The notes beneath the pieces were generated by a model that was given only the letters and a program-made list of their open reading frames with translations, was not told the DNA's origin and ran no database searches. Both the position numbers and the translations under genes were made by a program. 64,000 bases of DNA from Aestuariivita sp. (GTDB lineage: Bacteria; Pseudomonadota; Alphaproteobacteria; Rhodobacterales; Rhodobacteraceae): NCBI GenBank assembly GCA_018401465.1, contig JAGYKE010000004.1, positions 1,054,001-1,118,000 of the forward strand, given 5' to 3'. The first letter of the stretch is position 1, and every line of letters starts with the position of its first letter. This document shows, one piece after another, positions 1 to 64,000 of the stretch.

Positions 1-765
1 GGGGAACTTCACACCCAGCTTCTCGGCGATCTCCTGCGCCTCGAGCATCATGGACCGCGCCACCGCGCGCGTGCCGGGATCGGTGCAGAGCACGTCGAGC
101 GTGGCATGCGTCAGCGCGCTGATGGGGTTGAACGACAGGTTCCCCCAAAGCTTCACCCAGATTTCGTCGCGCAGGCGCGGGCGCACCGGCGCCTTCAGCC
201 CGGCCTTGCCCAGCGCGTCGGACAGGCGCTGCGCGCGCTCGGACTTCGATCCGTCGGGTTCGCCCAGCGAAAAGCGGTTGCCCTCGATATGCTTGATGAC
301 ACCCGGCGCGATCACTTCCGCCGCCGGATAGACGACACATCCCAGCACGCGGTCGGGGCCGAAGCCTGTCCATTGCCGGTCGCCGGGATCGACGCTTTCA
401 AGGCGTGTGCCTTCCAGCGGCCCGCCGATCTTGTGGAAATACCACCAGGGCACGCCGTTCACACCGCTGACGATGGTCGTCTCCGGCCCGATCAGGGGCT
501 GCATCCGGTCCACCACGCCCGGCACAGAATGGGCCTTGAGCGTGACTATGACGTAATCCTGCGGGCCAAGGGCGGCGGGGTCTTCGGCGGCGGTGACCTG
601 CACCACCGTCTCGGCGCCGCCTTCCTCGATCAGTTTGAGGCCATTGGCCTGCATGGCCGCCAGATGCGGCCCGCGCGCCACAAGGCTCACATCCGCGCCC
701 GCTTCGGCCAGTTTCACGCCCATGTAGCCGCCGATCGCGCCGGCGCCGAAAATGCAGATCTTCAT
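1..765 (-). CDS. panE: 2-dehydropantoate 2-reductase (ApbA/PanE family), 3' end outside window
   Basis: The protein begins MKICIFGAGAIGGYMGVKLA, an N-terminal Rossmann fold with the GxGxxG NADP-binding signature. It continues through the conserved PanE segments VKLWGNLSFNPISALTHAT and an EAxxIA helix before running off the left edge after about 255 codons, so roughly the last 50 residues are missing. The family reduces 2-dehydropantoate to pantoate with NADPH in pantothenate/CoA synthesis, but many paralogues act on other 2-keto acids. It is separated from the acyl-CoA ligase operon by a 10-bp-stem hairpin and is probably its own transcription unit. The ATG at 765 follows GGGACAGCG. Family assignment is firm; the substrate is not. 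Confidence 0.85.
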   Translation of the reverse strand, partial: MKICIFGAGAIGGYMGVKLAEAGADVSLVARGPHLAAMQANGLKLIEEGGAETVVQVTAAEDPAALGPQDYVIVTLKAHSVPGVVDRMQPLIGPETTIVSGVNGVPWWYFHKIGGPLEGTRLESVDPGDRQWTGFGPDRVLGCVVYPAAEVIAPGVIKHIEGNRFSLGEPDGSKSERAQRLSDALGKAGLKAPVRPRLRDEIWVKLWGNLSFNPISALTHATLDVLCTDPGTRAVARSMMLEAQEIAEKLGVKFP

Positions 766-837
766 CGCTGTCCCTTCACGCACCCGGTGTTTTGCCGGGC
801 GCGTCCCTTACTTCTTCTCGTCGAAAACACGCAAATG

Positions 838-868
838 TCCGGCGCCGGCCAAAGGGCGCGGCGCCGGA
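838..868 (-). terminator. hairpin downstream of the acyl-CoA ligase gene
   Basis: A perfect 10-bp inverted repeat (TCCGGCGCCG / CGGCGCCGGA, 11-nt loop) starts five bases past the ligase stop codon. The minus-strand sequence after it has only short T runs, so it may be a weak intrinsic terminator for the tctCBA-ligase operon. Confidence 0.5.
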
Positions 869-873
869 ATGTC

Positions 874-2400
874 TCAGGCCGTCTCCACCAGGCCCAGCTT
901 CTCGGCCAGACCGATGCGCTGCAGCTTGCCGGTCGCGCCTTTCGGGATCTCGGCCAGGATCACCACCTTGCGGGGCACCTTGAACTCGGCCAGCTTCGTG
1001 CGGGCGAACTCGCGGATCTCGGCTTCGGTCGCCTCCATCCCGTCGCGCAGGACGACCGCCGCGGCGACCTCTTCGCCCAGCTTGGGATGGGGCAGGGCGA
1101 AGGTGACGACCTGCTGCACCGCGGGGTGATCCATCAGCACGCCATCCACCTCGAGCGGCGAGACCTTCTCGCCGCCGCGGTTGATGATCTCCTTCAGACG
1201 TCCGGTCAGATGCAGGAAACCGTCCGCATCGAAGGCACCCTGATCGCCGGTGCGGAACCAGCGCTTGCCGGCCACTTCGAAGAAGTTCTTCGCATTGGCG
1301 TCGGGGTTGCTTTCATAGCCCGGGGTGACGTTAGCGCCGGAAATGACCACTTCGCCGGTGCCCTCGATCAGGTGGTTCTCGGTTTCATGCGCGATGGCCA
1401 CTTCGGGGCCCGCCGCCACGCCCACCGCGCCGGGCTTCTGCCGGTCGAAGGGATTGCAGCACATCTGGTGCGTCGCCTCGGTCATGCCATAGGCCTCGAT
1501 CACCGGGGCACCGAAGGTCTCGCGCAGTTGCTCCATCACCTGCCCCGGAAGCGAGGCCGAGGAGGACCGCAGGAACCGCAGCGGTACCTCGGCGATGGCG
1601 TCGGCGTTGCGGGCGGCGCGCGTCAGGATCGCCTGATGCATGGTCGGCACGGCGGTGTACCATGTGGGGCGTGCATCGCGCATCCAGCCGAAGAACTTCA
1701 TCGCGTCGAAGCCCGGCGCGCACCAGATCGACCCGCCCGCCTGAAGCGAGGCCGAGACCGCCGCGATCAGCCCGTGGATATGAAACAGCGGCATCACGTT
1801 CATGCAGCGGTCGGCGGCCGTCAGCTTCAGCGACACCGCGATGTTGTGCGCCGAGGCCGCGACGTTCGATTGCAGCAGCGGCACGATCTTCGGCCGCGAC
1901 GTGGTGCCCGAGGTGTGCAGGATCAGCGCGACATCGTCTTCCCCGGGGGTGCCGTCGGGGGCCGGTGTGCCGCCCGCGTCGCCGGTCAGCCGGAAGCGGC
2001 CCGCTTCCATCCCGGCGTCGGTCTCCGCGCGCAGGATCGTCAGGCCCAGACGGGTCGCGGCGGCGAAGGCCGGCCCTTCCTCGCCCGCGGCCAGGACGAT
2101 GGCGCGCGCGCCGAGGTCGTCGAGGTAGAAGGCGAATTCGTCCTCGCGATAGGACGGGTTCAGCGGCGCGGTGACCGCGGCCTGCGCGATGGTGACGAAA
2201 GCGGTCGCCATTTCGGGGCCGTTGGGCAGCACGATGGCCACCCGGTCGCGCGGGCCGATGCCATGGGCGCGCAGGGTGGCGCGCACGTCGTCCGCATGGG
2301 CGCGCAGGTACCCATATGTCAGCCAGTCGCGCCCCGGCGCGCCGATGGCGGGCGCGGTGTCGGGATGCGACGTCAGAAGGGCGGTCATCGTATTGGCCAT
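874..2400 (-). CDS. AMP-dependent acyl-CoA synthetase, oxalyl-CoA synthetase (AAE3/Pcs60)-like
   Basis: An ANL-superfamily adenylate-forming enzyme of 508 aa. It has the P-loop-like motif LHTSGTTSRPK near residue 165, the adenylation motif EAYGMTEATHQM, the GDQG and GRLKEIINRGGEK hinge motifs, and the C-terminal lysine motif PKGATGKLQR. The EAYxMTEATHxM, NPxAN and RxKExINRGGEKxSPxEVD segments follow those of plant AAE3 and yeast Pcs60, which activate oxalate to oxalyl-CoA; this points to a small carboxylate rather than a long-chain fatty acid. The start at 2400 is chosen because AAGGAAAG lies upstream; a longer frame to 2463 has no such site. It lies 43 bp after tctA in the same direction, so transporter and ligase probably form an uptake-and-activation unit. 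The substrate is inferred. Confidence 0.82.
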   Translation of the reverse strand: MANTMTALLTSHPDTAPAIGAPGRDWLTYGYLRAHADDVRATLRAHGIGPRDRVAIVLPNGPEMATAFVTIAQAAVTAPLNPSYREDEFAFYLDDLGARAIVLAAGEEGPAFAAATRLGLTILRAETDAGMEAGRFRLTGDAGGTPAPDGTPGEDDVALILHTSGTTSRPKIVPLLQSNVAASAHNIAVSLKLTAADRCMNVMPLFHIHGLIAAVSASLQAGGSIWCAPGFDAMKFFGWMRDARPTWYTAVPTMHQAILTRAARNADAIAEVPLRFLRSSSASLPGQVMEQLRETFGAPVIEAYGMTEATHQMCCNPFDRQKPGAVGVAAGPEVAIAHETENHLIEGTGEVVISGANVTPGYESNPDANAKNFFEVAGKRWFRTGDQGAFDADGFLHLTGRLKEIINRGGEKVSPLEVDGVLMDHPAVQQVVTFALPHPKLGEEVAAAVVLRDGMEATEAEIREFARTKLAEFKVPRKVVILAEIPKGATGKLQRIGLAEKLGLVETA

Positions 2401-2443
2401 GTCGGTCTTTCCTTGTTCTTGGGTCTTGCGGTCGGGGGCGGCG

Positions 2444-3961
2444 TCATTCCGCCGGGGCAACACCCCTGCTTCCGGTCCTGCGCAGGGATTTAATCAACGG
2501 CAGCGCGAAGAAAAGCAAGGCGATGGCGATGAAGCTGCCCGACAGCGGGCGTTCCACGAAGGCCAGCACGTTGCCCTGTTCGGCGATCAGGGTCTGGCGG
2601 AAGCTTTTCTCCATCAGGGGGCCCAGCACAAGCGCCAGCACCAGCGGCGCCAGCGGGTAATCCGCCTTGCGCAGAAGATAGCCCGCGACGCCGAAGCCCG
2701 CGATCAGCCAGACATCGTGCATCTTCTGGCTGGGCGCAAAGCCGCCCACGATGCACAGAACCAGCACGATCGCGCACAGCACCGTGAACGGCATCCGCAG
2801 CGCCCAGACGAAGATCGGGATGAGCGCGATATTGATCGCGACCGCGGCGAAGTTGGCCGTATAGAGCGACGAAATCAGCCCCCAGACGAAATCGGGTTCC
2901 TCGATGAACAGCATCGGGCCAGGAACCAGACCCCACATCACCATGCCGCCCAGAAGAAGCGCGGTGGTGGGCGATCCCGGAATGCCCAGCGTCAGCATCG
3001 GCAGCAGCGACCCGGTCGAGGCCGCGTTGTTCGCGGTCTCGGGCGCGGCGACGCCTTCGATATTGCCCTTGCCGAAGCTTTTGGGGTTCTTCGAGGTCTG
3101 CCGCGCGATGCCGTAAGCCATGAGCGACGCGGGCGTTGCGCCCGCTGCGGGCAGCATGCCGACGAAGAAGCCAAGGAAGGACCCGATGCTCATCGCCTTC
3201 CACAGGCGGTTCATCTCGCGCAGACCATTGCCCAGTTCGCGCCAGGTGATGCGCGCGGGCGTGACCTGCGGCGCGGTCTTCGAGGTCTCGATAGTGTAGA
3301 GCACCTCGCCCACGCCATAGACGCCGATGGCGAGCACGAGGAACGAGATGCCGGCATAGAAGCCGGGGATGTCGCCGAAGATCAGCCGCGGCTGGCCCGA
3401 AATGAGGTCGAGCCCCACGGTCGACAGCACAAGCCCCAGACAGATCATCACGATGGTCTTGAGCTTGTCGTCACCCCCCAGCCCCACGAAGGTGGTGAAG
3501 GCCAGAAGGACCAACGCGAATTCCTCGGCCGGGCCGAAGGCCAGCGCGACATTGGCCAGCGGTGCCGCGAACAGTGTGAAGAGGACGATCGAGATCGTGC
3601 CGCCCACGAAGGATGCGACGGCCGCGGCGATCAGCGCCAACCCCGCCTTGCCCTGCTGCGCCATGGGCCGGCCGTCAAATGTGGTCGCGACCGCGGTCGA
3701 GGCGCCGGGGATGCCGAGCAGGATCGACGAGATCGCGCCCCCATACATCGCGCCGTAATAGATCGCGGCCAGCAGGATGATGGCCGAAGACGGCGGCACG
3801 ATGAAGGTCAGCGGCAGCACGATGGCCACGCCGTTGACCGAACCAAGGCCTGGCATTGCGCCGATGAACAGGCCCGCGGTCACCCCGATGATCACGATCA
3901 TCAGGTTCAGGGGCGACAGCGACGTGGCGAAACCGTCGGCAAGAAGGGCAAGAACATCCAT
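2444..3961 (-). CDS. tctA: tripartite tricarboxylate transporter, large membrane subunit TctA
   Basis: A 505-aa, strongly hydrophobic protein with about 12 predicted transmembrane segments. It carries the TctA signatures GLFIGAMPGLGSVNGVAIVLP near the N-terminus (residues about 28-48) and PAAGATPASLMAYG and GIPGSPTTALLLGG in the middle. In the TTT family TctA is the transport pore, driven by an ion gradient and supplied by the periplasmic protein TctC. It lies 10 bp after tctB, consistent with one mRNA in the order tctC-tctB-tctA-ligase. The carried solute cannot be read from the sequence; the adjoining oxalyl-CoA-synthetase-like ligase suggests a small di- or tricarboxylate. Confidence 0.95.
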   Translation of the reverse strand: MDVLALLADGFATSLSPLNLMIVIIGVTAGLFIGAMPGLGSVNGVAIVLPLTFIVPPSSAIILLAAIYYGAMYGGAISSILLGIPGASTAVATTFDGRPMAQQGKAGLALIAAAVASFVGGTISIVLFTLFAAPLANVALAFGPAEEFALVLLAFTTFVGLGGDDKLKTIVMICLGLVLSTVGLDLISGQPRLIFGDIPGFYAGISFLVLAIGVYGVGEVLYTIETSKTAPQVTPARITWRELGNGLREMNRLWKAMSIGSFLGFFVGMLPAAGATPASLMAYGIARQTSKNPKSFGKGNIEGVAAPETANNAASTGSLLPMLTLGIPGSPTTALLLGGMVMWGLVPGPMLFIEEPDFVWGLISSLYTANFAAVAINIALIPIFVWALRMPFTVLCAIVLVLCIVGGFAPSQKMHDVWLIAGFGVAGYLLRKADYPLAPLVLALVLGPLMEKSFRQTLIAEQGNVLAFVERPLSGSFIAIALLFFALPLIKSLRRTGSRGVAPAE

Positions 3962-3971
3962 GGCGGGTCTT

Positions 3972-4460
3972 TCAGAAGAAGATCGCGTAAAGCGGAAGGA
4001 AGAGCGGCTCGGTGATCCCCTTGGGCAGGAGGATCTTCAGCGCCGCCTCGAAGAAAAGGAAGGTGACGACCGGCGTCACAAGGCTCAGCGACAGGGTCAG
4101 CGTCCAGCCGTGCCCGCCGAAGATGCGCAGGTACCACAACAGGAACAACGGCAGCGCCACGTAGGCGCCCGCGATCGGGATCAGCGCGATGGTGACCACC
4201 AGCGCGATCACGACCGCCAGCAGCGGACGCAGCATGGTGCTGTCCATGGTGAAGCTGGCCCGGGCATCGGGAAGGAAGGTGCGCAGCAGGATCAGCCCGG
4301 AACAGGCCAGCATGATCGCCGACAGCCAGAACGGAAACGCGCCGCCCCCGGGGCCGCCGGTCATGCCGTTCCAGCCGATGGGCAGCACGGTCGCGTGCCA
4401 CATGAAGTAAAGCGACAGTGCCATGAGGCTTATGGCAATCAGACGGTCTGCGGTCAGCAT
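3972..4460 (-). CDS. tctB: tripartite tricarboxylate transporter, small membrane subunit TctB
   Basis: A 162-aa protein with four hydrophobic segments, beginning MLTADRLIAISLMALSLYFM, typical of TctB. The frame is open to 4541, but the added residues are a low-complexity Gly/Pro stretch read from the tctC-tctB hairpin. The ATG at 4460 has GGGGGAAACCG directly upstream and is preferred. TctB is the small integral-membrane partner of TctA. It sits between tctC and tctA as in most TTT operons. Confidence 0.9.
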   Translation of the reverse strand: MLTADRLIAISLMALSLYFMWHATVLPIGWNGMTGGPGGGAFPFWLSAIMLACSGLILLRTFLPDARASFTMDSTMLRPLLAVVIALVVTIALIPIAGAYVALPLFLLWYLRIFGGHGWTLTLSLSLVTPVVTFLFFEAALKILLPKGITEPLFLPLYAIFF

Positions 4461-4514
4461 CGGTTTCCCCCGGATTTCGGTCCCTGCCGGACCATCCGGA
4501 CCGGCAGACAGGCT

Positions 4515-4536
4515 CGGGCCGCCTGGGGGCGGCCCG
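4515..4536 (-). promoter_or_regulatory. tctC-tctB intergenic hairpin
   Basis: A perfect 9-bp stem (CGGGCCGCC / GGCGGCCCG) with a TGGG loop lies in the 104-bp gap after the binding-protein gene. No U run follows. Such hairpins after solute-binding-protein genes commonly stabilise the upstream mRNA or attenuate read-through, giving more TctC than TctB/TctA. This role is inferred. Confidence 0.55.
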
Positions 4537-4564
4537 ATCATTCACCCAATGGCAGGCATCGGGA

Positions 4565-5548
4565 TCAGCTTCCGGCTTCGATCGTCTCGAGGATCTTGGC
4601 GTGCTTGTCGCGTTCGGCCAGGAAATAGGCCTGAAGATCATCGCCGGTCAGGAAGGCGGGCATCAGCGCCGATTCCGCGACATAGGTCTTCCATTCCTCG
4701 CTCTGGCTGACCTTCTCGAACATGGCGGTGTAGTAGTCGACCGCTTCCTGCGGCATGCCCGGAGGCGCCACGAAGCTGCGCTGCATCGCATAGACAATGT
4801 CATGGCCCAGTTCGCGCGCGGTCGGCACGTCGGGGAAGGCGGCCAGACGTTCGGGGGTGAAGGCGACCAGCGGAACCGCCTTGCCGGCCTTGTAGAAGCC
4901 CAGCGCCTCGGACGGGTTGTTCACGGTCGAATTCACGTGGTTGCCGATGAGGTTCTTGGCCACTTCGCCGCCGCCCTGGAAGGGGACATAGGTCATCTTG
5001 ATGTCGAAGGCACCTTCGATCATCGCGGTGACAAGGCTGTCTTCCTGCCCGGTGCCGGTGCCGCCCATCTTCCAGCCTGTTCCTTCGGCCTTCACTGCGG
5101 CCACGTATTCATCGAGCGTGGTGATCCCGCTGTCGGCGTTCACCCACAGCAGGAAGGTGTCTTCGGCCATCCGCGCGACCGGCGTGAATTCAGCGATGTC
5201 GACGCCGATGTCGGTGCGCAGCGGGGTGGTGTAATAGCTGTTCAGCGTCGCCATGATGACATGCGCGTCGCCCGACTTGTCCTTGAGATAGCGCAGCGCC
5301 TCGGCGCCCGATCCGCCGCCCTTGTTCACGGGCAGCATGGGCATGTTCGACAGGCCCTCTTTCTGGATGATCGACTGGAACAGGCGCGCCAGACGGTCCG
5401 CGCCGCCGCCCTGACCGGCCATGATGACCATCTCGACGGGCTTCTGCGGTTTCCACCCCTCGGCCAGCGCGGTGGTCACGCTGCCTGCAACCATTGCCGC
5501 GGATGCGGTCATCGCCAGGACGACGCGGCGTGTGAACGTGTGTGCCAT
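4565..5548 (-). CDS. tctC: tripartite tricarboxylate transporter, periplasmic solute-binding protein TctC
   Basis: A 327-aa protein with a Sec signal peptide (positively charged start, hydrophobic core, cleavage predicted after TTALA near residue 29). The mature part has the TctC features KPVEMVIMAGQGGGADRLAR and VNKGGGSGAEALRYL and a C-terminal ALxDxPTARELG-like region. It captures the substrate in the periplasm and delivers it to TctA/TctB. GGAGGAG lies just before the ATG. It is the first gene of the operon and is divergent from the XRE regulator, which suggests local control. Confidence 0.93.
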   Translation of the reverse strand: MAHTFTRRVVLAMTASAAMVAGSVTTALAEGWKPQKPVEMVIMAGQGGGADRLARLFQSIIQKEGLSNMPMLPVNKGGGSGAEALRYLKDKSGDAHVIMATLNSYYTTPLRTDIGVDIAEFTPVARMAEDTFLLWVNADSGITTLDEYVAAVKAEGTGWKMGGTGTGQEDSLVTAMIEGAFDIKMTYVPFQGGGEVAKNLIGNHVNSTVNNPSEALGFYKAGKAVPLVAFTPERLAAFPDVPTARELGHDIVYAMQRSFVAPPGMPQEAVDYYTAMFEKVSQSEEWKTYVAESALMPAFLTGDDLQAYFLAERDKHAKILETIEAGS

Positions 5549-5684
5549 GTAAGCTCCTCCCTAGGACAAAGGACCTGCGCATCTGCGGCAATAGGGCGCA
5601 GTAAACTCGGCAAGTCATGGGAGGAACATAGGCAGGCGAAATTTTATTTCAGGTACAATCGAGTTTCTATGTTAATCCTTGCGC

Positions 5685-5703
5685 ACACAATCTTGATTTG
5701 TGT
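5685..5703. promoter_or_regulatory. candidate operator between tctC and the ScfR-type regulator
   Basis: The AT-rich 167-bp divergent region contains the inverted repeat ACACAA-N7-TTGTGT just before the regulator's start codon. Its place, 13 bp upstream of the ATG at 5716, fits autoregulation by the XRE protein. Binding is not shown. Confidence 0.4.
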
Positions 5704-5715
5704 AATAATGTAAAC

Positions 5716-7116
5716 ATGACAAAGACACTGGTCGGTCCCCAACTGCGCCATCTGCGCCGCCGCGCCGGGCATACCCAGGCAGAGATGGCCCGTCGGCTGG
5801 GCATCAGCCCGGCCTATGTCAACCTGTTGGAAAACAACCAGAGATCGCTGTCGGTGCCCGTGCTTCTGGCGCTGACCGAACATTACGGCGTCGACATGCG
5901 GGCGCTGGTGCAGGATACCGATGTCACCACGCTGGCCGATATCCGGGCGGCGATGCGCGACCCGGTCTTTTCGGGGGAGCCGCCGGATCTGGCCGAACTG
6001 CGCGCCGCGCTCGACCATGCCCCGGGGCTGGTGGAGCGATTCCTCCAGCTCTATTCGAGCCACCGCGCGCTGGTCGACCGGATCAAGCGGGTCTCGGGGC
6101 CCGACGCGCCGTTTCTGCCGGTGACACCCGAGACGGCGATTCACGATTTCTTCCGCGAACACGCCAATCACTTCGATGGGCTGGAACGCGCGGCCGAGGC
6201 GCTGCGCGACCGCATCGGCGGCAGCGCCGACGACATCTATACCCTGCTCAAGCGTCAGTTGCGGGCCGAACACGGGGTCGACACGCAGGTGGTGCGTGCC
6301 ACCGACATGCCCGATGCGCTGCGGCTGTTCGATGCTGACGCGCGCAACGTCACCCTGTCCGAAGCGCTGGATCATCCCAACCGCGTCTTCCAGCTCGCGC
6401 ATGTGCTGGCCCTGCTGGAGGCGCGCGACGATCTCGACGCGCTGGTCGAGCGCAGCGGCATCGCGACCGAGGCGGGTCGCGCGCGCCTTCGGGTGGAATT
6501 GGCGAACTACTTCGCGGCGGCCATGCTCATGCCCTATGACGACGTTCTGCGGCTGGCGCAGACGGCGCAGTACGACATCGACCGCATCGCGGCGGCCTTC
6601 GGGGTCAGTTTCGAACAGGTCTGCCACCGGCTGACGACGCTGCAGCGCGATGGCGCGCGGGGCGTGCCCTTCTTCTTCCTGCGGGTGGACCGGGCGGGCA
6701 ACGTCACCAAGCGGTTCAACGCGACCCCCTTTACCCTGGCCGAGGAAGGCGGCGCCTGCCCGGTCTGGGATATTCACGCCGCGCAGAACGCGCCGGGCAT
6801 CATCGTGCCGCAATTCGTGGAACTGCCCGACGGCGGGCGGTTCTTTACCATTTCACGCAGCTCGGACCGCCCGATGATCGGGCGGCGCTTCCGCACACGG
6901 CGTCTGGTGGTGACGATTGGCTGCGAGGTCGCGCATGTGGACCGCATCGTCTATGCGCGCAGCTTCAACCTTGAAGACCCGACGCTCTTCAGCCCCATCG
7001 GGATCAACTGCCATGTCTGCCCGCGCCAGGCCTGCGGGCAGCGCGCGCACCAGCCGGTTCACGTGAACCTGCCGCTTGATGCGCACAGACGGGGCGGCAC
7101 GCGGTATGAAAGCTGA
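5716..7116 (+). CDS. XRE/ScfR-type transcriptional regulator (short-chain acyl regulator, RamB-like)
   Basis: A 466-aa protein with an N-terminal Cro/C1 helix-turn-helix (about residues 8-65: LRHLRRRAGHTQAEMARRLG, ISPAYVNLLENNQR). A central IrrE/ImmA-like region follows, with LRVELANYFAAAMLMPYDD and SFEQVCHRLTTLQRD, then a C-terminal Cys-containing DUF2083-like domain (INCHVCPRQACGQRA). This architecture and length match RamB/ScfR regulators of acetate, propionate and other short-chain acyl metabolism. ATG 5716 is preferred to an in-frame TTG at 5698, but neither has a strong Shine-Dalgarno. Transcribed away from the TTT-ligase operon, it is that operon's probable regulator, perhaps sensing an acyl-CoA; this is inferred from position and family. 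Confidence 0.85.
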   Translation: MTKTLVGPQLRHLRRRAGHTQAEMARRLGISPAYVNLLENNQRSLSVPVLLALTEHYGVDMRALVQDTDVTTLADIRAAMRDPVFSGEPPDLAELRAALDHAPGLVERFLQLYSSHRALVDRIKRVSGPDAPFLPVTPETAIHDFFREHANHFDGLERAAEALRDRIGGSADDIYTLLKRQLRAEHGVDTQVVRATDMPDALRLFDADARNVTLSEALDHPNRVFQLAHVLALLEARDDLDALVERSGIATEAGRARLRVELANYFAAAMLMPYDDVLRLAQTAQYDIDRIAAAFGVSFEQVCHRLTTLQRDGARGVPFFFLRVDRAGNVTKRFNATPFTLAEEGGACPVWDIHAAQNAPGIIVPQFVELPDGGRFFTISRSSDRPMIGRRFRTRRLVVTIGCEVAHVDRIVYARSFNLEDPTLFSPIGINCHVCPRQACGQRAHQPVHVNLPLDAHRRGGTRYES

Positions 7117-7130
7117 CGCCGCCCCGCCGG

Positions 7131-8321
7131 TCAGGCGACGCGACGGCCTTCCGACCAGACGCCATGCGGGGCGGGGCAGCCGCCATGCAGGCGCACGCGC
7201 ACCAGATCGGCACGCAGCCCCGGCGCGATGCGCCCGCGATCCGTCAGCCCGACCGATTCGGCCGGGGCGCGCGTCACGCAGGCGACGGCGCGCGGCAGGT
7301 CGTCCCAGACTTCGGCCAGACGGAAGGCGGCCTGCAAGAGCGCGGCAGGCACATAATCTGACGACACGATGTCGAGCAGGTCGCGCCGCGCCAGGTCGAC
7401 GGCCGAGACATTGGCCGAATGCGATCCGCCGCGGATGATGTTGGGCGCGCCCATCATCACGGCGATGCCCGCGTCGCGGCAGGCCTGCGCGGCCTCGACC
7501 GTGGTGGGAAACTCGGCCAGCCGCACGCCATGGCCGACCGACACGGCGACCTGATCGGCGGTCGTGTCGTCATGGCTGGCCAGCGTCGCGCCGAGACGGC
7601 GCGCCTCTTCGACCGCGCCCGCTTCGTGCGATATGCCGACCAGCGCCTGCAGTTCGGTCAGCTGGGCGACGTGTTCGATGAAATCGGCCTCGGTCATGCC
7701 CTTCTTGCCGATGAGATAGGCGCGCAGCTGGTTGATGTCGCGGAATTGGCGCTGCCCGGGGGTGTGATCCATCAGGCTGACCAGCCCGACCCGGTCGTCA
7801 GGCGTGAATTCGGCGAATTCCTCGAGCAGCGTCTCGGAACAGATTTCGGCGCGCAGATGCAGGTAGTGGCTGATGCGAAGCGCGCCTTCGTCGCGCAACT
7901 CGAGGATTTCGGTCGCCATGCCGCGCGCATATTTGTGATAGCGCCCCTTGCCCGACAGGATCGACCCCACACGCAGCGCGTCAAAGACCGTGGTGATCCC
8001 GGTCGCGGCAAGTTCGGCGTCATGGGCAAGGATCGCGGCCCGGTGCGGCCAATCCACCTGCGGGCGCGGTTCGATATGGCGTTCGAGGTTGTCGGTATGC
8101 AGTTCGATCAGACCCGGCAGAAGGAAGGCACCGCCGCAATCTTCTGCCCCGCGCGGGACATCGGTGCCTTCGGTGACAGTGGCGATCCGACCACCTTCTA
8201 TCTCGACCCGCCCGGTCATGACGCGGTGGTCAAGGACAAGGCGCGCATTGGCCAGACACAGCGACACGCCGCTGTCCGGGGTCTGGTCGGCCACAAGCGG
8301 GCCGGGAAGGGGGGTGTTCAT
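7131..8321 (-). CDS. phnM: alpha-D-ribose 1-methylphosphonate 5-triphosphate diphosphatase PhnM
   Basis: A 396-aa amidohydrolase-superfamily protein with PhnM landmarks: LLPGLIELHTDNLERHIEPRP (the metal-binding HTDN), FDALRVGS, LMDHTPGQRQFRD, SHDDTT, GAPNIIRGGSHSANV and SSDYVPAALL. PhnM removes pyrophosphate from ribose 1-methylphosphonate 5-triphosphate, giving the PhnJ substrate. ATG 8321 follows GAGTGAGCG; the frame is open to 8402 but the extra residues are not family-like. It is the last gene of the minus-strand C-P lyase operon, 5 bp after phnN, and converges on the ScfR-type gene 14 bp away. Confidence 0.95.
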   Translation of the reverse strand: MNTPLPGPLVADQTPDSGVSLCLANARLVLDHRVMTGRVEIEGGRIATVTEGTDVPRGAEDCGGAFLLPGLIELHTDNLERHIEPRPQVDWPHRAAILAHDAELAATGITTVFDALRVGSILSGKGRYHKYARGMATEILELRDEGALRISHYLHLRAEICSETLLEEFAEFTPDDRVGLVSLMDHTPGQRQFRDINQLRAYLIGKKGMTEADFIEHVAQLTELQALVGISHEAGAVEEARRLGATLASHDDTTADQVAVSVGHGVRLAEFPTTVEAAQACRDAGIAVMMGAPNIIRGGSHSANVSAVDLARRDLLDIVSSDYVPAALLQAAFRLAEVWDDLPRAVACVTRAPAESVGLTDRGRIAPGLRADLVRVRLHGGCPAPHGVWSEGRRVA

Positions 8322-8326
8322 GTCGC

Positions 8327-8938
8327 TCACTCGGGTTGGCTTGCGCCCGGGCCGGTCGCCCGGGCAGGCGCGCTGATTGACGCGGTTTCGTGACATCCGC
8401 ATGACAGGCCCAGCGCGCGCCGCGCCTGATCCACGGTCGCAGCCAGATCGCCGTCATTGGACAGGGTCACGACGTGCACGCCTTCGGGCCAGTCGCCGCC
8501 CCGGCGCACGAGGCGGTCGCGGATCGCGTCGGGCCGTTCGCGGCCGCGCGCGGCCAGCCGGGCGGCCAGCGTTTCGGGCGAGGCGGTCAGGGACAGGATC
8601 GTCAGACGCGGCGACAGCGCGGCCGCTTCCGCCAGCACCGCGCGGGACAGGTTCACAAGGCAGTCGCGTCCTTCGTCCAGCGGACGCAGCGCTGACCGGC
8701 GGATGCCATAGCGATGGCCATGCGCCTGCCAGGACAGGGCGAAGGCGCCTTGATCTTCCAGCTGTGCAAAGGCGTCACCGGTCGCTTCCTCATGCACTTC
8801 GCCGCCGGCTTCGGCGGGCCGCGTGATCGTGCGCCGCACCAACTCCAGCCCGGGCACGGCGTCGGCCAGCGCCTGCATGACGCTGTCCTTGCCGACGCCG
8901 GATGGCCCCACAACCGCGATCAACCGGCCCGGCGTCAT
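8327..8938 (-). CDS. phnN: ribose 1,5-bisphosphate phosphokinase PhnN
   Basis: A 203-aa guanylate-kinase-like P-loop protein with Walker A GPSGVGKDS (residues about 11-19), RRTITRPAEAGGEVHE and WQAHGHRYGI. PhnN phosphorylates ribose 1,5-bisphosphate to PRPP, recycling the sugar released by C-P lyase. Its ATG overlaps the phnL stop by four bases (ATGA), implying translational coupling. Confidence 0.93.
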   Translation of the reverse strand: MTPGRLIAVVGPSGVGKDSVMQALADAVPGLELVRRTITRPAEAGGEVHEEATGDAFAQLEDQGAFALSWQAHGHRYGIRRSALRPLDEGRDCLVNLSRAVLAEAAALSPRLTILSLTASPETLAARLAARGRERPDAIRDRLVRRGGDWPEGVHVVTLSNDGDLAATVDQARRALGLSCGCHETASISAPARATGPGASQPE

Positions 8939-9624
8939 ACCGCGCGCCCGGGGACGAAGGCGGTCAGGTCCACCTCGCGGGTGCAGACCTGCGCACGGGC
9001 TTCGGCATCGTGGAAGATGCCCACGATGGCCGCCCCCCGGTGACGCGCCGCCGAGATGAGGTCGAGCACAACTGCCCGGTTCACGGGGTCAAGGCTTGCC
9101 GTCGGTTCGTCGAGAAGGAGCACGGGGTATTCATGCGCGAAGCCCCGCGCGATGTTCACCCGCTGCTGTTCGCCGCCCGAAAACGTGGTGGGCGACAGCC
9201 GCCAGAGCCGTTCGGGCAGGTTGAGCCGCGTCAGCAGATACGCGGCGCGGTCGCGGGCGGCGGCAGTGGGTGTGCCCAGCGCCAGAAGCGGTTCGGCCAC
9301 CACGTCGATCGTGGGCACGCGGGGGATCACGCGCAGGAACTGGCTGACATAGCCCATTGTTTCGCGCCGCAGCCGCAGGATGTCATGGGGCGAGGCGGTG
9401 ACGACATCCGTTCCGGCAATGCGCAGGCTACCCCCGGCGGCAAGGTAATTGCCGTAGATCATCCTCATCAGCGTGGATTTGCCCGCGCCTGACCGGCCGG
9501 TCAGGGCGACGCATTCGCCCGCCTCGACCCGTAGCGACAGGTCCCGCATCACGTCGATCCGGGCGGAGCCTTGCGTGTGCAGCTGGAAGGTTTTCGACAG
9601 GTTCTCAATCTCGATCATCGCCAT
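8935..9624 (-). CDS. phnL: C-P lyase ABC-type ATPase subunit PhnL
   Basis: A 229-aa ABC ATPase with Walker [10 protein letters not shown] (near residue 43), signature FSGGEQQRV and Walker B LLLDEPTASLD. PhnL resembles transporter ATPases but belongs to the soluble C-P lyase machinery with PhnG-M. An internal ATG two codons downstream (9618) is an alternative start. It lies between phnK and phnN in the standard order. Confidence 0.93.
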   Translation of the reverse strand: MAMIEIENLSKTFQLHTQGSARIDVMRDLSLRVEAGECVALTGRSGAGKSTLMRMIYGNYLAAGGSLRIAGTDVVTASPHDILRLRRETMGYVSQFLRVIPRVPTIDVVAEPLLALGTPTAAARDRAAYLLTRLNLPERLWRLSPTTFSGGEQQRVNIARGFAHEYPVLLLDEPTASLDPVNRAVVLDLISAARHRGAAIVGIFHDAEARAQVCTREVDLTAFVPGRAV

Positions 9625-9625
9625 G

Positions 9626-10396
9626 TCACACCTGCAGGACCGAACTGACCAGAAGCTGGGTATAGGGATGCTGGGGATCGTCCAGCACCTGATCGGTCAA
9701 GCCGGTCTCGACCACGCGGCCATCCTTCATCACCATAAGACGGTGCGCCAGAAGGCGCACCACCGCAAGGTCATGTGTCACCACGATGGCCGACAGGCCC
9801 AGATCGCGCACCAGCCCGCGCAGCAGGTCAAGAAGCCGCGCCTGTACGCTGACGTCGAGCCCGCCGGTCGGTTCGTCCATGAAGACAAGCCGCGGCTGGG
9901 TCACGAGGTTACGCGCGATCTGCAACCGCTGCTGCATGCCGCCCGAAAAGGTCGTGGGCCGGTCGTCGATGCGGCCGGCGTCGATTTCCACCCGCCCCAG
10001 CCAGTCGGCGGCCTGCGCCCGGATCGCGCCGTAGTGTCGCGCGCCGACCGCCATCAGCCGTTCACCCACGTTGCCACCGGCGCTGACGTTCATGCGCAGC
10101 CCGTCGCGGGCATGCTGGTGCACGAAGGCCCAGTCGGTGCGGCCCAGCATGCGGCGTTCGGGTTCGGACATGGCCAGCACGTCGCGCGGGCCGTCGGCGC
10201 GGGTGTCGAAGATCACCTGCCCCCGGTCGGGGGTCAGGTGCCCGGCCAGGCAGTTGAGCAGCGTGGTCTTGCCCGACCCACTTTCGCCGACGATGCCCAT
10301 GACTTCGCCGGGGAACAGATCGAAGCTCACATCGGTGCAGCCGACATGCGCGCCATAGGTCTTGCGCAGGGTCTTCACGGACAGAAGCGGTGTCAT
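9626..10396 (-). CDS. phnK: C-P lyase ABC-type ATPase subunit PhnK
   Basis: A 256-aa ABC ATPase with Walker A GESGSGKTT, signature FSGGMQQRL, Walker B LVFMDEPTGGLD, the D-loop SVQARLLD and switch histidine VVTHD, plus an oligopeptide-type C-terminal tail (DPQHPYTQLLVSS). In E. coli PhnK docks on the PhnGHIJ core. The start ATG at 10396 overlaps the phnJ stop; the frame is open further upstream, but that part lies inside phnJ. Confidence 0.93.
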   Translation of the reverse strand: MTPLLSVKTLRKTYGAHVGCTDVSFDLFPGEVMGIVGESGSGKTTLLNCLAGHLTPDRGQVIFDTRADGPRDVLAMSEPERRMLGRTDWAFVHQHARDGLRMNVSAGGNVGERLMAVGARHYGAIRAQAADWLGRVEIDAGRIDDRPTTFSGGMQQRLQIARNLVTQPRLVFMDEPTGGLDVSVQARLLDLLRGLVRDLGLSAIVVTHDLAVVRLLAHRLMVMKDGRVVETGLTDQVLDDPQHPYTQLLVSSVLQV

Positions 10397-11229
10397 GCGG
10401 CCCCCCTTTCGTGGCGGCTTTCGCAGTAATCGGTGTCGGAACACAGGAACATCCGCCCGCCCGCGTCGTCGGTGACGATCTCGTCGAGGTAACTGTCCCC
10501 TGATCCGCAGAGCGCGCAGGCATGCGGGGCCTTGGAGGCCTCGAACGGGTGATCCTCGAAGTCGAGGCTCACGACATCCGTATAGGGCGGCAGGGCATAG
10601 ATGCGCTGTTCGCGCCCCGCGCCAAAAAGCTGGATCGCCGGGCAATCCGACAGTTTCGGATTGTCGAATTTCGGGATGGGCGAAGGGTCCATCACGTAAC
10701 GCCCGGCCACCTTCACCGGATAGGCATAGGCGGTCGCGATGGCGCCGTGGCGGGCGATATCCTCGTACAGCTTCACATGCATCAGCCCGTATTCCTCCAG
10801 CGCGTGCATGCGCCGCGTTTCCGTCTCGCGCGGTTCGAGGAACCGCAGCGGCTCCGGGATCGGCACCTGATAGACAAGGATCTGATCCTCGCCCAAGGGC
10901 GTTTCGGGGATGCGGTGGCGGGTCTGGATCACCGTTGCCTCGGTCGTGCGGGTGGTGGTGGCCACCTGCGCGGTCTTCTCGAAGAACTTGCGGATCGACA
11001 CGGCATTGGTGGTGTCGTCGGCCCCCTGGTCGATGACCTTCAGCCGATCCTCAGGCGTCAGGACCGATGCCGTCACCTGCACGCCGCCGGTCCCCCACCC
11101 ATAGGGCATCGGCATCTCGCGGCTGGCGAAGGGCACCTGATAGCCGGGGATCGCCAGCGCCTTGAGCAGCGCGCGGCGGATCATCCGTTTCGTCTGTTCG
11201 TCCAGATAGGCGAAATTATAGTCGGTCAC
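10393..11229 (-). CDS. phnJ: carbon-phosphorus lyase radical SAM subunit PhnJ
   Basis: A 278-aa protein, the catalytic subunit that breaks the C-P bond using SAM and a 4Fe-4S cluster. The cysteine pattern CX2CX21CX5C falls at residues 238, 241, 263 and 269, the same spacing as E. coli PhnJ (241, 244, 266, 272). N-terminal YNFAYLDEQTKRMIRRALLK and internal MPMPYGWGTGGVQVT are family-typical. It starts with GTG at 11229, forming GTGA with the stop of the HAD gene. All catalytic residues are present, so it should be active. Confidence 0.96.
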   Translation of the reverse strand: MTDYNFAYLDEQTKRMIRRALLKALAIPGYQVPFASREMPMPYGWGTGGVQVTASVLTPEDRLKVIDQGADDTTNAVSIRKFFEKTAQVATTTRTTEATVIQTRHRIPETPLGEDQILVYQVPIPEPLRFLEPRETETRRMHALEEYGLMHVKLYEDIARHGAIATAYAYPVKVAGRYVMDPSPIPKFDNPKLSDCPAIQLFGAGREQRIYALPPYTDVVSLDFEDHPFEASKAPHACALCGSGDSYLDEIVTDDAGGRMFLCSDTDYCESRHERGAA

Positions 11230-11825
11230 AGCAGCCCCCGTTCGGTCAGGTCGCGGGCGAGCCTGTCCGCGCCGGTGAAGTGCAGCGCATCCATGCCTGC
11301 GGCCCTTGCGCCTTCGACGTTGTGTGCGCCGTCGTCGATGAAGAGACAGGCCTCCGCTGACAGGCCCGCGCGCTGGCACAGAAGTTCGTAGATGCGGCGG
11401 TCGGGCTTCATCACGCCCTCCCGGCCCGAGACGATCGTGACGCCGAACACCTGCCCCAGTTCGGGATGCACCCGCAGGCCCACGGGCCAGGTTTCCGCCG
11501 ACCAGTTGGTAATCGCGTGGACGGCGATGCCGCGATCCTTCAGGCGATGGAGCAGGTCCCATGTCCCGCCGATCTTCAATGGGACGGTCAGGTGGTAGAG
11601 ATCGACATAGCGCACGAAGCGGTCGCGGTCCTCCGGGTCGGCAACTTCGCGCGCGAGGTCGGCAAAGGCTTCGCCGCCATCGGCCCGTGCGTTCAGCGCG
11701 CGGAAGTTCGTGCGCGCGAGAAAATCCTGCGCAGCTTCCTCCGAGCCCAGTTCCGCGGACCAGGCCAGGTGGGGCTGCCAGTCGACCAGTACGCCGCCGA
11801 TGTCGAAGACGACGGCCCGGGTCAT
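11226..11825 (-). CDS. HAD-superfamily phosphatase (YihX-like) inserted in the C-P lyase operon
   Basis: A 199-aa HAD hydrolase. Motif I is VVFDIGGVLVDW with nucleophile D8; the +2 residue is Gly, as in YihX (DLGN) rather than DxD. Motif II is AITNWS, motif III MKPDRRIYE and motif IV FIDDGAHNV. E. coli YihX hydrolyses alpha-D-glucose 1-phosphate. The gene sits between phnI and phnJ with ATGA and GTGA overlaps on both sides, so it is made with C-P lyase. A role on a sugar-phosphate intermediate or dead-end product (ribose 1-phosphate type) is an inference from fold and position; it is not one of the standard phn genes. No phnP is present in the window. Confidence 0.85.
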   Translation of the reverse strand: MTRAVVFDIGGVLVDWQPHLAWSAELGSEEAAQDFLARTNFRALNARADGGEAFADLAREVADPEDRDRFVRYVDLYHLTVPLKIGGTWDLLHRLKDRGIAVHAITNWSAETWPVGLRVHPELGQVFGVTIVSGREGVMKPDRRIYELLCQRAGLSAEACLFIDDGAHNVEGARAAGMDALHFTGADRLARDLTERGLL

Positions 11826-12910
11826 TCCGCCGCCTCGCGCGTATCAACCACGCCCGCCTCGCGGCGCAGCTTGCGCACCAGTTCCAGTTCCGACTGGAAG
11901 TCGACGTAGTGCGGCAGCTTGATGTGTTCGAGAAACCCCGTCGCCTGAATGTTGTCGCCATGCGACAGGACGAATTCGGTGTCCTGCGCGGGGGCGCCGA
12001 CATTGTCCTCGCCCAGTTCTGCCCAGCGCAGCGCGCGGTCCACCAGCGACATGGAGATCGCCTTGCGTTCGGACTGGCCGAAGACCAGACCATAGCCGCG
12101 GGTGAATTGCGCGGGTTCCGTCTTCGACCCCTTGAACTGGTTGACCGTTTCACATTCGGTCAACTCCACCTCGCCGATCTCGATGGCGAAGCCCAGTTCT
12201 GGCACCTCCATCCCGACCGCGACGCGGCCGATGCGCAGTTCGCCGACGAACGGGTGGGTGCGGCCATAGCCGCGCTGGGTCGAATAGGCCATGCCGAGGG
12301 TGAAGCCTTCGTCCGACCGCGTCAGCGCCTGCAGACGCAGCGCGCGGTTGGCGGGAAATTCCAGCGGCGCGCGGGTCAGGTCGGGGGGCGTGGTGTCGTC
12401 GCGGGGGTTGTCCTCGATCATGCCTTCGCGCCCGATGACATCGGCGACGCGCGGCTTTGGCGCCGGGTCGGGCGCGGCGACGGGGGCGTCCGGCACCCCG
12501 CCTTCCGCGGCCAGTGCGAAGTCGATCAGGCGGTGGGTATAGTCGAAGGTTGGCCCCAGCACCTGCCCGCCCGGCAGATCCTTGAACGTGGCCGAGATGC
12601 GCCTGTCGCAGGCCATGGTGCCGGTATCGACGGGCAGGCTCGACCCGAAGCGCGGCAGCGTCGTGCGATAGGCGCGGATCAGGAAGGCGGCCTCGATCAG
12701 GTCGCCGCGTGACTGCTTGATGGCGAGCGCGGCAAGGTCGCGGTCGTAAAGCGATCCTTCCGCCATGACCCGGTTGACCGACAGCGCCAGCTGTTCGCGG
12801 ATCTGCGCGACGCCCAGTTCGGGGATGTCCGTGTCGCCGCGCCGTTCCTCGGCCAGCCAGGCATGGGCATTGTCGATGGCGCGTTCGCCGCCTTTGGTTG
12901 CCACATACAT
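11822..12910 (-). CDS. phnI: C-P lyase core subunit PhnI
   Basis: A 362-aa protein starting MYVATKGGERAIDNAHAWLA, with QLALSVNRVMAEGSLYD, SRGDLIEAAFLIRAYRTTLPR and a C-terminal HGDNIQATGFLEHIKLPHYVDFQSEL, all PhnI hallmarks. With PhnG, H, L and M it couples ATP and phosphonate to form ribose 1-phosphonate 5-triphosphate; PhnI alone has nucleosidase activity. The true start is ATG 12910, overlapping the phnH stop (TGATG); the frame stays open upstream to 13303 inside phnH. Confidence 0.95.
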   Translation of the reverse strand: MYVATKGGERAIDNAHAWLAEERRGDTDIPELGVAQIREQLALSVNRVMAEGSLYDRDLAALAIKQSRGDLIEAAFLIRAYRTTLPRFGSSLPVDTGTMACDRRISATFKDLPGGQVLGPTFDYTHRLIDFALAAEGGVPDAPVAAPDPAPKPRVADVIGREGMIEDNPRDDTTPPDLTRAPLEFPANRALRLQALTRSDEGFTLGMAYSTQRGYGRTHPFVGELRIGRVAVGMEVPELGFAIEIGEVELTECETVNQFKGSKTEPAQFTRGYGLVFGQSERKAISMSLVDRALRWAELGEDNVGAPAQDTEFVLSHGDNIQATGFLEHIKLPHYVDFQSELELVRKLRREAGVVDTREAAE

Positions 12911-13470
12911 CAGAACACCTGCGTGGTCCGGGGCAGGGCCGCGACACGGTCGCCTGCGGTGAACAGGAAATCGACGCCGAGCGGAAACCGTGTCGCATTG
13001 TCGCGGAACGCTGCACGGTCCGGAAGCGATAGGCATGCGCTGTCGCGGATGCCGGGCCCTGTCAGGGTGGCACCCTCTGCAGTCAGTTCCCGCATTTCGA
13101 CGATCAGCGTGGCCGATCTGTCGGGGTAATCGGGGCTGCCCTGCCGGAACCGGTCGAGCGGCAGAAGATCGGCCCAGTCGCCCAGCACGAAGTCGGCGCT
13201 GTCCGCCCCGACCAGCGGCGCGCCGATGTGAAAGGCGACCCAGGCGCGGATTGCATCCGTGTCGTAGCGTCCCGCAAGATGCAGCGGCGTCGTCGGATCG
13301 CACAGCGTCAGCAGGACCGCGGCCGCGGCGAGCGACATCGGGACAGGTCCGGTCGCTCCGGTCACGCGGGCGATCTGCCCGGGTCGCGCCATCGCGGTCA
13401 GGATCGCGCGGAAGGCGCGGGCAGCGTCCGGGGCAGCATCCGTGAACCCGCCGTCAAGTGCGTCGCGCAT
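12910..13470 (-). CDS. phnH: C-P lyase core subunit PhnH
   Basis: A 186-aa protein with the PhnH pattern: AFRAILTAMARPGQI near the N-terminus, LCDPTTPLHL, GSPDYPDRSATLIVEM, LTGPGIRD and FPLGVDFLF. It is a non-catalytic PLP-transferase-like fold in the PhnGHIJ complex. Overlapping start and stop codons tie it to phnG and phnI. Confidence 0.95.
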   Translation of the reverse strand: MRDALDGGFTDAAPDAARAFRAILTAMARPGQIARVTGATGPVPMSLAAAAVLLTLCDPTTPLHLAGRYDTDAIRAWVAFHIGAPLVGADSADFVLGDWADLLPLDRFRQGSPDYPDRSATLIVEMRELTAEGATLTGPGIRDSACLSLPDRAAFRDNATRFPLGVDFLFTAGDRVAALPRTTQVF

Positions 13471-13925
13471 CAGTCTTCCCCCCTCACCAGCGTCGTGAAT
13501 TCGACCCGGGTGGCGGCGGCCTTGGCGGCGCGGGTGTCGCGGCGGGCCTCGGCCTCTGCGGCCAGCGGTGCGATTACTGCGGCGTCGATCCGCGCCGCAT
13601 CCGGCCCCTGCATCAGCGCATCGACCAGCGCCGCAACCTGCGCGCAGGTCTTGCGGCGGCCCTGGACATAGCCATGCCCGACCTCGCCCGAGGCGAGGCG
13701 CAGCGAACAGCGCGTCACCGTCATCTCGCCAAGGTTGAAGGCCGCACCGGTGCCGCTGGCGCGGCCTTGCACCATGATGGTTCCGATTTCGGGCGTGCGC
13801 AGCATCTCGAACGCCGGGGTCGGCGCGGCTGCGTCCATAAGGGCCGCGGCGCGTCCTTCGGGGGCCTTGGCCAGAAGGCTCAGCCAGCGCCTACGTGCCG
13901 TAATGTTGTCATCTGTCGCTTGCAT
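13470..13925 (-). CDS. phnG: C-P lyase core subunit PhnG
   Basis: A 151-aa protein, first gene of the core operon. It has RRRWLSLLAKAPEGRAAAL, PEIGTIMVQGRASGTGAAFNLGEM and LASGEVGHGYVQGR, diagnostic of PhnG. The ATG at 13925 is chosen by homology to the usual start (about 150 aa); the frame is open to 14084. It is divergent from phnF across an 82-bp operator region. Confidence 0.94.
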   Translation of the reverse strand: MQATDDNITARRRWLSLLAKAPEGRAAALMDAAAPTPAFEMLRTPEIGTIMVQGRASGTGAAFNLGEMTVTRCSLRLASGEVGHGYVQGRRKTCAQVAALVDALMQGPDAARIDAAVIAPLAAEAEARRDTRAAKAAATRVEFTTLVRGED

Positions 13926-13944
13926 CTCGACAACTTCGCAAATG

Positions 13945-13960
13945 AGTATACAACTAGACA
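13945..13960. promoter_or_regulatory. candidate PhnF operator (tandem octamers)
   Basis: Two adjacent octamers, AGTATACA and ACTAGACA, lie in the phnG-phnF divergent gap; on the minus strand they read TGTCTAGT and TGTATACT. The GTnTAn core resembles sites of HutC-type GntR regulators. A role as the PhnF site controlling phnG and itself is inferred. Confidence 0.5.
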
Positions 13961-14007
13961 TATTCTGCCAGAACCAGTGCCTAACCGCCAGAAGAGATTT
14001 GTGAACC

Positions 14008-14733
14008 TTGCGTGACAATGACCGGAGGACGCCGCTCTGGCAGGCCATTGCGCAGACATTGTCGGCCGGGATCGCCGACGGCATTTATGCAGAAGGTGCA
14101 CGTTTGCCGACCGAGGCCGAGCTTGCCGCCCGGTTCGGCGTCAACCGCCACACCGTGCGGCATGCGCTCAAATCGCTGGCCGACAGCGGCCTTGTCCGAA
14201 GCCGCCGGGGCGCGGGCGTCTTCGTGACGGCGACACCCACCGATTACCCCATCGGGCGGCGCGTGCGGTTCCACCAGAACGTGCTGGCGGCAGGCCGGAC
14301 CCCGGAAAAGCGCTTCCTCCAGATCGAGGACCGCGCCGCGACCCCGGCCGAGGCTGCGCGCCTGCAGATAGAGACGGGCGCCGCGATCTGCATCTATCAC
14401 GGGCTGTCGCTGGCCAGTGGACAGCCCATCGCACTGTTCGCCAGCCAGTTCCCCGCCTGCCGCCTGCCCGGCATCGCGCGGGCCCTGCAGGAAACGAACG
14501 GCGTGACCGAGGCACTGGCGCGCTGCGGCGTCGGCGATTACACGCGCGCCAGCACCCGCATCAGCGCGCGATCCGCAAGCGCCACGCAGGCGCTGCAGCT
14601 TCATCTGACCGAAGGCGCGCCGCTGATCTACGCCACGGGGCTGAATGTCGATCCCGAGGGAATGCCTGTGGAATTCGGCATGACGTGGTTCGCGGGCGAC
14701 AGGGTGACGCTCACGCTGGGCGAAGGGGTCTAA
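14008..14733 (+). CDS. phnF: phosphonate operon regulator PhnF (GntR family, HutC type)
   Basis: A 241-aa protein with an N-terminal winged helix (TPLWQAIAQTLSAGIADG, LPTEAELAARFGVNRHTVRHAL, residues about 8-70) and a C-terminal UTRA ligand-binding domain (YHGLSLASGQPIALFASQFP, GAPLIYATGLNVDPEGMPVEFG). The only start that retains the winged helix is TTG 14008, because a stop lies two codons upstream. PhnF proteins repress phosphonate genes. It is divergent from phnG and converges on the hexapeptide-transferase gene, overlapping its stop by four bases. Confidence 0.9.
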   Translation: MRDNDRRTPLWQAIAQTLSAGIADGIYAEGARLPTEAELAARFGVNRHTVRHALKSLADSGLVRSRRGAGVFVTATPTDYPIGRRVRFHQNVLAAGRTPEKRFLQIEDRAATPAEAARLQIETGAAICIYHGLSLASGQPIALFASQFPACRLPGIARALQETNGVTEALARCGVGDYTRASTRISARSASATQALQLHLTEGAPLIYATGLNVDPEGMPVEFGMTWFAGDRVTLTLGEGV

Positions 14734-15347
14734 CCGCCGTACTTCTCCAGAAACGCCTCGACCCGCAGGCTGCGGAAATCGGCAAGCGTTTCGCGCAGGC
14801 GGTCATGGCTCCAATCCCACCAGGCCAGCGCGATCAGACGCTCGGCGATTGCGGGCGGCTGGCGGTCGCGCAGCTTCACGGCGGGTGTGCCCGCGACGAT
14901 GGTGTAGGGGGCGACATCCTTCGTCACGATGGCGCCCGATGCGACAACCGCGCCGTCGCCCAGCGTCACCTCGGGCTTGATCATGGCACCGTGACCGATC
15001 CAGGTGTCGTGGCCCACATAAGCGCGGCGCGCGGCGCGGGCGGCGAAGAAATCGGGATCGTTCGCGGCATCGTCCCAGTAATCGGCTGACCGGTACAGGA
15101 AGTGATGGCAGGCAGCGGTGTCCAGCGGATGATCGGTCGCGCCGATGCGGGTGAAGCTGGCGATATTGGCGAACTTGCCGATGGTCGCGTTGGCGATATC
15201 CGCATAGCGGTCGCAATAGGAATAGTCGCCGATCTCGGCATTTGCGATGCGGCTGCCCTGCCCGATCTCGACAAAGCGGCCGCAGGTCGTGGCGACTAGT
15301 GTCGCACCGTCATGGACAAAGGGCGTATCTGCAGACAGGCGCGCCAT
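14730..15347 (-). CDS. phosphonate-cluster acyltransferase, left-handed beta-helix (hexapeptide repeat) family
   Basis: A 205-aa hexapeptide-repeat transferase of the chloramphenicol/xenobiotic acetyltransferase type. Repeats such as IGQGSRIANAEIGDYSYCDR and IGKFANIASFTRIGA are followed by the catalytic-histidine loop ATDHPLDTAACHHFLYRSADYW, then YVGHDTWIGHGAMIKPEVTLG and IVAGTPAVKLRDR. This matches the family repeatedly found in phosphonate clusters (annotated as phosphonate metabolism hexapeptide transferase). It overlaps the phnE stop (TGATG), so it ends the phnCDEE operon. Acetylation of an aminophosphonate is a reasonable guess but not shown. Confidence 0.85.
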   Translation of the reverse strand: MARLSADTPFVHDGATLVATTCGRFVEIGQGSRIANAEIGDYSYCDRYADIANATIGKFANIASFTRIGATDHPLDTAACHHFLYRSADYWDDAANDPDFFAARAARRAYVGHDTWIGHGAMIKPEVTLGDGAVVASGAIVTKDVAPYTIVAGTPAVKLRDRQPPAIAERLIALAWWDWSHDRLRETLADFRSLRVEAFLEKYGG

Positions 15348-16696
15348 CAGTGCCGCCGTTCGGTGCGCCCGATCAGCCGCCCGCGCAGCCAGCCGGAGAA
15401 CCAATCCATCATGATGACCATCAGAACCACCAGCACGATGTAATAGGCGACCTCTTCCCAATCCTTCTGGGTCTGGATCGCCTGCGTCAACAGAAGACCG
15501 ATGCCGCCCCCGGTGATCGCGCCGATGACCGTGGCCGACCGCGTGTTTGACTCGAGATAGTAGAGCACCTGGCTCAGAAGCACCGGCATCACCTGCGGAA
15601 TGACACCGAAGCGGTATCGTTGTAGCGGCTTTGCCCCGGTCGAGGCGACGCCTTCGATCTGCTTGTCATCGACGTTTTCCAGTGCCTCGGAGAACATCTT
15701 TCCGAAGCTGCCCGCGTCGGTGATCGCGATGGCGAGCGCGCCCGTCAGCGGCCCCGGCCCGAAGGCGCGCGACAGGATGATGGTCCAGATCAACCCGTCG
15801 ACCCCGCGCACGAAATCGAACAGCCGCCGTGTCACCTGCCGCACAAGCATCAGCGGCGAAAAGTTCGCCGCGGCAAGGAAAGCCAGCGGCAGGGCGACCA
15901 GCGCCGCCGTCATGGTCCCGAGGAAGGCCATCAGGATCGTCTCGAAGATCGCCCAGAAGACGTCTCCGTGCCGCCACATGGTGTTGGTCCAGAAATCCGA
16001 CACCATGTGCGCGAAGTTGGACCGCTCCGGATCGACCCTGTCTCCGGACATCGCCAGCCCGGCGAGTTCCCCGAATGACTTGCCATAGAACGGACTGTCG
16101 AGCGTGAACAGGAAGAGTTCCCAGCCGAAGGAATAGTGGAACACCTCGGTGCGGGCTCGGGTCATCGACATGCGCCCGGCCTCGGTGCTGATCGTCACGC
16201 GGGTGCCCGAGGCGTTGATCCATTCGGGCACTGGTCCGTCAGGCAGGGCCATCTGCACCCGCCCGCCCACGAGCGCCATGTCGATCACGCCATAGCCGGG
16301 GTGCACGTAGCTGACTTGATCCTTGCCGGTGAAGGTCACGGAATGACCATCGGGCAGCGTCACCTCGGTCACCTCGCCGGTGATGGTCACCCAGTCGGGT
16401 GTCATGCCGTCGGGATAGGTGCCCTTGGTCTCGCCTTCGATGGCGATGCTGACGTCGCCGCTGCGGTTGTCGCGCGTCACATGGGTCTTGTGGCTGACGA
16501 AATCCGACACGAGGATTGCCGCATTGTCGAGCCGCAGCCGCTGGGTCAGGCCCGGAATGTCGAACGAAAAGAAGATATAGGTGAAATAGACCAGCAGCGC
16601 CGCGGGCACGCCCAGAGCGATCATCCGCTTGCGCCGAAGCAGTCTGGTCACGTCGGACATCACGGCGCCGGTTACGGGAGCATCGATTGCGGTCAT
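15347..16696 (-). CDS. phnE: phosphonate ABC transporter permease PhnE, long form
   Basis: A 449-aa permease. An N-terminal transmembrane segment (residues about 27-47, ALGVPAALLVYFTYIFFSF) is followed by about 190 mostly hydrophilic residues, then the standard permease core with about five segments and the EAA loop (EALENVDDKQIEGVASTGA). Usual PhnE proteins have about 260-290 residues, so this subunit has a large extra loop, predicted periplasmic. It follows phnE-2 by three bases. Together the two permeases should form a heterodimeric channel with PhnC and PhnD. Confidence 0.9.
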   Translation of the reverse strand: MTAIDAPVTGAVMSDVTRLLRRKRMIALGVPAALLVYFTYIFFSFDIPGLTQRLRLDNAAILVSDFVSHKTHVTRDNRSGDVSIAIEGETKGTYPDGMTPDWVTITGEVTEVTLPDGHSVTFTGKDQVSYVHPGYGVIDMALVGGRVQMALPDGPVPEWINASGTRVTISTEAGRMSMTRARTEVFHYSFGWELFLFTLDSPFYGKSFGELAGLAMSGDRVDPERSNFAHMVSDFWTNTMWRHGDVFWAIFETILMAFLGTMTAALVALPLAFLAAANFSPLMLVRQVTRRLFDFVRGVDGLIWTIILSRAFGPGPLTGALAIAITDAGSFGKMFSEALENVDDKQIEGVASTGAKPLQRYRFGVIPQVMPVLLSQVLYYLESNTRSATVIGAITGGGIGLLLTQAIQTQKDWEEVAYYIVLVVLMVIMMDWFSGWLRGRLIGRTERRH

Positions 16697-16699
16697 GGT

Positions 16700-17566
16700 T
16701 CAGCGCCCCTTCACGAGCCGGTCACGGAAATGGCTGGACGTCTGGTCAACCACCACGATGGTCAGGAACAGCACGATGAAGATGGCGACCACCTCGTCGT
16801 AGCGGCCCTGTCCCCATTGCATGGCGAGCCTGAGGTCCTGACCGATGCCGCCTTCACCGACGAAACCCAGAATGGCAGAGGCGCGGATGTTGATTTCGAA
16901 GCGGAGCAGCGCATAGGACGACCAGTTGGGTGCGACTTGCGGCATGACGCCGAATACCATGCGCTGGATCCAGCTTGCGCCGACCGATTGCAGCCCTTCG
17001 ATCGGCTTGCTGTCGGCGTTCTCGGCCACTTCGGAAAAAAGTTTTCCCAAAGCGCCCGTCGTGTGCAGGGCAATCGCAATCATCGCGGGAACCGGGCCGC
17101 CGCCCATAACGAAGATCAGCACCAGCGCGATCACGATTTCCGGAAACGCGCGCAGAACGTCCATCATGCGGCGGAACAGACCGATCAGCCGCGGCCAGCG
17201 CGCCAGCCCCCGCGTCGACAGCAGGGCGAACACACCGCCCGTCAGTGCCCCGATCAGGGTAGCCGCGAGAGCGATGTTGAGCGTCTCGATCAAAGAGGGG
17301 ACCGCGCCCAACATGAGGCCCGGCAGGTTCTGTATCTTCTGTCCGGCCTCGCGGACCACTTCGCCGGGAAACTGGAAAATATTGCCGATGCCGTCCCAGA
17401 ACCCGCCCGCGCTGCGCGCATCAGCAAGGTTGAAGCCCGAGACCATCAGCGCGACGAACACAACGACAATGATGCCGCTGTACATCCGCTTTCGGCGGAC
17501 CAGGTCCATGTAGCTGTCCTGCGACCGTTGCAGGTCTGACGTGCTGTTCAGGGTCGCATCGCTCAA
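16700..17566 (-). CDS. phnE: phosphonate ABC transporter permease PhnE (second subunit)
   Basis: A 288-aa permease with one N-terminal and about five further transmembrane segments and an EAA loop (SEVAENADSKPIEGLQSVGAS). TTG 17566 is chosen because GGAGGA precedes it by six bases and gives the usual MSDATL start; an earlier TTG at 17584 has no ribosome site. It pairs with the long PhnE encoded next. Confidence 0.9.
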   Translation of the reverse strand: MSDATLNSTSDLQRSQDSYMDLVRRKRMYSGIIVVVFVALMVSGFNLADARSAGGFWDGIGNIFQFPGEVVREAGQKIQNLPGLMLGAVPSLIETLNIALAATLIGALTGGVFALLSTRGLARWPRLIGLFRRMMDVLRAFPEIVIALVLIFVMGGGPVPAMIAIALHTTGALGKLFSEVAENADSKPIEGLQSVGASWIQRMVFGVMPQVAPNWSSYALLRFEINIRASAILGFVGEGGIGQDLRLAMQWGQGRYDEVVAIFIVLFLTIVVVDQTSSHFRDRLVKGR

Positions 17567-17588
17567 GGACAATCCTCCGGACAAGGAA

Positions 17589-17616
17589 CGGGCGGGGATG
17601 CTGCCACCCCCGCCCG
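17589..17616 (-). promoter_or_regulatory. phnD-phnE intergenic hairpin
   Basis: A 9-bp GC stem (CGGGCGGGG / CCCCGCCCG) fills the gap after phnD and has no U run. It is likely to stabilise phnD mRNA or attenuate read-through, giving more binding protein than permease. Confidence 0.55.
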
Positions 17617-17626
17617 AAAGGGTCGG

Positions 17627-18532
17627 TTACTGCTTCGCCTGACGGACGGCGATGATCGACTCGTAGGCTTCGTGCGTGATCGGCACGAAGCCCGAGGTTT
17701 CGCCTGCGGCCATGTTATAGGCGCATTCCGGGTCCTTGCCGTGCAGCTCGTTCAGGAAGGTGACCATTTTCTCCTTCACGTCGGCGGGCAGGGCGCGGCG
17801 CAGGACGATCGGACCTTCGGGGATTTCCTTGGACTTCCAGATCTCGACCAGATCGTTCATGTCCACGAGACCCGCGTCGACTGCCTTGCGCAGCGCGCCC
17901 GAGTTATAGCCGTCTTCCCAGTTGCCCTGGCCATCGGCCCAGGTCACGCCCGCGTCCACGTCACCATTGTTCACGGCGACGATGGTCTGCTCGTGGCCAC
18001 CGGTGAACTTCACTTCGCCGAAGTAGTCGCCCGATTCCATCGATGCGCCGATCGCGGAGGGAATTTCGACGGAGGGGATCAGGTAGCCCGAGGTCGAGTT
18101 GGGGTCACCGAAGCCGAACACCTTGCCCTTCATGTCGGCGAGCGAGGTGATGCCGCTGTCCTTGCGCGCGAAACCGATCGAGTGATAGCCGACCGAACCG
18201 TCGAGGTTGGCCTTGACCATGACGACGTCAACCGCTTCGGGGTCGGTCAGGTAGGTCTTGGCATAGGCCGATGCGCCGAGCCATGCCATGTCGATGGTGC
18301 CGCCCAGCAGGCCCTGGATCACGCCGTCATAGTCGGCGGGGGTGAACAGCTTGGTCTCGACGCCAAGAATGTCCTGAACGTAGGCGCGCACGCATTCGTT
18401 CGAGGTCATACGGTCCTGAGCGTTTTCACCGCCGAGGACGCCGATCCGGAATTCGGAAATCGCGTGACCGCCGGCGAAGGCGGGTGCGGACAGTGCAGTG
18501 GTTGCCACGAGGGCTGCCATCAGTTTCTTCAT
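17627..18532 (-). CDS. phnD: phosphonate ABC transporter periplasmic binding protein PhnD
   Basis: A 301-aa protein with a signal peptide (MKKLMAALVATTALSAPAFA, cleavage after residue 20). The mature domain has FRIGVLGGENAQDR, LGGTIDMAWLGASAYA, GFGDPNSTSGYLIPSVE and DAGVTWADGQGNW, matching PhnD/PhnS binding proteins. The start is ATG 18532; the frame is open upstream but the signal peptide fixes the start. It lies 61 bp after phnC. Confidence 0.94.
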   Translation of the reverse strand: MKKLMAALVATTALSAPAFAGGHAISEFRIGVLGGENAQDRMTSNECVRAYVQDILGVETKLFTPADYDGVIQGLLGGTIDMAWLGASAYAKTYLTDPEAVDVVMVKANLDGSVGYHSIGFARKDSGITSLADMKGKVFGFGDPNSTSGYLIPSVEIPSAIGASMESGDYFGEVKFTGGHEQTIVAVNNGDVDAGVTWADGQGNWEDGYNSGALRKAVDAGLVDMNDLVEIWKSKEIPEGPIVLRRALPADVKEKMVTFLNELHGKDPECAYNMAAGETSGFVPITHEAYESIIAVRQAKQ

Positions 18533-18593
18533 AGTCTTGGTTCTCCGTAGGTGATGAGAGAAGATGTCCCGCCTAGGGCGGGGTGGTGCTGGA

Positions 18594-19415
18594 TCAGACC
18601 GTAGCCTTGGCCCTGCCGGCCGGAACGTCGGACCTGTCCAGTGTCTTGATCTCGGTCGACGTCGCGGCCTCCGAGAAATCCGCACCTGCGCCATAGATGT
18701 CGCGTGCGACGCCGGTGGTGAGTTGCTCGGGCATGCCGTCAAAGACGACGCGCCCGTCGCGCATCCCGATCACCCGGTCGCAATAGCGCCGCGCGGTGTC
18801 GAGCGTGTGAAGGTTGCAGATGACCATGCGGCCGTCTTCCTCGTGGATGCGGCGCAGCGCATCCATGACGATCTGCGCATTCATCGGGTCAAGCGATGCG
18901 ATGGGTTCGTCGGCAAGAATGATGTCGGGATCCTGCATCAGCGCGCGGGCAATTGCGACGCGCTGCTGCTGGCCGCCGGACAGGGCTTCTGCCCGCTTGG
19001 GCGCCTGCTCTGCGATGCCGAGCCGATCAAGGATCTCGATCGCGCGGTGAATGTCCGAGGTCGGGTAGAGGTTGAACATCGTCGCCAGCGTCGAGCGGCG
19101 GTTGAGCGTGCCATGCAGCACGTTCGACACCACGTCCATGCGCGGGACAAGGTTGAACTGCTGGAAGATCATGGCGCAGCGCGCCTGCCATGCACGGCGG
19201 TCGGACCCGCGCAGCGCAGTGATCTCAGTGTCCTTGAAGGTGATCGTGCCCGATGTCGCGTCAGCCAGACAGTTTAGCATCCGCAGAAGCGTCGACTTGC
19301 CTGCCCCCGAACGCCCGATCACGCCGATCATCATGGGACGGTCGATCTTGAGGGTGACGGCATTGACGGCCGTCCTGTCTCCAAACCGCTTCGTCAGTCG
19401 GTCGATTGTCAGCAT
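18594..19415 (-). CDS. phnC: phosphonate ABC transporter ATP-binding protein PhnC
   Basis: A 273-aa ABC ATPase with Walker [10 protein letters not shown] (near residue 34), Q-loop FQQFNLV, signature LSGGQQQRV, Walker [14 protein letters not shown] and H-loop CNLHTLD (NLHT replacing the usual VTHD, as is typical for PhnC). It is the first gene of phnC-D-E-E-transferase, 43 bp downstream of a tandem Pho box. The C-terminal 40 residues are an extension past the ATPase core. Confidence 0.94.
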
Positions 19416-19457
19416 GGATCACCCCGTTAAAGCTGACGCGGGGTCTATCGGCGGTTT

Positions 19458-19497
19458 GATTCCGAGATGTGACGGTAGGGTTTCAGATTTGTGACAT
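19458..19497 (-). promoter_or_regulatory. tandem Pho box upstream of phnC
   Basis: On the minus strand four heptamers start exactly 11 bp apart: ATGTCAC (19497-19491), CTGAAAC (19486-19480), CCGTCAC (19475-19469) and CGGAATC (19464-19458), with 4-nt spacers such as AAAT. PhoB boxes are direct heptamers near CTGTCAT at 11-bp spacing, so this reads as two adjacent boxes of declining match. It implies phosphate-starvation control of phosphonate uptake. Confidence 0.7.
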
Positions 19498-19510
19498 CGG
19501 GGTTTTTCGG

Positions 19511-20386
19511 TCAGTCCGGGTCACGGGCGCGCAAGGCGGTGCCCGCTTTCTGTTCGAAGACCTGGATCATCGCCCCCTTGTCGAGATGCCCAAGCCCCTG
19601 CGTAAGGGTCTCGCGGTAGCTGGCAGTCGCCGCCGCAAGCACCGGCGCGGACAGGCCATGTTCCACGATCAGCGCCTCGGCAGCGACAAGGTCCTTGTGC
19701 GCGGCCTGCATCGGATATCCTTGGTCGAAGACGCCCTTCAGGATGTTGGGCAGGAAGAACTCGCTAGCAAACGACCGGCCCGTGCCGGAATTGACCACTT
19801 GTGCAATCTGCACAGGGTCAAGCCCCAGGCGCGCGGCGATGGGCATGATTTCGGCCACACCGGCGATGTTGATGTTGAACAAAAGCTGGTTGACGAGTTT
19901 AGTAAGCTGGCCAGATCCGACCGGGCCCATATGCTCGATCCGGTTGGCTATGGTGCCCAGCGCCGCCCGCAACGGGTCGAGCCGGGCGACATCGCCCCCC
20001 ACCATCATGGTGAGCATGCCGTCCTCGGCCCGCGCCTGCATGCCCGACACCGGCGCGTCCAGAAATCCGATGCCAAGGTCGCCCAGACGCGCGGCCAGCC
20101 GCAGCGCGGCGGCATGTGTCGTGGTCGAGGTGTCGACAACTACCGTGCCCGGGGCCAGCGCCTCTGCGATGCCTTCGGGGCCGAACAGCACGGTGTCGAC
20201 GACGTCCCCGTTGGGCAGGCAGGTCACCAGCACGTCGCAGGGGGCAAGATCGGGGGCCCGGTGTACAAGGCGAAGACCTTCGGCCGCATCGCGGGCCGGG
20301 TCATGGGCGGTCAGGTCAACCGCCTGCGCCAGTCGCCGCGCCATGGGCAGGCCCATCTGGCCCAGTCCGACAAATCCCCATCGCAT
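19511..20386 (-). CDS. NAD(P)-dependent beta-hydroxyacid dehydrogenase (3-hydroxyisobutyrate dehydrogenase family)
   Basis: A 291-aa protein with an N-terminal Rossmann motif GFVGLGQMGLPMA, the substrate motif FLDAPVSGMQARAEDGMLTMMVGG (near 118), the catalytic-lysine region GSGQLTKLVNQLL and a C-terminal HKDL. The family includes 3-hydroxyisobutyrate, tartronate semialdehyde and related dehydrogenases; the substrate cannot be fixed here. It runs in the same direction as phnC but is separated from it by the Pho-box promoter region, and is divergent from glk. Confidence 0.85.
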   Translation of the reverse strand: MRWGFVGLGQMGLPMARRLAQAVDLTAHDPARDAAEGLRLVHRAPDLAPCDVLVTCLPNGDVVDTVLFGPEGIAEALAPGTVVVDTSTTTHAAALRLAARLGDLGIGFLDAPVSGMQARAEDGMLTMMVGGDVARLDPLRAALGTIANRIEHMGPVGSGQLTKLVNQLLFNINIAGVAEIMPIAARLGLDPVQIAQVVNSGTGRSFASEFFLPNILKGVFDQGYPMQAAHKDLVAAEALIVEHGLSAPVLAAATASYRETLTQGLGHLDKGAMIQVFEQKAGTALRARDPD

Positions 20387-20477
20387 GTCGCTGTCCCCCG
20401 TCTGTTCCGGGCGCAGACTGGCATGGCGGTGCGGCGGCGGCTAGGGTGATGAAACGCCAAACCGCACGGGGTAGGGC

Positions 20478-21281
20478 ATGACGGACCGGACCATCCTTGT
20501 GGCCGATATCGGCGGCACGCAGGCGCGGCTCGCGCTGGCGCGGGGTGGTGCCGTTCTCGCCGGGTCGTTGATGCGTGCTCCGGTTGCCGACCATGCCTCG
20601 CCCGCCGCGCTGATCGGGGCCTATATCGCCGAGCGGAAGGCGCGGCCCCTGCGGATGGTGCTGGCGCTGGCCGGGCCGGTGTCGGGGGATCGCGGGCAGC
20701 TGACCAATGGCGACTGGGCCTTCGATGCTGGGGATCTGGCGCAGGTGACGGGCGGGCCGGTGCGTCTGGTCAACGACCTGACGGCGCTGGGCCATGCGCT
20801 GCCGCACCTGCGCCCCGATCAGGTCAGCCGGATCGCGGGCGACCCCCCGCGTGCACCCCGGCAGGCACTGGTGATGGGCGTCGGCACCGGTTTCAACCTT
20901 GCCCCCGTGCTGTTCGAGGAGGGCCGGGCCCACGTTCTGGCCTGCGAATACGGCCATGTCGCGCCCCCGGCCCCGGTGCTGCGTGCGCTTGGCTGCGACG
21001 CCGCCTGCATCGAAGACGCCTTTTCGGGTCGCGGCTTCGACGCGCTGGGCGATCCCGTGCGCTTTGCCCGGGCGCTGGGCGTGCTGGCGCGTGAGTTGCG
21101 TATCGCCTTCCAGCCCGATGGCGGCGTCTGGCTTGCGGGCAGCGTGGCGCGGGCTGCGCTGTCGGGCGACGGACGCACGGCCTTCGTGACCGAGGCCACG
21201 CGCCCCGCCGAGGCCCCCGAGCCCGCGTTGTCGCTCATCACCGACGATGCCGCGGCCCTTGCCGGATGCGCCCGGCTTTGA
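20478..21281 (+). CDS. glk: glucokinase
   Basis: A 267-aa protein of the bacterial glucokinase (Glk) family: phosphate-binding ADIGGTQARLAL at residues 9-20, LALAGPVSGDRGQLTNGDWAF, RLVNDLTALGHALP with the likely catalytic Asp, GVGTGFNLAPV, CEYGHVAP and EDAFSGRGFDAL. It phosphorylates glucose with ATP. It is shorter than the E. coli enzyme (321 aa), mainly in the C-terminal part. It is divergent from the dehydrogenase at 19511 across 91 bp. Confidence 0.85.
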   Translation: MTDRTILVADIGGTQARLALARGGAVLAGSLMRAPVADHASPAALIGAYIAERKARPLRMVLALAGPVSGDRGQLTNGDWAFDAGDLAQVTGGPVRLVNDLTALGHALPHLRPDQVSRIAGDPPRAPRQALVMGVGTGFNLAPVLFEEGRAHVLACEYGHVAPPAPVLRALGCDAACIEDAFSGRGFDALGDPVRFARALGVLARELRIAFQPDGGVWLAGSVARAALSGDGRTAFVTEATRPAEAPEPALSLITDDAAALAGCARL

Positions 21282-21342
21282 CCGCCGCTTTCGCGGGTCG
21301 CCGTGCCTGTGCTAGCCAAGGCGCAAAGGAAAGGGCCCGCGC

Positions 21343-21984
21343 ATGATCGTGCAATGGAACTGGAACACCTCGAACGGCTACAAGGTGGCCATCGCGCTGG
21401 AAGAGATGGGGCTGGAAAACCGCATCCATCCCGTGAACATCGGCCGGGACGAACAGTTTTCCGACGCCTTCTCGGCGCTGACCCCCAACAACAAGATCCC
21501 CGTGATCGTCGACGAAGGCGGCCCCGGCGGCGCGCCGATCACCATCTTCGAATCGGGCGCGATCCTGACCTATCTCGCGCGCAAGTCTGGGATGTTCTGG
21601 CCCAAGGGCGAACGCGACCAGATCGAGGCGCTGCAATGGATGTACTGGCAGATGTCGGGGATGGGCCCGAACTTTGGCCAGTTGCATCATTTCAACCGGG
21701 TGGCCCCCGACGATCAGGTCTATGGCCGCCAGCGCTTCACGACCGAGGTGCGGCGCCTTTACGGCGTGCTGAACCACCGCCTTGAAGGCCGTGATTTCAT
21801 CATGGGCGATTATTCCATCGTGGACATGATGTGCTGGCCCTGGGTGGCGCGGCATGAATGGCAGAAGGTCGATCTGGCCGACTTTCTCAATGTGAAACGC
21901 TGGTTCGACGCCATCGGCGCGCGCCCCGCGGTGATCAAGGCGCGCGCTGACCTCGATTCCGCCTGCAAGGCGGCGGCCGGTTAA
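21343..21984 (+). CDS. glutathione S-transferase family protein (Nu-class, YfcG/YghU-like)
   Basis: A 213-aa protein with an N-terminal thioredoxin-like GST domain (NTSNGYKVAIALEEMGL, NNKIPVIVDEGGP, ITIFESGAILTYLARKSG) and an all-alpha C-terminal domain containing YWQMSGMGPNFGQLHHF, characteristic of YfcG/YghU disulfide-bond reductases. The family often uses two glutathiones and reduces disulfides or peroxides. Its stop converges on putA with a 4-bp overlap. Confidence 0.87.
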   Translation: MIVQWNWNTSNGYKVAIALEEMGLENRIHPVNIGRDEQFSDAFSALTPNNKIPVIVDEGGPGGAPITIFESGAILTYLARKSGMFWPKGERDQIEALQWMYWQMSGMGPNFGQLHHFNRVAPDDQVYGRQRFTTEVRRLYGVLNHRLEGRDFIMGDYSIVDMMCWPWVARHEWQKVDLADFLNVKRWFDAIGARPAVIKARADLDSACKAAAG

Positions 21985-24900
21985 CTCATCTCGGCCAGCA
22001 GGCCCGCATTGCCGCCGGCGGCGGTCGTGTCCACGCAGACATGGCGTTCGATCCGCAGGCGCGCGGTCAGGTCATCCTCGGCAAACAGCGGGATGAGCCG
22101 CCCGTCGCGCGTGGCAAGCGCCCGGCGCATCGCGCGCAAGGTGTCGTCATCGGCCCAGGAGATCACCGCGTCGAAGCCGTCCAGCGTGGTGAGCGCGCCG
22201 GGGTCGAGCACACCGTCCAGCGTGGTGTCACCCGAAAGCCCCGGTGCGATGCCGATGCCCAGGCATCCATTCGCGCGCGCCGCCTGCATCTGCGCCCGCG
22301 CCGCGCCCGCATCCGGGCCGAGGCAGAGGACAAGCCCCCGACCGAATTCCGACAGCCGGTTCGATTCGCCTGTGGGGCCGGGCAGGCTGACGGTCGTCAG
22401 CACGGTGTCGGGCCGGGGCAGGGCGCGGAGCAGCGCCTGCACCACGCTTGCATCCACCATGCGCCCTGCCGCCACCTCGGCCGCCTTGCGCGGGGCCTGC
22501 GTGAAGCGTGGCACGTAATGCGGCCCGCCCGCCTCTGGCCCGGTGCCCGACAGCCCCTCGCCCCCGAAAGGCTGCGATCCGACGACCGCCCCGATCTGGT
22601 TGCGGTTGATATAGATGTTCCCCACCGCCAGCCGACGCGTGACCTGTTCGACCCGGTCGTCGATCCGGCTGTGCATCCCGAAGGTCAGGCCATAGCCTGT
22701 GGCGTTGATCGCATCGACCACGCGGTCGAGATCGCCTGCATCGAAGCGCGCCACATGCAGGACCGGCCCAAACACCTCGCGCTTCAGATCCGCGATGCCA
22801 TCCACCGCGATCACGGTGGGGGCCACGAAGCTGCCCTTCGACGGGCGGCGCAGTTCCTTCAGCACGCGGCCACGCGCGCGGGCGGCCTCGACATGGGCCT
22901 GGATGCCGCCTTGCGCGCGGCGGTCAATCACCGGGCCGATATCGGTCGTATGGTCCCACGGATCGCCCGCCGACAGCTCGTCCATCGCGCCGAACAGCAT
23001 CCGCAGCACCGTGTCGGCCACGTCCTTCTGGACGTAGAGCATCCGCAGCGCCGAACAGCGCTGGCCGGCCGACTGAAAGGCCGAGGTGACGATGTCGCGC
23101 ACCGCCTGTTCAGGCAGCGCGGTGGAATCGACGATCATCGCGTTCAGCCCGCCTGTCTCCGCGATCAGCGGCGCGGTGGGGGCGAGGTGATCGGCCATCG
23201 CGCGGTTGATGCGCTGGGCGGTCGCGGTCGACCCGGTGAAGCACACGCCCGCGATGCGCGGGTCGGACGTGATCGCCGTGCCCACCACCGCGCCTTCGCC
23301 CGGCAGGAGTTGCAGTGCTGTGCGCGGCACGCCCGCTTCGTGCAGAAGCGCCACGGCGCGCGCCGCGATGAGCGGCGTCGCCTCGGCCGGTTTGGCGATC
23401 ACGCCATTGCCCGCCGCCAGCGCCGCCGCGATCTGGCCGGTGAAGATCGCCAGTGGAAAGTTCCAGGGCGAGATGCAGGCGAAGACGCCGCGCGCAGGCG
23501 CGGGCTGATCCGCGCGGGCGGCGTAGTAGCGCAGGAAATCCACCGCCTCGCGCAGTTCGGCCACCGCATCGCGCGGGGTCTTGCCCGCCTCGCGCGCCAG
23601 CAGGGCGAAGATCTCGCCGAAGGCGGTCTCGTAGAGGTCGGCGGCGCGGTTCAGGATATCGGCCCGCGCGGCGGGCGCGGCGTCCCACGCAGTTGCCTCC
23701 GCAAGCGCGGCTTCCACATCTTCGGGGGCGGACAGCGTCACACTGCCGACCTCGTCCGCCGGGTTCGCGGGGTTCAGAACGGGGTGCCGTGCGCCGCCCG
23801 TCGCTTGGCCTGCCAGCATCGGCGCGGCCTCCCAAAGATGGGTGCGGAAGGGATCGCGCGCCGCCTCGATGCGGGCAAGGTCGACCGGATCGCGCAGATC
23901 GAAGCCCTTGGAATTCGCCCGCCCGGGCGCGTAGAGATCGGCAGGCAGCCGCACGGCGCGATGGGCCTTGCCCAGTTGCGCGAAGGGGTCGGCGGCCAGC
24001 GTCTCGGGCGGGATCGCTTCGTTCACGATCTGGTTCACGAAGGACGAATTCGCCCCGTTCTCCAAGAGCCGCCGCACGAGATAGGCCAGCAGATCGCGAT
24101 GCGCGCCCACCGGCGCGTAGATCCGGCAGCGTGTGGCGTTGCCCGCGATGACCTTGTCATGCAGCGCCTCGCCCATGCCGTGCAGGCGCTGGAACTCGAA
24201 GGCCTGAGGGTCGTCCCCCATTTCAAGGATTGCGGCGACGGTATGCGCGTTATGCGTCGCGAATTGCGGATAGATCCGGTCGGTCATGCCCAGCAGCTTC
24301 TTCGCGCAAGCCAGATACGACACATCCGTCGCCGCCTTCTGCGCAAAGACCGGGAAACCCGCCAGCCCTTCGACCTGCGCGCGCTTGATCTCGGTATCCC
24401 AGTAGGCGCCCTTGACCAGCCTCACCATGATCCGCCGGTCCAGGCTCTCGGCCAGCGCATGGAGCCAGTCCAGAACCGGCGCGGCGCGCTTGCCATAGGC
24501 CTGCACCACCACGCCGAAGCCGTCCCACCCGGCCAGCGAGGGGTCGGACAGAACCGACTCGATCACGTCGAGCGAGAGGTCGAGGCGGTCCGCCTCTTCC
24601 GCGTCGATGTTGAGGCCCATGCGCGCGTCGCGGGCCGCACGGGCCAGCGTCAGCGTGCGGCTGACCAGTTCGGTCAAGACGCGGTCGCGCTGTGCCATCT
24701 CGTATCGCGGGTGCAGCGCCGACAGCTTGATCGAGATGCCCGGATTGGCGCGGATGTCGTCCGACCGGCATTCTGGCGCCAGCCGGTCTATGGCGCGGGC
24801 ATAGGCGCCGAAGAAGGCGTCGGCGTCATGCATGGTCATCGCCGCCTCGCCCAGCATGTCGTAGGAGAAGGTATAGCCCTGCGTTTCCTTCTTCCGCCCG

Positions 24901-25442
24901 CGTCTCACGGCCTCGTCGACCGTTTCTCCCAGCACGAATTGCGCGCCCAGTTCCTTCATCGCGCGGCCCACGGCGGCGCGGATCACCGGTTCCCCCAGCC
25001 GCTTGACCGCACCTTTCAGGACCGAGGCCATCCCTTCCCCGTCCTGCAGCACCTTGCCGGTCAGCAGAAGCGCCCAGGTCGAGGCATTGACCAGCGGCGA
25101 GGACGACTTGCCCAGATGCGCCCCCCAGGCCGAGGGCGCGATCTTGTCTTCGATCAGCGCGTCGATGGTGCCCGCGTCGGGCACCCGCAACAGCGCCTCG
25201 GCCAGGCACATCAGCGCGACGCCTTCCTTGGTGGACAGGCCGTATTCGGCCAGGAACACCTCCATCAGGCTCGGATCGTCGCCCGCCCGGATCGCGCGGA
25301 CCAGATCGGCGGCGCGCGCGGTTGCACGGGCGCGTGTCTCCTCCTCGATCCCTGCCTCTCGCATGAGCGTGTCGAGAATGTCGGCGTCGGGGGCGAGTGT
25401 CTGGGCGCGGATGCGGTCGCGCAGGGGGGCAAGCGGGGTCAT
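21981..25442 (-). CDS. putA: bifunctional proline dehydrogenase / delta-1-pyrroline-5-carboxylate dehydrogenase PutA
   Basis: A 1153-aa trifunctional-type PutA without the N-terminal ribbon-helix-helix DNA-binding domain. The proline dehydrogenase barrel covers about residues 120-460 (GISIKLSALHPRYE, GLNIDAEEADRLDLSLD, RLVKGAYWDTEIK, YPQFATHNAHT, EFQRLHGMG). The aldehyde dehydrogenase domain follows, with CISPWNFPLAIFTGQ, FTGSTATAQRINRAM, ETGGLNAMIVDS and the catalytic Cys in SAGQRCSALR; a C-terminal flap domain ends the protein. It oxidises proline to glutamate. ATG 25442 has GAGG upstream; an earlier GTG (25469) does not. Lack of the DNA-binding domain agrees with control by the divergent putR. 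Confidence 0.97.
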   Translation of the reverse strand: MTPLAPLRDRIRAQTLAPDADILDTLMREAGIEEETRARATARAADLVRAIRAGDDPSLMEVFLAEYGLSTKEGVALMCLAEALLRVPDAGTIDALIEDKIAPSAWGAHLGKSSSPLVNASTWALLLTGKVLQDGEGMASVLKGAVKRLGEPVIRAAVGRAMKELGAQFVLGETVDEAVRRGRKKETQGYTFSYDMLGEAAMTMHDADAFFGAYARAIDRLAPECRSDDIRANPGISIKLSALHPRYEMAQRDRVLTELVSRTLTLARAARDARMGLNIDAEEADRLDLSLDVIESVLSDPSLAGWDGFGVVVQAYGKRAAPVLDWLHALAESLDRRIMVRLVKGAYWDTEIKRAQVEGLAGFPVFAQKAATDVSYLACAKKLLGMTDRIYPQFATHNAHTVAAILEMGDDPQAFEFQRLHGMGEALHDKVIAGNATRCRIYAPVGAHRDLLAYLVRRLLENGANSSFVNQIVNEAIPPETLAADPFAQLGKAHRAVRLPADLYAPGRANSKGFDLRDPVDLARIEAARDPFRTHLWEAAPMLAGQATGGARHPVLNPANPADEVGSVTLSAPEDVEAALAEATAWDAAPAARADILNRAADLYETAFGEIFALLAREAGKTPRDAVAELREAVDFLRYYAARADQPAPARGVFACISPWNFPLAIFTGQIAAALAAGNGVIAKPAEATPLIAARAVALLHEAGVPRTALQLLPGEGAVVGTAITSDPRIAGVCFTGSTATAQRINRAMADHLAPTAPLIAETGGLNAMIVDSTALPEQAVRDIVTSAFQSAGQRCSALRMLYVQKDVADTVLRMLFGAMDELSAGDPWDHTTDIGPVIDRRAQGGIQAHVEAARARGRVLKELRRPSKGSFVAPTVIAVDGIADLKREVFGPVLHVARFDAGDLDRVVDAINATGYGLTFGMHSRIDDRVEQVTRRLAVGNIYINRNQIGAVVGSQPFGGEGLSGTGPEAGGPHYVPRFTQAPRKAAEVAAGRMVDASVVQALLRALPRPDTVLTTVSLPGPTGESNRLSEFGRGLVLCLGPDAGAARAQMQAARANGCLGIGIAPGLSGDTTLDGVLDPGALTTLDGFDAVISWADDDTLRAMRRALATRDGRLIPLFAEDDLTARLRIERHVCVDTTAAGGNAGLLAEMS

Positions 25443-25488
25443 GTCGGCCTCGGAAACTGGAGATGGCACAGCATATCCGATTTCGTTT

Positions 25489-25501
25489 GGGCAATGTGCC
25501 C
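25489..25501. promoter_or_regulatory. palindrome in the putA-putR divergent region
   Basis: GGGCA-ATG-TGCCC lies midway in the 114-bp gap between putA and putR. It is a candidate PutR (Lrp-type) site; sequence alone gives weak support. Confidence 0.3.
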
Positions 25502-25556
25502 TCAGATGATAGGTTGTCAGGCAATCCGACTTTTGATTGATCCATGAACAGGTCGA

Positions 25557-26030
25557 ATGAATCTCAAATCGCAGTCAGACGGGCAACTTGACCGATATGA
25601 TATCGCCATTCTCGAGGCGCTGAGCCGCGACGGGCGGATGCCGGTCACCGACCTTGCACGGCAGATCGGCCTGTCGAAGACGCCGACGCAGACCCGCGTG
25701 CGCCGCCTGACCGAGGACGGTTACATCACCGGCTTTCGCGCGGTGCTTGACCCGGCCAAGCTGGGCCATGACCACGTGGCCTTCGTCGAGGTCAAGCTGA
25801 CCGACACCACCGAAAAGGCGCTGTCCGCCTTCAACGCGGCGGTGCGGAAGATGCCCGAGGTGGAGCAATGCCACATGATCGCGGGCGCGTTCGATTACCT
25901 GCTGAAGGTGCGCACGCGGGATATCCGCGCCTATCGGCAGGTTCTGGGCGAGAAGATCTCGGCGCTGCCCTTCGTCGGCAGCACGTCCACGCATGTGTCG
26001 ATGGAGGCGGTGAAGGACGAGGCCTTCTGA
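25557..26030 (+). CDS. putR: Lrp/AsnC-type regulator of proline utilisation PutR
   Basis: A 157-aa Lrp/AsnC protein. An N-terminal winged helix (LDRYDIAILEALSRDGRMPVTDLARQIGLSKTPTQTRVRRL, described by position 11-52) is followed by a RAM ligand-binding domain with HVAFVEVKLTD and EVEQCHMIAGAFDYLLKVR. In Rhodobacter capsulatus an Lrp-like PutR divergent from putA activates putA in response to proline; the same arrangement is seen here. Confidence 0.9.
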   Translation: MNLKSQSDGQLDRYDIAILEALSRDGRMPVTDLARQIGLSKTPTQTRVRRLTEDGYITGFRAVLDPAKLGHDHVAFVEVKLTDTTEKALSAFNAAVRKMPEVEQCHMIAGAFDYLLKVRTRDIRAYRQVLGEKISALPFVGSTSTHVSMEAVKDEAF

Positions 26031-26038
26031 TCGGGGGG

Positions 26039-26147
26039 CCGGATCGTGACGCACGATCCGGACTGGAAACTGACGCGGTTTCCAGTCGGTGCAACGCCCC
26101 GGAAACCGCGTCGGTTTCGGGGCCGATTTCCGCGTCGGAAATCGGCC
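26039..26147. repeat. array of four adjacent hairpins between putR and pcaG
   Basis: Four consecutive inverted repeats fill almost the whole gap between convergent genes. They are 26039-26061 (10-bp stem, loop ACG), 26061-26087 (10-bp stem, GACTGGAAAC with GTTTCCAGTC), 26097-26122 (11-bp stem with one bulged G, loop CGT) and 26121-26147 (perfect 12-bp stem GGCCGATTTCCG, loop CGT). Three of them share a GGAAA/TTTCC core and three have an ACG/CGT loop. The last ends one base before the pcaG stop codon. They could serve as a bidirectional terminator or as a repetitive extragenic palindrome cluster. Confidence 0.75.
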
Positions 26148-26767
26148 TCAGATGTCGAAGAAGACCGTCTCGTCCCCGTCCTGCAGGCGGATGTCGAACC
26201 GGTAAACCGGCTTGCCGTCGCGCAGTGTCCGCTTGGCGATCAGCGTCGCGCGGCGGCGTTCCCATTCGATCAGGTTCAGCACCGGATCGGTGGCGTTCGC
26301 CTCGGCCTCGTCCTCGAAGTAAAGCCGCGTGTGCAACCCAAGGTTGATGCCGCGCGCCACGATCCACAGGTTGATGTGCGGGGCCTGCACCTGACCGTTC
26401 CGCCCCGGCGCCGCGCCCGGCTTGACCGTGTCGAACCCCCATTCGCCGGTCGCGAAATCGGTGATGACCCGGCCCCAGCCGCGGAAGCCCTCTTCGACCG
26501 CGCCCGCCACCTCGGGGTGGGCATAGACGCCCGCCGCGTTCGCCTGCCACGCTTCCAGCAGCACGTCCTTCACCGGCGATCCGGTGCCGTCGATCACGAT
26601 GCCTTCCACCCGGATGCGTTCGCCTTTGGCATTCGGCCCCGCGATATCCCAGCCCAGTTCGCTGCGGTAGATCTCGAACCCCGCCGCGCCGGGGGCGAGG
26701 CCGATATGCACGTAAGGTCCCGCCGTCTGCGAAGGGGTCTCTTTCAGATAGGGCAGCTTGCCGGTCA

Positions 26768-26768
<1 letters not shown>
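26148..26768 (-). CDS. pcaG: protocatechuate 3,4-dioxygenase alpha subunit
   Basis: A 206-aa intradiol-dioxygenase fold protein: TPSQTAGPYVHIGLAPG at the N-terminus, LLEAWQANAAGVYAHP, GWGRVITDFATGEWGFDTVKPG and APHINLWIVARGIN. The alpha subunit lacks the full iron ligand set and forms the active site with PcaH. The ATG at 26768 overlaps the pcaH stop (TGATG). The enzyme opens protocatechuate to beta-carboxy-cis,cis-muconate. Confidence 0.95.
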
Positions 26769-27878
<1,110 letters not shown>

Positions 27879-27890
27879 CCTGGTCTCCGC

Positions 27891-29060
27891 TTAGTAGGGC
27901 AGGCCGACATAGTTTTCCGCCAGAACCGTCTGCGCCGCCCGGTTGTCGCGCAGGAAGGCGATCTCGGCTTGCTGCATGCGGATGTCGAAGTCGCTCTGGT
28001 CGGGAAAGCGGTGCATCAGGTTGGTGAACCACCAGCTGAAGCGTTCCGCCTTCCACACCCGCGCCAGCGCGTGTTCGGAATATCGCTCGATCCCGTCGTC
28101 GTCATGGTCGAGATAATGCTGCACCAGCCCGTGATAGAGGTAGTGGATATCGCTTGCCGCCGTGTTCAGCCCCTTGGCCCCGGTCGGCGGCACGATATGG
28201 GCCGCGTCGCCGCACAGAAACAGCCGCCCCCAGCGCATCGGTTCGCACACGAAGGACCGCAGCGGCGCGATGGATTTCTCGATCGACGGACCGGTGACCA
28301 GCCTGTCCGCCTCGCTTGCCGGGATGCGGCGGCGCAATTCGTCCCAGAAGGCGTCGTCGGACCAGTCTTCGGGGCGGTCAGTCAGCGGGCACTGGATGTA
28401 ATAGCGGCTCAGCATCGGGTTGCGCATGGAACACAGCGCAAAGCCCCGGTCCGAGCCCGCATAGATCAGTTCGTCATTCACCGGCGGCGTCTCCGACAGG
28501 ATGCCGAGCCAGCCGAAGGGATAGACCTTTTCGTATTCGCGCCGCACCGTCTCGGGAATCGTCTTGCGGCTGACGCCATGGAACCCGTCGCAGCCCGCGA
28601 TGAAATCGCAGTCGATGCGCTCCTCGCTCCCGTTCCGGGTGAAGGTGACATGCGGCGCGTCGCTGTCTGCGCCGTGGATCACCACGTCATCGACGTCATA
28701 AAGGATCGGCGCGCCTGCCGCCTCGCGCGCGGCGTAAAGGTCGCGCGTCACCTCGGTCTGGCCATAGACGATCACGCTGGTTCCCGTCAGCGCCTTGAAG
28801 TCGATGCCGAACATGTCGTCGTTGTAGGAAATCAGTGTCCCGTCATGGACCAGGCTTTCGCGGTCCATCCTTTCGCCCAGCCCCGCCTCGCGCATGAGCT
28901 GGACCAGACCCCGTTCCAGAATGCCCGCCCGGATGCGCGACAGGACATGATCCTTCGTGCGCCGTTCCAGCACCACGGTGTCGATGCCCTTGCGGTGCAG
29001 CAATTGCCCCAGCAGCAACCCCGACGGCCCGCCCCCGATGATCGCGACTTGCGTGCGCAT
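27891..29060 (-). CDS. pobA: 4-hydroxybenzoate 3-monooxygenase
   Basis: A 389-aa FAD-dependent aromatic hydroxylase with dinucleotide motif VAIIGGGPSGLLLGQLL at the start, the DG motif CDFIAGCDGFHGVSR and the second FAD motif LFLCGDAAHIVPPTGAKGLN. Length and the SRIRAGILERG segment match PobA. It converts 4-hydroxybenzoate to protocatechuate using NADPH and O2. The first gene of pobA-pcaC-pcaH-pcaG; ATG 29060 fits the Rossmann start, although the frame is open to 29183. Confidence 0.95.
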   Translation of the reverse strand: MRTQVAIIGGGPSGLLLGQLLHRKGIDTVVLERRTKDHVLSRIRAGILERGLVQLMREAGLGERMDRESLVHDGTLISYNDDMFGIDFKALTGTSVIVYGQTEVTRDLYAAREAAGAPILYDVDDVVIHGADSDAPHVTFTRNGSEERIDCDFIAGCDGFHGVSRKTIPETVRREYEKVYPFGWLGILSETPPVNDELIYAGSDRGFALCSMRNPMLSRYYIQCPLTDRPEDWSDDAFWDELRRRIPASEADRLVTGPSIEKSIAPLRSFVCEPMRWGRLFLCGDAAHIVPPTGAKGLNTAASDIHYLYHGLVQHYLDHDDDGIERYSEHALARVWKAERFSWWFTNLMHRFPDQSDFDIRMQQAEIAFLRDNRAAQTVLAENYVGLPY

Positions 29061-29103
29061 GTGCCCCCCCTTCCGTGATTGATCCTCTTTATTGCTTGTT
29101 GAA

Positions 29104-29145
29104 TTGGGCAAGAAAAATGAAATGATGACCGTCATACTTGCCAAA
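29104..29145. promoter_or_regulatory. candidate PcaQ operator region
   Basis: In the 96-bp pobA-pcaQ gap TTGGGCAAG (29104-29112) is mirrored by CTTGCCAAA (29137-29145) with one mismatch. Between them lies the palindrome ATGAC-C-GTCAT (29125-29135). A LysR activator bound here could control both directions; the published ATAACC-type PcaQ sequence is not apparent. Confidence 0.4.
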
Positions 29146-29156
29146 ACAGGAAAGTC

Positions 29157-30074
29157 ATGGACCGCCGCATCAAGCTTCGCCATCTCGAGACCTTTGTCGA
29201 GATCAGCCGCCGGTCCAGTCTCAAGCGCGCCGCCGACGCGCTGAACCTGACGCAGCCCGCCGTGTCAAAGACGCTGCGCGAACTGGAAGAAACGCTGGGT
29301 GCCGCGCTGATGACGCGCGACCGGGGCGGCGTGCGCATGACGCCCATGGGCGAGGTTTTCCTGCAGCACGCGCAGGCCAGTCTCGGCGCGCTGGAACAGG
29401 GGCTCGCCGGTGTCGCCCGGATGAAAAGCGGCGAGGCCGCGCGCGTCATGGTCGGTGCGCTGCCCAGCGTCGCGGCGCGGGTCCTGCCGCAGGCCAGCCT
29501 GCTGTTCGCCGATCTCGCCCAGGACAGCCTTCTGTTCTTCGAGGACGGGCCGCATGACGTGCTGATGGACCGGCTGCGGCGCGGTGCGCTCGACCTCGTC
29601 GTGGGGCGGCTCGGCCCGCCCGCATCGATGATGGGCGTGTCCTTCACCCAGCTTTATACCGAAACCGTGATCTGCGTGGTGCGCCCCGGCCATCCGCTGA
29701 CCGAAGGCATCGGGGGCTTCGCTGATCTTGCGGACTGGCCTGTGATATACCCTGCGCCGCGTTCGGCGATCCGGCCGCTGGTCGACCGGCTGATGCTGTC
29801 GCAGGGCGTGGTGCAGATGCAGCAGGCCCGGGTCGAAAGCGTCTCGGGCGCCTTCGGCCGCGAAGTGGTGCGGTCCGGTGATGCGGTCTGGTTCATCTCG
29901 GAAGGGGTTGTCGCGGCTGACATCGCAGCGGGCACTTTGGCGCGCTTGCCGCTCGACACCGGCCTGACGGCTGGCCCCGTCGGCATCATGACCCGGGCCG
30001 AGGAGGAACCTTCCGAAACCGTTCGCCTGTTTCGCCAATGCATCCGCCGCGCGGCGTCTGACCTGGGTCTGTGA
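29157..30074 (+). CDS. pcaQ: pca operon LysR-type activator PcaQ
   Basis: A 305-aa LysR regulator: N-terminal winged helix (IKLRHLETFVEISRRSSLKRA, LNLTQPAVSKTLRELEETLG, residues about 6-65) and a co-inducer domain containing VMVGALPSVAARVLPQA, LDLVVGRLGPP, YPAPRSAIRPLV and SDAVWFISEGVVAADIA-like residues. These match rhizobial PcaQ along the full length. PcaQ responds to beta-carboxymuconate or its lactone. It is divergent from pobA. Confidence 0.88.
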   Translation: MDRRIKLRHLETFVEISRRSSLKRAADALNLTQPAVSKTLRELEETLGAALMTRDRGGVRMTPMGEVFLQHAQASLGALEQGLAGVARMKSGEAARVMVGALPSVAARVLPQASLLFADLAQDSLLFFEDGPHDVLMDRLRRGALDLVVGRLGPPASMMGVSFTQLYTETVICVVRPGHPLTEGIGGFADLADWPVIYPAPRSAIRPLVDRLMLSQGVVQMQQARVESVSGAFGREVVRSGDAVWFISEGVVAADIAAGTLARLPLDTGLTAGPVGIMTRAEEEPSETVRLFRQCIRRAASDLGL

Positions 30075-30189
30075 GAGGGGCGCGGCCCTGCTTTTCCCCC
30101 GGTTTGGCCATGGGTGGGTCCCATGACCTCCCTAATTCTGACCAGATTTTAGACGAGTTGTATCTGAGGGAAATGGGGAATGAGATCCG

Positions 30190-31314
30190 ATGGGAAACGA
30201 CCTTCGCGAATTCGGAAGCGCTGAGCGGCACACGCAGGCGCGCCGCAACGAGCGCAAGATCCGTGTTCTTGCCGTCGATGACGAGCCGAGCATCCTCGAG
30301 CTGCTCAGGACAGCGCTGAACGCGCTGGGCACCTATGACGTAACGGTCGCCGCCTCAGCCGATCAGGCCGTTCAGGTGATGGAGCGTCAGGAGCACTCCT
30401 TCGACTGCGTGCTGATGGACATCCAGATGCCCGATGTCAACGGCATCACCCTTGTGCGCGAGATGCGCGACTATGCGCGTACGCCCATCATAATGCTGAC
30501 CGCCATGTCAGATCGTACCTATGTCGATCAGGCCTTTGCGGCGGGCGCCACCGACTATGTGACCAAACCCTTCGATCTTCTGGAACTGCGTTCGCGCCTC
30601 GGTACCGCGACAATGCTGGTGCTTGAACAGGACCGCGCCCGCGATAGCATCGCGGTTGCGAAGAAGCTCAAGGACGAGCTCGAGACGAACTTGCAGTTCA
30701 GCTTCGACGATCCTGTGGTGATCGAGGAAATCGACAACCTGCTCGGATATGCCGAGTTCGAGAACTACATCATCCAGTTGTCGCAGGGCCGTCTGTTCAA
30801 CAGCGTCGCGACCGGTGTGAAGATCGTCGATGCGGCAGACCATTATGCCCGCATGTCGTCGAGCGAATTCCGCCAGATGATTCAGGATGTCGCCACTGCC
30901 ATCGCCAAGCAGATGCGCAAGACGGGCAACTTGATCTCGTACCGTGGCAAGGGTGCCTTTGTCACCGTCAGCCACAAGCGGGCCGAGGCGCTGGATCCCG
31001 GGGCTGAAAAGCACCTCAACCAGATCCTTGGCACGCTGCGGTCCCGCTTCCGGGATACGCACGAGATCGTGCTGACCGTCGGGGAACCTGTCTCGATGCG
31101 GTCGCTGACGAAGTATGGCGCGCTGCAATCGCTGACGCGCGCGCTCGAGGTGACCTCAGGTCAGGTGGTTCCGGCCCGGCAGATCGCAGCGATGTCGCAG
31201 CGGGCGTTTTCGTCGCGCGGGCGCAGTTCGGCCGAGGCGCATCTTGAACGCCGCGCCTACGAGACGATTCTGAACGACCTTCTGCGCGACGAACCGACGC
31301 TGCGCAGTTCCTGA
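30190..31314 (+). CDS. response regulator with degenerate GGDEF-like output domain (paralogue A)
   Basis: A 374-aa protein. The receiver domain (residues about 23-145) has the acidic pair D30/D31, phosphoacceptor D77 in CVLMDIQMP, T104 and K126 in YVTKPFD, so it should be phosphorylatable. The C-terminal half (about 185-330) has the layout of a GGDEF domain: a VKIVDAADHYARMSSSEFRQM segment where active cyclases have DxDxFKxxND, then LISYRGKGAFVTV where they have RxGGDEFxxL. The catalytic GGDEF and metal residues are gone. The paralogue at 40822 has the same domain. It converges on the GTPase operon with 20 bp between stops. DNA binding is not suggested. Its kinase partner is unknown; the nearest is at 41938. 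Confidence 0.8.
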   Translation: MGNDLREFGSAERHTQARRNERKIRVLAVDDEPSILELLRTALNALGTYDVTVAASADQAVQVMERQEHSFDCVLMDIQMPDVNGITLVREMRDYARTPIIMLTAMSDRTYVDQAFAAGATDYVTKPFDLLELRSRLGTATMLVLEQDRARDSIAVAKKLKDELETNLQFSFDDPVVIEEIDNLLGYAEFENYIIQLSQGRLFNSVATGVKIVDAADHYARMSSSEFRQMIQDVATAIAKQMRKTGNLISYRGKGAFVTVSHKRAEALDPGAEKHLNQILGTLRSRFRDTHEIVLTVGEPVSMRSLTKYGALQSLTRALEVTSGQVVPARQIAAMSQRAFSSRGRSSAEAHLERRAYETILNDLLRDEPTLRSS

Positions 31315-31334
31315 TTGCCGCCTCCGCGGCAGGG

Positions 31335-32126
31335 TCAGCTTTTCCCGAAAAGGGCTGTCAGCCGGGCCTCAAGGTCGGGCCAGTCCTGCGCCGTGACGCG
31401 CGCCAGCGTGACGCGTTCCCCCGTGCGCGCAAGAAGAAGCCCGTCCGCCCCGGCACCGTCCAGATGCAGCCAGCCCGCCAACCGCCGCCCATCAAGCGCC
31501 GCGCCAAAAAGCGGGTCGAGATCCTGCGCCATGTGCAGCGACAGCTTGGCCAGCTCGCGCGCGACCTCTTGCGCGCCGCCCTGCGCGGCGATCTGGCCGG
31601 GTGAGGCAAGCCGTACCCAGCCTGTCGACAGCGCATCAAGCGCCCGGGCCAGCCCGGTCCCGATGTCGGGACCGGGATCGGCCGGTGCGGGCAGATCCAG
31701 CGCTATGGCCAGATGGGTGGCGCCGCATCCCGTGAACGTCTCGGGCGTGCGGTCAAGACGCCGCACGACCAGCCCGAGCGTGCGTGACGCGCCCAGATGC
31801 GTGGTCAGGGCCCGCGCGACAATGCGCGCGGCGTCGTCGGGCGCATCGGGCAGAGGGCCTTCCCTCCCGGGCAGGGCAAGAACGCGCCGCCCCGCCACAT
31901 CAAGCCGCAGCCCCGTCCCGTCTGGATGGCGAAGTTGGATCTGCCGCGGCAGGATCGTCTCGTCGATCTCGGACAGGATTGCAGAAAGGAGCGCCTCTCG
32001 GCTTTCGTTGCTCAGACGGCGCAGCGGATCTGCCGCCTGCGGCAGCGGACCGCGCAGGCGGATCAGCCGCGCACGCACAAGGTCCGGGGGCGGTGCCGCC
32101 CGGGGCTGGGCGGGCAGGGCGGTCAT
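31335..32126 (-). CDS. unknown protein, last gene of the kinase-GTPase operon
   Basis: A 263-aa soluble protein I do not recognise. It has no signal peptide or membrane segment. It begins with a Pro/Ala-rich stretch, then an Arg/Leu-rich region (LRRLSNESREALLSAILSEIDETI), alternating hydrophobic strands (GLRLDVAGRRVLAL, TLGLVVRRLDRTPETF) and a C-terminal part (REVARELAKLSLHMAQDLDPLFGAALDG near 190-215). Its start overlaps the stop of the Roadblock-like gene (ATGA), so it should be co-translated and probably works with the GTPases. Confidence 0.6.
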   Translation of the reverse strand: MTALPAQPRAAPPPDLVRARLIRLRGPLPQAADPLRRLSNESREALLSAILSEIDETILPRQIQLRHPDGTGLRLDVAGRRVLALPGREGPLPDAPDDAARIVARALTTHLGASRTLGLVVRRLDRTPETFTGCGATHLAIALDLPAPADPGPDIGTGLARALDALSTGWVRLASPGQIAAQGGAQEVARELAKLSLHMAQDLDPLFGAALDGRRLAGWLHLDGAGADGLLLARTGERVTLARVTAQDWPDLEARLTALFGKS

Positions 32127-32497
32127 GACAGGCGCGCCAGATCGCGCAGCGTCGCGCGCGCGCGCGTGGCTGCCAACTCGGCATCGGTCGGCGCGTCGAA
32201 GACGCAGAACAGCGCATCGCCCCCATCATCGGCGCGCAGGAACAGCGACAGGTGCCCGTCGCGCATTGCCGTCGTCCGGGTCAGGCGCGGCAAGCCGAGT
32301 GCCCGGGCAGCAATCCTGGCCCCGGGTCCGCAAAGGCAGGTATCGGCGGCAAGGCAAAGCGCATCCAGAACCTCGCGCGGGTGGCGGGTGGCCGAGGCGC
32401 TTGCCAGCACCAGCCGCGCGTCCAGATCACCATAGGCGACCAGCGTGCAGCCCGGCAGGTTGCGGCGCAGGGTTTCGAGTGTTTCGGTCACCGTCAT
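32123..32497 (-). CDS. small Roadblock/LC7-like protein next to GTPases
   Basis: A 124-aa protein with the secondary-structure pattern of Roadblock/LC7 (MglB-like) domains: helix (ETLETLRRNLP), strand pair (CTLVAYGDLDARLVLASASA), helix (REVLDALCLAADTCL), strands (HLSLFLRADDGGDALFCVFDA) and a C-terminal helix (ELAATRARATLRDLARL). Roadblock proteins bind and regulate small GTPases. It is flanked by ATGA overlaps with the GTPase gene at 32494 and the unknown gene at 31335. The assignment is by pattern only; a profile search would be needed to settle it. Confidence 0.5.
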   Translation of the reverse strand: MTVTETLETLRRNLPGCTLVAYGDLDARLVLASASATRHPREVLDALCLAADTCLCGPGARIAARALGLPRLTRTTAMRDGHLSLFLRADDGGDALFCVFDAPTDAELAATRARATLRDLARLS

Positions 32498-33333
32498 ACC
32501 GGACGAACCCCGGAGGATGGACGGATGCGGCGCGTTCCATCGGGCTGCGGGCGGACGCGCTGAGGCACGATGCGGTCAATCGCACCGGTGTCGCGCGCGC
32601 GGGCAAGATCGATGGGTGCCACGGGTGGATCGCCGGGTAGATCGATGCCGACGGGCAGCGCGATCTCACCGTTGAGGATCAGATCGAGCAGACCGCAAAC
32701 GAAAGCTTCCGCCCCGCTGCGCACCCAGCGGTGACGATCCTCGCCCGCCTCGATCGCATCGAGCAGCGACACGGGATAGATTGCGCAGAACCGCGACCCC
32801 GCCTCGGCCCTGAGGCGGGTCATCACGCGGGAGCGGTCGCGATCATTGGTCAGCTTGTCCCAGCGCGAGACGACAAGAAGGCCGTTTCCCTTCAGGCCTT
32901 CCGGCAGACTGTCCCAGGCTGCGGCCTCGCTCTGCCGCCAGGCCTGGGTGGCGTGGGTGCACCAGATCATGATGTCCGCGGCGCCGATGACGTCACGCCA
33001 GACGGTACTGTCCCTGTTCGGATCGGAAATGCCGGGCATGTCGACCAGATCGCACAGGTGCAAGATATCGGCCTCCATCCGCAGCCGGACCAGCCGCGTG
33101 TCTTCAGGCGCGATCTCGGCCAACCCGCCCGGGGGCAGGGGGTGGAGCTCGCCCGCGTGATCCTCGCGGTCTCCGCCTTCGGGGCCCGCGCTGATCCGGA
33201 CCGGCGGCAGCCGCGTCGCGGTGATACGCACGGGCAGGGGTGCGGCTCCCAGAAGCAGGTTGGTCAGCGTGCTCTTTCCGGCGCTGAACTCGCCCATGAG
33301 GGCGACTATGGGCTTGGGGCGGGCTTCCCTCAT
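32494..33333 (-). CDS. dynamin-like/TRAFAC GTPase, short form
   Basis: A 279-aa P-loop GTPase: G1 GEFSAGKS (residues 14-21), a likely G2 threonine around TATRLPPV, G3 LVDMPGISD (DMPG 98-101) and a G4-like VVSRWDKL (SRWD 156-159 instead of NKxD). ADIMIWCTHATQAWRQSE follows G3. There is no membrane segment. ATG 33333 overlaps the stop of the large dynamin-like gene (ATGA); a TTG at 33342 is less likely. Its ADIxxWCT region is shared with the GTPase at 35529, suggesting they are paralogues. Confidence 0.8.
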   Translation of the reverse strand: MREARPKPIVALMGEFSAGKSTLTNLLLGAAPLPVRITATRLPPVRISAGPEGGDREDHAGELHPLPPGGLAEIAPEDTRLVRLRMEADILHLCDLVDMPGISDPNRDSTVWRDVIGAADIMIWCTHATQAWRQSEAAAWDSLPEGLKGNGLLVVSRWDKLTNDRDRSRVMTRLRAEAGSRFCAIYPVSLLDAIEAGEDRHRWVRSGAEAFVCGLLDLILNGEIALPVGIDLPGDPPVAPIDLARARDTGAIDRIVPQRVRPQPDGTRRIRPSSGVRPV

Positions 33334-35414
33334 GCGGCGCAATCCGACAGGTGTTCCATCGTTTGGGCCAGATCCTGCGCCGCGCCGTTCGCCCCGGACC
33401 AGCTGATTGCGGCGCGCAGCCCGCCCTCACCTTCAGCGGCGCTGCGGGCAATGCCCGCGATGGCGTCGCGCTGCCCGGTGACGAAATCGTCGAACTGGCG
33501 CAGAAGGCCCTCGTGCAGGGTGCGCGCCTGATCTTCGGTCAGCTCGGACAGGATGGCACCGGTTTCGGCCCCGATCATGGCGCGGAAGCTGTCAGTGAAG
33601 GCGCGGTAGCCGCGCGTGCGCTGCCACCAGCCCGTCCACCAGCTGTCCTTGAAGTCGAGCGCGATGGTCTGCCCGAGGGTGATGGGCGCGGCAGGTTCGG
33701 GCGATTGCGGCGCGGCGATGGTCAGCCCGTCGACCGCAGCGCCGAAGGCGCGCGCGTAAAGCCCGGCGATGTCTTCCGCCACGGCGTCGAAGGCGGCCTG
33801 CGCCGCCCCGCGCGATTGGGTCGCGAAGACGGTATGGGCAGACCGCAGCAGCAGGCGCAGGCCCATCGGGTCGTAATGCCAACTTGGCGTGCGCCCGTTC
33901 ACCTCGAGATGCCGGATCAGCGATTGCGTCGCGCGGTCGAGGAAATTGTCATGCGCCCGTGTCGCGCGCGTGCGGAACGTGTCGAGACCGCGCGCCAGCG
34001 CGTCCTCCAGTTCGGTCCGTCTTGCCGCCGCCAGCCCGGCCAGATCATGGTCGATGCGGGCGGGGTCCGGCAGGCTGCCTTCGCCGGTCGCGCTCACCTT
34101 CACTGACTGGGCCAGCCGCAACCCCGAAGCGAGGTTCATCGCCGCCCGCGCGATCCGGCTCAGCGCCTCATGGCCCGGCCCTTCGGCGATGCGCGCCGAC
34201 AGCGCGGCGTAAAGGTCGGGCAGGCCCGAGAGCGTCCAGATCATGCCGGCGGCATCCTCGTCATGGTCGCCCGGGCCAAGGCGGGCCGCGGCCCAGGACA
34301 TCAGCGCGTCGCGGCTGGCGTCGGGCATCGCGTTGATCTGGTTGGCCAGAACCCGCGTCGCCCAATAGGCGCTGCCGAAGACGATCTGCGCATCCTCGGG
34401 GCCGCCGCGCGCTTTCAGCGTGGCGGCGATGCTGTCGCGGATTTCTGGCACCTGCGTTGCGGGGTCCGACAGTTCGTCGATCCGGTTGACGAAGATCACG
34501 AGGTCACGCGCCCGCAGGGTCGAGATCATGCGGATCACGCCCATGTCGACCGCCGTCAGCGCCTGATGCGCCGACAGCACGACGACGCAGACCTGGCTGT
34601 CGCGCAGCGCCTGAAGCGTGACCTGTTCACGCATCATGAAGGTGTCGTTCACCCCGGGCGTGTCGCGCAGGCACAGCGGCACCGGAAGCGCGGGGGCATG
34701 CAGGAACAGATCGGCCGACCGGGTGATGTCGGCAAAGCGGCCCTGATCGGCGGATGCCATTCCCGCGTCACCGGGGGAATAGAGGTCGCCCAGACAGATG
34801 TAGCGTTCCACGAGGTTCTTGTCGAAATAGCCGTAATCGTGGGTCTGACCCAGAAGCAGTTCGAACCGGCGGCCGAGATGGCGGCGCGAGGCGTCGCGCA
34901 TCGCTTCGATCTGTTCGCGGATCCTCTGCAATTCGCCCGCCGCGCCCGCGCGGTCGGCCAGTTCGCCCAGCTTGCCGCCCTTGGCCATGAGCCGGTCCCA
35001 TTCATCGGCCCCGAAGAAGGTGAAGGCGGCACGGCTCGTGCCTTCGGCCATGTCGGGGCGCAGGTGAAGCGAGGTCACGACCGACGTCCAGGGGTTGACG
35101 TCTGACGGAAGCAGGTCGGCCCAGCCGGACATGGCGTTGACCAGCGTGGTCTTGCCCGACTTGACCTGCCCCAGAAGGGTAACGGCAGGTTCCAGCGCGG
35201 CAAGCTGGTCGCGCAGGCGCTGGACGGCGCGCCGGTGCGCGGCGTCGCCATGCCGCGCGAGGTCGGCCAGCGCGGCATCAAGCTTGTGCGCGCGCGCGCC
35301 CAAAGCGCCAAGCGGCTCCATCCCGCGGCGCAGCAGGCTTTGTCGCAGGGCGCGGGCCGTGTCGGCTTGCAGTGACGCGTCTTCCGTCATGGTCATGCGG
35401 TTGCCCCAGATCAT
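33330..35414 (-). CDS. dynamin-family large GTPase
   Basis: A 694-aa Dynamin_N-type protein. A helical N-terminus (residues 12-76) precedes G1 GQVKSGKT (82-89), SDVNPWTSVVTSL (probable G2), G3 LCLRDTPGVND (near 250) and G4 VIFVNRIDEL (near 310). The C-terminal half is helical, with a Trp-rich stretch KDSWWTGWWQRTRGYRAF around 605-622 that could contact membrane, as paddle regions of bacterial dynamin-like proteins do. No clear transmembrane helix is seen. ATG 35414 has GCGGAAAGG upstream; ATGs at 35396 and 35390 are alternatives. It lies between two smaller GTPases of the same operon. Confidence 0.83.
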   Translation of the reverse strand: MIWGNRMTMTEDASLQADTARALRQSLLRRGMEPLGALGARAHKLDAALADLARHGDAAHRRAVQRLRDQLAALEPAVTLLGQVKSGKTTLVNAMSGWADLLPSDVNPWTSVVTSLHLRPDMAEGTSRAAFTFFGADEWDRLMAKGGKLGELADRAGAAGELQRIREQIEAMRDASRRHLGRRFELLLGQTHDYGYFDKNLVERYICLGDLYSPGDAGMASADQGRFADITRSADLFLHAPALPVPLCLRDTPGVNDTFMMREQVTLQALRDSQVCVVVLSAHQALTAVDMGVIRMISTLRARDLVIFVNRIDELSDPATQVPEIRDSIAATLKARGGPEDAQIVFGSAYWATRVLANQINAMPDASRDALMSWAAARLGPGDHDEDAAGMIWTLSGLPDLYAALSARIAEGPGHEALSRIARAAMNLASGLRLAQSVKVSATGEGSLPDPARIDHDLAGLAAARRTELEDALARGLDTFRTRATRAHDNFLDRATQSLIRHLEVNGRTPSWHYDPMGLRLLLRSAHTVFATQSRGAAQAAFDAVAEDIAGLYARAFGAAVDGLTIAAPQSPEPAAPITLGQTIALDFKDSWWTGWWQRTRGYRAFTDSFRAMIGAETGAILSELTEDQARTLHEGLLRQFDDFVTGQRDAIAGIARSAAEGEGGLRAAISWSGANGAAQDLAQTMEHLSDCAA

Positions 35415-35521
35415 CCTTTCCGCAGGTTCCGGCCGGTCCGGTTGCCCGGCGCCCGGACGAAGTTTCCCGCCGCAAGATCGCCCATCAACATGGTGAGATT
35501 GCGGCAGGCTTCCGGCGACAC
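35411..35521 (-). CDS. possible 36-aa microprotein in the only gap of the kinase-GTPase operon
   Basis: From GTG 35521 (or ATG 35491, 26 aa) a frame runs to a TGA that forms ATGA with the dynamin-like gene's start at 35414. Every other junction between 31335 and 37768 is an ATGA overlap, so this frame would complete the coupling. The peptide is Arg/Asn/Gly-rich at its end (APGNRTGRNLRKG). No clear Shine-Dalgarno is seen and I know no homologue. It may simply be a leader or untranslated spacer. Confidence 0.22.
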   Translation of the reverse strand: MSPEACRNLTMLMGDLAAGNFVRAPGNRTGRNLRKG

Positions 35522-35528
35522 CGCGCCA

Positions 35529-36767
35529 TCAGGCCACGGTGCGGTCGGCCATGTCCTTCTTCAGCTGCAACAGAAGGGTCACGGCATCGGTGGCCGCGTC
35601 TTCGGATCGTTCAAGCTGCAGCAGAAGCATCATGTCGGCGCTTTCCTGAATGTCGTCCTGAATTCCGGTCAGCGCCGCATCCTCGCGCGCGAATTCGCCC
35701 AGAAGATCGGACAGCGTCGTCGCCGTTTCCAGGCAATGTGACAGCACATGCGCGCAGTCGTCAGAGGCGGTCATGTCGAGTTCGGACAGCAGCCGGTCGG
35801 CGCGGTCCTGCAGATAGGCCAGCGCTTCGGCCAGAACCTGCGCGCGCTGCAGCTCCGCTGCCGCATCCGGGGTGGCCGCATCCGCTCCGGCATCGGCGGC
35901 AGGGGCCGCGGGGCGCGGCGGGGCTGTCCGGCCTGCCGGATGGCCCATCGCGGCGGCGTAGCGGCTCAGGAACAGAAGCGCGTTGTCGGCATCGGCGCGC
36001 CGTCCGGTTTCGACCAGACGCAGCACCGCGTCGTGCAGCGCGCGGCCACCGCTTGCGGCCCAGAGGTCGTTCTGCGTCTGCCCCGCATCGGAGCGCGCCG
36101 AAATCGCCTGATTCGTCGCGACGGGAAACAGGCTGTGGAATTCCTGCGCGACGATGACCGACAGGTCGGCCAGCCGGTCCTGCAACTGGCCCTTCATCAG
36201 CAGGTGATCGGCCTTGGTCAGCACGAGAAAACTGTGATCCTTTAGCGTGTCGGGTGCCACCGCCCAAAGCGCGCGTTCGATCGCGTCGAAGCCCTGCGTG
36301 CACCACAGCACGATGTCGGCCCGCTCAAAAGCCCAGTCCGCCACCGCGCGCATCGCCTCGGGCGGTCCCTGAAGGGTGACTTCGGTCAGGGTCATGCGGG
36401 TCAGAAGCGGCACCGGCAGTTCCACCCGCATCATCGCGGCGTCCTCGGGAAGGTCGCTGCGCACGCCGTCGGTCCAGTCCTCGATCCGCGAATCCTCGCG
36501 CAGCAGAAGCTGGCGGTCGCGCGGGCCGTGCATCACCTCGAAGGCGGGCAGGTCGGCCACGGGCCGGGGCAGGGGACGGCCCAGAAGCATGTGGATCAGG
36601 CGCGACTTGCCCACCTGAGGCTTGCCCAGGACGACCACGTTGACCGGCGTCTTCAGCCGCTCCAGCAGGCGCGCGCCATGCAGACGCGCCTCGCCCGGGA
36701 CGCGGTCCGAGGCCAGAGCCGCCGCAAGCGTTTCGACGACGTGGTCCAAGATCATGGGCTGGGTCAT
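35529..36767 (-). CDS. P-loop GTPase with degenerate G3 motif
   Basis: A 412-aa protein with G1 GKPQVGKS at residues 48-55 and a G4-like TKAD at 184-187, but no DxxG at the expected G3 site, where LTEVTLQGPPE occurs. The segment RADIVLWCTQGFDAIERALW parallels the GTPase at 32494. After residue 270 a Pro/Ala linker leads to a helical tail with coiled-coil character (LAEALAYLQDRADRLLSELD and MMLLLQLERSEDAATDAVTLLLQLKKDMA). It overlaps the PP2C stop (ATGA). It could be a regulatory or pseudo-GTPase; nucleotide hydrolysis is uncertain. Confidence 0.75.
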   Translation of the reverse strand: MTQPMILDHVVETLAAALASDRVPGEARLHGARLLERLKTPVNVVVLGKPQVGKSRLIHMLLGRPLPRPVADLPAFEVMHGPRDRQLLLREDSRIEDWTDGVRSDLPEDAAMMRVELPVPLLTRMTLTEVTLQGPPEAMRAVADWAFERADIVLWCTQGFDAIERALWAVAPDTLKDHSFLVLTKADHLLMKGQLQDRLADLSVIVAQEFHSLFPVATNQAISARSDAGQTQNDLWAASGGRALHDAVLRLVETGRRADADNALLFLSRYAAAMGHPAGRTAPPRPAAPAADAGADAATPDAAAELQRAQVLAEALAYLQDRADRLLSELDMTASDDCAHVLSHCLETATTLSDLLGEFAREDAALTGIQDDIQESADMMLLLQLERSEDAATDAVTLLLQLKKDMADRTVA

Positions 36768-37768
36768 GCGGATTTTGCGGCCTTCCGCCGGACGTGACAG
36801 AACATCGACAGCCCCTCGCGCGTGCGCCGCGCCATCAGGGTGATCCGGCCGGGCGATGTCTCGGAGGGGCCGGGGAAGGCTTCGGTCGCGGCGATGGGTC
36901 GGGGTGTGTCGGGCACCACCTCGGGCGCAGGCGCGCGGGGTACAGCGGGGGCGGGTCTGGCGGCCTCGCCGACGATCTTGATGACGCAGACCGACACGTT
37001 GTCCTGTTCCGGATCGGCCAGCGCGTCCAGTGCGCGGATCAGGCAGGCGGTGATTTCGGCGCTGGGGCGGTCGGCCATGTCCTGTATCAGGCCTTCGATC
37101 TCGCTGTTGTCGAGGAACTGCAGCCCGTCGGATGCCACCACGATGATATCGCCATGCTGCAACGTCACGGGCCGGCTGGGGCAGTCGATCCGGGGAATGG
37201 CGCTGCCGATCAGAACCGAAGTCAGGCAGTGCCGGTCGGGATGGCCTGCGCCGGTGTCTTCAGGCATCAGACCGCGCCGGACCAGCATGTCGATCTGGGA
37301 GCCGAGCGAATGGTCTTCGTTCAACTGGCGGAGGTGACCATCGCGGAAGAGGTAGAGTGGTGAATCGCCTACCGAAATCCAGTAGAGTCGGTTGCGCACC
37401 AGCACCGGTGCGACCAGCGTCGCCCCCATGCCGAAGCTGGCGGGGTTCGCGTTTGAATGCATCCGCACGCAGCTGTTCGCGGCCTGCGCGGCTTCGGTGA
37501 GGATACCTGCGATGTTGCGCTCCAGACCCTCGGCATCGCCGCTTTGCAGCTTCAGCTCGCTGAAGACCTCGGTCACGACGATCTTGCTGGCGACATCGCC
37601 CGATGCGTGCCCCCCCATCCCGTCTGCCAGCACGCAGAAGCCGACGTCATGACCCAGCGGGAAATCCGCGAGCACGGCATCCTCCTGGGCGTCGCGCTGA
37701 CCCAGGGACAGGGCCGACGCGACGTCATAGGTGAAGTTAGCGGCCACTTGCATGGTCTGAGGCGCCAT
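36764..37768 (-). CDS. PP2C-type serine/threonine phosphatase
   Basis: A 334-aa PPM/PP2C phosphatase. R25 and D30 lie in GQRDAQEDAVLADF, D49-G50 in LADGMGGHASGDVAS, then GMGATLVAPVL, IVVASDGLQFLDN and the final metal ligand in EQDNVSVCVIKI; the two-metal site appears complete. A Pro-rich linker (about 255-300) and a basic C-terminal tail follow. ATG 37768 (GGGATCAGG upstream) overlaps the FHA gene by 32 bp; ATG 37753 is an alternative. It should reverse the phosphorylation made by the kinase encoded upstream. Confidence 0.92.
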   Translation of the reverse strand: MAPQTMQVAANFTYDVASALSLGQRDAQEDAVLADFPLGHDVGFCVLADGMGGHASGDVASKIVVTEVFSELKLQSGDAEGLERNIAGILTEAAQAANSCVRMHSNANPASFGMGATLVAPVLVRNRLYWISVGDSPLYLFRDGHLRQLNEDHSLGSQIDMLVRRGLMPEDTGAGHPDRHCLTSVLIGSAIPRIDCPSRPVTLQHGDIIVVASDGLQFLDNSEIEGLIQDMADRPSAEITACLIRALDALADPEQDNVSVCVIKIVGEAARPAPAVPRAPAPEVVPDTPRPIAATEAFPGPSETSPGRITLMARRTREGLSMFCHVRRKAAKSA

Positions 37769-38699
37769 CCTGATCCCAGTTGAAGTCGCTGTCGCAGAAG
37801 GCCGCAAAGCGCAACGTCGTCTCTCCGATCCGAATGAGCGCACCGTGCGACATGGGCTCGGTGCTCAGGACCGGACGGTTATTGAGGCGCACCATGTTGG
37901 CCTTGCCGCCATGACCCAGATAGAAGGTGCCTTCCTCGGGGTCATAGGCCAAGGCGGCATGATTGCTGCGCGAAATCGCCGTATCCCCGAAATCGAGCCG
38001 GATCGTCTGATCCTCGCCCCGGCCGATCTGGGACACACCGGACGACAGGGTGAAGGCATGGCCGCGACCGGGGCCCGACACGATGACCAACCAGCCCACG
38101 GGAAAGCGGGGCTGGTCGACCCCGATGGCACGCTGAGCGAAGGGATCGCGCGCGGCCATGTCGCCGCCGAAGCCCAGAAGCCGCGTCTTGACGCGGCCAG
38201 CGGAAGGCGCCGACCGGCCGCTTGCGGGGGCGGGCATCTCGACCAGGTCCGCGGGCCGGGACATCGGTTCGGCTGGCGATGGTTCGGGTGAGGTAATCGC
38301 GGCAGAGCGTCCCGATACCGGTGCGGTGACACGCGCCGGGTCGGGGTGCGGCAGTTCCGACATCGCGTGCTCCGGCGGTGTCGGATCGGCATAGCGCGAC
38401 CAATCTCGCGGAGGGACATGCATGGTGCCATCGGCGTCCCGGTCCGCGTTGTCGAATTCATGATCGGCGAACAGGTTGTCATCCCCGTCGGCAGCGGCCC
38501 GGTTCAGCAGGTCGTCAAGCCGGTCGGGGCCTTGGCGGGACAGGGGCGCATCATCCTCGCCCGTCAACAGGCGCTCGACGAGGTCGTCTGTCCCGCTCTC
38601 TCCGGACGAGACGCGGGTATAGGTGCGGTTGGCGGCCACGGTGCCCACGCGGCCTGAGTCGCTTGCGCGTTCGTCGATGATCGATCGGATGAAATTCAT
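37737..38699 (-). CDS. FHA-domain phosphothreonine-binding protein
   Basis: A 320-aa protein. Residues 1-190 are low-complexity and acidic with many Thr, Ser and Pro (possible kinase targets). Residues about 200-305 form an FHA domain: GWLVIVSGPGRGHAFTLSSGVSQIGRGEDQ, ISRSNHAALAYD (the SRxH core) and NMVRLNNRPV, with the phosphothreonine-contact Arg, Ser and Asn in place. FHA proteins dock to phosphorylated partners. It lies between kinase and phosphatase genes, forming a complete write-read-erase set. Confidence 0.9.
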   Translation of the reverse strand: MNFIRSIIDERASDSGRVGTVAANRTYTRVSSGESGTDDLVERLLTGEDDAPLSRQGPDRLDDLLNRAAADGDDNLFADHEFDNADRDADGTMHVPPRDWSRYADPTPPEHAMSELPHPDPARVTAPVSGRSAAITSPEPSPAEPMSRPADLVEMPAPASGRSAPSAGRVKTRLLGFGGDMAARDPFAQRAIGVDQPRFPVGWLVIVSGPGRGHAFTLSSGVSQIGRGEDQTIRLDFGDTAISRSNHAALAYDPEEGTFYLGHGGKANMVRLNNRPVLSTEPMSHGALIRIGETTLRFAAFCDSDFNWDQDGASDHASGR

Positions 38700-38721
38700 G
38701 TCGCGGGTCCTTGCTGCGGCG

Positions 38722-40035
38722 TCAGACGGTGCGGCGCGGACGCGCCGATGCGCTGCCGCCTGCGATTCGCTGGATCAGGGATTTCAGGAAACGCGGCCGC
38801 GCGGGCAGTCGGGGCTGCTGTGCAACGGCTTCGGCCGGGCACCGGGCGCGTTCGGCCTCGGACAGGGCGCGCTCCTGCTCCTTGAGCCAGGCTTCGACGT
38901 CGTGGATCGGATTGCCGAAGATATCGACCGGGGTGCCCGGTTCGAGGCGGTTGCCCGCCATTTCGCGCGCCGTCATCGGCCCGCGGATCGGGCGGAGACT
39001 TGCCGGGCGCATGCGCGCATCGCCGGGGCGGCCCTGTTCGAGGTCGCGGTTGGTGTCCTCGACCAGTTGCGAAATGGCCTCCGCGATCCCGGACTGGGCC
39101 GCGTCTTCACTCGGGGGTTCGTCCGATTCGATCTCGTTCAGCCAGTCATTGGCGGACTGCACGCGGTTCTCGGGGAAGACTTCGAGCGCCTTGTCGATCA
39201 TCCGCAGAAAGGTCCTGCCGAAGCCCTTGATTCGGCCTTCCAGCGGGAGATAGGGGTCGGCGGCGTCCGCGGCGATGGCGGCCAGCCGGTCCTGGCTGTG
39301 AGGCGGCGCCTCGCCGGTGATGACATGGTAGAAGGTCGCACCGAGCGCGTAGAGATCGCTGGCCTGCGTCTGGCCGACACCCGAGATGTAGAATTCCTGT
39401 GGCGAATATCCGTCCTTCACCGCCAGAAGCGCCGAAAGGGCGCGATGCGCCTTGGTCATATGTTCGCGGGCTGCGCCGAAGTCGATCAACGTCAGGTGGT
39501 TGTCCCAGTCCAGCAGGAAGTTGTCGGGCGAGATGTCGCGGTGAAGGATGTCCTTGCCGTGGATGTAGCGCACCGCCTTCAAGGCCTGCATCATCAGGTC
39601 GTGGATGAGCGCGGGCGTCAGGCGTTCGGGTTCTTCCTCGATCACGGTCAGCAGGTCGATCCCATCCAGATAGTCGAGCGCCATGTAGGCGGTGCCGTTT
39701 TCCTCGAACACCTGATGGACGCCGACGATGTGCGGATGGCTCAGCCGCGCAAGACGGCGCGCCTCGCGCAGGAAATGGCGGCATATCGCGTCGAACTGTT
39801 TGGACTGGTCGCGCAGCCGCGCGGCGACCTGCCCGTCCTTGCGGTGACATATCGTGTTGGGAAAGCATTCCTTGATGACGACGCGCCGGTCCAGACTGTC
39901 GCGGGCGAGGTAGGTTATTCCGAACCCGCCGCGCACCAGATACCGTTCGACGATGTATTGGCCGTGAAGCAGCGACGTCCCCGGTGCCAGCTCATCGGTT
40001 TCGCTGTCGTCGTAGATGATCTGTCTTGTCTGCAT
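38722..40035 (-). CDS. soluble Ser/Thr protein kinase (Hanks type)
   Basis: A 437-aa kinase with glycine loop LVRGGFGITYLARD (33-46), K55 in VVIKECFP, alpha-C E91, catalytic HRD (165-167) in ILHRDISPDNFLLD and DFG (185-187) followed by GAAREHM; all catalytic residues are present. The APE-like motif is SPQEFY. No transmembrane helix or sensor domain is seen; the last 130 residues are polar with a basic end. ATG 40035 is chosen, while the frame is open to 40107. It is the first gene of the operon running to 31335. The kinase-FHA-PP2C trio is also found in type VI secretion clusters, but no secretion gene is present here. Confidence 0.92.
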   Translation of the reverse strand: MQTRQIIYDDSETDELAPGTSLLHGQYIVERYLVRGGFGITYLARDSLDRRVVIKECFPNTICHRKDGQVAARLRDQSKQFDAICRHFLREARRLARLSHPHIVGVHQVFEENGTAYMALDYLDGIDLLTVIEEEPERLTPALIHDLMMQALKAVRYIHGKDILHRDISPDNFLLDWDNHLTLIDFGAAREHMTKAHRALSALLAVKDGYSPQEFYISGVGQTQASDLYALGATFYHVITGEAPPHSQDRLAAIAADAADPYLPLEGRIKGFGRTFLRMIDKALEVFPENRVQSANDWLNEIESDEPPSEDAAQSGIAEAISQLVEDTNRDLEQGRPGDARMRPASLRPIRGPMTAREMAGNRLEPGTPVDIFGNPIHDVEAWLKEQERALSEAERARCPAEAVAQQPRLPARPRFLKSLIQRIAGGSASARPRRTV

Positions 40036-40186
40036 CCTGACCCACCGCCTGCCGTCTGCCTGCGCCCGGGTCGACACGCATGCGCATCCCGGGCAGTGGC
40101 TGACCATTGCCCGGAATTGTGCTCACAACGTGGAGTCGGCGGGACAATCCGGGGGCAACGATCACGGATCGCGCCCCCGCGCGGGG

Positions 40187-40594
40187 TCAGTCGTCGGCGG
40201 GTGCGCGCGTATAGTCGTCGTCCGACACGTGTTCGAGCCAGTCGGCGGTCTGCCCGTCAAGCGCCTCCTGCATGGCGACATGGGACATCATGGTGTCAGG
40301 TGTGGCGCCGTGCCAGTGTTCCTCGCCCGGCGGAATCCAGACGGTATCGCCGGGCCGGATCAGGCGCGGAGCCGCGCCACGCAATCCGATCAGGCCGATG
40401 CCCACCACGACATGCAGCGTCTGTCCCAGCGGATGCGTGTGCCAGGCGGTGCGTGCGCCCGGTGCAAAGGTCACCCGAAGCGCGCGCAACCGCGCGGGGG
40501 CAGGGGCCTCGACAATCGGGTCCTGCCAGACCGTTCCGGTGAACCATTCGGGCGGAACCGGGCGCGTCGGGCGACCGGCGCGGTGGATATCCAT
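40187..40594 (-). CDS. cupin-domain protein
   Basis: A 135-aa single-domain cupin with motif 1 AWHTHPLGQTLHVVVGIG and motif 2 PGDTVWIPPGEEHWHGA, giving three His and one Glu/Gln metal ligands. Relatives are small metal-dependent lyases or isomerases (including mandelonitrile-lyase-like cupins); the reaction is unknown. A CCCCGCGCGGGG palindrome lies right after its stop. It is between the kinase operon and regulator B and appears to be a separate unit. Confidence 0.82.
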   Translation of the reverse strand: MDIHRAGRPTRPVPPEWFTGTVWQDPIVEAPAPARLRALRVTFAPGARTAWHTHPLGQTLHVVVGIGLIGLRGAAPRLIRPGDTVWIPPGEEHWHGATPDTMMSHVAMQEALDGQTADWLEHVSDDDYTRAPADD

Positions 40595-40821
40595 GATCTG
40601 TCCTTTCCCTGTGCCTGTGCCTGTGCACGCCCAACTGTGATCTGCGCGCTGCCGCCTTGCAAGATGCCTGACACTGGTCATGTGCCTGCCCAGTTCTGGG
40701 CGCATTCGGATTGTATTCCAGAGACCGGGACAGGATCGGGCGCCTTGCGCGGCGCTTCCGGCCGGTCTTCCGACAAAAACAGCATTGGCCGCTGCCTGCC
40801 CGGCGACGGCAGAGAGACAGC

Positions 40822-41856
40822 ATGAGAATTCTTGCGGTAGATGACGATCCCAGTATCCTCGAGGTGCTCGACGCGACGCTGAACGCGCTGGAAGGGCATG
40901 AGGTGACGACCGCCCTCTCGGGTGCGCGCGCGCTGCGGATACTCGACGGCGACAGCGAGCGCTTTGATTGCCTGCTGGTCGACATCCAGATGCCCGAAAT
41001 GAACGGGATCGACCTGTGCCGCGCAGTGCGCGCGCGCAGCGCCTATGGCAGGGTGCCCATCCTGATGCTGACGGCAATGTCCCAGCGCACCTACATCGCC
41101 GAGGCCTTCCGCGCCGGGGCGAGCGATTACATCACCAAGCCCTTCGACCTCATCGACCTGCGCACGCGGCTGTCTTCGGCGCTTCGCGACCAACGCCGCG
41201 AGGAACAGGCAGAGATACGCCGTGCCGATGTCGATTCTCCGATCGAGGTGCGCGGCGTTTCGCGCGTGCTGGGCCATTCTGAATACGAAAACTACGTGCT
41301 TCAGATCTCGCAGAGCCTCGGGTCGAAATCCTCGGTCGTGGCCATCAAGATCGCGGGGATCGACGCGCATTTCGCCGCGCTCGACGCGGACCGATTTCAG
41401 GCGATGATCAGTCACGTGGCGCGGGTCATTTCCAAGCTGACCCGGCAGAACGGGCATGTGATCTCGTATCGCGGGCAGGGTGTGTTCCTGTGCATCCGGA
41501 TCGGTCGGCAGGATCCCTTGCCGGCTTCGTTCGAGGCGATGATCAACCGTCATATCCAGTCAGGCGAAGCCATGATCGGAATCGGTCGCCCTGTCCTGAT
41601 CGTCCTCGGCGAAACGCTGACGCTGCACAGCGGGTCGAAGGCCCGCGCGCTCGATACGCTGACCTGGGCCATCTCCTCGGCCGAGGAAAAGAGCCTGCGT
41701 CTCGATCCCGCGCCCAGCGTGTCGAAACGTGTCCTGTCCAACGAAACTCGGAGCGAAGCCGAGCGCCTGTCGGACCGGCGCGCCTATTCGCGGCTGCTGG
41801 GCGACGTGCTGAACAGCGATCTGGGCGCAGCAGCCCCTCTGCGTCGGGCCAATTAA
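40822..41856 (+). CDS. response regulator with degenerate GGDEF-like output domain (paralogue B)
   Basis: A 344-aa paralogue of the protein at 30190. The receiver has D7/D8, phosphoacceptor D54 in CLLVDIQMP, T84 and K106 in YITKPFD. The output half repeats the GGDEF-like layout: LGHSEYENYVLQISQ, AIKIAGIDAHFAALDADRFQAM and VISYRGQGVFLCI, where active enzymes have GGDEF. It shares with paralogue A the SYRGxGxF motif and a C-terminal AxxLSDRRAYSRLLGDVL-type helix. It lies 81 bp upstream of the histidine-kinase gene in the same direction, so the two likely form a pair. Confidence 0.82.
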   Translation: MRILAVDDDPSILEVLDATLNALEGHEVTTALSGARALRILDGDSERFDCLLVDIQMPEMNGIDLCRAVRARSAYGRVPILMLTAMSQRTYIAEAFRAGASDYITKPFDLIDLRTRLSSALRDQRREEQAEIRRADVDSPIEVRGVSRVLGHSEYENYVLQISQSLGSKSSVVAIKIAGIDAHFAALDADRFQAMISHVARVISKLTRQNGHVISYRGQGVFLCIRIGRQDPLPASFEAMINRHIQSGEAMIGIGRPVLIVLGETLTLHSGSKARALDTLTWAISSAEEKSLRLDPAPSVSKRVLSNETRSEAERLSDRRAYSRLLGDVLNSDLGAAAPLRRAN

Positions 41857-41937
41857 CATCAAATTGAAGACACAAGGTTACCGCAATCGCCGGGCTATCT
41901 GTCGGTCAGAGCAGAACAAGACCGTCAGGACCACTGA

Positions 41938-43320
41938 ATGGCGTATTTGGATGCAAGCGTGGACGAGCTGCCCGGTGCCGGCCTTCCGTCACCCGCCGAA
42001 AGGCAGCTCAAGGATTATGTCCATAACATCAACGTCCTGATCTGGCAGCGTCAGGGCATCTTCCTAGCGGCCACCGGCCTCAGCGCCTATTACTTCGATC
42101 CCGTCCGGGCGGTGGCGTTGTACGGTGTCGTCCTGTTGACAGAAGTGCTTGATCTCCTTCTGGCCAAGCGCATCGAAGGCTGGACCGACCGCGATCCGCG
42201 CAAGGCGCGCGCGTTCCTGATTTGGATCCTCGCAAATACGGTGATCAGCGCGCTGGCCATCAGCGCCTTCGTCTTCACCATCGCACTGCAACAGCAAGGC
42301 GCGGGGCATTTCACGCCGCTCTTCTTCCTATTCGCCGCTGCCGTCTTCGCTGCGATGAACAATCACCAGCTCATGCCTGCGCTCGTAGTGCGTCTGTCGA
42401 TCTACGTGGTGACCTTCTTCCTGATCGTGCTTCTGGACATCTGGCGCTTCGATCCGCCACTGAAGTCGGAGCCTTGGCTGCAATTCTTTACCGTTCTCTT
42501 TGTGGTCTACTTCATCGCGGATTGTTCGTTCGCCTTCGTTCGGCTGTACCGCCAGCGGCTCCAGCAGCTCGAAGAGCTGGAACTGGAGCACGCCCGCACC
42601 AAGGCCGCCTACGAGGTGAAGTCGAAGTTCATCTCTACCGTCAGCCACGAGCTGCGCACGCCGCTGACGTCGATCAAGGGATCGCTCGACCTGCTCAATT
42701 CCGGGGCGCTGGGCGAGACGCCCGAAAAGATGGCGCCGATGCTGAACATCGCGGGCAAGAACGCCAAGCGGCTGGCCGACCTGATCAACGACCTGCTTGA
42801 TCTCCAGAAGATCGAGGCGGGCGAGATGGTCTACCGGTTCGAACGTATCTCAGTCGGTGACCTGATCCGCGACGCCGTCGAGGCCAATCAGGGTTTCGCC
42901 GACAGCCTTCAGGTTGGCCTGATGGATACGCCGCCCGAAGAGTCACTCTTCATTCAGGGGGACGAGGCACGGCTGATGCAGGTGATGTCGAACGTGATCT
43001 CGAACGCGCTCAAGTTCTCGCACAAGGGGTCTGCAGTCCGGGTCTACTCCGAACGCATCGACCGGCGCGTACGCATCTGTGTGAAGGACAGCGGCATCGG
43101 CATTCCGGCCGGCGCCAAGGAGAAGGTTTTCGGCAAATTCACGCAGGTCGACAATTCCGACCAGCGCCGCGTGGGCGGCACGGGGCTGGGGATGAACATC
43201 ACCAAGCAGATCGTCGAACAGCACAAGGGCGATATCGACTATGTTTCGCGCGAGGGGAAAGGCACGACCTTCTTCATCGAGTTCGACGTGGTCGATATCG
43301 AACCTGCCGTCGCCGCCTGA
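41938..43320 (+). CDS. membrane-bound sensor histidine kinase
   Basis: A 460-aa kinase. About six hydrophobic segments fill residues 40-205 without a sizeable periplasmic loop, so it may sense within the membrane. A short coiled coil precedes the HisKA box with phosphoacceptor H237 (STVSHELRTPLTS). The ATPase domain has N box NVISNALKFS, G1 DSGIGIP, F box FGKFTQVD and G2 GGTGLGMNI, so it is complete. It has no receiver of its own. It follows response regulator B and is closed by a strong terminator at 43343. Confidence 0.92.
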   Translation: MAYLDASVDELPGAGLPSPAERQLKDYVHNINVLIWQRQGIFLAATGLSAYYFDPVRAVALYGVVLLTEVLDLLLAKRIEGWTDRDPRKARAFLIWILANTVISALAISAFVFTIALQQQGAGHFTPLFFLFAAAVFAAMNNHQLMPALVVRLSIYVVTFFLIVLLDIWRFDPPLKSEPWLQFFTVLFVVYFIADCSFAFVRLYRQRLQQLEELELEHARTKAAYEVKSKFISTVSHELRTPLTSIKGSLDLLNSGALGETPEKMAPMLNIAGKNAKRLADLINDLLDLQKIEAGEMVYRFERISVGDLIRDAVEANQGFADSLQVGLMDTPPEESLFIQGDEARLMQVMSNVISNALKFSHKGSAVRVYSERIDRRVRICVKDSGIGIPAGAKEKVFGKFTQVDNSDQRRVGGTGLGMNITKQIVEQHKGDIDYVSREGKGTTFFIEFDVVDIEPAVAA

Positions 43321-43342
43321 CCCGCGCAAGGCCGGTGTGTAA

Positions 43343-43379
43343 CAATCCCGCGTCAGCCAACGCGGGATTGCACGTTTTT
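43343..43379 (+). terminator. intrinsic terminator after the histidine kinase gene
   Basis: An 11-bp perfect stem (CAATCCCGCGT / ACGCGGGATTG, 6-nt loop) is followed within five bases by TTTTT. This is the clearest rho-independent terminator in the window; it separates the regulator-kinase unit from luxI. Confidence 0.85.
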
Positions 43380-43477
43380 CCGGCAAAGTCTGTTGCACGG
43401 CCTCAACACAAAGGCGATCGTGGCCGTTGCGCGGCACAACCATGGCAAAAGTCCGGTGGACCCGGAATGCGCTTTCT

Positions 43478-43503
43478 GTCTTACTGAAACAAAACGATAA
43501 GAC
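43478..43503. promoter_or_regulatory. inverted repeat in the luxI upstream region
   Basis: GTCTTA-N14-TAAGAC lies 12 bp before the luxI start codon. The arms and spacing differ from a standard 20-bp lux box, but the position fits an operator. The rest of the 195-bp gap holds the terminator at 43343 and no further obvious element. Confidence 0.35.
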
Positions 43504-43515
43504 TGAGAGCAGGTC

Positions 43516-44391
43516 ATGAAGCATTCCCGAACGACCGGGCCGGTGCAGCCGGCTTGGTCGGTCTTTCCTGAACTTGCGCCGGCCGAACCATCGGCCGCAG
43601 GGCTTCGCCGGCTCCGGCAAGAACAGCCCGTTCTGTCCCTTGTTTCCCGGGACGGACAGGCGACCGACAAGGGGCATATCCGGTCAAGCGTCCTGTCTTT
43701 CTCGAACCTGCACCGGCATGGAGATCTGTTCGCGGCCTACATGCGCGCCCGCAAGGATGTGTTCATCGACCGTCTGCACTGGACCCTGCCGGTTGCCGAC
43801 GGGATGGAATTCGACCAGTACGACACGCCGCTGGCGCGCTGGGTCGTGATCCACGAATTCGGAGAGGTTCTGGCGGGCGTGCGGTTTATGCCGACCACGG
43901 CGCAGGTCGGGCTGCATTCCTATATGCTGCGTGACGCGCAGCTGGGCCTTTTGCCCCATATTCCGACAGATGTGCTGTTCTTCAAGGCCCCCGTTCATGA
44001 CCGCATCTGGGAGGCGACACGCCTGTTCATCACCGATGCCGTGCCCGGTCACCGCCGTCAGGCCGTGCAGGCGGAACTGATGCGCGGCTTCGCCGCCACG
44101 GCGCGGGCGGGTGGGGCCGGTCATGTCATCGGCATCGTGCCAGCGGTCTGGTCGCGCTGGTTGCGCAGGCTGAATCTCGGCGCCGTTCCGGTGGGGCCGC
44201 AATTCTCGATCGACGGGACGCGGTCGCAGGCGGCGCTCTTCAACGTGTCGGGCCTTGCCGCCCGTGGCGTGATGAGGTTCAATTCCCGGCATGCGCCTTG
44301 CTTTGTATCTCGCACTTTTTCTGTCCGGGACCGGCCTTTCGGCGGGGCCGCTCGAGCAGGAGATGGCGCTTGCCAAGCAGATTCTGACTGA
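43516..44391 (+). CDS. acyl-homoserine-lactone synthase (LuxI family), orphan
   Basis: A 291-aa autoinducer synthase. The LuxI invariant residues are all visible: R79 and F83 (RARKDVFIDRL), W89, D100 and D103 (EFDQYD), R123 (GVRFMPTT), and the Glu/Arg pair in WEATRLFI. An N-terminal extension of about 70 residues and a long C-terminal tail make it larger than typical LuxI (about 200-230 aa). The last 101 bases overlap the next gene in another frame, so the tail (after about residue 258) may be a recent read-through. No luxR gene is in the window. It would make an acyl-HSL from SAM and an acyl carrier. Confidence 0.85.
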   Translation: MKHSRTTGPVQPAWSVFPELAPAEPSAAGLRRLRQEQPVLSLVSRDGQATDKGHIRSSVLSFSNLHRHGDLFAAYMRARKDVFIDRLHWTLPVADGMEFDQYDTPLARWVVIHEFGEVLAGVRFMPTTAQVGLHSYMLRDAQLGLLPHIPTDVLFFKAPVHDRIWEATRLFITDAVPGHRRQAVQAELMRGFAATARAGGAGHVIGIVPAVWSRWLRRLNLGAVPVGPQFSIDGTRSQAALFNVSGLAARGVMRFNSRHAPCFVSRTFSVRDRPFGGAARAGDGACQADSD

Positions 44392-44815
44392 ATTGCAGGA
44401 ACAGTCGATACGCGACAACCGCGAATACTGCGGCCTGATCGGGCGCGACCTGCAGGGTCGCCTTGTCGTGACCGAGGCCGTGCGCGGCAGCCGCGCCCGC
44501 TGCCGCTATCCCGATCCGCCGTCGGGCACGGTTCTTGTGGCCAGTTATCACACCCATGGCGCTTTCCTGAGCGACTACGACAACGAGGTTCCCTCGGCGA
44601 TCGATGTCCAGACCGAGATGATGAGCGGCACGCGTGGCTATATCGCGACGCCCGGTGGGCGGTTCTGGATGATCGACGGGCCCACCGGGACGGCACGCCT
44701 GATCTGCGACGCCAAATGCCTGCCCTGGGACCCCAGATATCGCTCGTGGATCGCCGGGACGGTGAAATCCCGTTATTCCTACTACGATCTCGTCCGGCGG
44801 CAAGAGTATCGCTAG
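44291..44815 (+). CDS. secreted DUF4329-like protein with JAMM-like motif
   Basis: A 174-aa protein with a signal peptide (MRLALYLALFLSGTGLSAG, cleavage near residue 18). The mature part has EYCGLIGRDLQGRLVV, then VASYHTHGAFLSDYDNEVPSAID and GYIATPGGRFWMID. Glu...HxH...SxxD resembles the metal ligands of JAB/JAMM peptidases, but the HxH-to-Ser spacing (11) is longer than usual (7). DUF4329 proteins are known both free and in polymorphic toxins; function is unknown. It overlaps luxI by 101 bp, which is unusually long, and its stop overlaps that of the sulfatase gene by four bases. Confidence 0.72.
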   Translation: MRLALYLALFLSGTGLSAGPLEQEMALAKQILTELQEQSIRDNREYCGLIGRDLQGRLVVTEAVRGSRARCRYPDPPSGTVLVASYHTHGAFLSDYDNEVPSAIDVQTEMMSGTRGYIATPGGRFWMIDGPTGTARLICDAKCLPWDPRYRSWIAGTVKSRYSYYDLVRRQEYR

Positions 44816-46482
44816 GGGCGCTTGATCTCGCGCCAATCCGGGGCCGTGCGGCCGCGATACTTGACCGTCAGTTCCAGATCGGTGTCGTTCTCGTCATAGA
44901 TACCAAGCACGATGCCGCGCCGCCCGCTCTTGCCGCGCATCTCCATCAGCTGCGCTTCCGACCGCGTGGTGCGCTGGGCGGGCCTGCGCGCCCAGGCGAA
45001 AAGCCGGTCATACATCGCCGCGATGACGTCAGCATGGGCCTCGCTCTCGCCCAGGTCCACCAGTTCGTCGAGGTCGTTTTCCAGATCGAAGAGGATCGGC
45101 CGGTGGCCGCCTTCGCAATGGATCAGCTTCCACCGCTTGTCCGCCACCATGAACATCACCGCATCGCGCACGCTGGCGTTCAGAAGCTTCGCGATGGGCG
45201 ATCCGGCATAGTCGTATTCGCAGATCACGTAGTCGCGCAGCGTCTCGCTCCGCGCACCGTGCAGGATCGGCAGCAGGCTTTCGCCTTCAAGGATATGCCC
45301 CGGCACGTCGCCGCCCGCCACCTCGACGAAGGTCGGGGCAAGGTCGATCGCTTCGACCAGCGCGTCGCAGACCGTGCCGCGGGTCGCGTCGGCCTCAGGT
45401 GACGGGTCGTAGATGATCAGCGGCACCTTGGTGGACGTATCGTGAAAGAAGGTCTTCTCGCCCATCCAGTGATCGCCGAGGAAATCGCCGTGATCGGATG
45501 TGAGCACGATCATCGTGTCCTCCATCCGCCCCGTCCGGTCGAGCCAGTCGAACAGAACGCCCATCTGGTCGTCGCATTGCTTGATCAGGCCCATATAGGC
45601 CGGGATCACGGCGTCGCGGACCTCGGGCTTCGAAAAGCTTTTCCCGATCTTCGTGTCCATGAAGGCCCGCAGCACCGGGTGGGCGTTGTCGTATTCCGCC
45701 TGGGACCGCACCGGCGGGGGCACGTGGTTCGGCCCGTACATCTCGTGATAGGGGGCGGGCACGATGTAGGGCCAGTGCGGCTTGATGTACGAGAGATGGC
45801 AGAGCCATGGTGCGTCGGCCCCTTCGATGAACTCCATCCCCCTGCGGGTGAGGTATGGGGTTTCGCTGTCGCGTTCGTCGATGTTCGCGGGGTGAACCGC
45901 GTTCTTCAGGAACCAGCCCGACAGCACGTTGCCTTCGGCATCCAGCGCCGAATTGGCAAAGTCATGCCAGGGGTTGTCGCTCTCGTAACCCTGATCGCGC
46001 AGGTAAGCGTTGTAGCGTTTCGCCCCGTCCGGGTCATAGGCCCCGTCCGGCCCTTCGGGCAGCATCCCGTCGTCGCGTTCGAAGACATCGAAGCCGCATT
46101 CGGCCACACGGGCGCCGATCAGGCTGTCGGGCTCGAGCCCCAGCCGTTCCATCCCTTCGGCATCGGCGCGCATGTGGGTCTTGCCGACAAGCCATGCGCC
46201 CATGCCTGCGCGGCGCAGGTGATCGCCCAGCGTCATCTCGCCCACCTTGAGCGGAATGCCGTTCCACGATGCGCCGTGCGAATGAACGTATCGCCCCGTA
46301 TAGGTCGACATCCGCGACGACCCGCAGATCGGCGACTGGATATAGGCCCGGGTGAAGCGCACGCCCTTTTCCGCCAGCCGGTCGATGTTCGGCGTGTGCA
46401 GATGCGGATGGCCATAGCAGCTCAGGTAATCCCAGCGCAGCTGGTCGAACATGATGAACAGGATATTCTTCGTCTTGGCCAT
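44812..46482 (-). CDS. sulfatase / phosphonate monoester hydrolase-like enzyme (alkaline phosphatase superfamily)
   Basis: A 556-aa protein without signal peptide. N-terminal metal residues lie in LFIMFDQLRWDYLSCYG; the formylglycine-type motif is SPICGSSRMSTYTGR (C-x-S-S-R); the C-terminal metal residues lie in VLTSDHGDFLGDHW, with EKTFFHD later. Cytoplasmic location, the CGxxR variant, the YIKPHWPYIVPAPYHEMY region and the C-terminal WARR-PAQRTTRS segment are close to phosphonate monoester hydrolase/phosphodiesterases (Rhizobium, Burkholderia) rather than secreted aryl sulfatases. ATG 46482 follows GGGGGGC. Phosphonate ester hydrolysis would complement the phn genes, but substrate is unproven. 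Confidence 0.82.
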   Translation of the reverse strand: MAKTKNILFIMFDQLRWDYLSCYGHPHLHTPNIDRLAEKGVRFTRAYIQSPICGSSRMSTYTGRYVHSHGASWNGIPLKVGEMTLGDHLRRAGMGAWLVGKTHMRADAEGMERLGLEPDSLIGARVAECGFDVFERDDGMLPEGPDGAYDPDGAKRYNAYLRDQGYESDNPWHDFANSALDAEGNVLSGWFLKNAVHPANIDERDSETPYLTRRGMEFIEGADAPWLCHLSYIKPHWPYIVPAPYHEMYGPNHVPPPVRSQAEYDNAHPVLRAFMDTKIGKSFSKPEVRDAVIPAYMGLIKQCDDQMGVLFDWLDRTGRMEDTMIVLTSDHGDFLGDHWMGEKTFFHDTSTKVPLIIYDPSPEADATRGTVCDALVEAIDLAPTFVEVAGGDVPGHILEGESLLPILHGARSETLRDYVICEYDYAGSPIAKLLNASVRDAVMFMVADKRWKLIHCEGGHRPILFDLENDLDELVDLGESEAHADVIAAMYDRLFAWARRPAQRTTRSEAQLMEMRGKSGRRGIVLGIYDENDTDLELTVKYRGRTAPDWREIKRP

Positions 46483-46625
46483 GGTGCCCCCCGTTTGGTC
46501 TGATTGGGCAGGGAATGGGCGCAGGATGCAAGACACAAGGCCTCTGGCGTCACGACAAGGGTCATCTGGTCCTAGCCGGTTGCGCGCCAGGTGATAACGC
46601 TCCGGGAGGGGCAGAAGGGGAAGCC

Positions 46626-47600
46626 ATGACGCGGCCTGTCACGCTTGCGATCAACGGATTGGGACGGATCGGGCGCACGGTGCTGCGGCAGATCGCAGCC
46701 CGCGACGACGATGTCTTCCACGTCGTGGCAGTCAACGACATCGCTGATATCGGGATGATCGAGTACCTTTTGCGCTTCGACAGCGTCTTCGGCCCCTTCC
46801 CGGGCCGGATCGACCGGCAGGGCGACGATCTGGCGGTGAACGGCCGCACCATCCGCGTGTCGCGCGAGCCCGACCTTTCGGCTGTGGACCTGCGCGGCGT
46901 CGATGTGCTGCTGGAATGCACCGGCAAGGCGCAGACGCGCGACTGGGCGCTGCGCGGACTCTCTGCCGGGGCGGCGTCGGTGCTGATATCCGGCCCCTCG
47001 CCCGCGGCGGAAGTGACCGTTGTTCTGGGGGCCAATGACGAAAGGCTGGGCGGGGCGCGGATCGTGTCGAACGCCAGTTGCACGACGAATGCGCTGGCTC
47101 CGCTTCTGGCGGCGCTCGACGCTGCCTGGGGGGTCGAGACCGCGCATATGACGACGATCCACTGCTATACCGGCAGCCAGCCCACGATAGACGCGCCGCG
47201 CGACGATGCCGCGCGCAGCCGCGCGGCGGCCCTGTCCATGGTGCCTACCACCACCAGCGCCACGAAACTGATCGACGCCGTCCTGCCGCATCTGGCCGGG
47301 CGCATCAGCGGCGCGGCGGTGCGCGTGCCGGTCGCCAGCGTGTCGGCGATCGACCTTGTGGTGCAGGCGCGGGCCCTGCCGGAAGGCGATCTCACCGGAG
47401 CCCTGCGTGCCATGGCCGAGGCCTCACCCGTCATGGGCTGGACGGACTGGCCCAACGTGTCGTCCGACCTGCGCGCGCGGCCTGAATCGGTCGTCCTTGC
47501 TTTGCCCGAGACCGAACGCATCGGCGCGCATCAGCTGCGCGTGTTCGGCTGGTACGACAACGAATGGGGGTTCTCGGCGCGGATGCTCGACATGGTCTAA
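46626..47600 (+). CDS. glyceraldehyde-3-phosphate dehydrogenase, type I
   Basis: A 324-aa GAPDH with NAD-binding AINGLGRIGRTVLRQ, VVAVNDIADIGMIEYLLRFDSVFG, catalytic Cys in VSNASCTTNALAP, the activating His in TTIHCYTGSQPTIDAPRDD, MVPTTTSATKLIDAVLP and WYDNEWGFSARM. The segment after the catalytic His (DAPRDDAARSR) and the ISGP loop differ from housekeeping GAPDHs, and the gene stands alone rather than with pgk, so it may be a second, specialised copy. ATG 46626 follows a GGAGGGGCAGAAGGGGAAG purine tract. Divergent from the sulfatase gene across 143 bp. Confidence 0.85.
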   Translation: MTRPVTLAINGLGRIGRTVLRQIAARDDDVFHVVAVNDIADIGMIEYLLRFDSVFGPFPGRIDRQGDDLAVNGRTIRVSREPDLSAVDLRGVDVLLECTGKAQTRDWALRGLSAGAASVLISGPSPAAEVTVVLGANDERLGGARIVSNASCTTNALAPLLAALDAAWGVETAHMTTIHCYTGSQPTIDAPRDDAARSRAAALSMVPTTTSATKLIDAVLPHLAGRISGAAVRVPVASVSAIDLVVQARALPEGDLTGALRAMAEASPVMGWTDWPNVSSDLRARPESVVLALPETERIGAHQLRVFGWYDNEWGFSARMLDMV

Positions 47601-47612
47601 CGTATGGCCGCC

Positions 47613-47658
47613 CGGAAACTTTGAAAGTTTCCGAGCCGTTTTCCATGAAGGAAAACGG
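47613..47658. repeat. pair of hairpins after the GAPDH gene
   Basis: CGGAAACTT-TGA-AAGTTTCCG (47613-47633) and CCGTTTTCC-ATGAA-GGAAAACGG (47636-47658) stand side by side in the 66-bp gap between convergent genes. They share the GGAAA/TTTCC stem core with the array at 26039-26147. Probable bidirectional terminator or dispersed palindrome family. Confidence 0.7.
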
Positions 47659-47666
47659 TGCGCGCC

Positions 47667-48698
47667 TCAGTCGAAGGTGCCCGCGACGCGGCCCAGAAGC
47701 ATGAAGGCGCGCGCGGTGCGGGTTTCGCCCATTGCGGCGATTTCTTCGTCGGTCGCGGTCTTTTCGAATTCGATCAGCATGCGGTCGAAACGGCGCAGGA
47801 AGTGGTGCGCCGTGTCGCGGAAGATCGGGTCCTGCTTCATCCGCCCCGCCGTCAGCGCAAGCGAAGACCGGTCGCGGATACCCCCCAGCGCCGCGACCTC
47901 GCGCCCGCGCGCGCCGGACGCGAAGTTTCGCCAGATCTCGGGGCGGGCACGGTCGGGGCGCAGATCGTCCATGTAGATGCCGTCCTGAGACAGAAGCGTC
48001 AGCACATCCTGACTCGCTTGGATAAGCTGCGCCGTCGCACGGTCCTTCAGGGCGCGGCGCAGGGCGGCGAAGCCTTCCTCGTCCTCGGCGGTTTCGGGAA
48101 AGTTCAGCGCGCGGATGAAATCCGGCGTGGCCAACGGTGGTGCCAGATCCTCGACCCGGGTCCCGAGTTCAAGCGAAGCCTGTGCGCTCGACTCGGTCGG
48201 CTCGGGCGCCGTGGGACGCGCGATGCGGCGCGTTGAGGAAAAGGTCGCCAAGGCCGTCTCGGTCTTCTTCGCGGTCTCTGCGATCTCGTCGAGCTTGCGC
48301 GTGACGGACGGCTCTGCCGTGATCGTACCGCGTGCCTGACTTTGTGACAGATAGGCTTGGCGGATCGCGTCGATTGCGCCCTGCAGGCGTTGGCTTTCTT
48401 CACGCATGACACGGCTTGCACGGGCGGCGGTAGCGGCCACCCAGATCATCGCGACGGGCATGAAGATCGCCATCAGCGTGATGAAGGAGCGGATCCCGTC
48501 GAACTCGGATTCTGCCCCGGACGGCATGACCACAAGGAACACCGTCACCCCGATCAGCCACAGCGCGCTCAGGATGACGGCAGCGATCTCGACCCCCGTG
48601 ACGCCGCCGGTCCGGCCCTGCGCCGAATACAGTCCGATCGGCGTCTGGCGGCCGTCCTTCGGTCTGTCATTCTGCCCGGCCATCCCTCTGCCCGTCAC
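47667..48698 (-). CDS. conserved-looking membrane protein of unknown function
   Basis: A 343-aa protein with two adjacent transmembrane helices (residues about 36-58 and 71-88), then a long helical cytoplasmic region ([24 protein letters not shown], coiled-coil-like) and a C-terminal helical domain ending [21 protein letters not shown] recognise no domain. GTG 48698 forms GTGA with the greA stop and is preferred; ATG 48683 is an alternative with a poorly spaced AGAGGG. Co-transcription with greA is likely. Confidence 0.7.
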
Positions 48699-49165
48699 GA
48701 ATAGACGACGCGAAGGACTTCGTAGGATTTGTCGCCGCCCGGAGTGCGCACCTCGACGCTGTCGCCTTCATCCTTCCCGATCAGCGCTCGGGCGATGGGC
48801 GAGCGGATGTTGAGAAGGCCTTTCTCGACATTGGCCTCGTGTTCGCCGACGATCTTCCAGGTCTTTTGCTCGTCGGTGTCTTCGTCCACCAGCGTTACCG
48901 TCGCGCCGAACTTGATCGGGCCCGACAGCTTCGCGGGGTCGATCACTTCGGCCAGACCCAGCACGCCCTCAAGCTCCTTGATGCGGCCTTCGATAAAGGA
49001 CTGCTTTTCGCGCGCCGAATGGTATTCGGCGTTTTCGCTCAGGTCGCCATGTTCGCGCGCCTCGGCGATGGCCTGAATGATCGCGGGGCGCTCAACGCTT
49101 TTGAGCGTCTTCAGCTCAGCCTCGAGCGCGGCATAGCCCGCGGGCGTCATGGGGATTTTATCCAT
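48695..49165 (-). CDS. greA: transcription elongation factor GreA
   Basis: A 156-aa GreA: N-terminal coiled coil with the acidic tip ([21 protein letters not shown], residues about 36-56) and C-terminal FKBP-like domain ([42 protein letters not shown]). It stimulates transcript cleavage by stalled RNA polymerase. The start [11 protein letters not shown] is the usual one. Confidence 0.96.
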
Positions 49166-49188
49166 CGCTGTGATCCGGCATGAGCAGA

Positions 49189-49213
49189 GGGCCGCATCGC
49201 TGGGATGCGGCCC
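49189..49213 (-). promoter_or_regulatory. hairpin in the greA leader
   Basis: A perfect 10-bp stem (GGGCCGCATC / GATGCGGCCC, 5-nt loop) lies 24 bp upstream of the greA start in the 280-bp divergent region before the ETF-QO gene. No U run follows on either strand. It could be a greA leader attenuator; I see nothing else definite in this gap. Confidence 0.4.
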
Positions 49214-49445
49214 GGGTTGACGTGGGTCTTGCGCCATTAAGTGACAGAAGGCGGGGTCGGTTTGCAAGAGGGCCGCGGGGTCGAAGCATTACACCTGCGC
49301 GCAGCCGGATGCCATGGGCGCGCAGGACGCCGGAAAACGCTGTTGTAACGCTGTGTTTCGATTGACCTCCGGGCGCCGCGAACGGTAGTCAGGCGCGACA
49401 TAAAATTGCGCAAGCGTCAGGGAACCAGAGCGAGGAGAGCCGCCA

Positions 49446-51095
49446 ATGGCCGAGATCGAACGCGAAGCCATGGAATATGACGTCGTCATCGTGGGGGCGG
49501 GCCCCGCAGGCCTGTCGGCTGCGATCCGCCTGAAACAGCTCGATCCCGATCTGAGCGTGGTCGTTCTTGAAAAGGGCTCGGAAGTCGGCGCACATATCCT
49601 GTCGGGCGCGGTGCTGGACACCAGCGGTCTCGACGCGCTGATGCCCGACTGGCGCGATAAGGGCGCCCCGATCACCGTGCCGGTGCGGGAAGACAACTTC
49701 TACATGCTGGGCGAAGCGGGCCAGATCCGCATCCCCAACTGGCCGATGCCGCCGCTTATGAACAACCATGGCAACTACATCGTGTCGATGGGCAATGTCT
49801 GCCGCTGGATGGCCGAACAGGCCGAGGCGCTGGGGGTGGAGATCTTCCCCGGAATGTCGTGTTCCGAACTCGTCTATGGCGACAAAGGCGAGGTGAAGGG
49901 CGTTATCGCCGGGGTCTTCGGGCTGGAACCCGATGGCAGCTATGGCCCCGACACCGAACCGGGGATGGAACTGCACGGCAAGTATGTCTTCCTGTCCGAA
50001 GGCGTGCGCGGATCGCTCGCAAAGGAAGTGATCGCGAAATACGACCTGTCCAAGGGCAAGCAGCCGCAGAAATTCGGCCTTGGAATGAAAGAAATCTGGC
50101 AGATCGACCCTGCCAAGCACCGCGAGGGCACCGTCACCCACACGATGGGCTGGCCGCTGGGCGGCAATGCGGGCGGTGGGTCGTTCATCTATCACCTGGA
50201 CAACAACCAGGTCTATGTGGGTTTCGTGGTTCACCTGAACTACAAGAACCCGCACCTTTATCCCTACATGGAATTCCAGCGTTTCAAGCACCACCCGATG
50301 GTGGCCGACCTGCTGAAGGGCGGCAAGCGCGTGGCCTATGGCGCGCGCGCGATCAGCGAAGGCGGATACCAGTCCATGCCCAAGATGGTGGCGCCGGGTG
50401 TGGCGCTTCTGGGCTGTTCGGTCGGCATGGTCAACGTGCCGCGCATCAAGGGCAACCACAACGCGATGCTGTCGGGCAAGGCCGCGGCGGAAGCCGCGCA
50501 TGTCGCCATAAAGGCGGGCCGCGCCAGCGACGAACTGACCGCATACGAGAAGACCGTGCGCGAAGGCCCGATCGGGCAGGACCTGAAGAAGGTCCGCAAC
50601 GTCAAGCCGATCTGGTCGAATTATGGTCTTGTCGCCTCGCTGGTGGGCGGCGGGTTCGACATGTGGACGAACACGCTGGGCTTTTCGCTGTTCGGTACGA
50701 TGCGCCACGACAAGACCGACGCCGCCGCGACGGAACCCGCGTCGAAGCACAAGCCCATCGAATACCCGAAGCCCGATGGCACGCTGTCCTTCGACCGGTT
50801 GACCAATGTCAGCTTCTCGATGACCAACCACGAAGAAAGCCAGCCGCCGCACCTGCGCCTGAAGGATGCGAGCGTCCCTATCGGGGTCAACCTGCCGAAA
50901 TACGCCGAGCCCGCACAGCGCTATTGCCCGGCGGGCGTCTACGAAGTGGTGACCGAAGAGGGCAAGGACCCGCGCTTCGTCATCAATTTCCAGAACTGCG
51001 TGCACTGCAAGACCTGCGACATCAAGGATCCCAGCCAGAACATCAACTGGGTGACCCCGCAGGGCGGTGACGGGCCGAACTATCCCAATATGTGA
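49446..51095 (+). CDS. electron transfer flavoprotein-ubiquinone oxidoreductase
   Basis: A 549-aa ETF-QO. FAD motif VVIVGAGPAGLSAAIRLKQ (residues about 13-31), GSEVGAHILSGAVLD, a membrane-surface ubiquinone region (GNAGGGSFIYHLDNNQVYVGF) and the C-terminal 4Fe-4S motif QNCVHCKTCDIKDPSQNINW plus the preceding Cys in YCPAGVYE. It passes electrons from acyl-CoA and other dehydrogenases via ETF to ubiquinone at the inner membrane. GCGAGGAGAG lies upstream of the ATG. Confidence 0.97.
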   Translation: MAEIEREAMEYDVVIVGAGPAGLSAAIRLKQLDPDLSVVVLEKGSEVGAHILSGAVLDTSGLDALMPDWRDKGAPITVPVREDNFYMLGEAGQIRIPNWPMPPLMNNHGNYIVSMGNVCRWMAEQAEALGVEIFPGMSCSELVYGDKGEVKGVIAGVFGLEPDGSYGPDTEPGMELHGKYVFLSEGVRGSLAKEVIAKYDLSKGKQPQKFGLGMKEIWQIDPAKHREGTVTHTMGWPLGGNAGGGSFIYHLDNNQVYVGFVVHLNYKNPHLYPYMEFQRFKHHPMVADLLKGGKRVAYGARAISEGGYQSMPKMVAPGVALLGCSVGMVNVPRIKGNHNAMLSGKAAAEAAHVAIKAGRASDELTAYEKTVREGPIGQDLKKVRNVKPIWSNYGLVASLVGGGFDMWTNTLGFSLFGTMRHDKTDAAATEPASKHKPIEYPKPDGTLSFDRLTNVSFSMTNHEESQPPHLRLKDASVPIGVNLPKYAEPAQRYCPAGVYEVVTEEGKDPRFVINFQNCVHCKTCDIKDPSQNINWVTPQGGDGPNYPNM

Positions 51096-51202
51096 GCATT
51101 TCTGTCACAATGGCGGCACCCGGCGGGAGCTGCCATTGAAACCACCCCGAAACGGTCCTAGCCTTCACCCTTTGATGCTGTTTTGCGCGAGGATTCCGGG
51201 TC

Positions 51203-52924
51203 ATGGGTTTCATGCGGCTGGCGGCCTTTGCCGCGCTTTTGTCGACCACAATGCTGGCGGCCCCCGCCGCACAGGCTTTCTCGGGATCGGGCGCCTATCT
51301 CGCAGGGCGTCAGGCCGCAATCAGCAACGATTTCGAGGCTGCCGCAGGCTATTTTGCCCGTGCGCTGGCGCGCGACCCGGGCAATCCGGCCCTGATGGAA
51401 CAGACTGCCCTGTCCTATCTGGCCATCGGCGCCATCGACCGCGCCCTGCCCATCGCCGAGCGGATCGAGGAACTGGGCCTGAAAAGCCAGATCGCCCACA
51501 TGATCGTGGTGGCCTCACTGGTGGACGCGGGCGACTATGCCGCAGTCCTTGCGCGCGATCCAGAAACGCAGGGCATCGGCCCGCTTGTGGACGGGCTTGT
51601 CACAGCCTGGGCGCATCTTGGTGCGGGGCAGGTGGCCGAGGCGCTTTCCGCCTTCGACGCCGTGGCCGACCGCGGCGGACTGCGGAGCTTCGCGCTCTAT
51701 CACAAGGCCATGGCCCTCGCCATGATGGGGGATTTCGAAGGGGCAGAGACGATCTTCGCCGATGATGCCGCAGGCGCTGCCCTGATGATGCGGCGCGGCA
51801 CCATCGCCCGGGCCGAGATCCTGTCGCAGCTTGACCGCAATGCCGATGCGCTGGCCATTTTGGTCGATTCCTTCGGAGGCGATTTCGACCCCGGCCTGAC
51901 CACGCTGGCCGACCGTCTGGCGACTGGTGACCGCGTGCCTTTCGCGCAGGTGACCTCGGCCCGCGACGGGATCGCCGAGGTGTTCTTCTCGGTCGCCGCC
52001 GCGCTCAACAACGAGGCGGGTGATGAATACACGCTGGTCTACGGGCGCGTCGCCGAATACCTCCGCCCGGACCATATTGACGCGATCTTGCTCAATGCGC
52101 AGCTTCTCGACGGCCTTGCCCAGTACGACATGGCGGTCGAAACCTACAAACGCATCCCCGTCTCGAGCCCCGACTACCACGCTGCCGAACTGGGCCGGGC
52201 CGAGGCGCTGCGTCGCGCGGGCAAACCCGACACGGCGATCGAAGTGCTTGCCCGTCTGGCAGTCGATTACCCCGATCTAGCCATGGTGCATTCCTCGCTC
52301 GGCGACCTTTACCGGCAGCAGGAAAAGCATGTCGCCGCAATCGCCGCCTATGACCGCGCCCTCGCCCTGACCGAGGACGGCGCGCGCAGCCAGTGGTTTC
52401 TCTTCTATGTCCGGGGGATCAGCCACGAACGCCTTGATCAATGGGATCGGGCCGAGGCCGATTTCCGCGCCGCGCTGGCGCTGAACCCCGACCAGCCGCA
52501 GGTGCTGAACTATCTCGGTTATTCGCTGGTGGAGAAGAAGATCAAGCTGGACGAGGCGCTCGACATGATCGAGCGCGCGGTCGCCGCCCGGCCCGACAGC
52601 GGCTATATCGTCGACAGTCTGGGTTGGGTTCTCTACCGCCTTGGCCGCTATGACGAAGCGGTGGGACACATGGAACGCGCCGTCGAGCTGATGCCGGTCG
52701 ATCCGGTGGTCAGTGATCATCTGGGCGATGTCTACTGGGCCGTCGGCCGCTACCGCGAGGCGGAATTCCAGTGGAAGCGCGCGCTGAGCTTCATCAAGCC
52801 CGACGACACCGACAACGAGGCCAACCCCGACCGCATCCGCCGCAAGCTCGAAGTCGGCCTTTATCAGGTGCTGGACGAAGAAGGCGCGCCGCCTCTCAAG
52901 GTCGCGAATGGCAACGGCGGCTGA
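51203..52924 (+). CDS. exported tetratricopeptide-repeat protein
   Basis: A 573-aa protein with a signal peptide ([25 protein letters not shown]) and many TPR-type helix pairs. The clearest are [17 protein letters not shown] near 48 and the C-terminal group from about 375 ([79 protein letters not shown], each read as 34-residue repeats). Such proteins are common next to ispE in alphaproteobacteria; they act as periplasmic scaffolds, with no specific role known. The end overlaps ispE by 17 bp. Confidence 0.88.
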
Positions 52925-53738
52925 TGCGCGGGGGCCGGTGCTGGCCCCGGCCAAGATCAACCTTGCGCTTCATGTCACGGGCCAACGCGCGGATGGGTAT
53001 CACCTGCTCGACAGTCTGGTGGTCTTCGCCGATCTGGGCGACCGGCTGACATTCGCCCCGGATGCCGCACCGCTCCGCCTTGATGTTACGGGGCCAATGG
53101 CGGCGGGTGTGCCCACCGACGACAGCAATCTCGTGATGCGCGCCGCGCGGGCAGCCGGGGTGACGACAGGGCGGATCACTCTGGACAAGCACCTGCCCGC
53201 AGCGGCGGGGATCGGGGGCGGGTCGTCCGACGCCGCAGCGATGCTGCGTCGCCTCGGCCATGTGCCCGCCGATGAAGGCCTGTCGCTGGGCGCGGATGTT
53301 CCGGTCTGCCTGCGCGCGCGCGCCACCCGCATGTCCGGGATCGGCGAAATCCTTGACGACGTGCCGGGCCTGCCGCCCGTTCCGGCCGTGTTGGTCAATC
53401 CGCGCGTCCCCGTCCCCACGGGGCCGGTCTTTCAGGGCCTTGCATCGAAGACCAACCCGCCCATGGGGGCCTTGCCCGACCGGCCCGACCTGCCGGGCCT
53501 GATCGGCTGGGTGGCCGCCCGGCGCAATGATCTGGAGCCGCCCGCGCTGACCCTGCAACCGGTGATCGGCGACGTGCTGGGCGCGCTGCGCGCCGAAGGG
53601 GCCGCGCTGGCCAGGATGAGCGGATCGGGCGCCACCTGTTTCGGGCTGTTCACCGGGGCGGAACTGGCCGGGGCAGCCGCCCGCGCCATCGCCACGGCGT
53701 ATCCCGGGTGGTGGGTCAGGGCCTGCCGGCTCACCTGA
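52908..53738 (+). CDS. ispE: 4-diphosphocytidyl-2-C-methyl-D-erythritol kinase
   Basis: A 276-aa GHMP kinase: [20 protein letters not shown] (catalytic Lys/Asp region, residues 13-32), ATP-binding [18 protein letters not shown] (near 101) and a C-terminal [11 protein letters not shown] motif. It is the fourth step of the MEP isoprenoid pathway. The ATG overlaps the TPR gene, indicating coupling. It converges with the polyprenyl synthase gene three bases away, so two isoprenoid genes are neighbours. Confidence 0.95.
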
Positions 53739-53741
53739 GCG

Positions 53742-54740
53742 TCAGTTGAGCCGCGACACCACGTAATCGGCCAGATCGTGCAGCATGTCGCGGATCGGGT
53801 GCGCGGGCAGCGTCAGGATCGACGCGCGCGCGGTCGCGGCCCAGGCATTGGCGTCCTCGCGCGTCGCGTCGAGCGTGCCGTATTTCTCCATCAGCCGCAG
53901 CGCCTCTTCGAGGTCGCCGTCGACCTGCTTGCCCTTCTCGACCGTGCGCACCCAGAAGGCGCGTTCTTCCGTCGTGGCCTGCGCCACCGCCTTGATCACC
54001 GGCAAGGTCAGCTTGCGTTCGCGGAAATCGTCGCCGACATTCTTGCCGGTCTGCGCCGCATCACCCTGATAGTCGAGCAGATCGTCCGCGATCTGGAACG
54101 CGATGCCCAGCGCATCGCCATATTCGAACAGCGCGCGCACAAGGGTCTCATCCGCGCCCGCGATCACGCCGCCCACTTCGGTCGCGGCGGAAAACAGCGC
54201 GGCGGTCTTGCCGCGCACGACGCGCAGGTAGATGTCTTCGGTCGTGGCGAGGTTCTGCGCGGCGGTCAGCTGCAGCACCTCGCCTTCGGCGATGGTGGCA
54301 GCCGCGTCCGACAGGATGCGCAGCACGCGCATGTTGCCGGTATCGGTCATCAGCTGGAAGGACCGCGCAAAGAGATAGTCGCCGACAAGCACGCTCGACT
54401 TGTTGTCCCACAGCAGGTTCGCGGTGGGCCGCCCGCGCCGCTGGCGGCTTTCGTCGACGACGTCGTCGTGCAGAAGCGTAGCGGTGTGGATGAATTCGAC
54501 CGTCGCCGCCAAATGAACATGGAACGGCCCCGGATAGCCGCAGAGCGTCGCTGCCGCCAGCGTCAGCATCGGGCGCAGACGCTTGCCGCCTGCTTCGACC
54601 AGATGCGCCGTCACCTCGGGGATGCGCGGGGCATGTTCCGACGCCATGCGTTCGCGGATCAGCACGTTGACGGCGTCCATGTTGGACGCCAGCGCCTCGG
54701 CCAGACGTTCCTGAGGTTTCAGCGACACCGCACCGTCCAT
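53742..54740 (-). CDS. long-chain polyprenyl diphosphate synthase (ubiquinone side chain)
   Basis: A 332-aa trans-prenyltransferase with the first aspartate-rich motif LLHDDVVDESRQRRGRPTAN and the second FQIADDLLDYQGDAAQTGKNVGDDF, GGKRLRPMLTLAAA and the catalytic RGKTAALFSAATE region. Small residues before the first DDxxD motif (TATLLHDD) suit a long product, such as the C50 chain of ubiquinone-10. ATG 54740 is the family start; the frame is open to 55334 but contains no homology-like sequence there. Confidence 0.93.
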   Translation of the reverse strand: MDGAVSLKPQERLAEALASNMDAVNVLIRERMASEHAPRIPEVTAHLVEAGGKRLRPMLTLAAATLCGYPGPFHVHLAATVEFIHTATLLHDDVVDESRQRRGRPTANLLWDNKSSVLVGDYLFARSFQLMTDTGNMRVLRILSDAAATIAEGEVLQLTAAQNLATTEDIYLRVVRGKTAALFSAATEVGGVIAGADETLVRALFEYGDALGIAFQIADDLLDYQGDAAQTGKNVGDDFRERKLTLPVIKAVAQATTEERAFWVRTVEKGKQVDGDLEEALRLMEKYGTLDATREDANAWAATARASILTLPAHPIRDMLHDLADYVVSRLN

Positions 54741-54794
54741 TCCGACCCCTCGCCGGTCTCGACAACCGGGCCCCCGTGTTCTTAGATCACACCC

Positions 54795-55010
54795 ATGAAG
54801 GAACTTCTCCGCACGACCGATCCCACCGTGATCGCCTTCGCGTCCGCCCTTCTGGCGGGCGAGGGTATAGACTGCTTTCCCGTGGACGTAAACATGAGCG
54901 TGCTGGAAGGCGGCATCGGTGCGTTCCCGCGCCGCATGCTGGTGCGCGAAGACGATTACGACCGCGCCGCGCGGGCGATGCGCGACAACGGCATCGACGT
55001 CAGCACGTGA
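54795..55010 (+). CDS. DUF2007-domain small protein
   Basis: A 71-aa protein: MKELLRTTDPTVIAFASALL, then GIDCFPVDVNMSVLEGGIG and RRMLVREDDYDRAARAM, the standard pattern of DUF2007 (putative signal-transducing proteins with a ferredoxin-like fold). Function unknown. It is divergent from the polyprenyl synthase and its TGA overlaps the GTG start of the methyltransferase (GTGA). Confidence 0.85.
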   Translation: MKELLRTTDPTVIAFASALLAGEGIDCFPVDVNMSVLEGGIGAFPRRMLVREDDYDRAARAMRDNGIDVST

Positions 55011-55780
55011 CGGCGCGGTCTTCCGAGGGCCTGTCTCAGGATGCGTTCCTGGGGGGCCGCCTGCGGCTGTGGCAGCCCGTGTCGGGCTACCGCGCGGGGG
55101 TGGACCCGGTGCTTTTGGCCGCGGCGGTGCCCGCGCGGACGGGCGAGCATGTTCTCGATCTGGGCTGCGGCGCGGGGGCGGCGATGCTGTGCCTTGCCGC
55201 GCGGGTGCCGGGGCTGGTTCTGGCCGGGGTGGAACGGCAGGCTGAGTATGCCGCGCTCGCGCGGCGCAACGCGGAAGATGCCGGTCAGCAGGCCGAGATC
55301 GACGAGGCCTGCCTGACCCGACTGCCGCCCGCACTCACCGCGCGCAGTTTCGACCATGTCATCGCCAACCCGCCCTATTTCCACGCCGCCGCCGGTGCCG
55401 CCGCCCCCGATCCGGGGCGTGCTGCCGCCCGGGGCGAAGAGACGCCGCTGGCCGCATGGGTCGAGATCGCGGCGCGCCGTCTCAGGCCACGGGGGTATCT
55501 CCACCTGATCCAGCGCGCCGAACGTGTGCCCGAGCTTCTGTCGGTGGCCGGCGCGCGGCTGGGGTCGCTGGAACTCCTGCCGCTGGCGGCGCGGGACGGC
55601 CGCGCGCCCGACCTTGTCATCCTGCGCGCGCGCAAGGGGGGCAAGGCGCCGTTCCGCCTGCATGCGCCGCTGATTCTGCATGAAGGGGCGGTGCACCTGC
55701 GCGACGGCGACAGTTACCGCCCATGGGCGCAGGCGGTTCTGCGCGATGCGGCGCCGTTGCCCTGGCCGCAGGTGCGTTGA
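55007..55780 (+). CDS. tRNA1(Val) adenine-37 N6-methyltransferase-like enzyme
   Basis: A 257-aa class I SAM methyltransferase of the TrmN6/YfiC type: LWQPVSGYRAGVDPVLLAAA at the start, SAM motif VLDLGCGAGAAMLCLA, motif II LAGVERQ and the catalytic NPPYF tetrad of N6-adenine or glutamine methylases. GTG 55007 is part of a GTGA overlap with the DUF2007 gene. A 7-bp hairpin (55778-55795) spans its stop. Confidence 0.87.
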   Translation: MTARSSEGLSQDAFLGGRLRLWQPVSGYRAGVDPVLLAAAVPARTGEHVLDLGCGAGAAMLCLAARVPGLVLAGVERQAEYAALARRNAEDAGQQAEIDEACLTRLPPALTARSFDHVIANPPYFHAAAGAAAPDPGRAAARGEETPLAAWVEIAARRLRPRGYLHLIQRAERVPELLSVAGARLGSLELLPLAARDGRAPDLVILRARKGGKAPFRLHAPLILHEGAVHLRDGDSYRPWAQAVLRDAAPLPWPQVR

Positions 55781-55795
55781 AACCAGCCGGTTTCA
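55778..55795 (+). terminator. hairpin at the end of the methyltransferase gene
   Basis: TGAAACC-AGCC-GGTTTCA includes the stop codon. The stem is short and lacks a T run, so termination would be weak. Confidence 0.35.
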
Positions 55796-55886
55796 GAAAG
55801 TGTAAACCAAATGATGCACGCGCAGCGTGACAGAATGATGAAGCTGTGCTCCACTGACCCGGCAACCAACCCACAGGAGGACTGCC

Positions 55887-56051
55887 ATGAGTGTCAGCGC
55901 GCATTTGTCGGAACTGAAGAAGAAGCACCAGATGCTCGATTCCGAAGTCGAAGCAGCGCAGCGCGCGCCCGGGGTGGACGGTCTGCACCTCGCCAAGCTC
56001 AAGAAGAAGAAACTGCGTCTGAAGGAAGAGATCGAGCGTCTGTCGAACTGA
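55887..56051 (+). CDS. YdcH-family (DUF465) small coiled-coil protein
   Basis: A 54-aa protein too short for many gene finders: MSVSAHLSELKKKHQMLDSE, then EAAQRAPGVDGLHLAKLKKKKLRLKEEI, matching DUF465 (HLxxLxxKHxxLdxxI...LKKxKLxLKDEI). AGGAGG lies six bases before the ATG. Role unknown; family members are abundant small helical proteins. The next gene converges with it six bases away. Confidence 0.9.
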   Translation: MSVSAHLSELKKKHQMLDSEVEAAQRAPGVDGLHLAKLKKKKLRLKEEIERLSN

Positions 56052-56057
56052 CACCGA

Positions 56058-56921
56058 TCAACGGCCGAAGCTGGCGCGCGCGGCGATCGCCGCGCCGCCG
56101 GTGATCAGGATCGCCGACACGGCCAGTGCCCATGTCGGCGCGGCGATGCCTGTCGCCACAAGAACCAACGTCGACAACAGGGGCGCGGCATAGGATGCGG
56201 TGCCCAAAAGCTGGATGTCGCCACGTTTGACGCCGATGTCCCAGACATAGAAGGCCAACCCTACTGGCCCCAGACCCAGCGCGATGGCCGCCGCCCAACC
56301 GGTGGCACCGCCCGGCCAGACGGTGTCTTCCAGCGCCAGATGCAGGACCGCCGACAGAAGCGCCGTCGCCAGACAGAACACCGCGACCGTCGCTGTCGGT
56401 GCCGTGCCGATCCGGCGCGAGATGACGGAATAGCCGGCCCATGTCAGCGCACACAGAAGCGCCAGCCCATAGCCGGGCAGCGCCTCGGCCCGGAAGCCCG
56501 TGCCGCCGCCGGTGACGATCAGCGCGGCCCCCAGGAAGGCCAACGCCGCCCCCGCCAGATGCCCGGCGCGCAGGCGTTCCCCGGGCAGGAGGCCCGACAG
56601 GATCACGATCAGCAGCGGCCAGAGATAGGCGATCAGCCCCGCCTCGGCCGCGGGCGCCAGCCGCAGCGCCGAGAAGTAGAGCGCGTGATACCCGAAAAGT
56701 CCCGCCGTCCCGAAGGCATAGACGCGCCACGACACAGCGCGCAACTGCGCGAAACCGCCTGTCATCGCGACCCAGATGAGCCCGATCGCGCCGCCGATGG
56801 AAAAGCAGATCGCGTTCAGAAGGAAGGGCGGTGCAGGTGCCGTACCCACCGTGAAAAAGGCAAGCAGCGACCAGAGCAGAACTGCCCCGAACCCGATCCC
56901 GGTGGCGGCAAGGCGTGTCAT
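56058..56921 (-). CDS. EamA/DMT-family transporter
   Basis: A 287-aa protein of about ten transmembrane segments in two EamA halves (LWSLLAFFTVGTAPAPPFLLNAICFSIGG; GLALLCALTWAGYSVISRRIG). Such proteins export amino acids or other metabolites. The start overlaps the stop of the LysR gene, so the pair is one operon and the LysR protein may control its own exporter. Confidence 0.88.
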   Translation of the reverse strand: MTRLAATGIGFGAVLLWSLLAFFTVGTAPAPPFLLNAICFSIGGAIGLIWVAMTGGFAQLRAVSWRVYAFGTAGLFGYHALYFSALRLAPAAEAGLIAYLWPLLIVILSGLLPGERLRAGHLAGAALAFLGAALIVTGGGTGFRAEALPGYGLALLCALTWAGYSVISRRIGTAPTATVAVFCLATALLSAVLHLALEDTVWPGGATGWAAAIALGLGPVGLAFYVWDIGVKRGDIQLLGTASYAAPLLSTLVLVATGIAAPTWALAVSAILITGGAAIAARASFGR

Positions 56922-57865
56922 TCGGGGGCCACGTCCGCGGCGGGAATGATGGTCAGGCTTTCGGTGACTGACGCGGTCTTGTCGATCTCGGCCACGATCC
57001 AGTCGCGGAAGGCGCGGATATGGGGGCGATCTTCCGCGCCCTTCGGGCAGAGAAAGCGGAAATGCGCCGTGGTCGACAGTGCCACCCGGTAGGGCGCGAC
57101 AAGGCGGCCTTCGTAGATATCCTTGATCACCAGTGCCCGGCGGCCCAGCACGATGCCCACACCGGCCAGCGCCGCGTCGACCGCGTGATCGGCCTGCGAA
57201 AAGTGTGGCCCGTGCAGCGGCCTGTGGTCGATGCCCACGGCGCGGAACCAGGCGGGCCAGTCGCAGGGCGGGTCAAGAAAATCTATCGAATCGTCGAAGA
57301 TCAGCGGTGCGGTCTTCAGGCTTTCGGGCGTGGGGTAGGCACGCGCGAGATCGGGTGTCATCACCGGGGTCACCCATTCGAAGGCCAGCGGAAGGGCATA
57401 AAGATCCGGATCGGGGCCATAGCCGAAGCGGATCGCCACGTCGATTTCGTCGCGGTCGAAATCCATGATGCGCAGCGACGCGATGAAGCGCAGGTCGATC
57501 TCGGGATGCGCCTGCGCGAACTGGTAAAGCCGCGGCGCCAGCCACTTGGCGGTGAAGGCAGGTCCAGCCGTCACGTTCAGCGTGGTCGTGTCATGCAGGC
57601 GGCGCGTCGCACGCCAGGCGGCGTGCAGGCGCTGGAACGCATCCTCGACCCCCGGGGCAAGGGTGCGGCCTGCCTCGGTCAGCTCTACCGCGCGGTTCAG
57701 CCGCTTGAAGACGGGTTCGCCCAGATGGTCTTCAAGCGACTTGATCTGAAAGGACAGCGCCGCGGGCGTCACGTTCAGCTCTTCCGCCGCCTTGGCGAAA
57801 GACATGTGCCGCGCGGCGGCGTCGAAGGCGCGCAATGCGGTCAGGGGTGGCAGGCGATCGGGCAT
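56918..57865 (-). CDS. LysR-type regulator, GcvA-like
   Basis: A 315-aa LysR protein with N-terminal LPPLTALRAFDAAARHMSFAKAAEELNVTPAALSFQIKSLE (residues 5-45) and the GcvA-type signatures LNVTAGPAFTAKWLAPRLYQF and DFDRDEIDVAIRFGYG. GcvA-like proteins regulate many different targets. It lies upstream of, and overlaps, the EamA gene and is divergent from the 39-aa gene. Confidence 0.9.
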   Translation of the reverse strand: MPDRLPPLTALRAFDAAARHMSFAKAAEELNVTPAALSFQIKSLEDHLGEPVFKRLNRAVELTEAGRTLAPGVEDAFQRLHAAWRATRRLHDTTTLNVTAGPAFTAKWLAPRLYQFAQAHPEIDLRFIASLRIMDFDRDEIDVAIRFGYGPDPDLYALPLAFEWVTPVMTPDLARAYPTPESLKTAPLIFDDSIDFLDPPCDWPAWFRAVGIDHRPLHGPHFSQADHAVDAALAGVGIVLGRRALVIKDIYEGRLVAPYRVALSTTAHFRFLCPKGAEDRPHIRAFRDWIVAEIDKTASVTESLTIIPAADVAPE

Positions 57866-57976
57866 GTTCGGTTAAATAGAGCTTGTGTGAACCCTTGGAA
57901 AGTCTCGTTTGTCGGGCGGGCCTGCATTGGCCATGTTGCAGGGCAGGATCTCACCGTACCTACAAGGACCGAAACC

Positions 57977-58096
57977 ATGATCGAGACGCAAGTCACCCTT
58001 GCCACCCGCCGCGCCTATGAGGTTGCGCATGCTGAACGCGCGCGTGCCATCCGCGCCGCGCTGGGCTGGCTGTTCCCGTCGACTGCCGCGCGCTGA
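57977..58096 (+). CDS. 39-aa microprotein (RSP_7527-like)
   Basis: A very small gene, MIETQVTLATRRAYEVAHAE, RARAIRAALGWLFPSTAAR. The ARAERAxxIRxAL...WLF pattern resembles short helical proteins annotated in Rhodobacter as the RSP_7527 family. A perfect 13-bp terminator follows 15 bp after the stop, supporting a real transcript. Function unknown. The ATG is preceded by AAGGACCGAAACC. Confidence 0.7.
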   Translation: MIETQVTLATRRAYEVAHAERARAIRAALGWLFPSTAAR

Positions 58097-58111
58097 GGCG
58101 GGCCGCAAGAA

Positions 58112-58141
58112 AAAGGGGCCGGTCCTGCGACCGGCCCCTTT
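58112..58141. terminator. bidirectional intrinsic terminator
   Basis: A perfect 13-bp stem (AAAGGGGCCGGTC / GACCGGCCCCTTT, loop CTGC) with an A-rich 5' side and T-rich 3' side stands between the 39-aa gene and the end of phaB. It can terminate both strands. Confidence 0.85.
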
Positions 58142-58161
58142 GCATTCGCGGATGATGCGGT

Positions 58162-58884
58162 TCAGACGAAGAACTGCGCGCCGTTGGCCGAAATGGTCGA
58201 CCCGTTGATGAAGCCCGAATTCTCGGACGCAAGGAAGCTCACGCAGCGGGCGATTTCCTCGGGCGTGCCAAGGCGGCCCGCCGGGATGCCCGCGATGATC
58301 TTGTCGCGCACGGATTCGTCGATGGCCATGACCATCTCGGTCGCAATGTAACCCGGGCAGATCGCGTTCGCGGTGATGCCGAACTTGGCCCCTTCCTGGG
58401 CCAGCGATTTCACGATGCCGAGATCGCCCGCCTTGGTCGCGGCATAGTTCACCTGACCCGCCTGGCCCTTCTGGCCGTTGATCGACGAGATCACGATGAC
58501 GCGGCCGAACTTGCGATCGCGCATGCCCGGCCAGACCGGGTGGACGGTGTTGAAGACGCCGGTGAGGTTCGTGTCGATCACGTCCTTCCACTGCTGCGGC
58601 GTCATGCGGTGGAACATCGCGTCCTTCGTGATGCCCGCATTGGCGACGACGGTGTCGATCGGGCCCAGATCGGCTTCGACCTGCGCGATGCCCGCGGCCG
58701 AGGCGTCGTAATCGGCCACGTTCCACTTGTAGGTCTTGATTCCGGTTTCCGCGGTGAACTTCGCGGCGGCTTCGTCATTGCCGGCGTAAGTTGCCGCCAC
58801 CTGATAGCCGTCGGCCTTCAGCGCCTTGGAAATCGCTTCGCCGATGCCCCGGCTGCCGCCGGTGACGAGTGCAACTCGTGCCAT
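58162..58884 (-). CDS. phaB: acetoacetyl-CoA reductase
   Basis: A 240-aa short-chain dehydrogenase: ALVTGGSRGIGEAISKAL, VANAGITKDAMFHRMTPQQW, VIVISSINGQKGQAGQVNYAATKAG (Ser and YxxxK catalytic residues) and ICPGYIATEMV. It makes (R)-3-hydroxybutyryl-CoA with NADPH for poly-3-hydroxybutyrate. It follows phaA by 137 bp, with a GC hairpin between. Confidence 0.95.
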   Translation of the reverse strand: MARVALVTGGSRGIGEAISKALKADGYQVAATYAGNDEAAAKFTAETGIKTYKWNVADYDASAAGIAQVEADLGPIDTVVANAGITKDAMFHRMTPQQWKDVIDTNLTGVFNTVHPVWPGMRDRKFGRVIVISSINGQKGQAGQVNYAATKAGDLGIVKSLAQEGAKFGITANAICPGYIATEMVMAIDESVRDKIIAGIPAGRLGTPEEIARCVSFLASENSGFINGSTISANGAQFFV

Positions 58885-58985
58885 ATTGGGTCTCCGTCCC
58901 TTGTCTGTCTGGTAAGGTTCTTACATTTCGAAGCCCGGATGCGCAACAATGTTGCTTTGCGAAATTGTCGCGGCCGGGGTGTCGG

Positions 58986-59015
58986 CAAGGGCGCCGCGCG
59001 GCGCCCCCGCCCTTG
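58986..59015 (-). promoter_or_regulatory. phaA-phaB intergenic hairpin
   Basis: A nested GC-rich structure: CAAGGGCG pairs with CGCCCTTG around the palindrome GGGCGCCG-CG-CGGCGCCC, six bases after the phaA stop. It is probably an attenuator or mRNA-end element giving unequal phaA and phaB expression. Confidence 0.5.
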
Positions 59016-59021
59016 TCCGGA

Positions 59022-60197
59022 TCAGGGACGTTCGATGCACATCGCCACGCCCATGCCGCCGCCGATGCACAGCGTGGCGAGGCCCTTCTTCGCACCGCGG
59101 CGCTTCATCTCGAACAGCAGCGTGTTGAGGATGCGCGCTCCGCTCGCGCCGATCGGGTGGCCGATGGCGATGGCGCCGCCGTTCACGTTCACGATGGCCG
59201 GATCCCAGCCCATGTCCTTGTTCACGGCGCAGGCCTGCGCTGCGAAGGCTTCGTTCGCTTCGACGAGGTCGAGGTCTTCGGCCTTCCAGCCGGCCTTTTC
59301 CAGCGCCTTGCGGCTCGCGAAGATCGGGCCGACGCCCATGATCGACGGATCAAGCCCTGCGGTCGCGTAGGAGGCGATGCGGGCAAGAGGTTCGATCCCG
59401 CGGCGTTCCGCGTCATCCGCGCTCATCAGCAGGACGCCCGCCGCTCCGTCGTTCAGGCCCGATGCGTTGGCCGCCGTCACGCTGCCGTCCTTGGTGAAGG
59501 CCGGGCGCAGTTTCTGCATGGCGTCGATCGTCGCGCCGTGGCGGATATATTCGTCGCTGTCCATCACCACGTCGCCTTTGCGGGTCTTGATGATGAAGGG
59601 GATGATCTCGTCCGCGAACTTGCCGGCCTTCTGGGCGGCTTCGGCCTTGTTCTGGCTGGCGACGGCGAATTCGTCCTGCATTTCGCGGCTGATCTGCCAC
59701 TGCTGGGCGACGTTCTCGGCGGTTTGGCCCATGTGATAGCCGTGGAAGGCATCCCACAGGCCGTCGCGGATCATCGTGTCGATATAGGTCATGTCGCCCA
59801 TCTTGTGACCGGCGCGCAGGTTGGCGGCGTGCGGCGACAGGGTCATGTTCTCCTGCCCGCCGGCGGCGATGATCGCGGCGTCGCCCAGCTGGATGTGCTG
59901 GGCGCCCAGCGCCACGGCGCGCAGGCCCGACCCGCAGACCTGGTTGATGCTCCAGGCGGCGCTTTCCTTCGGCAGGCCTGCATTGATATGCGCCTGGCGC
60001 GCGGGGTTCTGGCCCTGCGCCGCGGTCAGCACCTGGCCCAGGATGGTTTCCGACACTTCGCCCTTGTCGATGCCGGCGCGGTCGACCAGCGCCGACAGAA
60101 CGGCGGCGCCCAGATCATGCGCGGGTGTGTTGGCGAAGGATCCGCCGAAGCTGCCGACGCCGGTGCGGGCGGCGGATGCGATAACTACATTGGTCAT
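59022..60197 (-). CDS. phaA: acetyl-CoA C-acetyltransferase (beta-ketothiolase)
   Basis: A 391-aa thiolase with nucleophile C88 in [37 protein letters not shown]-type His motif ([17 protein letters not shown]) and the second Cys in [11 protein letters not shown]. It condenses two acetyl-CoA. ATG 60197 gives the usual [15 protein letters not shown] start; the frame is open to 60401 without homology. Confidence 0.96.
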
Positions 60198-60322
60198 GGG
60201 TCCTGTCCTCTGGCCTTGGATGCTGCGGCGCGGGCAGCGCGCAGGCTGGCACGGTCCCCTGCGGTCCGGCCTTCGGGGGCGGGATAGCGAATCGCGCAAG
60301 GTGCGGCAACAGACAGGGTGTC

Positions 60323-61162
60323 TCAGGCGGCGGCCTCGTTCGTGGGTTTCAGCCAGGGCGGGCGCACCGTGGGTGCACCGAAGAGATAGCCCTGAAGGCA
60401 ATCGACGCCGAGTGTGGCAAGCGTCTCGGCCTCGCCCCGTGTTTCCACCGCTTCGGCGATCACGGCGAGATCAAGACTGCGCGCCATGGCGATCAGCGCG
60501 CGCGCCAGCATCGCGGTATCGGCGTCGCGGTCGATCCCGCGCACGAACTGGGCGTCGATCTTGACCGCGTCGAACAGAAGCTGCCGAAAGTGGCGCATCG
60601 CGATGTCACCCGATCCGAAATCGTCGAGCGCGAAAGCGATGCCGAGCGGGCGCAGGTCGTCGATGAAATCGGCGACGAGTTCCGGCACCCGCATGACCGA
60701 GGCTTCCGACATCTCGAGGATCAGCCGTTCGCCGATATGCGCGTCGCGGGCAAGGAACCTCTCAAGGATGCGCCGCCACGCCTTGTATCCGATGGACCGC
60801 GCCGACATGTTGATCGACAGCCGCAGCTTGGCATTGCCTTCCAGCGCCTTCAGCCCCAGCCGCAGCGCCGCACAGTCGAGTTCACGGCCAAGCTCGGTCT
60901 CTTCCACGACGGTGATGAAATCCCGCGCGGGGATCACCCGGCCCGTGGGGTCGAGCACGCGGATCAGCCCTTCGTAGAATCCGGTGTCATGGGGCGGGCG
61001 GGCCTGCATCACGGGCTGATAGGCCAGCATCACCTCGCCCGCGGCGACGGCGCGGGCGACCATGCCGATCACACCGCTGTCGCGCCGGTGCAGAGCCGAT
61101 TCGAGCGGGCTGCCCGCACCGGCCGGCACATCGGCCATCGCGCGCCTGTCCTTGCCTGCCAT
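60323..61162 (-). CDS. stand-alone EAL-domain cyclic-di-GMP phosphodiesterase
   Basis: A 279-aa EAL protein with no GGDEF or sensor domain. Catalytic signatures are present: [10 protein letters not shown] (EGL in place of EAL), [41 protein letters not shown] and QGYLFGAP. All metal and Lys/Glu catalytic residues can be matched, so it is likely to hydrolyse c-di-GMP. ATG 61162 is preferred to GTG 61177. It follows phaA in the same direction by 125 bp as a separate unit and is divergent from tag. Confidence 0.88.
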
Positions 61163-61279
61163 GCCCCCGCCTTTCACTGACGATCCCGCGCGCAGCTTCT
61201 TCGCGCGGACCTAACAAGCCGTTAAGCTTCGGATTCGACACGAATTGCCGTGATCTTCGCGGCGGAAAGGCAGGGCGCG

Positions 61280-61846
61280 ATGGAACGCTGCGGCTGGGCG
61301 GGGCCCGAACAGATTTATCTCGATTACCACGATACCGAATGGGGCGTGCCGGAACGCGATGCGCGGGCGCTTTGGGAAAAGCTGATCCTCGATGGCTTTC
61401 AGGCGGGGCTGTCCTGGATCACCATCTTGAAAAAGCGCGACAATTTCCGCGCGGCCTTCGCGGGATTCGACCCCGAAACGATCGCCGGGTGGGGCGAGGG
61501 CGAGATCGCGCGCTGCCTTGCCGACCCGGGCATCATCCGCCACCGGGGCAAGATCGAGGCGACATTGGGCAATGCGCGCGCCTTCGTCGCTATGCAGGAC
61601 CGCGGCGGCTTCGACGCCTTCCTGTGGGATTACGTGGATGGCCGCCCGATCCAGAACCGCTGGGCCAAAATGGCCGAGGTGCCCGCGTTCACTCCGCTGT
61701 CCGAACGCATTTCCAAGGACCTGAAGAAGGCGGGGTTCCGGTTCTGCGGGCCGACTATCGTCTATGCCTTCATGCAGGCGACGGGGCTGGTGAACGACCA
61801 CCTTGTCACCTGCCACCGCCACGGCCCCTGCGCCGCGATGGGCTAA
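61280..61846 (+). CDS. tag: DNA-3-methyladenine glycosylase I
   Basis: A 188-aa TagI: MERCGWAGPEQIYLDYHDTEWGVP with the N-terminal zinc Cys, LFxKLxLDGFQAGLSWITILKKR-type region, catalytic-pocket NRW, GFRFCGPTIVYAFMQATGLVNDH and the C-terminal zinc HLVTCHRHGPC. It removes 3-methyladenine in base-excision repair. ATG 61280 follows GGAAAGGCAGGG. Its stop overlaps the SGNH gene stop. Confidence 0.95.
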   Translation: MERCGWAGPEQIYLDYHDTEWGVPERDARALWEKLILDGFQAGLSWITILKKRDNFRAAFAGFDPETIAGWGEGEIARCLADPGIIRHRGKIEATLGNARAFVAMQDRGGFDAFLWDYVDGRPIQNRWAKMAEVPAFTPLSERISKDLKKAGFRFCGPTIVYAFMQATGLVNDHLVTCHRHGPCAAMG

Positions 61847-62553
61847 AGGCGCGCCAGGATGCGGTCTGCTGCCATCCCGGCCCAGATCGCATAGGTGGCG
61901 GGGCTGGGGTGAAAGCCGTCTTCGGCCATCAACGTGGGGTCGTCGGGCAGATCGAAGGTCAGCACATCGCAGGCCGGGTGTGCAGCCGCCAGCTTGCGCA
62001 GGCCGTCGTCCAGCCGCGCGGCGTGCCGCCCCAGCGTCCAGCGCAAGGGCTGCGGCAGAAGCGGAAAGCGGTCCATCGGCGGAAGGCCGGTCAAAAGGAC
62101 ATGGCGCGCGCCGAACTCCTGAGTCAGCCGGTCGATCAGGTGCCGCTGCTGCGACAGCCAGACGGGCCGCGGCAGGAACCGCGTGGTGTCGTTGACCCCC
62201 AGCGCGACCAGCACCGCGTCGAACGGCCCGGTGATCCGGTCCAGCCTGCGCAGCGCGTCGCGGGTCATGTCGCCGGTGCGCGCGTGCAGTTCCCAGTCGA
62301 CCGCGACATGGGGCGAAAGCCGCGCCACCAACTGCCCCGCCAGCGCCTGATCCTGATGCGGCGCGCCGACACCCGCGGCGGAACTGTCGCCCAGAATCAG
62401 AAGCCGCAGCGGCTGGCCCTGTCCGATGCGCCCCGCGCGGGGGCCTTCCGCCTCGGGCAGGCGCAGGGCGCGGGTGCGCACCTGCAGCGCCTGCGCCGCC
62501 AGCAGGGGCAGCAACGCCGCGCGCGCGGGCCAGTCGATCAGGACGTGCCTCAC
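61843..62553 (-). CDS. SGNH/GDSL-family hydrolase
   Basis: A 236-aa esterase-type protein with block I LLILGDSSAAGVGA (nucleophile Ser), block II Gly in ARTGDMTRD, block III VALGVNDTTRF (Asn) and block V EDGFHPSPATY (Asp/His). The N-terminal 30 residues are hydrophobic but not a clear signal peptide. Likely a lipase, esterase or thioesterase; the substrate is unknown. It overlaps the fatty-acid-hydroxylase-family gene (ATGA), suggesting a joint lipid-related role. Confidence 0.87.
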   Translation of the reverse strand: MRHVLIDWPARAALLPLLAAQALQVRTRALRLPEAEGPRAGRIGQGQPLRLLILGDSSAAGVGAPHQDQALAGQLVARLSPHVAVDWELHARTGDMTRDALRRLDRITGPFDAVLVALGVNDTTRFLPRPVWLSQQRHLIDRLTQEFGARHVLLTGLPPMDRFPLLPQPLRWTLGRHAARLDDGLRKLAAAHPACDVLTFDLPDDPTLMAEDGFHPSPATYAIWAGMAADRILARL

Positions 62554-63479
62554 CGGAAGCCCGGCGTGCCCGCGTCCTGCGGGTGGCGGGCAAGGTGTTT
62601 CGCCTTGATCCCTTCGCTGGTGTCGCGACTGCCGTCATGGCTCCAGCCCGGGGGGGCGACGGCATACATGATCCGGTCGCGCAGGCTCAGCCCCGGTTGG
62701 GTCACGTCGCGCCAGATGGCCAGCCATTCGTGGAACGCGACCCGCAGCGGGTTGAAGGTGCCGAGGTTCTGCACCAGCCCGTAATCGGGTTTCTCGCGGT
62801 CGAGTTCCGGCACGAAGGTGCCGAACATCCGGTCCCAGATGATGAAGACACCGGCGTAATTGGCGTCGAGGTAACGCGGGTTGCGCCCGTGGTGGACGCG
62901 GTGGTGCGACGGCGTGTTCATCACCGCCTCGACCCAAGCCGGCAGTCTGCGGATCGCCTCGGTATGGATCCAGAACTGGTAGATCAGGTTCAGCCCGCCG
63001 CAGAACAGCACCATCGCCGGGTGGAACCCCAGAAGGACCAGCGGCGCGCGCATCACGATCATGAAGGTGAAGGTGCCGGTCCAGGTCTGCCGCAGCGCGG
63101 TCGTCAGATTGTAGTGCTGGGAGGAGTGATGGTTCACATGCGACGCCCAGACCCAGCGGATGCGGTGCCCGAAGCGGTGCACCCAGTAATAGCGCAGGTC
63201 GTCCAGCACGAAGCACAGCGCGACGACCCACCAAGACGTGCCAAGATCCAGCGGCGTCAGCGCCCAGAGCGTCATCAGGAAGGCCCAGGCGACAAAGCCG
63301 AGGATCAGCCCTTCGGCCACGTTGCCAGCCCCCATGATGAGCGAGGTGACCGCGTCGCGGGTTTCATACCGCCCGCCGCGCCCGGGCCATGCGATCCACA
63401 GAAGCTCGGCCAGGATCGCGGCGATGAACAGCGGCACCGCCAGCTGCACGACGTCCGGGTAGCTCAGCGTGTCGGTCAT
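62550..63479 (-). CDS. sterol desaturase / fatty acid hydroxylase family membrane enzyme
   Basis: A 309-aa membrane protein with the eight-His di-iron signature: HRFGH (near 118), HVNHHSSQHYN and HHRVHHGRNP, and several transmembrane helices before and between. The family oxidises sterols, carotenoids, ether lipids or fatty acyl chains; this protein has the short-loop bacterial form. It starts at ATG 63479, which overlaps the next gene upstream, and it precedes the SGNH hydrolase. Confidence 0.9.
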   Translation of the reverse strand: MTDTLSYPDVVQLAVPLFIAAILAELLWIAWPGRGGRYETRDAVTSLIMGAGNVAEGLILGFVAWAFLMTLWALTPLDLGTSWWVVALCFVLDDLRYYWVHRFGHRIRWVWASHVNHHSSQHYNLTTALRQTWTGTFTFMIVMRAPLVLLGFHPAMVLFCGGLNLIYQFWIHTEAIRRLPAWVEAVMNTPSHHRVHHGRNPRYLDANYAGVFIIWDRMFGTFVPELDREKPDYGLVQNLGTFNPLRVAFHEWLAIWRDVTQPGLSLRDRIMYAVAPPGWSHDGSRDTSEGIKAKHLARHPQDAGTPGFR

Positions 63480-63862
63480 GGCTCCTCCATCATGCGTTTC
63501 CAGACCAGCCGCGCGTCTGCGTCAAGCCGCAGGCCTACCCGGGGTGCAGTGAAATCGGCAAAACGGATGTCGAGACCGGAGGCGGTCTCACTGACCTGCG
63601 CGTCCGAGAGGCGACGGGCGGTGGTGTCCGCGCCCATGGCCCAGAGCAGGCCCGGCCCCCTGTCGGTCAGCACCAAGGCGGCATGCGCATCGCTGCTGAT
63701 CCAGACGGAGCGGACAACATCTTCGGGGAAGTGGCGCAGCCAGTCCGCCTGCGAAGTGTCTTCCGACAGCGCGCGGCGGCGGCCGAAGCCCAGCCAGATC
63801 GTCAGGATTGCGATCCCGGCGATCCCCAGAACGACCATGGCCAACAGGATTTCAAGCGGCAC
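63476..63862 (-). CDS. small membrane-anchored protein of unknown function
   Basis: A 128-aa protein with one N-terminal transmembrane helix (EILLAMVVLGIAGIAILTIWLGFG) and a soluble beta-rich domain (AHAALVLTDRGPGLLWAMG, VSETASGLDIRFADFTAPRVGLRLD). GTG 63862 is chosen because GGAAGGGGGG lies six bases upstream. It overlaps the fatty-acid-hydroxylase-family gene by four bases. I do not recognise the family. Confidence 0.7.
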   Translation of the reverse strand: MPLEILLAMVVLGIAGIAILTIWLGFGRRRALSEDTSQADWLRHFPEDVVRSVWISSDAHAALVLTDRGPGLLWAMGADTTARRLSDAQVSETASGLDIRFADFTAPRVGLRLDADARLVWKRMMEEP

Positions 63863-63941
63863 GACGCACCCCCCTTCCACCGTCAGTGAAACGGAAGGCG
63901 CGCGGCCCTGTCAAAGGGGGCGTGGCGTCAGGGCTGCGTTC

Positions 63942-64000
63942 TCAATGCGCCATGAGAACCGGCACCTTCGCCTGTTCCAGCATGTTGCGGGTGGCCCCGC
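63942..64000 (-). CDS. universal stress protein (UspA family), 3' end only
   Basis: The last 59 bases encode GATRNMLEQAKVPVLMAH and a stop, the conserved C-terminus of UspA proteins (GSVTRxVLxxAxxPVLxxx). The remainder lies outside the window. The call rests on 18 residues. Confidence 0.65.
   Translation of the reverse strand, partial: GATRNMLEQAKVPVLMAH

Follow-up and report, generated by a model that had tools for sequence, protein, structure and literature searches.

What might a complete Ser/Thr phosphorylation set be doing in one operon with dynamin-family GTPases and Roadblock-like proteins? The question is raised by a gene block at 31335–40035 of the window (the whole 64,000-nucleotide stretch of Aestuariivita sp. 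DNA that was analysed), which comprises eight genes, all on the minus strand; an earlier sequence-only reading had allowed eight or nine, and we found eight but not a ninth. From its high-coordinate end the block encodes a Hanks-type Ser/Thr kinase (g8, 38722–40035, the longest ORF extending to 40107), an FHA protein (g7, 37737–38699), a PP2C phosphatase (g6, 36764–37843, with the ATG at 37753 as its probable start), a 412-residue degenerate P-loop GTPase (g5, 35529–36767), a 694-residue bacterial dynamin-like GTPase (g4, 33330–35414, its start by alignment being 35396), a 282-residue dynamin-family GTPase (g3, 32494–33342, start ATG at 33333), a 124-residue protein with a predicted Roadblock fold (g2, 32123–32497), and a 263-residue protein (g1, 31335–32126) modelled as an N-terminal alpha/beta domain followed by a Roadblock-like C-terminal domain. 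Genes overlap at five of the seven junctions, in line with the overlapping start and stop codons reported earlier: four junctions are ATGA overlaps (PP2C/412 residues, 694/282, 282/124 and 124/263) and the FHA and PP2C genes share ~17 nt, provided that the latter starts at 37753. The kinase and FHA genes are separated by 22 bp, and those of the 412- and 694-residue proteins by 114 or 132 bp according to which start is chosen. The open-licence literature that we searched held no description of this gene combination, or of dynamins in this group, which agrees with the earlier statement that no described system joins the kinase trio to a Roadblock protein and a dynamin; judged by its gene content, the combination of a kinase-FHA-PP2C set, dynamin-family GTPases and two Roadblock-fold proteins appears to be previously undescribed.

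Of the 80 best related loci, 65 contain all eight genes in the same order and on the same strand (counted without an overlap filter; 60 of 80 with the filter, or 61 including the window), and the other 15 are truncated by contig ends on the side of the missing genes, so the gene set is not a matter of chance. Nor is the order lost outside close strains; it is kept across many genera. The eight-gene block is found in many members of one mostly marine group. Within the order, the g4 profile matched 98 of 292 sampled genomes and the g2 profile 88, all of them among the 98 with g4; the two genes lie within 10 kb of each other in 87 genomes, and no g2 was detected in 10 of the 98. Matches to g4 were found in 2 of 289 genomes of a class sample (E 1e-15) and 4 of 249 of a phylum sample (E 1e-8), at most four candidates being scored per genome in either sample, and none among the listed genomes lies outside the window's own GTDB family. 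(These co-occurrence counts, and those given below for VipB and a histidine kinase, come from genome lists compared by hand, with Fisher tests on the resulting numbers.) In rearranged variants, L025 carrying g4-g3-g2-g1 and g8...g5 as opposed blocks and L026 having the order g4-g3-g2-g1-g4'-g5-g8-g7-g6, the parts stay together, which supports one unit. Such linkage, along with the constant order and the position of the GTPase g5 directly behind the trio, makes it quite improbable that the kinase trio and the dynamin/Roadblock set are two unrelated units merely sharing a locus, although five of a set of 15 loci that included these variants (L019, L020, L022, L023 and L027, all divergent, the last truncated by the start of its record) speak for that reading, as they carry dynamins with no kinase trio within the stretch examined. 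It follows from these five that the dynamins do not require the trio.

The trio itself had been read as a complete write-read-erase set, and its catalytic and binding motifs are indeed intact. The kinase (Pkinase, E 8.9e-33) has HRD and DFG in 72 of 73 alignment rows, the remaining row being a gap, and no hydrophobic or membrane segment was predicted in its sequence; the PP2C (PP2C_2, 3.7e-12) has QED, DGMG and SDG each in 77/77 rows. In the FHA protein (FHA, 3.3e-6) the GR of the domain is likewise kept in all 77 rows and the N-terminal part is poorly conserved, but ahead of the FHA domain 76 of the 77 proteins, including that of the window, have a KTRLLGF-type motif, with L (73 proteins) or I (3 proteins) at the +3 position. 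FHA domains prefer pTxx(L/I) ligands, which the residues seen at this position fit; T172 of the motif is a candidate phospho-switch site.

A kinase, an FHA protein and a PP2C also make up the threonine phosphorylation pathway of the type VI secretion system (T6SS), where the three genes likewise stand together and the write-read-erase trio controls a machine; here the output genes are GTPases instead. A search of the window's genome for VipB gave no match, from which we conclude that the block is not a T6SS accessory. Among the 292 genomes VipB occurred in 79, and it was absent from 65 of the 98 with g4, the overlap of 33 genomes comparing with 26.5 expected (Fisher p 0.09). The T6SS parallel drawn earlier therefore stands for the shared kinase-FHA-PP2C logic but not for a tie to T6SS itself. 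The same shared logic and the same overlap are what could be said for an origin as a T6SS phospho-regulator set, later separated from its secretion system, a scenario that the VipB-negative genomes, the window's own included, leave barely credible.

For the GTPases, Dynamin_N (PF00350, for which PF00045 had been given in error) matches both g4 (1.1e-10) and g3 (6.8e-11) above the Pfam gathering score, as expected from their earlier assignment to the dynamin family, and other P-loop GTPase models match the two more weakly. The P-loop, DTPG and NRxD of g4 are present in 79 of 80 rows (the last row is a gap); with the Dynamin_N match, these GTP-binding motifs identify a dynamin-type GTPase domain. 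A g4 profile searched against solved structures found, in the GTPase domain, the bacterial dynamin-like proteins BDLP1 (2j68, 2e-9) and 5owv (6.1e-9), which we take to be the Campylobacter dynamin-like pair, and, more weakly, the GTPase Der. The adjacency of long and short relatives is a further likeness to the bacterial dynamin-like proteins, although in the open-licence literature that we searched these were connected with neither a kinase trio nor Roadblock proteins. The C-terminal 364 residues of g4, looked at with the helical neck, trunk and membrane paddle of such proteins in mind, gave no match at E 1 in the same kind of search, the length stays near 690 residues among relatives, and a tryptophan cluster (W592, W593, W596 and W597) is invariant in 33/33 closer relatives, W593 alone being invariant among 14 more diverse rows; as the helical moment is unremarkable (0.30–0.36), we do not put this cluster forward as an amphipathic helix. 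GEFSxGKS is kept in 76/76 rows of g3, which does not have the long helical part of dynamins. For g5 the MMR_HSR1 match falls below the Pfam cut-off (17.4 against 21.9 bits), and its family keeps the P-loop and T-x-A-D, with the conserved DxxG absent; g5 relatives in variant loci L019 and L020 match Dynamin_N (1.3e-8 and 3.9e-10, respectively). The distances of g4 and g5 are the best correlated among all gene pairs (0.86).

Dynamin-like GTPases in a patchily distributed operon (98 of 292 genomes) could also point to a role in conflict or defence against phage: once permitted by the phospho-switch, a dynamin effector would damage the membrane or seal it. The PADLOC LeoA model, for the Eleos (LeoA/LeoBC) system, matches g3 at 2.2e-9, but its best stretch covers only residues 6–36, around the P-loop, and while the kinase matches PD-T4-6 models (best 7.4e-47), these matches look generic to Hanks kinases; the matches to known defence systems are thus generic or confined to the P-loop. 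Dynamin relatives do occur on plasmids, yet 18 of 18 such plasmid records are typed as non-mobilizable. Viral contigs, searched with patterns from a single window protein, held no close relative, and a phage origin was rejected. With no hypervariable part and a very constant gene order besides, we consider a defence role unlikely. The DO-GTPase/GAP1 conflict systems, as set out in the accessible part of PMC7159879, similarly pair GTPases with a dedicated associated protein, whereas the constant partners here are the FHA and PP2C proteins and the Roadblock proteins, and the Pfam scan listed no GAP1 or DO-GTPase family for the operon's proteins.

The 124-residue g2 had been called a probable Roadblock/LC7 protein, rightly, although it is recognizable by fold only: sequence searches gave no support, Robl_LC7 (PF03259) being absent among the 24 Pfam families listed for 66 members, and the sole Robl_LC7 match in the window's genome lies elsewhere and below the cut-off (9 of 14 control genomes had a match, three of them over the cut-off). 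The AlphaFold model (pLDDT 95.3) has the element order of the Roadblock fold (alpha-beta-beta-alpha-beta-beta-beta-alpha), Foldseek gave an MglB/Roadblock match (3.5e-6), and VIA-align superposed 117–118 residues on 3kye, 9jue and 1j3w (Z 15.8–17.2, rmsd 2.2–2.4), so that g2, as modelled, has a Roadblock fold over its full length. The 263-residue g1, reported earlier as unknown, has no Pfam Roadblock match, and we judged a weak PAXX match of g1 (E 0.04) and scattered Pfam matches, most of them in a single member, to be noise, but its model (pLDDT 87.8, pTM 0.59) extends that description with a C-terminal domain (~residues 154–263) in the Roadblock element order. Foldseek linked it to MglB (3.6e-4), and VIA-align gave Z 9.2 over 110 aligned residues (rmsd 3.9), in a list mostly of Roadblock chains, the similarly folded profilins scoring Z 6.9–7.5. 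It is likely to be a second, weaker Roadblock-like domain.

MglB structures being among the best matches of both proteins, the MglA-MglB (and MglC) module, which also encodes a Roadblock-fold protein beside GTPases, is an obvious comparison. MglA, however, is a Ras-like GTPase, and the Pfam matches of the GTPases beside g2 are to Dynamin_N or, weakly, to a P-loop GTPase model, with no Ras-type model listed for them at E 0.1; the operon also differs in having two Roadblock-like proteins and a Ser/Thr phosphorylation set. The actinobacterial conservons, described in the accessible part of PMC4316618 as the histidine kinase CvnA, the Roadblock protein CvnB, CvnC and the Ras-like GTPase CvnD, resemble it in holding a kinase, a Roadblock protein and a GTPase in one conserved gene block; by contrast, the block here is of eight genes, lies in Alphaproteobacteria, has a Hanks kinase, FHA and PP2C in place of the histidine kinase, and has GTPases of the Dynamin_N type.

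A histidine kinase does occur nearby. Two paralogous response regulators lie on either side of the operon on the plus strand, at 30190–31314 (Response_reg 5.3e-30, with only a sub-threshold GGDEF-like match in the C-terminal part) and 40819–41856 (Response_reg 7.4e-28), the latter followed on the same strand by a membrane histidine kinase (41938–43320, HisKA and HATPase_c) and a LuxI-type autoinducer synthase-like protein (43516–44391, Autoind_synth 2.5e-14). Relatives, defined by blastp at E 1e-6 over more than half of the query and so short of proven orthologs, were found near the operon, on either side of it, in 17 of 80 loci for the response regulators (both matching the same 17), 19 for the histidine kinase and 15 for the LuxI-like protein. 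The N-terminal part of the histidine kinase occurred in 70 of the 292 genomes, and with g4 in 24, against 23.5 expected (p 0.89); in eight of these 24, including that of the window, it lay within 10 kb of g4. Since this is co-occurrence at chance level, we regard the histidine kinase cluster as a linked neighbour, not core, and rejected a dependence of the operon on the histidine kinase, response regulators and LuxI-like protein. The linkage is nevertheless reminiscent of RomR, a response regulator that, according to the accessible part of PMC6785124, belongs to the Mgl system, and it lends something to an MglAB-like polarity or positioning switch, in which the GTPases, controlled by Roadblock proteins and phosphorylation, would define a cellular site with no membrane remodelling. 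That g2 has MglB and other Roadblock proteins as its closest structural relatives, and that g3 has no long helical part, are also consistent with such a switch; the dynamin-type rather than Ras-like GTPases, together with the length and tryptophan cluster of g4, speak against it, and we think it possible but doubtful.

The sequence-only reading had proposed a phosphorylation-controlled membrane-remodelling or positioning machine; its core, one conserved unit of a phosphorylation set, dynamin-family GTPases and a Roadblock protein, is supported, whereas the membrane remodelling stays a proposal, so that the reading as a whole finds partial support. The reading we favour, with a probability of roughly one half, is of a dynamin-family GTPase machine gated by phosphorylation and regulated by Roadblock proteins, an eight-gene unit leading from signalling to mechanics; what it controls probably lies at the cell membrane. 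In such a machine the kinase would write, and the PP2C erase, a phosphothreonine, most likely T172 in the KTRLLGF motif, and the FHA domain would alternate between self-binding and binding to a partner. In this way the FHA protein would gate the dynamin-family GTPases through a proposed contact. The long g4 would be the membrane-acting member, with g3 and the degenerate g5 as its short partners, and the two Roadblock folds, that of g2 and the likely one in the C-terminal half of g1, possibly as a heterodimer, may serve as a platform or regulate the GTPases in the way that MglB acts on MglA. More tentatively still, we speculate that the two different Roadblock proteins form a Ragulator-like platform for dynamin-family, not Ras-like, GTPases, on which the kinase-FHA-PP2C switch, via FHA-bound pT172, would time dynamin assembly on the membrane; this would be a categorically new machine.

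To our knowledge, the control of bacterial dynamin-like proteins is poorly known, and the predicted control chain adjoins one that is matched in about a third of the order's sampled genomes, with a single near-invariant candidate phosphosite, T172, available for mutation. If the proposal is true, Roadblock proteins would serve dynamin-family GTPases and a bacterial dynamin would be under Ser/Thr phosphorylation control, a layout otherwise reminiscent of the control of eukaryotic membrane traffic.

On the minus strand of the window, which belongs to a 3.74 Mb genome, eight genes lie from position 40035 down to 31335, in the order kinase, FHA protein, PP2C, 412-aa protein, 694-aa dynamin-like protein, 282-aa GTPase, 124-aa protein and 263-aa protein. 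Pfam identified the first three as Hanks kinase, FHA protein and PP2C phosphatase, and the 694-aa protein (hereafter the dynamin) and the 282-aa protein as Dynamin_N GTPases. It gave a weak match of the 412-aa protein to a P-loop GTPase family that fell under the curated cut-off, a single chance-level match for the 124-aa protein (E 0.051), and no match for the 263-aa protein. NCBIfam agreed with Pfam, matching models for Stp1-type PP2C, PknB-like kinase and FhaB/OdhI-like FHA, each scoring under its own cut-off. Four junctions are ATGA overlaps, the FHA and PP2C genes overlap by ~17 nt, and the remaining two junctions have gaps of 22 bp and 114–132 bp.

The eight genes are one conserved unit. 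A search of the genome collection with a dynamin alignment returned at least 510 related stretches, the best 80 of which, by construction the closest relatives, were scored for gene content with iterated profiles for each gene, without an overlap filter. All eight genes were found on one strand and in identical order at 65 of these loci, and the other 15 all run into a contig end at the side where genes are lacking. Gaps of 30 nt or less were counted along the operon at 67/72, 76/76, 76/76, 23/77, 74/75, 22/73 and 69/73 loci, using longest-ORF starts, which favours overlaps. The 80 loci are named for Rhodobacteraceae or for genera that we take to belong to Rhodobacterales. At more distant loci the parts are rearranged, yet can stay together: in a Leisingera plasmid locus (L025) they are split into two opposed blocks, and in a Ruegeria plasmid locus (L026) the dynamins are duplicated and all other parts are present. 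In a set of 15 loci, five (L019, L020, L022, L023 and L027) have dynamins without the kinase, FHA and PP2C trio within the fetched stretch. Dynamin relatives were also seen in 18 plasmid records (H1–H18) from the genera Leisingera, Ruegeria and Rhodobacter, every one of them typed as non-mobilizable; the trio was present in four of the five plasmid neighbourhoods viewed, and one strain, Leisingera sp. S132, has two versions, each on its own plasmid.

The dynamin is present in 11 of 61 relatives, and a neighbour genome of the same genus (G001) has a relative of it. Of 292 genomes sampled across the order, 98 matched the dynamin profile, in 41 of 113 genera. Samples of the class (2/289) and phylum (4/249) gave matches exclusively in the host's own family. 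The profile of the 124-aa protein, which was built from dynamin-found loci so that more distant free-standing relatives would escape it, matched 88 of the 292 genomes, all of them, when the lists were compared by hand, within the 98 with a dynamin; in 87 the gene lies within 10 kb of a dynamin, the exception being G131, where the two are on separate contigs. In the other 10 dynamin genomes this profile detected no such gene.

The sequence-only reading had named the 124-aa protein a probable Roadblock protein, an identity that is borne out by predicted structure and not by sequence methods: Robl_LC7 was absent among the Pfam families listed for 66 family members, and a profile search of the family against the PDB returned noise. 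The AlphaFold model (pLDDT 95.3) has the Roadblock order of elements; its top Foldseek matches were MglB and Roadblock chains (best 3.5e-6), all 39 rows below 1e-4 were MglB, MglC, Roadblock or Ragulator/LAMTOR, and VIA-align against 3kye, 9jue and 1j3w gave Z 15.8–17.2 across 117–118 residues. For the 263-aa protein (31335–32126, minus strand) the sequence-only reading had offered no identity. The C-terminal half of its model (pLDDT 87.8, pTM 0.59) shares this order, and the best matches were once more Roadblock chains, MglB and Ragulator among them (Foldseek 3.6e-4), with a moderate VIA-align match (Z 9.2, 110 aligned, rmsd 3.9) and profilins further down the list (Z 6.9–7.5). Going by the model, the protein is probably a second Roadblock protein of the operon through this half. 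Residues 36–142 form an N-terminal alpha/beta domain; the fold-search matches were all taken up by the C-terminal domain.

The catalytic and binding motifs are preserved in counts that include the window's own proteins and in which the exceptions are gap rows: HRD and DFG in 72/73 kinases, GR in 77/77 FHA proteins, QED and SDG in 77/77 PP2Cs, DTPG in 79/80 dynamins and the P-loop in 76/76 of the 282-aa GTPases. The 412-aa family conserves a P-loop and a T-x-A-D motif, and its alignment showed no conserved DxxG; because its relatives at L019 and L020 match Dynamin_N, the protein is best read as a putative degenerate dynamin-family GTPase. Over 66 complete sets (the 65 loci and the window) the best correlation of distances, 0.86, was that of the dynamin with the 412-aa protein; it would fit a physical pair, but the length of the two proteins also favours it. 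The dynamin (33330–35414, minus strand) carries four Trp as WWxxWW at residues 592–597, followed by basic residues; this cluster, whose helical moment is unremarkable, is invariant in 33/33 closer relatives, partly kept in a more diverse alignment (A1), and a possible membrane contact.

FHA domains prefer pTxxL/I ligands. A KTRLLGF-type motif precedes the FHA domain in 76 of 77 proteins, the exception being a 101-aa fragment; position +3 is L in 73 and I in three. The motif is also present in seven of eight further FHA proteins from other loci, being absent by this pattern in Ruegeria L026. Since the motif, with L or I at +3, looks like an FHA ligand, T172 of the FHA protein is the predicted switch residue.

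The window's kinase has no predicted membrane segment, and a hydrophobic segment was found in five of 72 homologues. The kinases of L025 and L026 are larger, with one hydrophobic segment each, and annotated substrate-binding proteins are encoded nearby, which together suggests, from sequence, a signal of extracellular origin in some relatives. Two such proteins at L025 yielded a single Pfam domain between them, a LysM domain. Kinase homologues that combine a hydrophobic segment with a long C-terminal part (L025:21868–23814, L026:20572–22755, L101:4496–6670 and L103:3319–6219; also at L104 and L106) are putative receptor-type versions of the same system; Pfam found no further domains in the first four, and the C-terminal part appeared PDZ-like by eye in the L025 and L026 kinases.

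Paralogous response regulators bracket the operon (30190–31314 and 40819–41856), the latter followed by a membrane histidine kinase (41938–43320) and a LuxI-type synthase-like protein (43516–44391), all on the plus strand. Relatives flank the operon, on either side, at 17 (regulators, the same loci for both), 19 (histidine kinase) and 15 (LuxI-type) of the 80 loci; histidine kinase and dynamin co-occur in 24 genomes versus 23.5 expected, which is not above chance. Elsewhere in the window, a PutA-type proline dehydrogenase/aldehyde dehydrogenase gene (21981–25469, minus strand) is overlain by an equally long plus-strand ORF, which Pfam does not match and which is likely a shadow frame.

Among the papers listed by searches of open-licence literature on this combination, on dynamins in this group, and more widely on Roadblock proteins and bacterial dynamins, none describes, by its title or abstract opening, a set of kinase trio, dynamin and Roadblock protein, and the word dynamin is absent from the main texts of PMC7159879 and PMC4316618. 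The operon's logic resembles that of the Roadblock-GTPase modules MglAB and conservons, but it has no Ras-like GTPase; likewise, its kinase, FHA and PP2C logic resembles the T6SS trio, but the host genome has no match to VipB of the T6SS. As a defining feature of each is thus missing, we file the operon as a variant of Roadblock-coupled GTPase signalling outside these three families. A role in polarity or positioning is the main rival to a gating system, and a role in defence is less likely. Protein families, motifs and linkage point most likely to gating, in which the kinase and phosphatase would determine the FHA protein's state, the FHA protein would gate the dynamin-family GTPases, and the Roadblock pair would act as regulator or platform.
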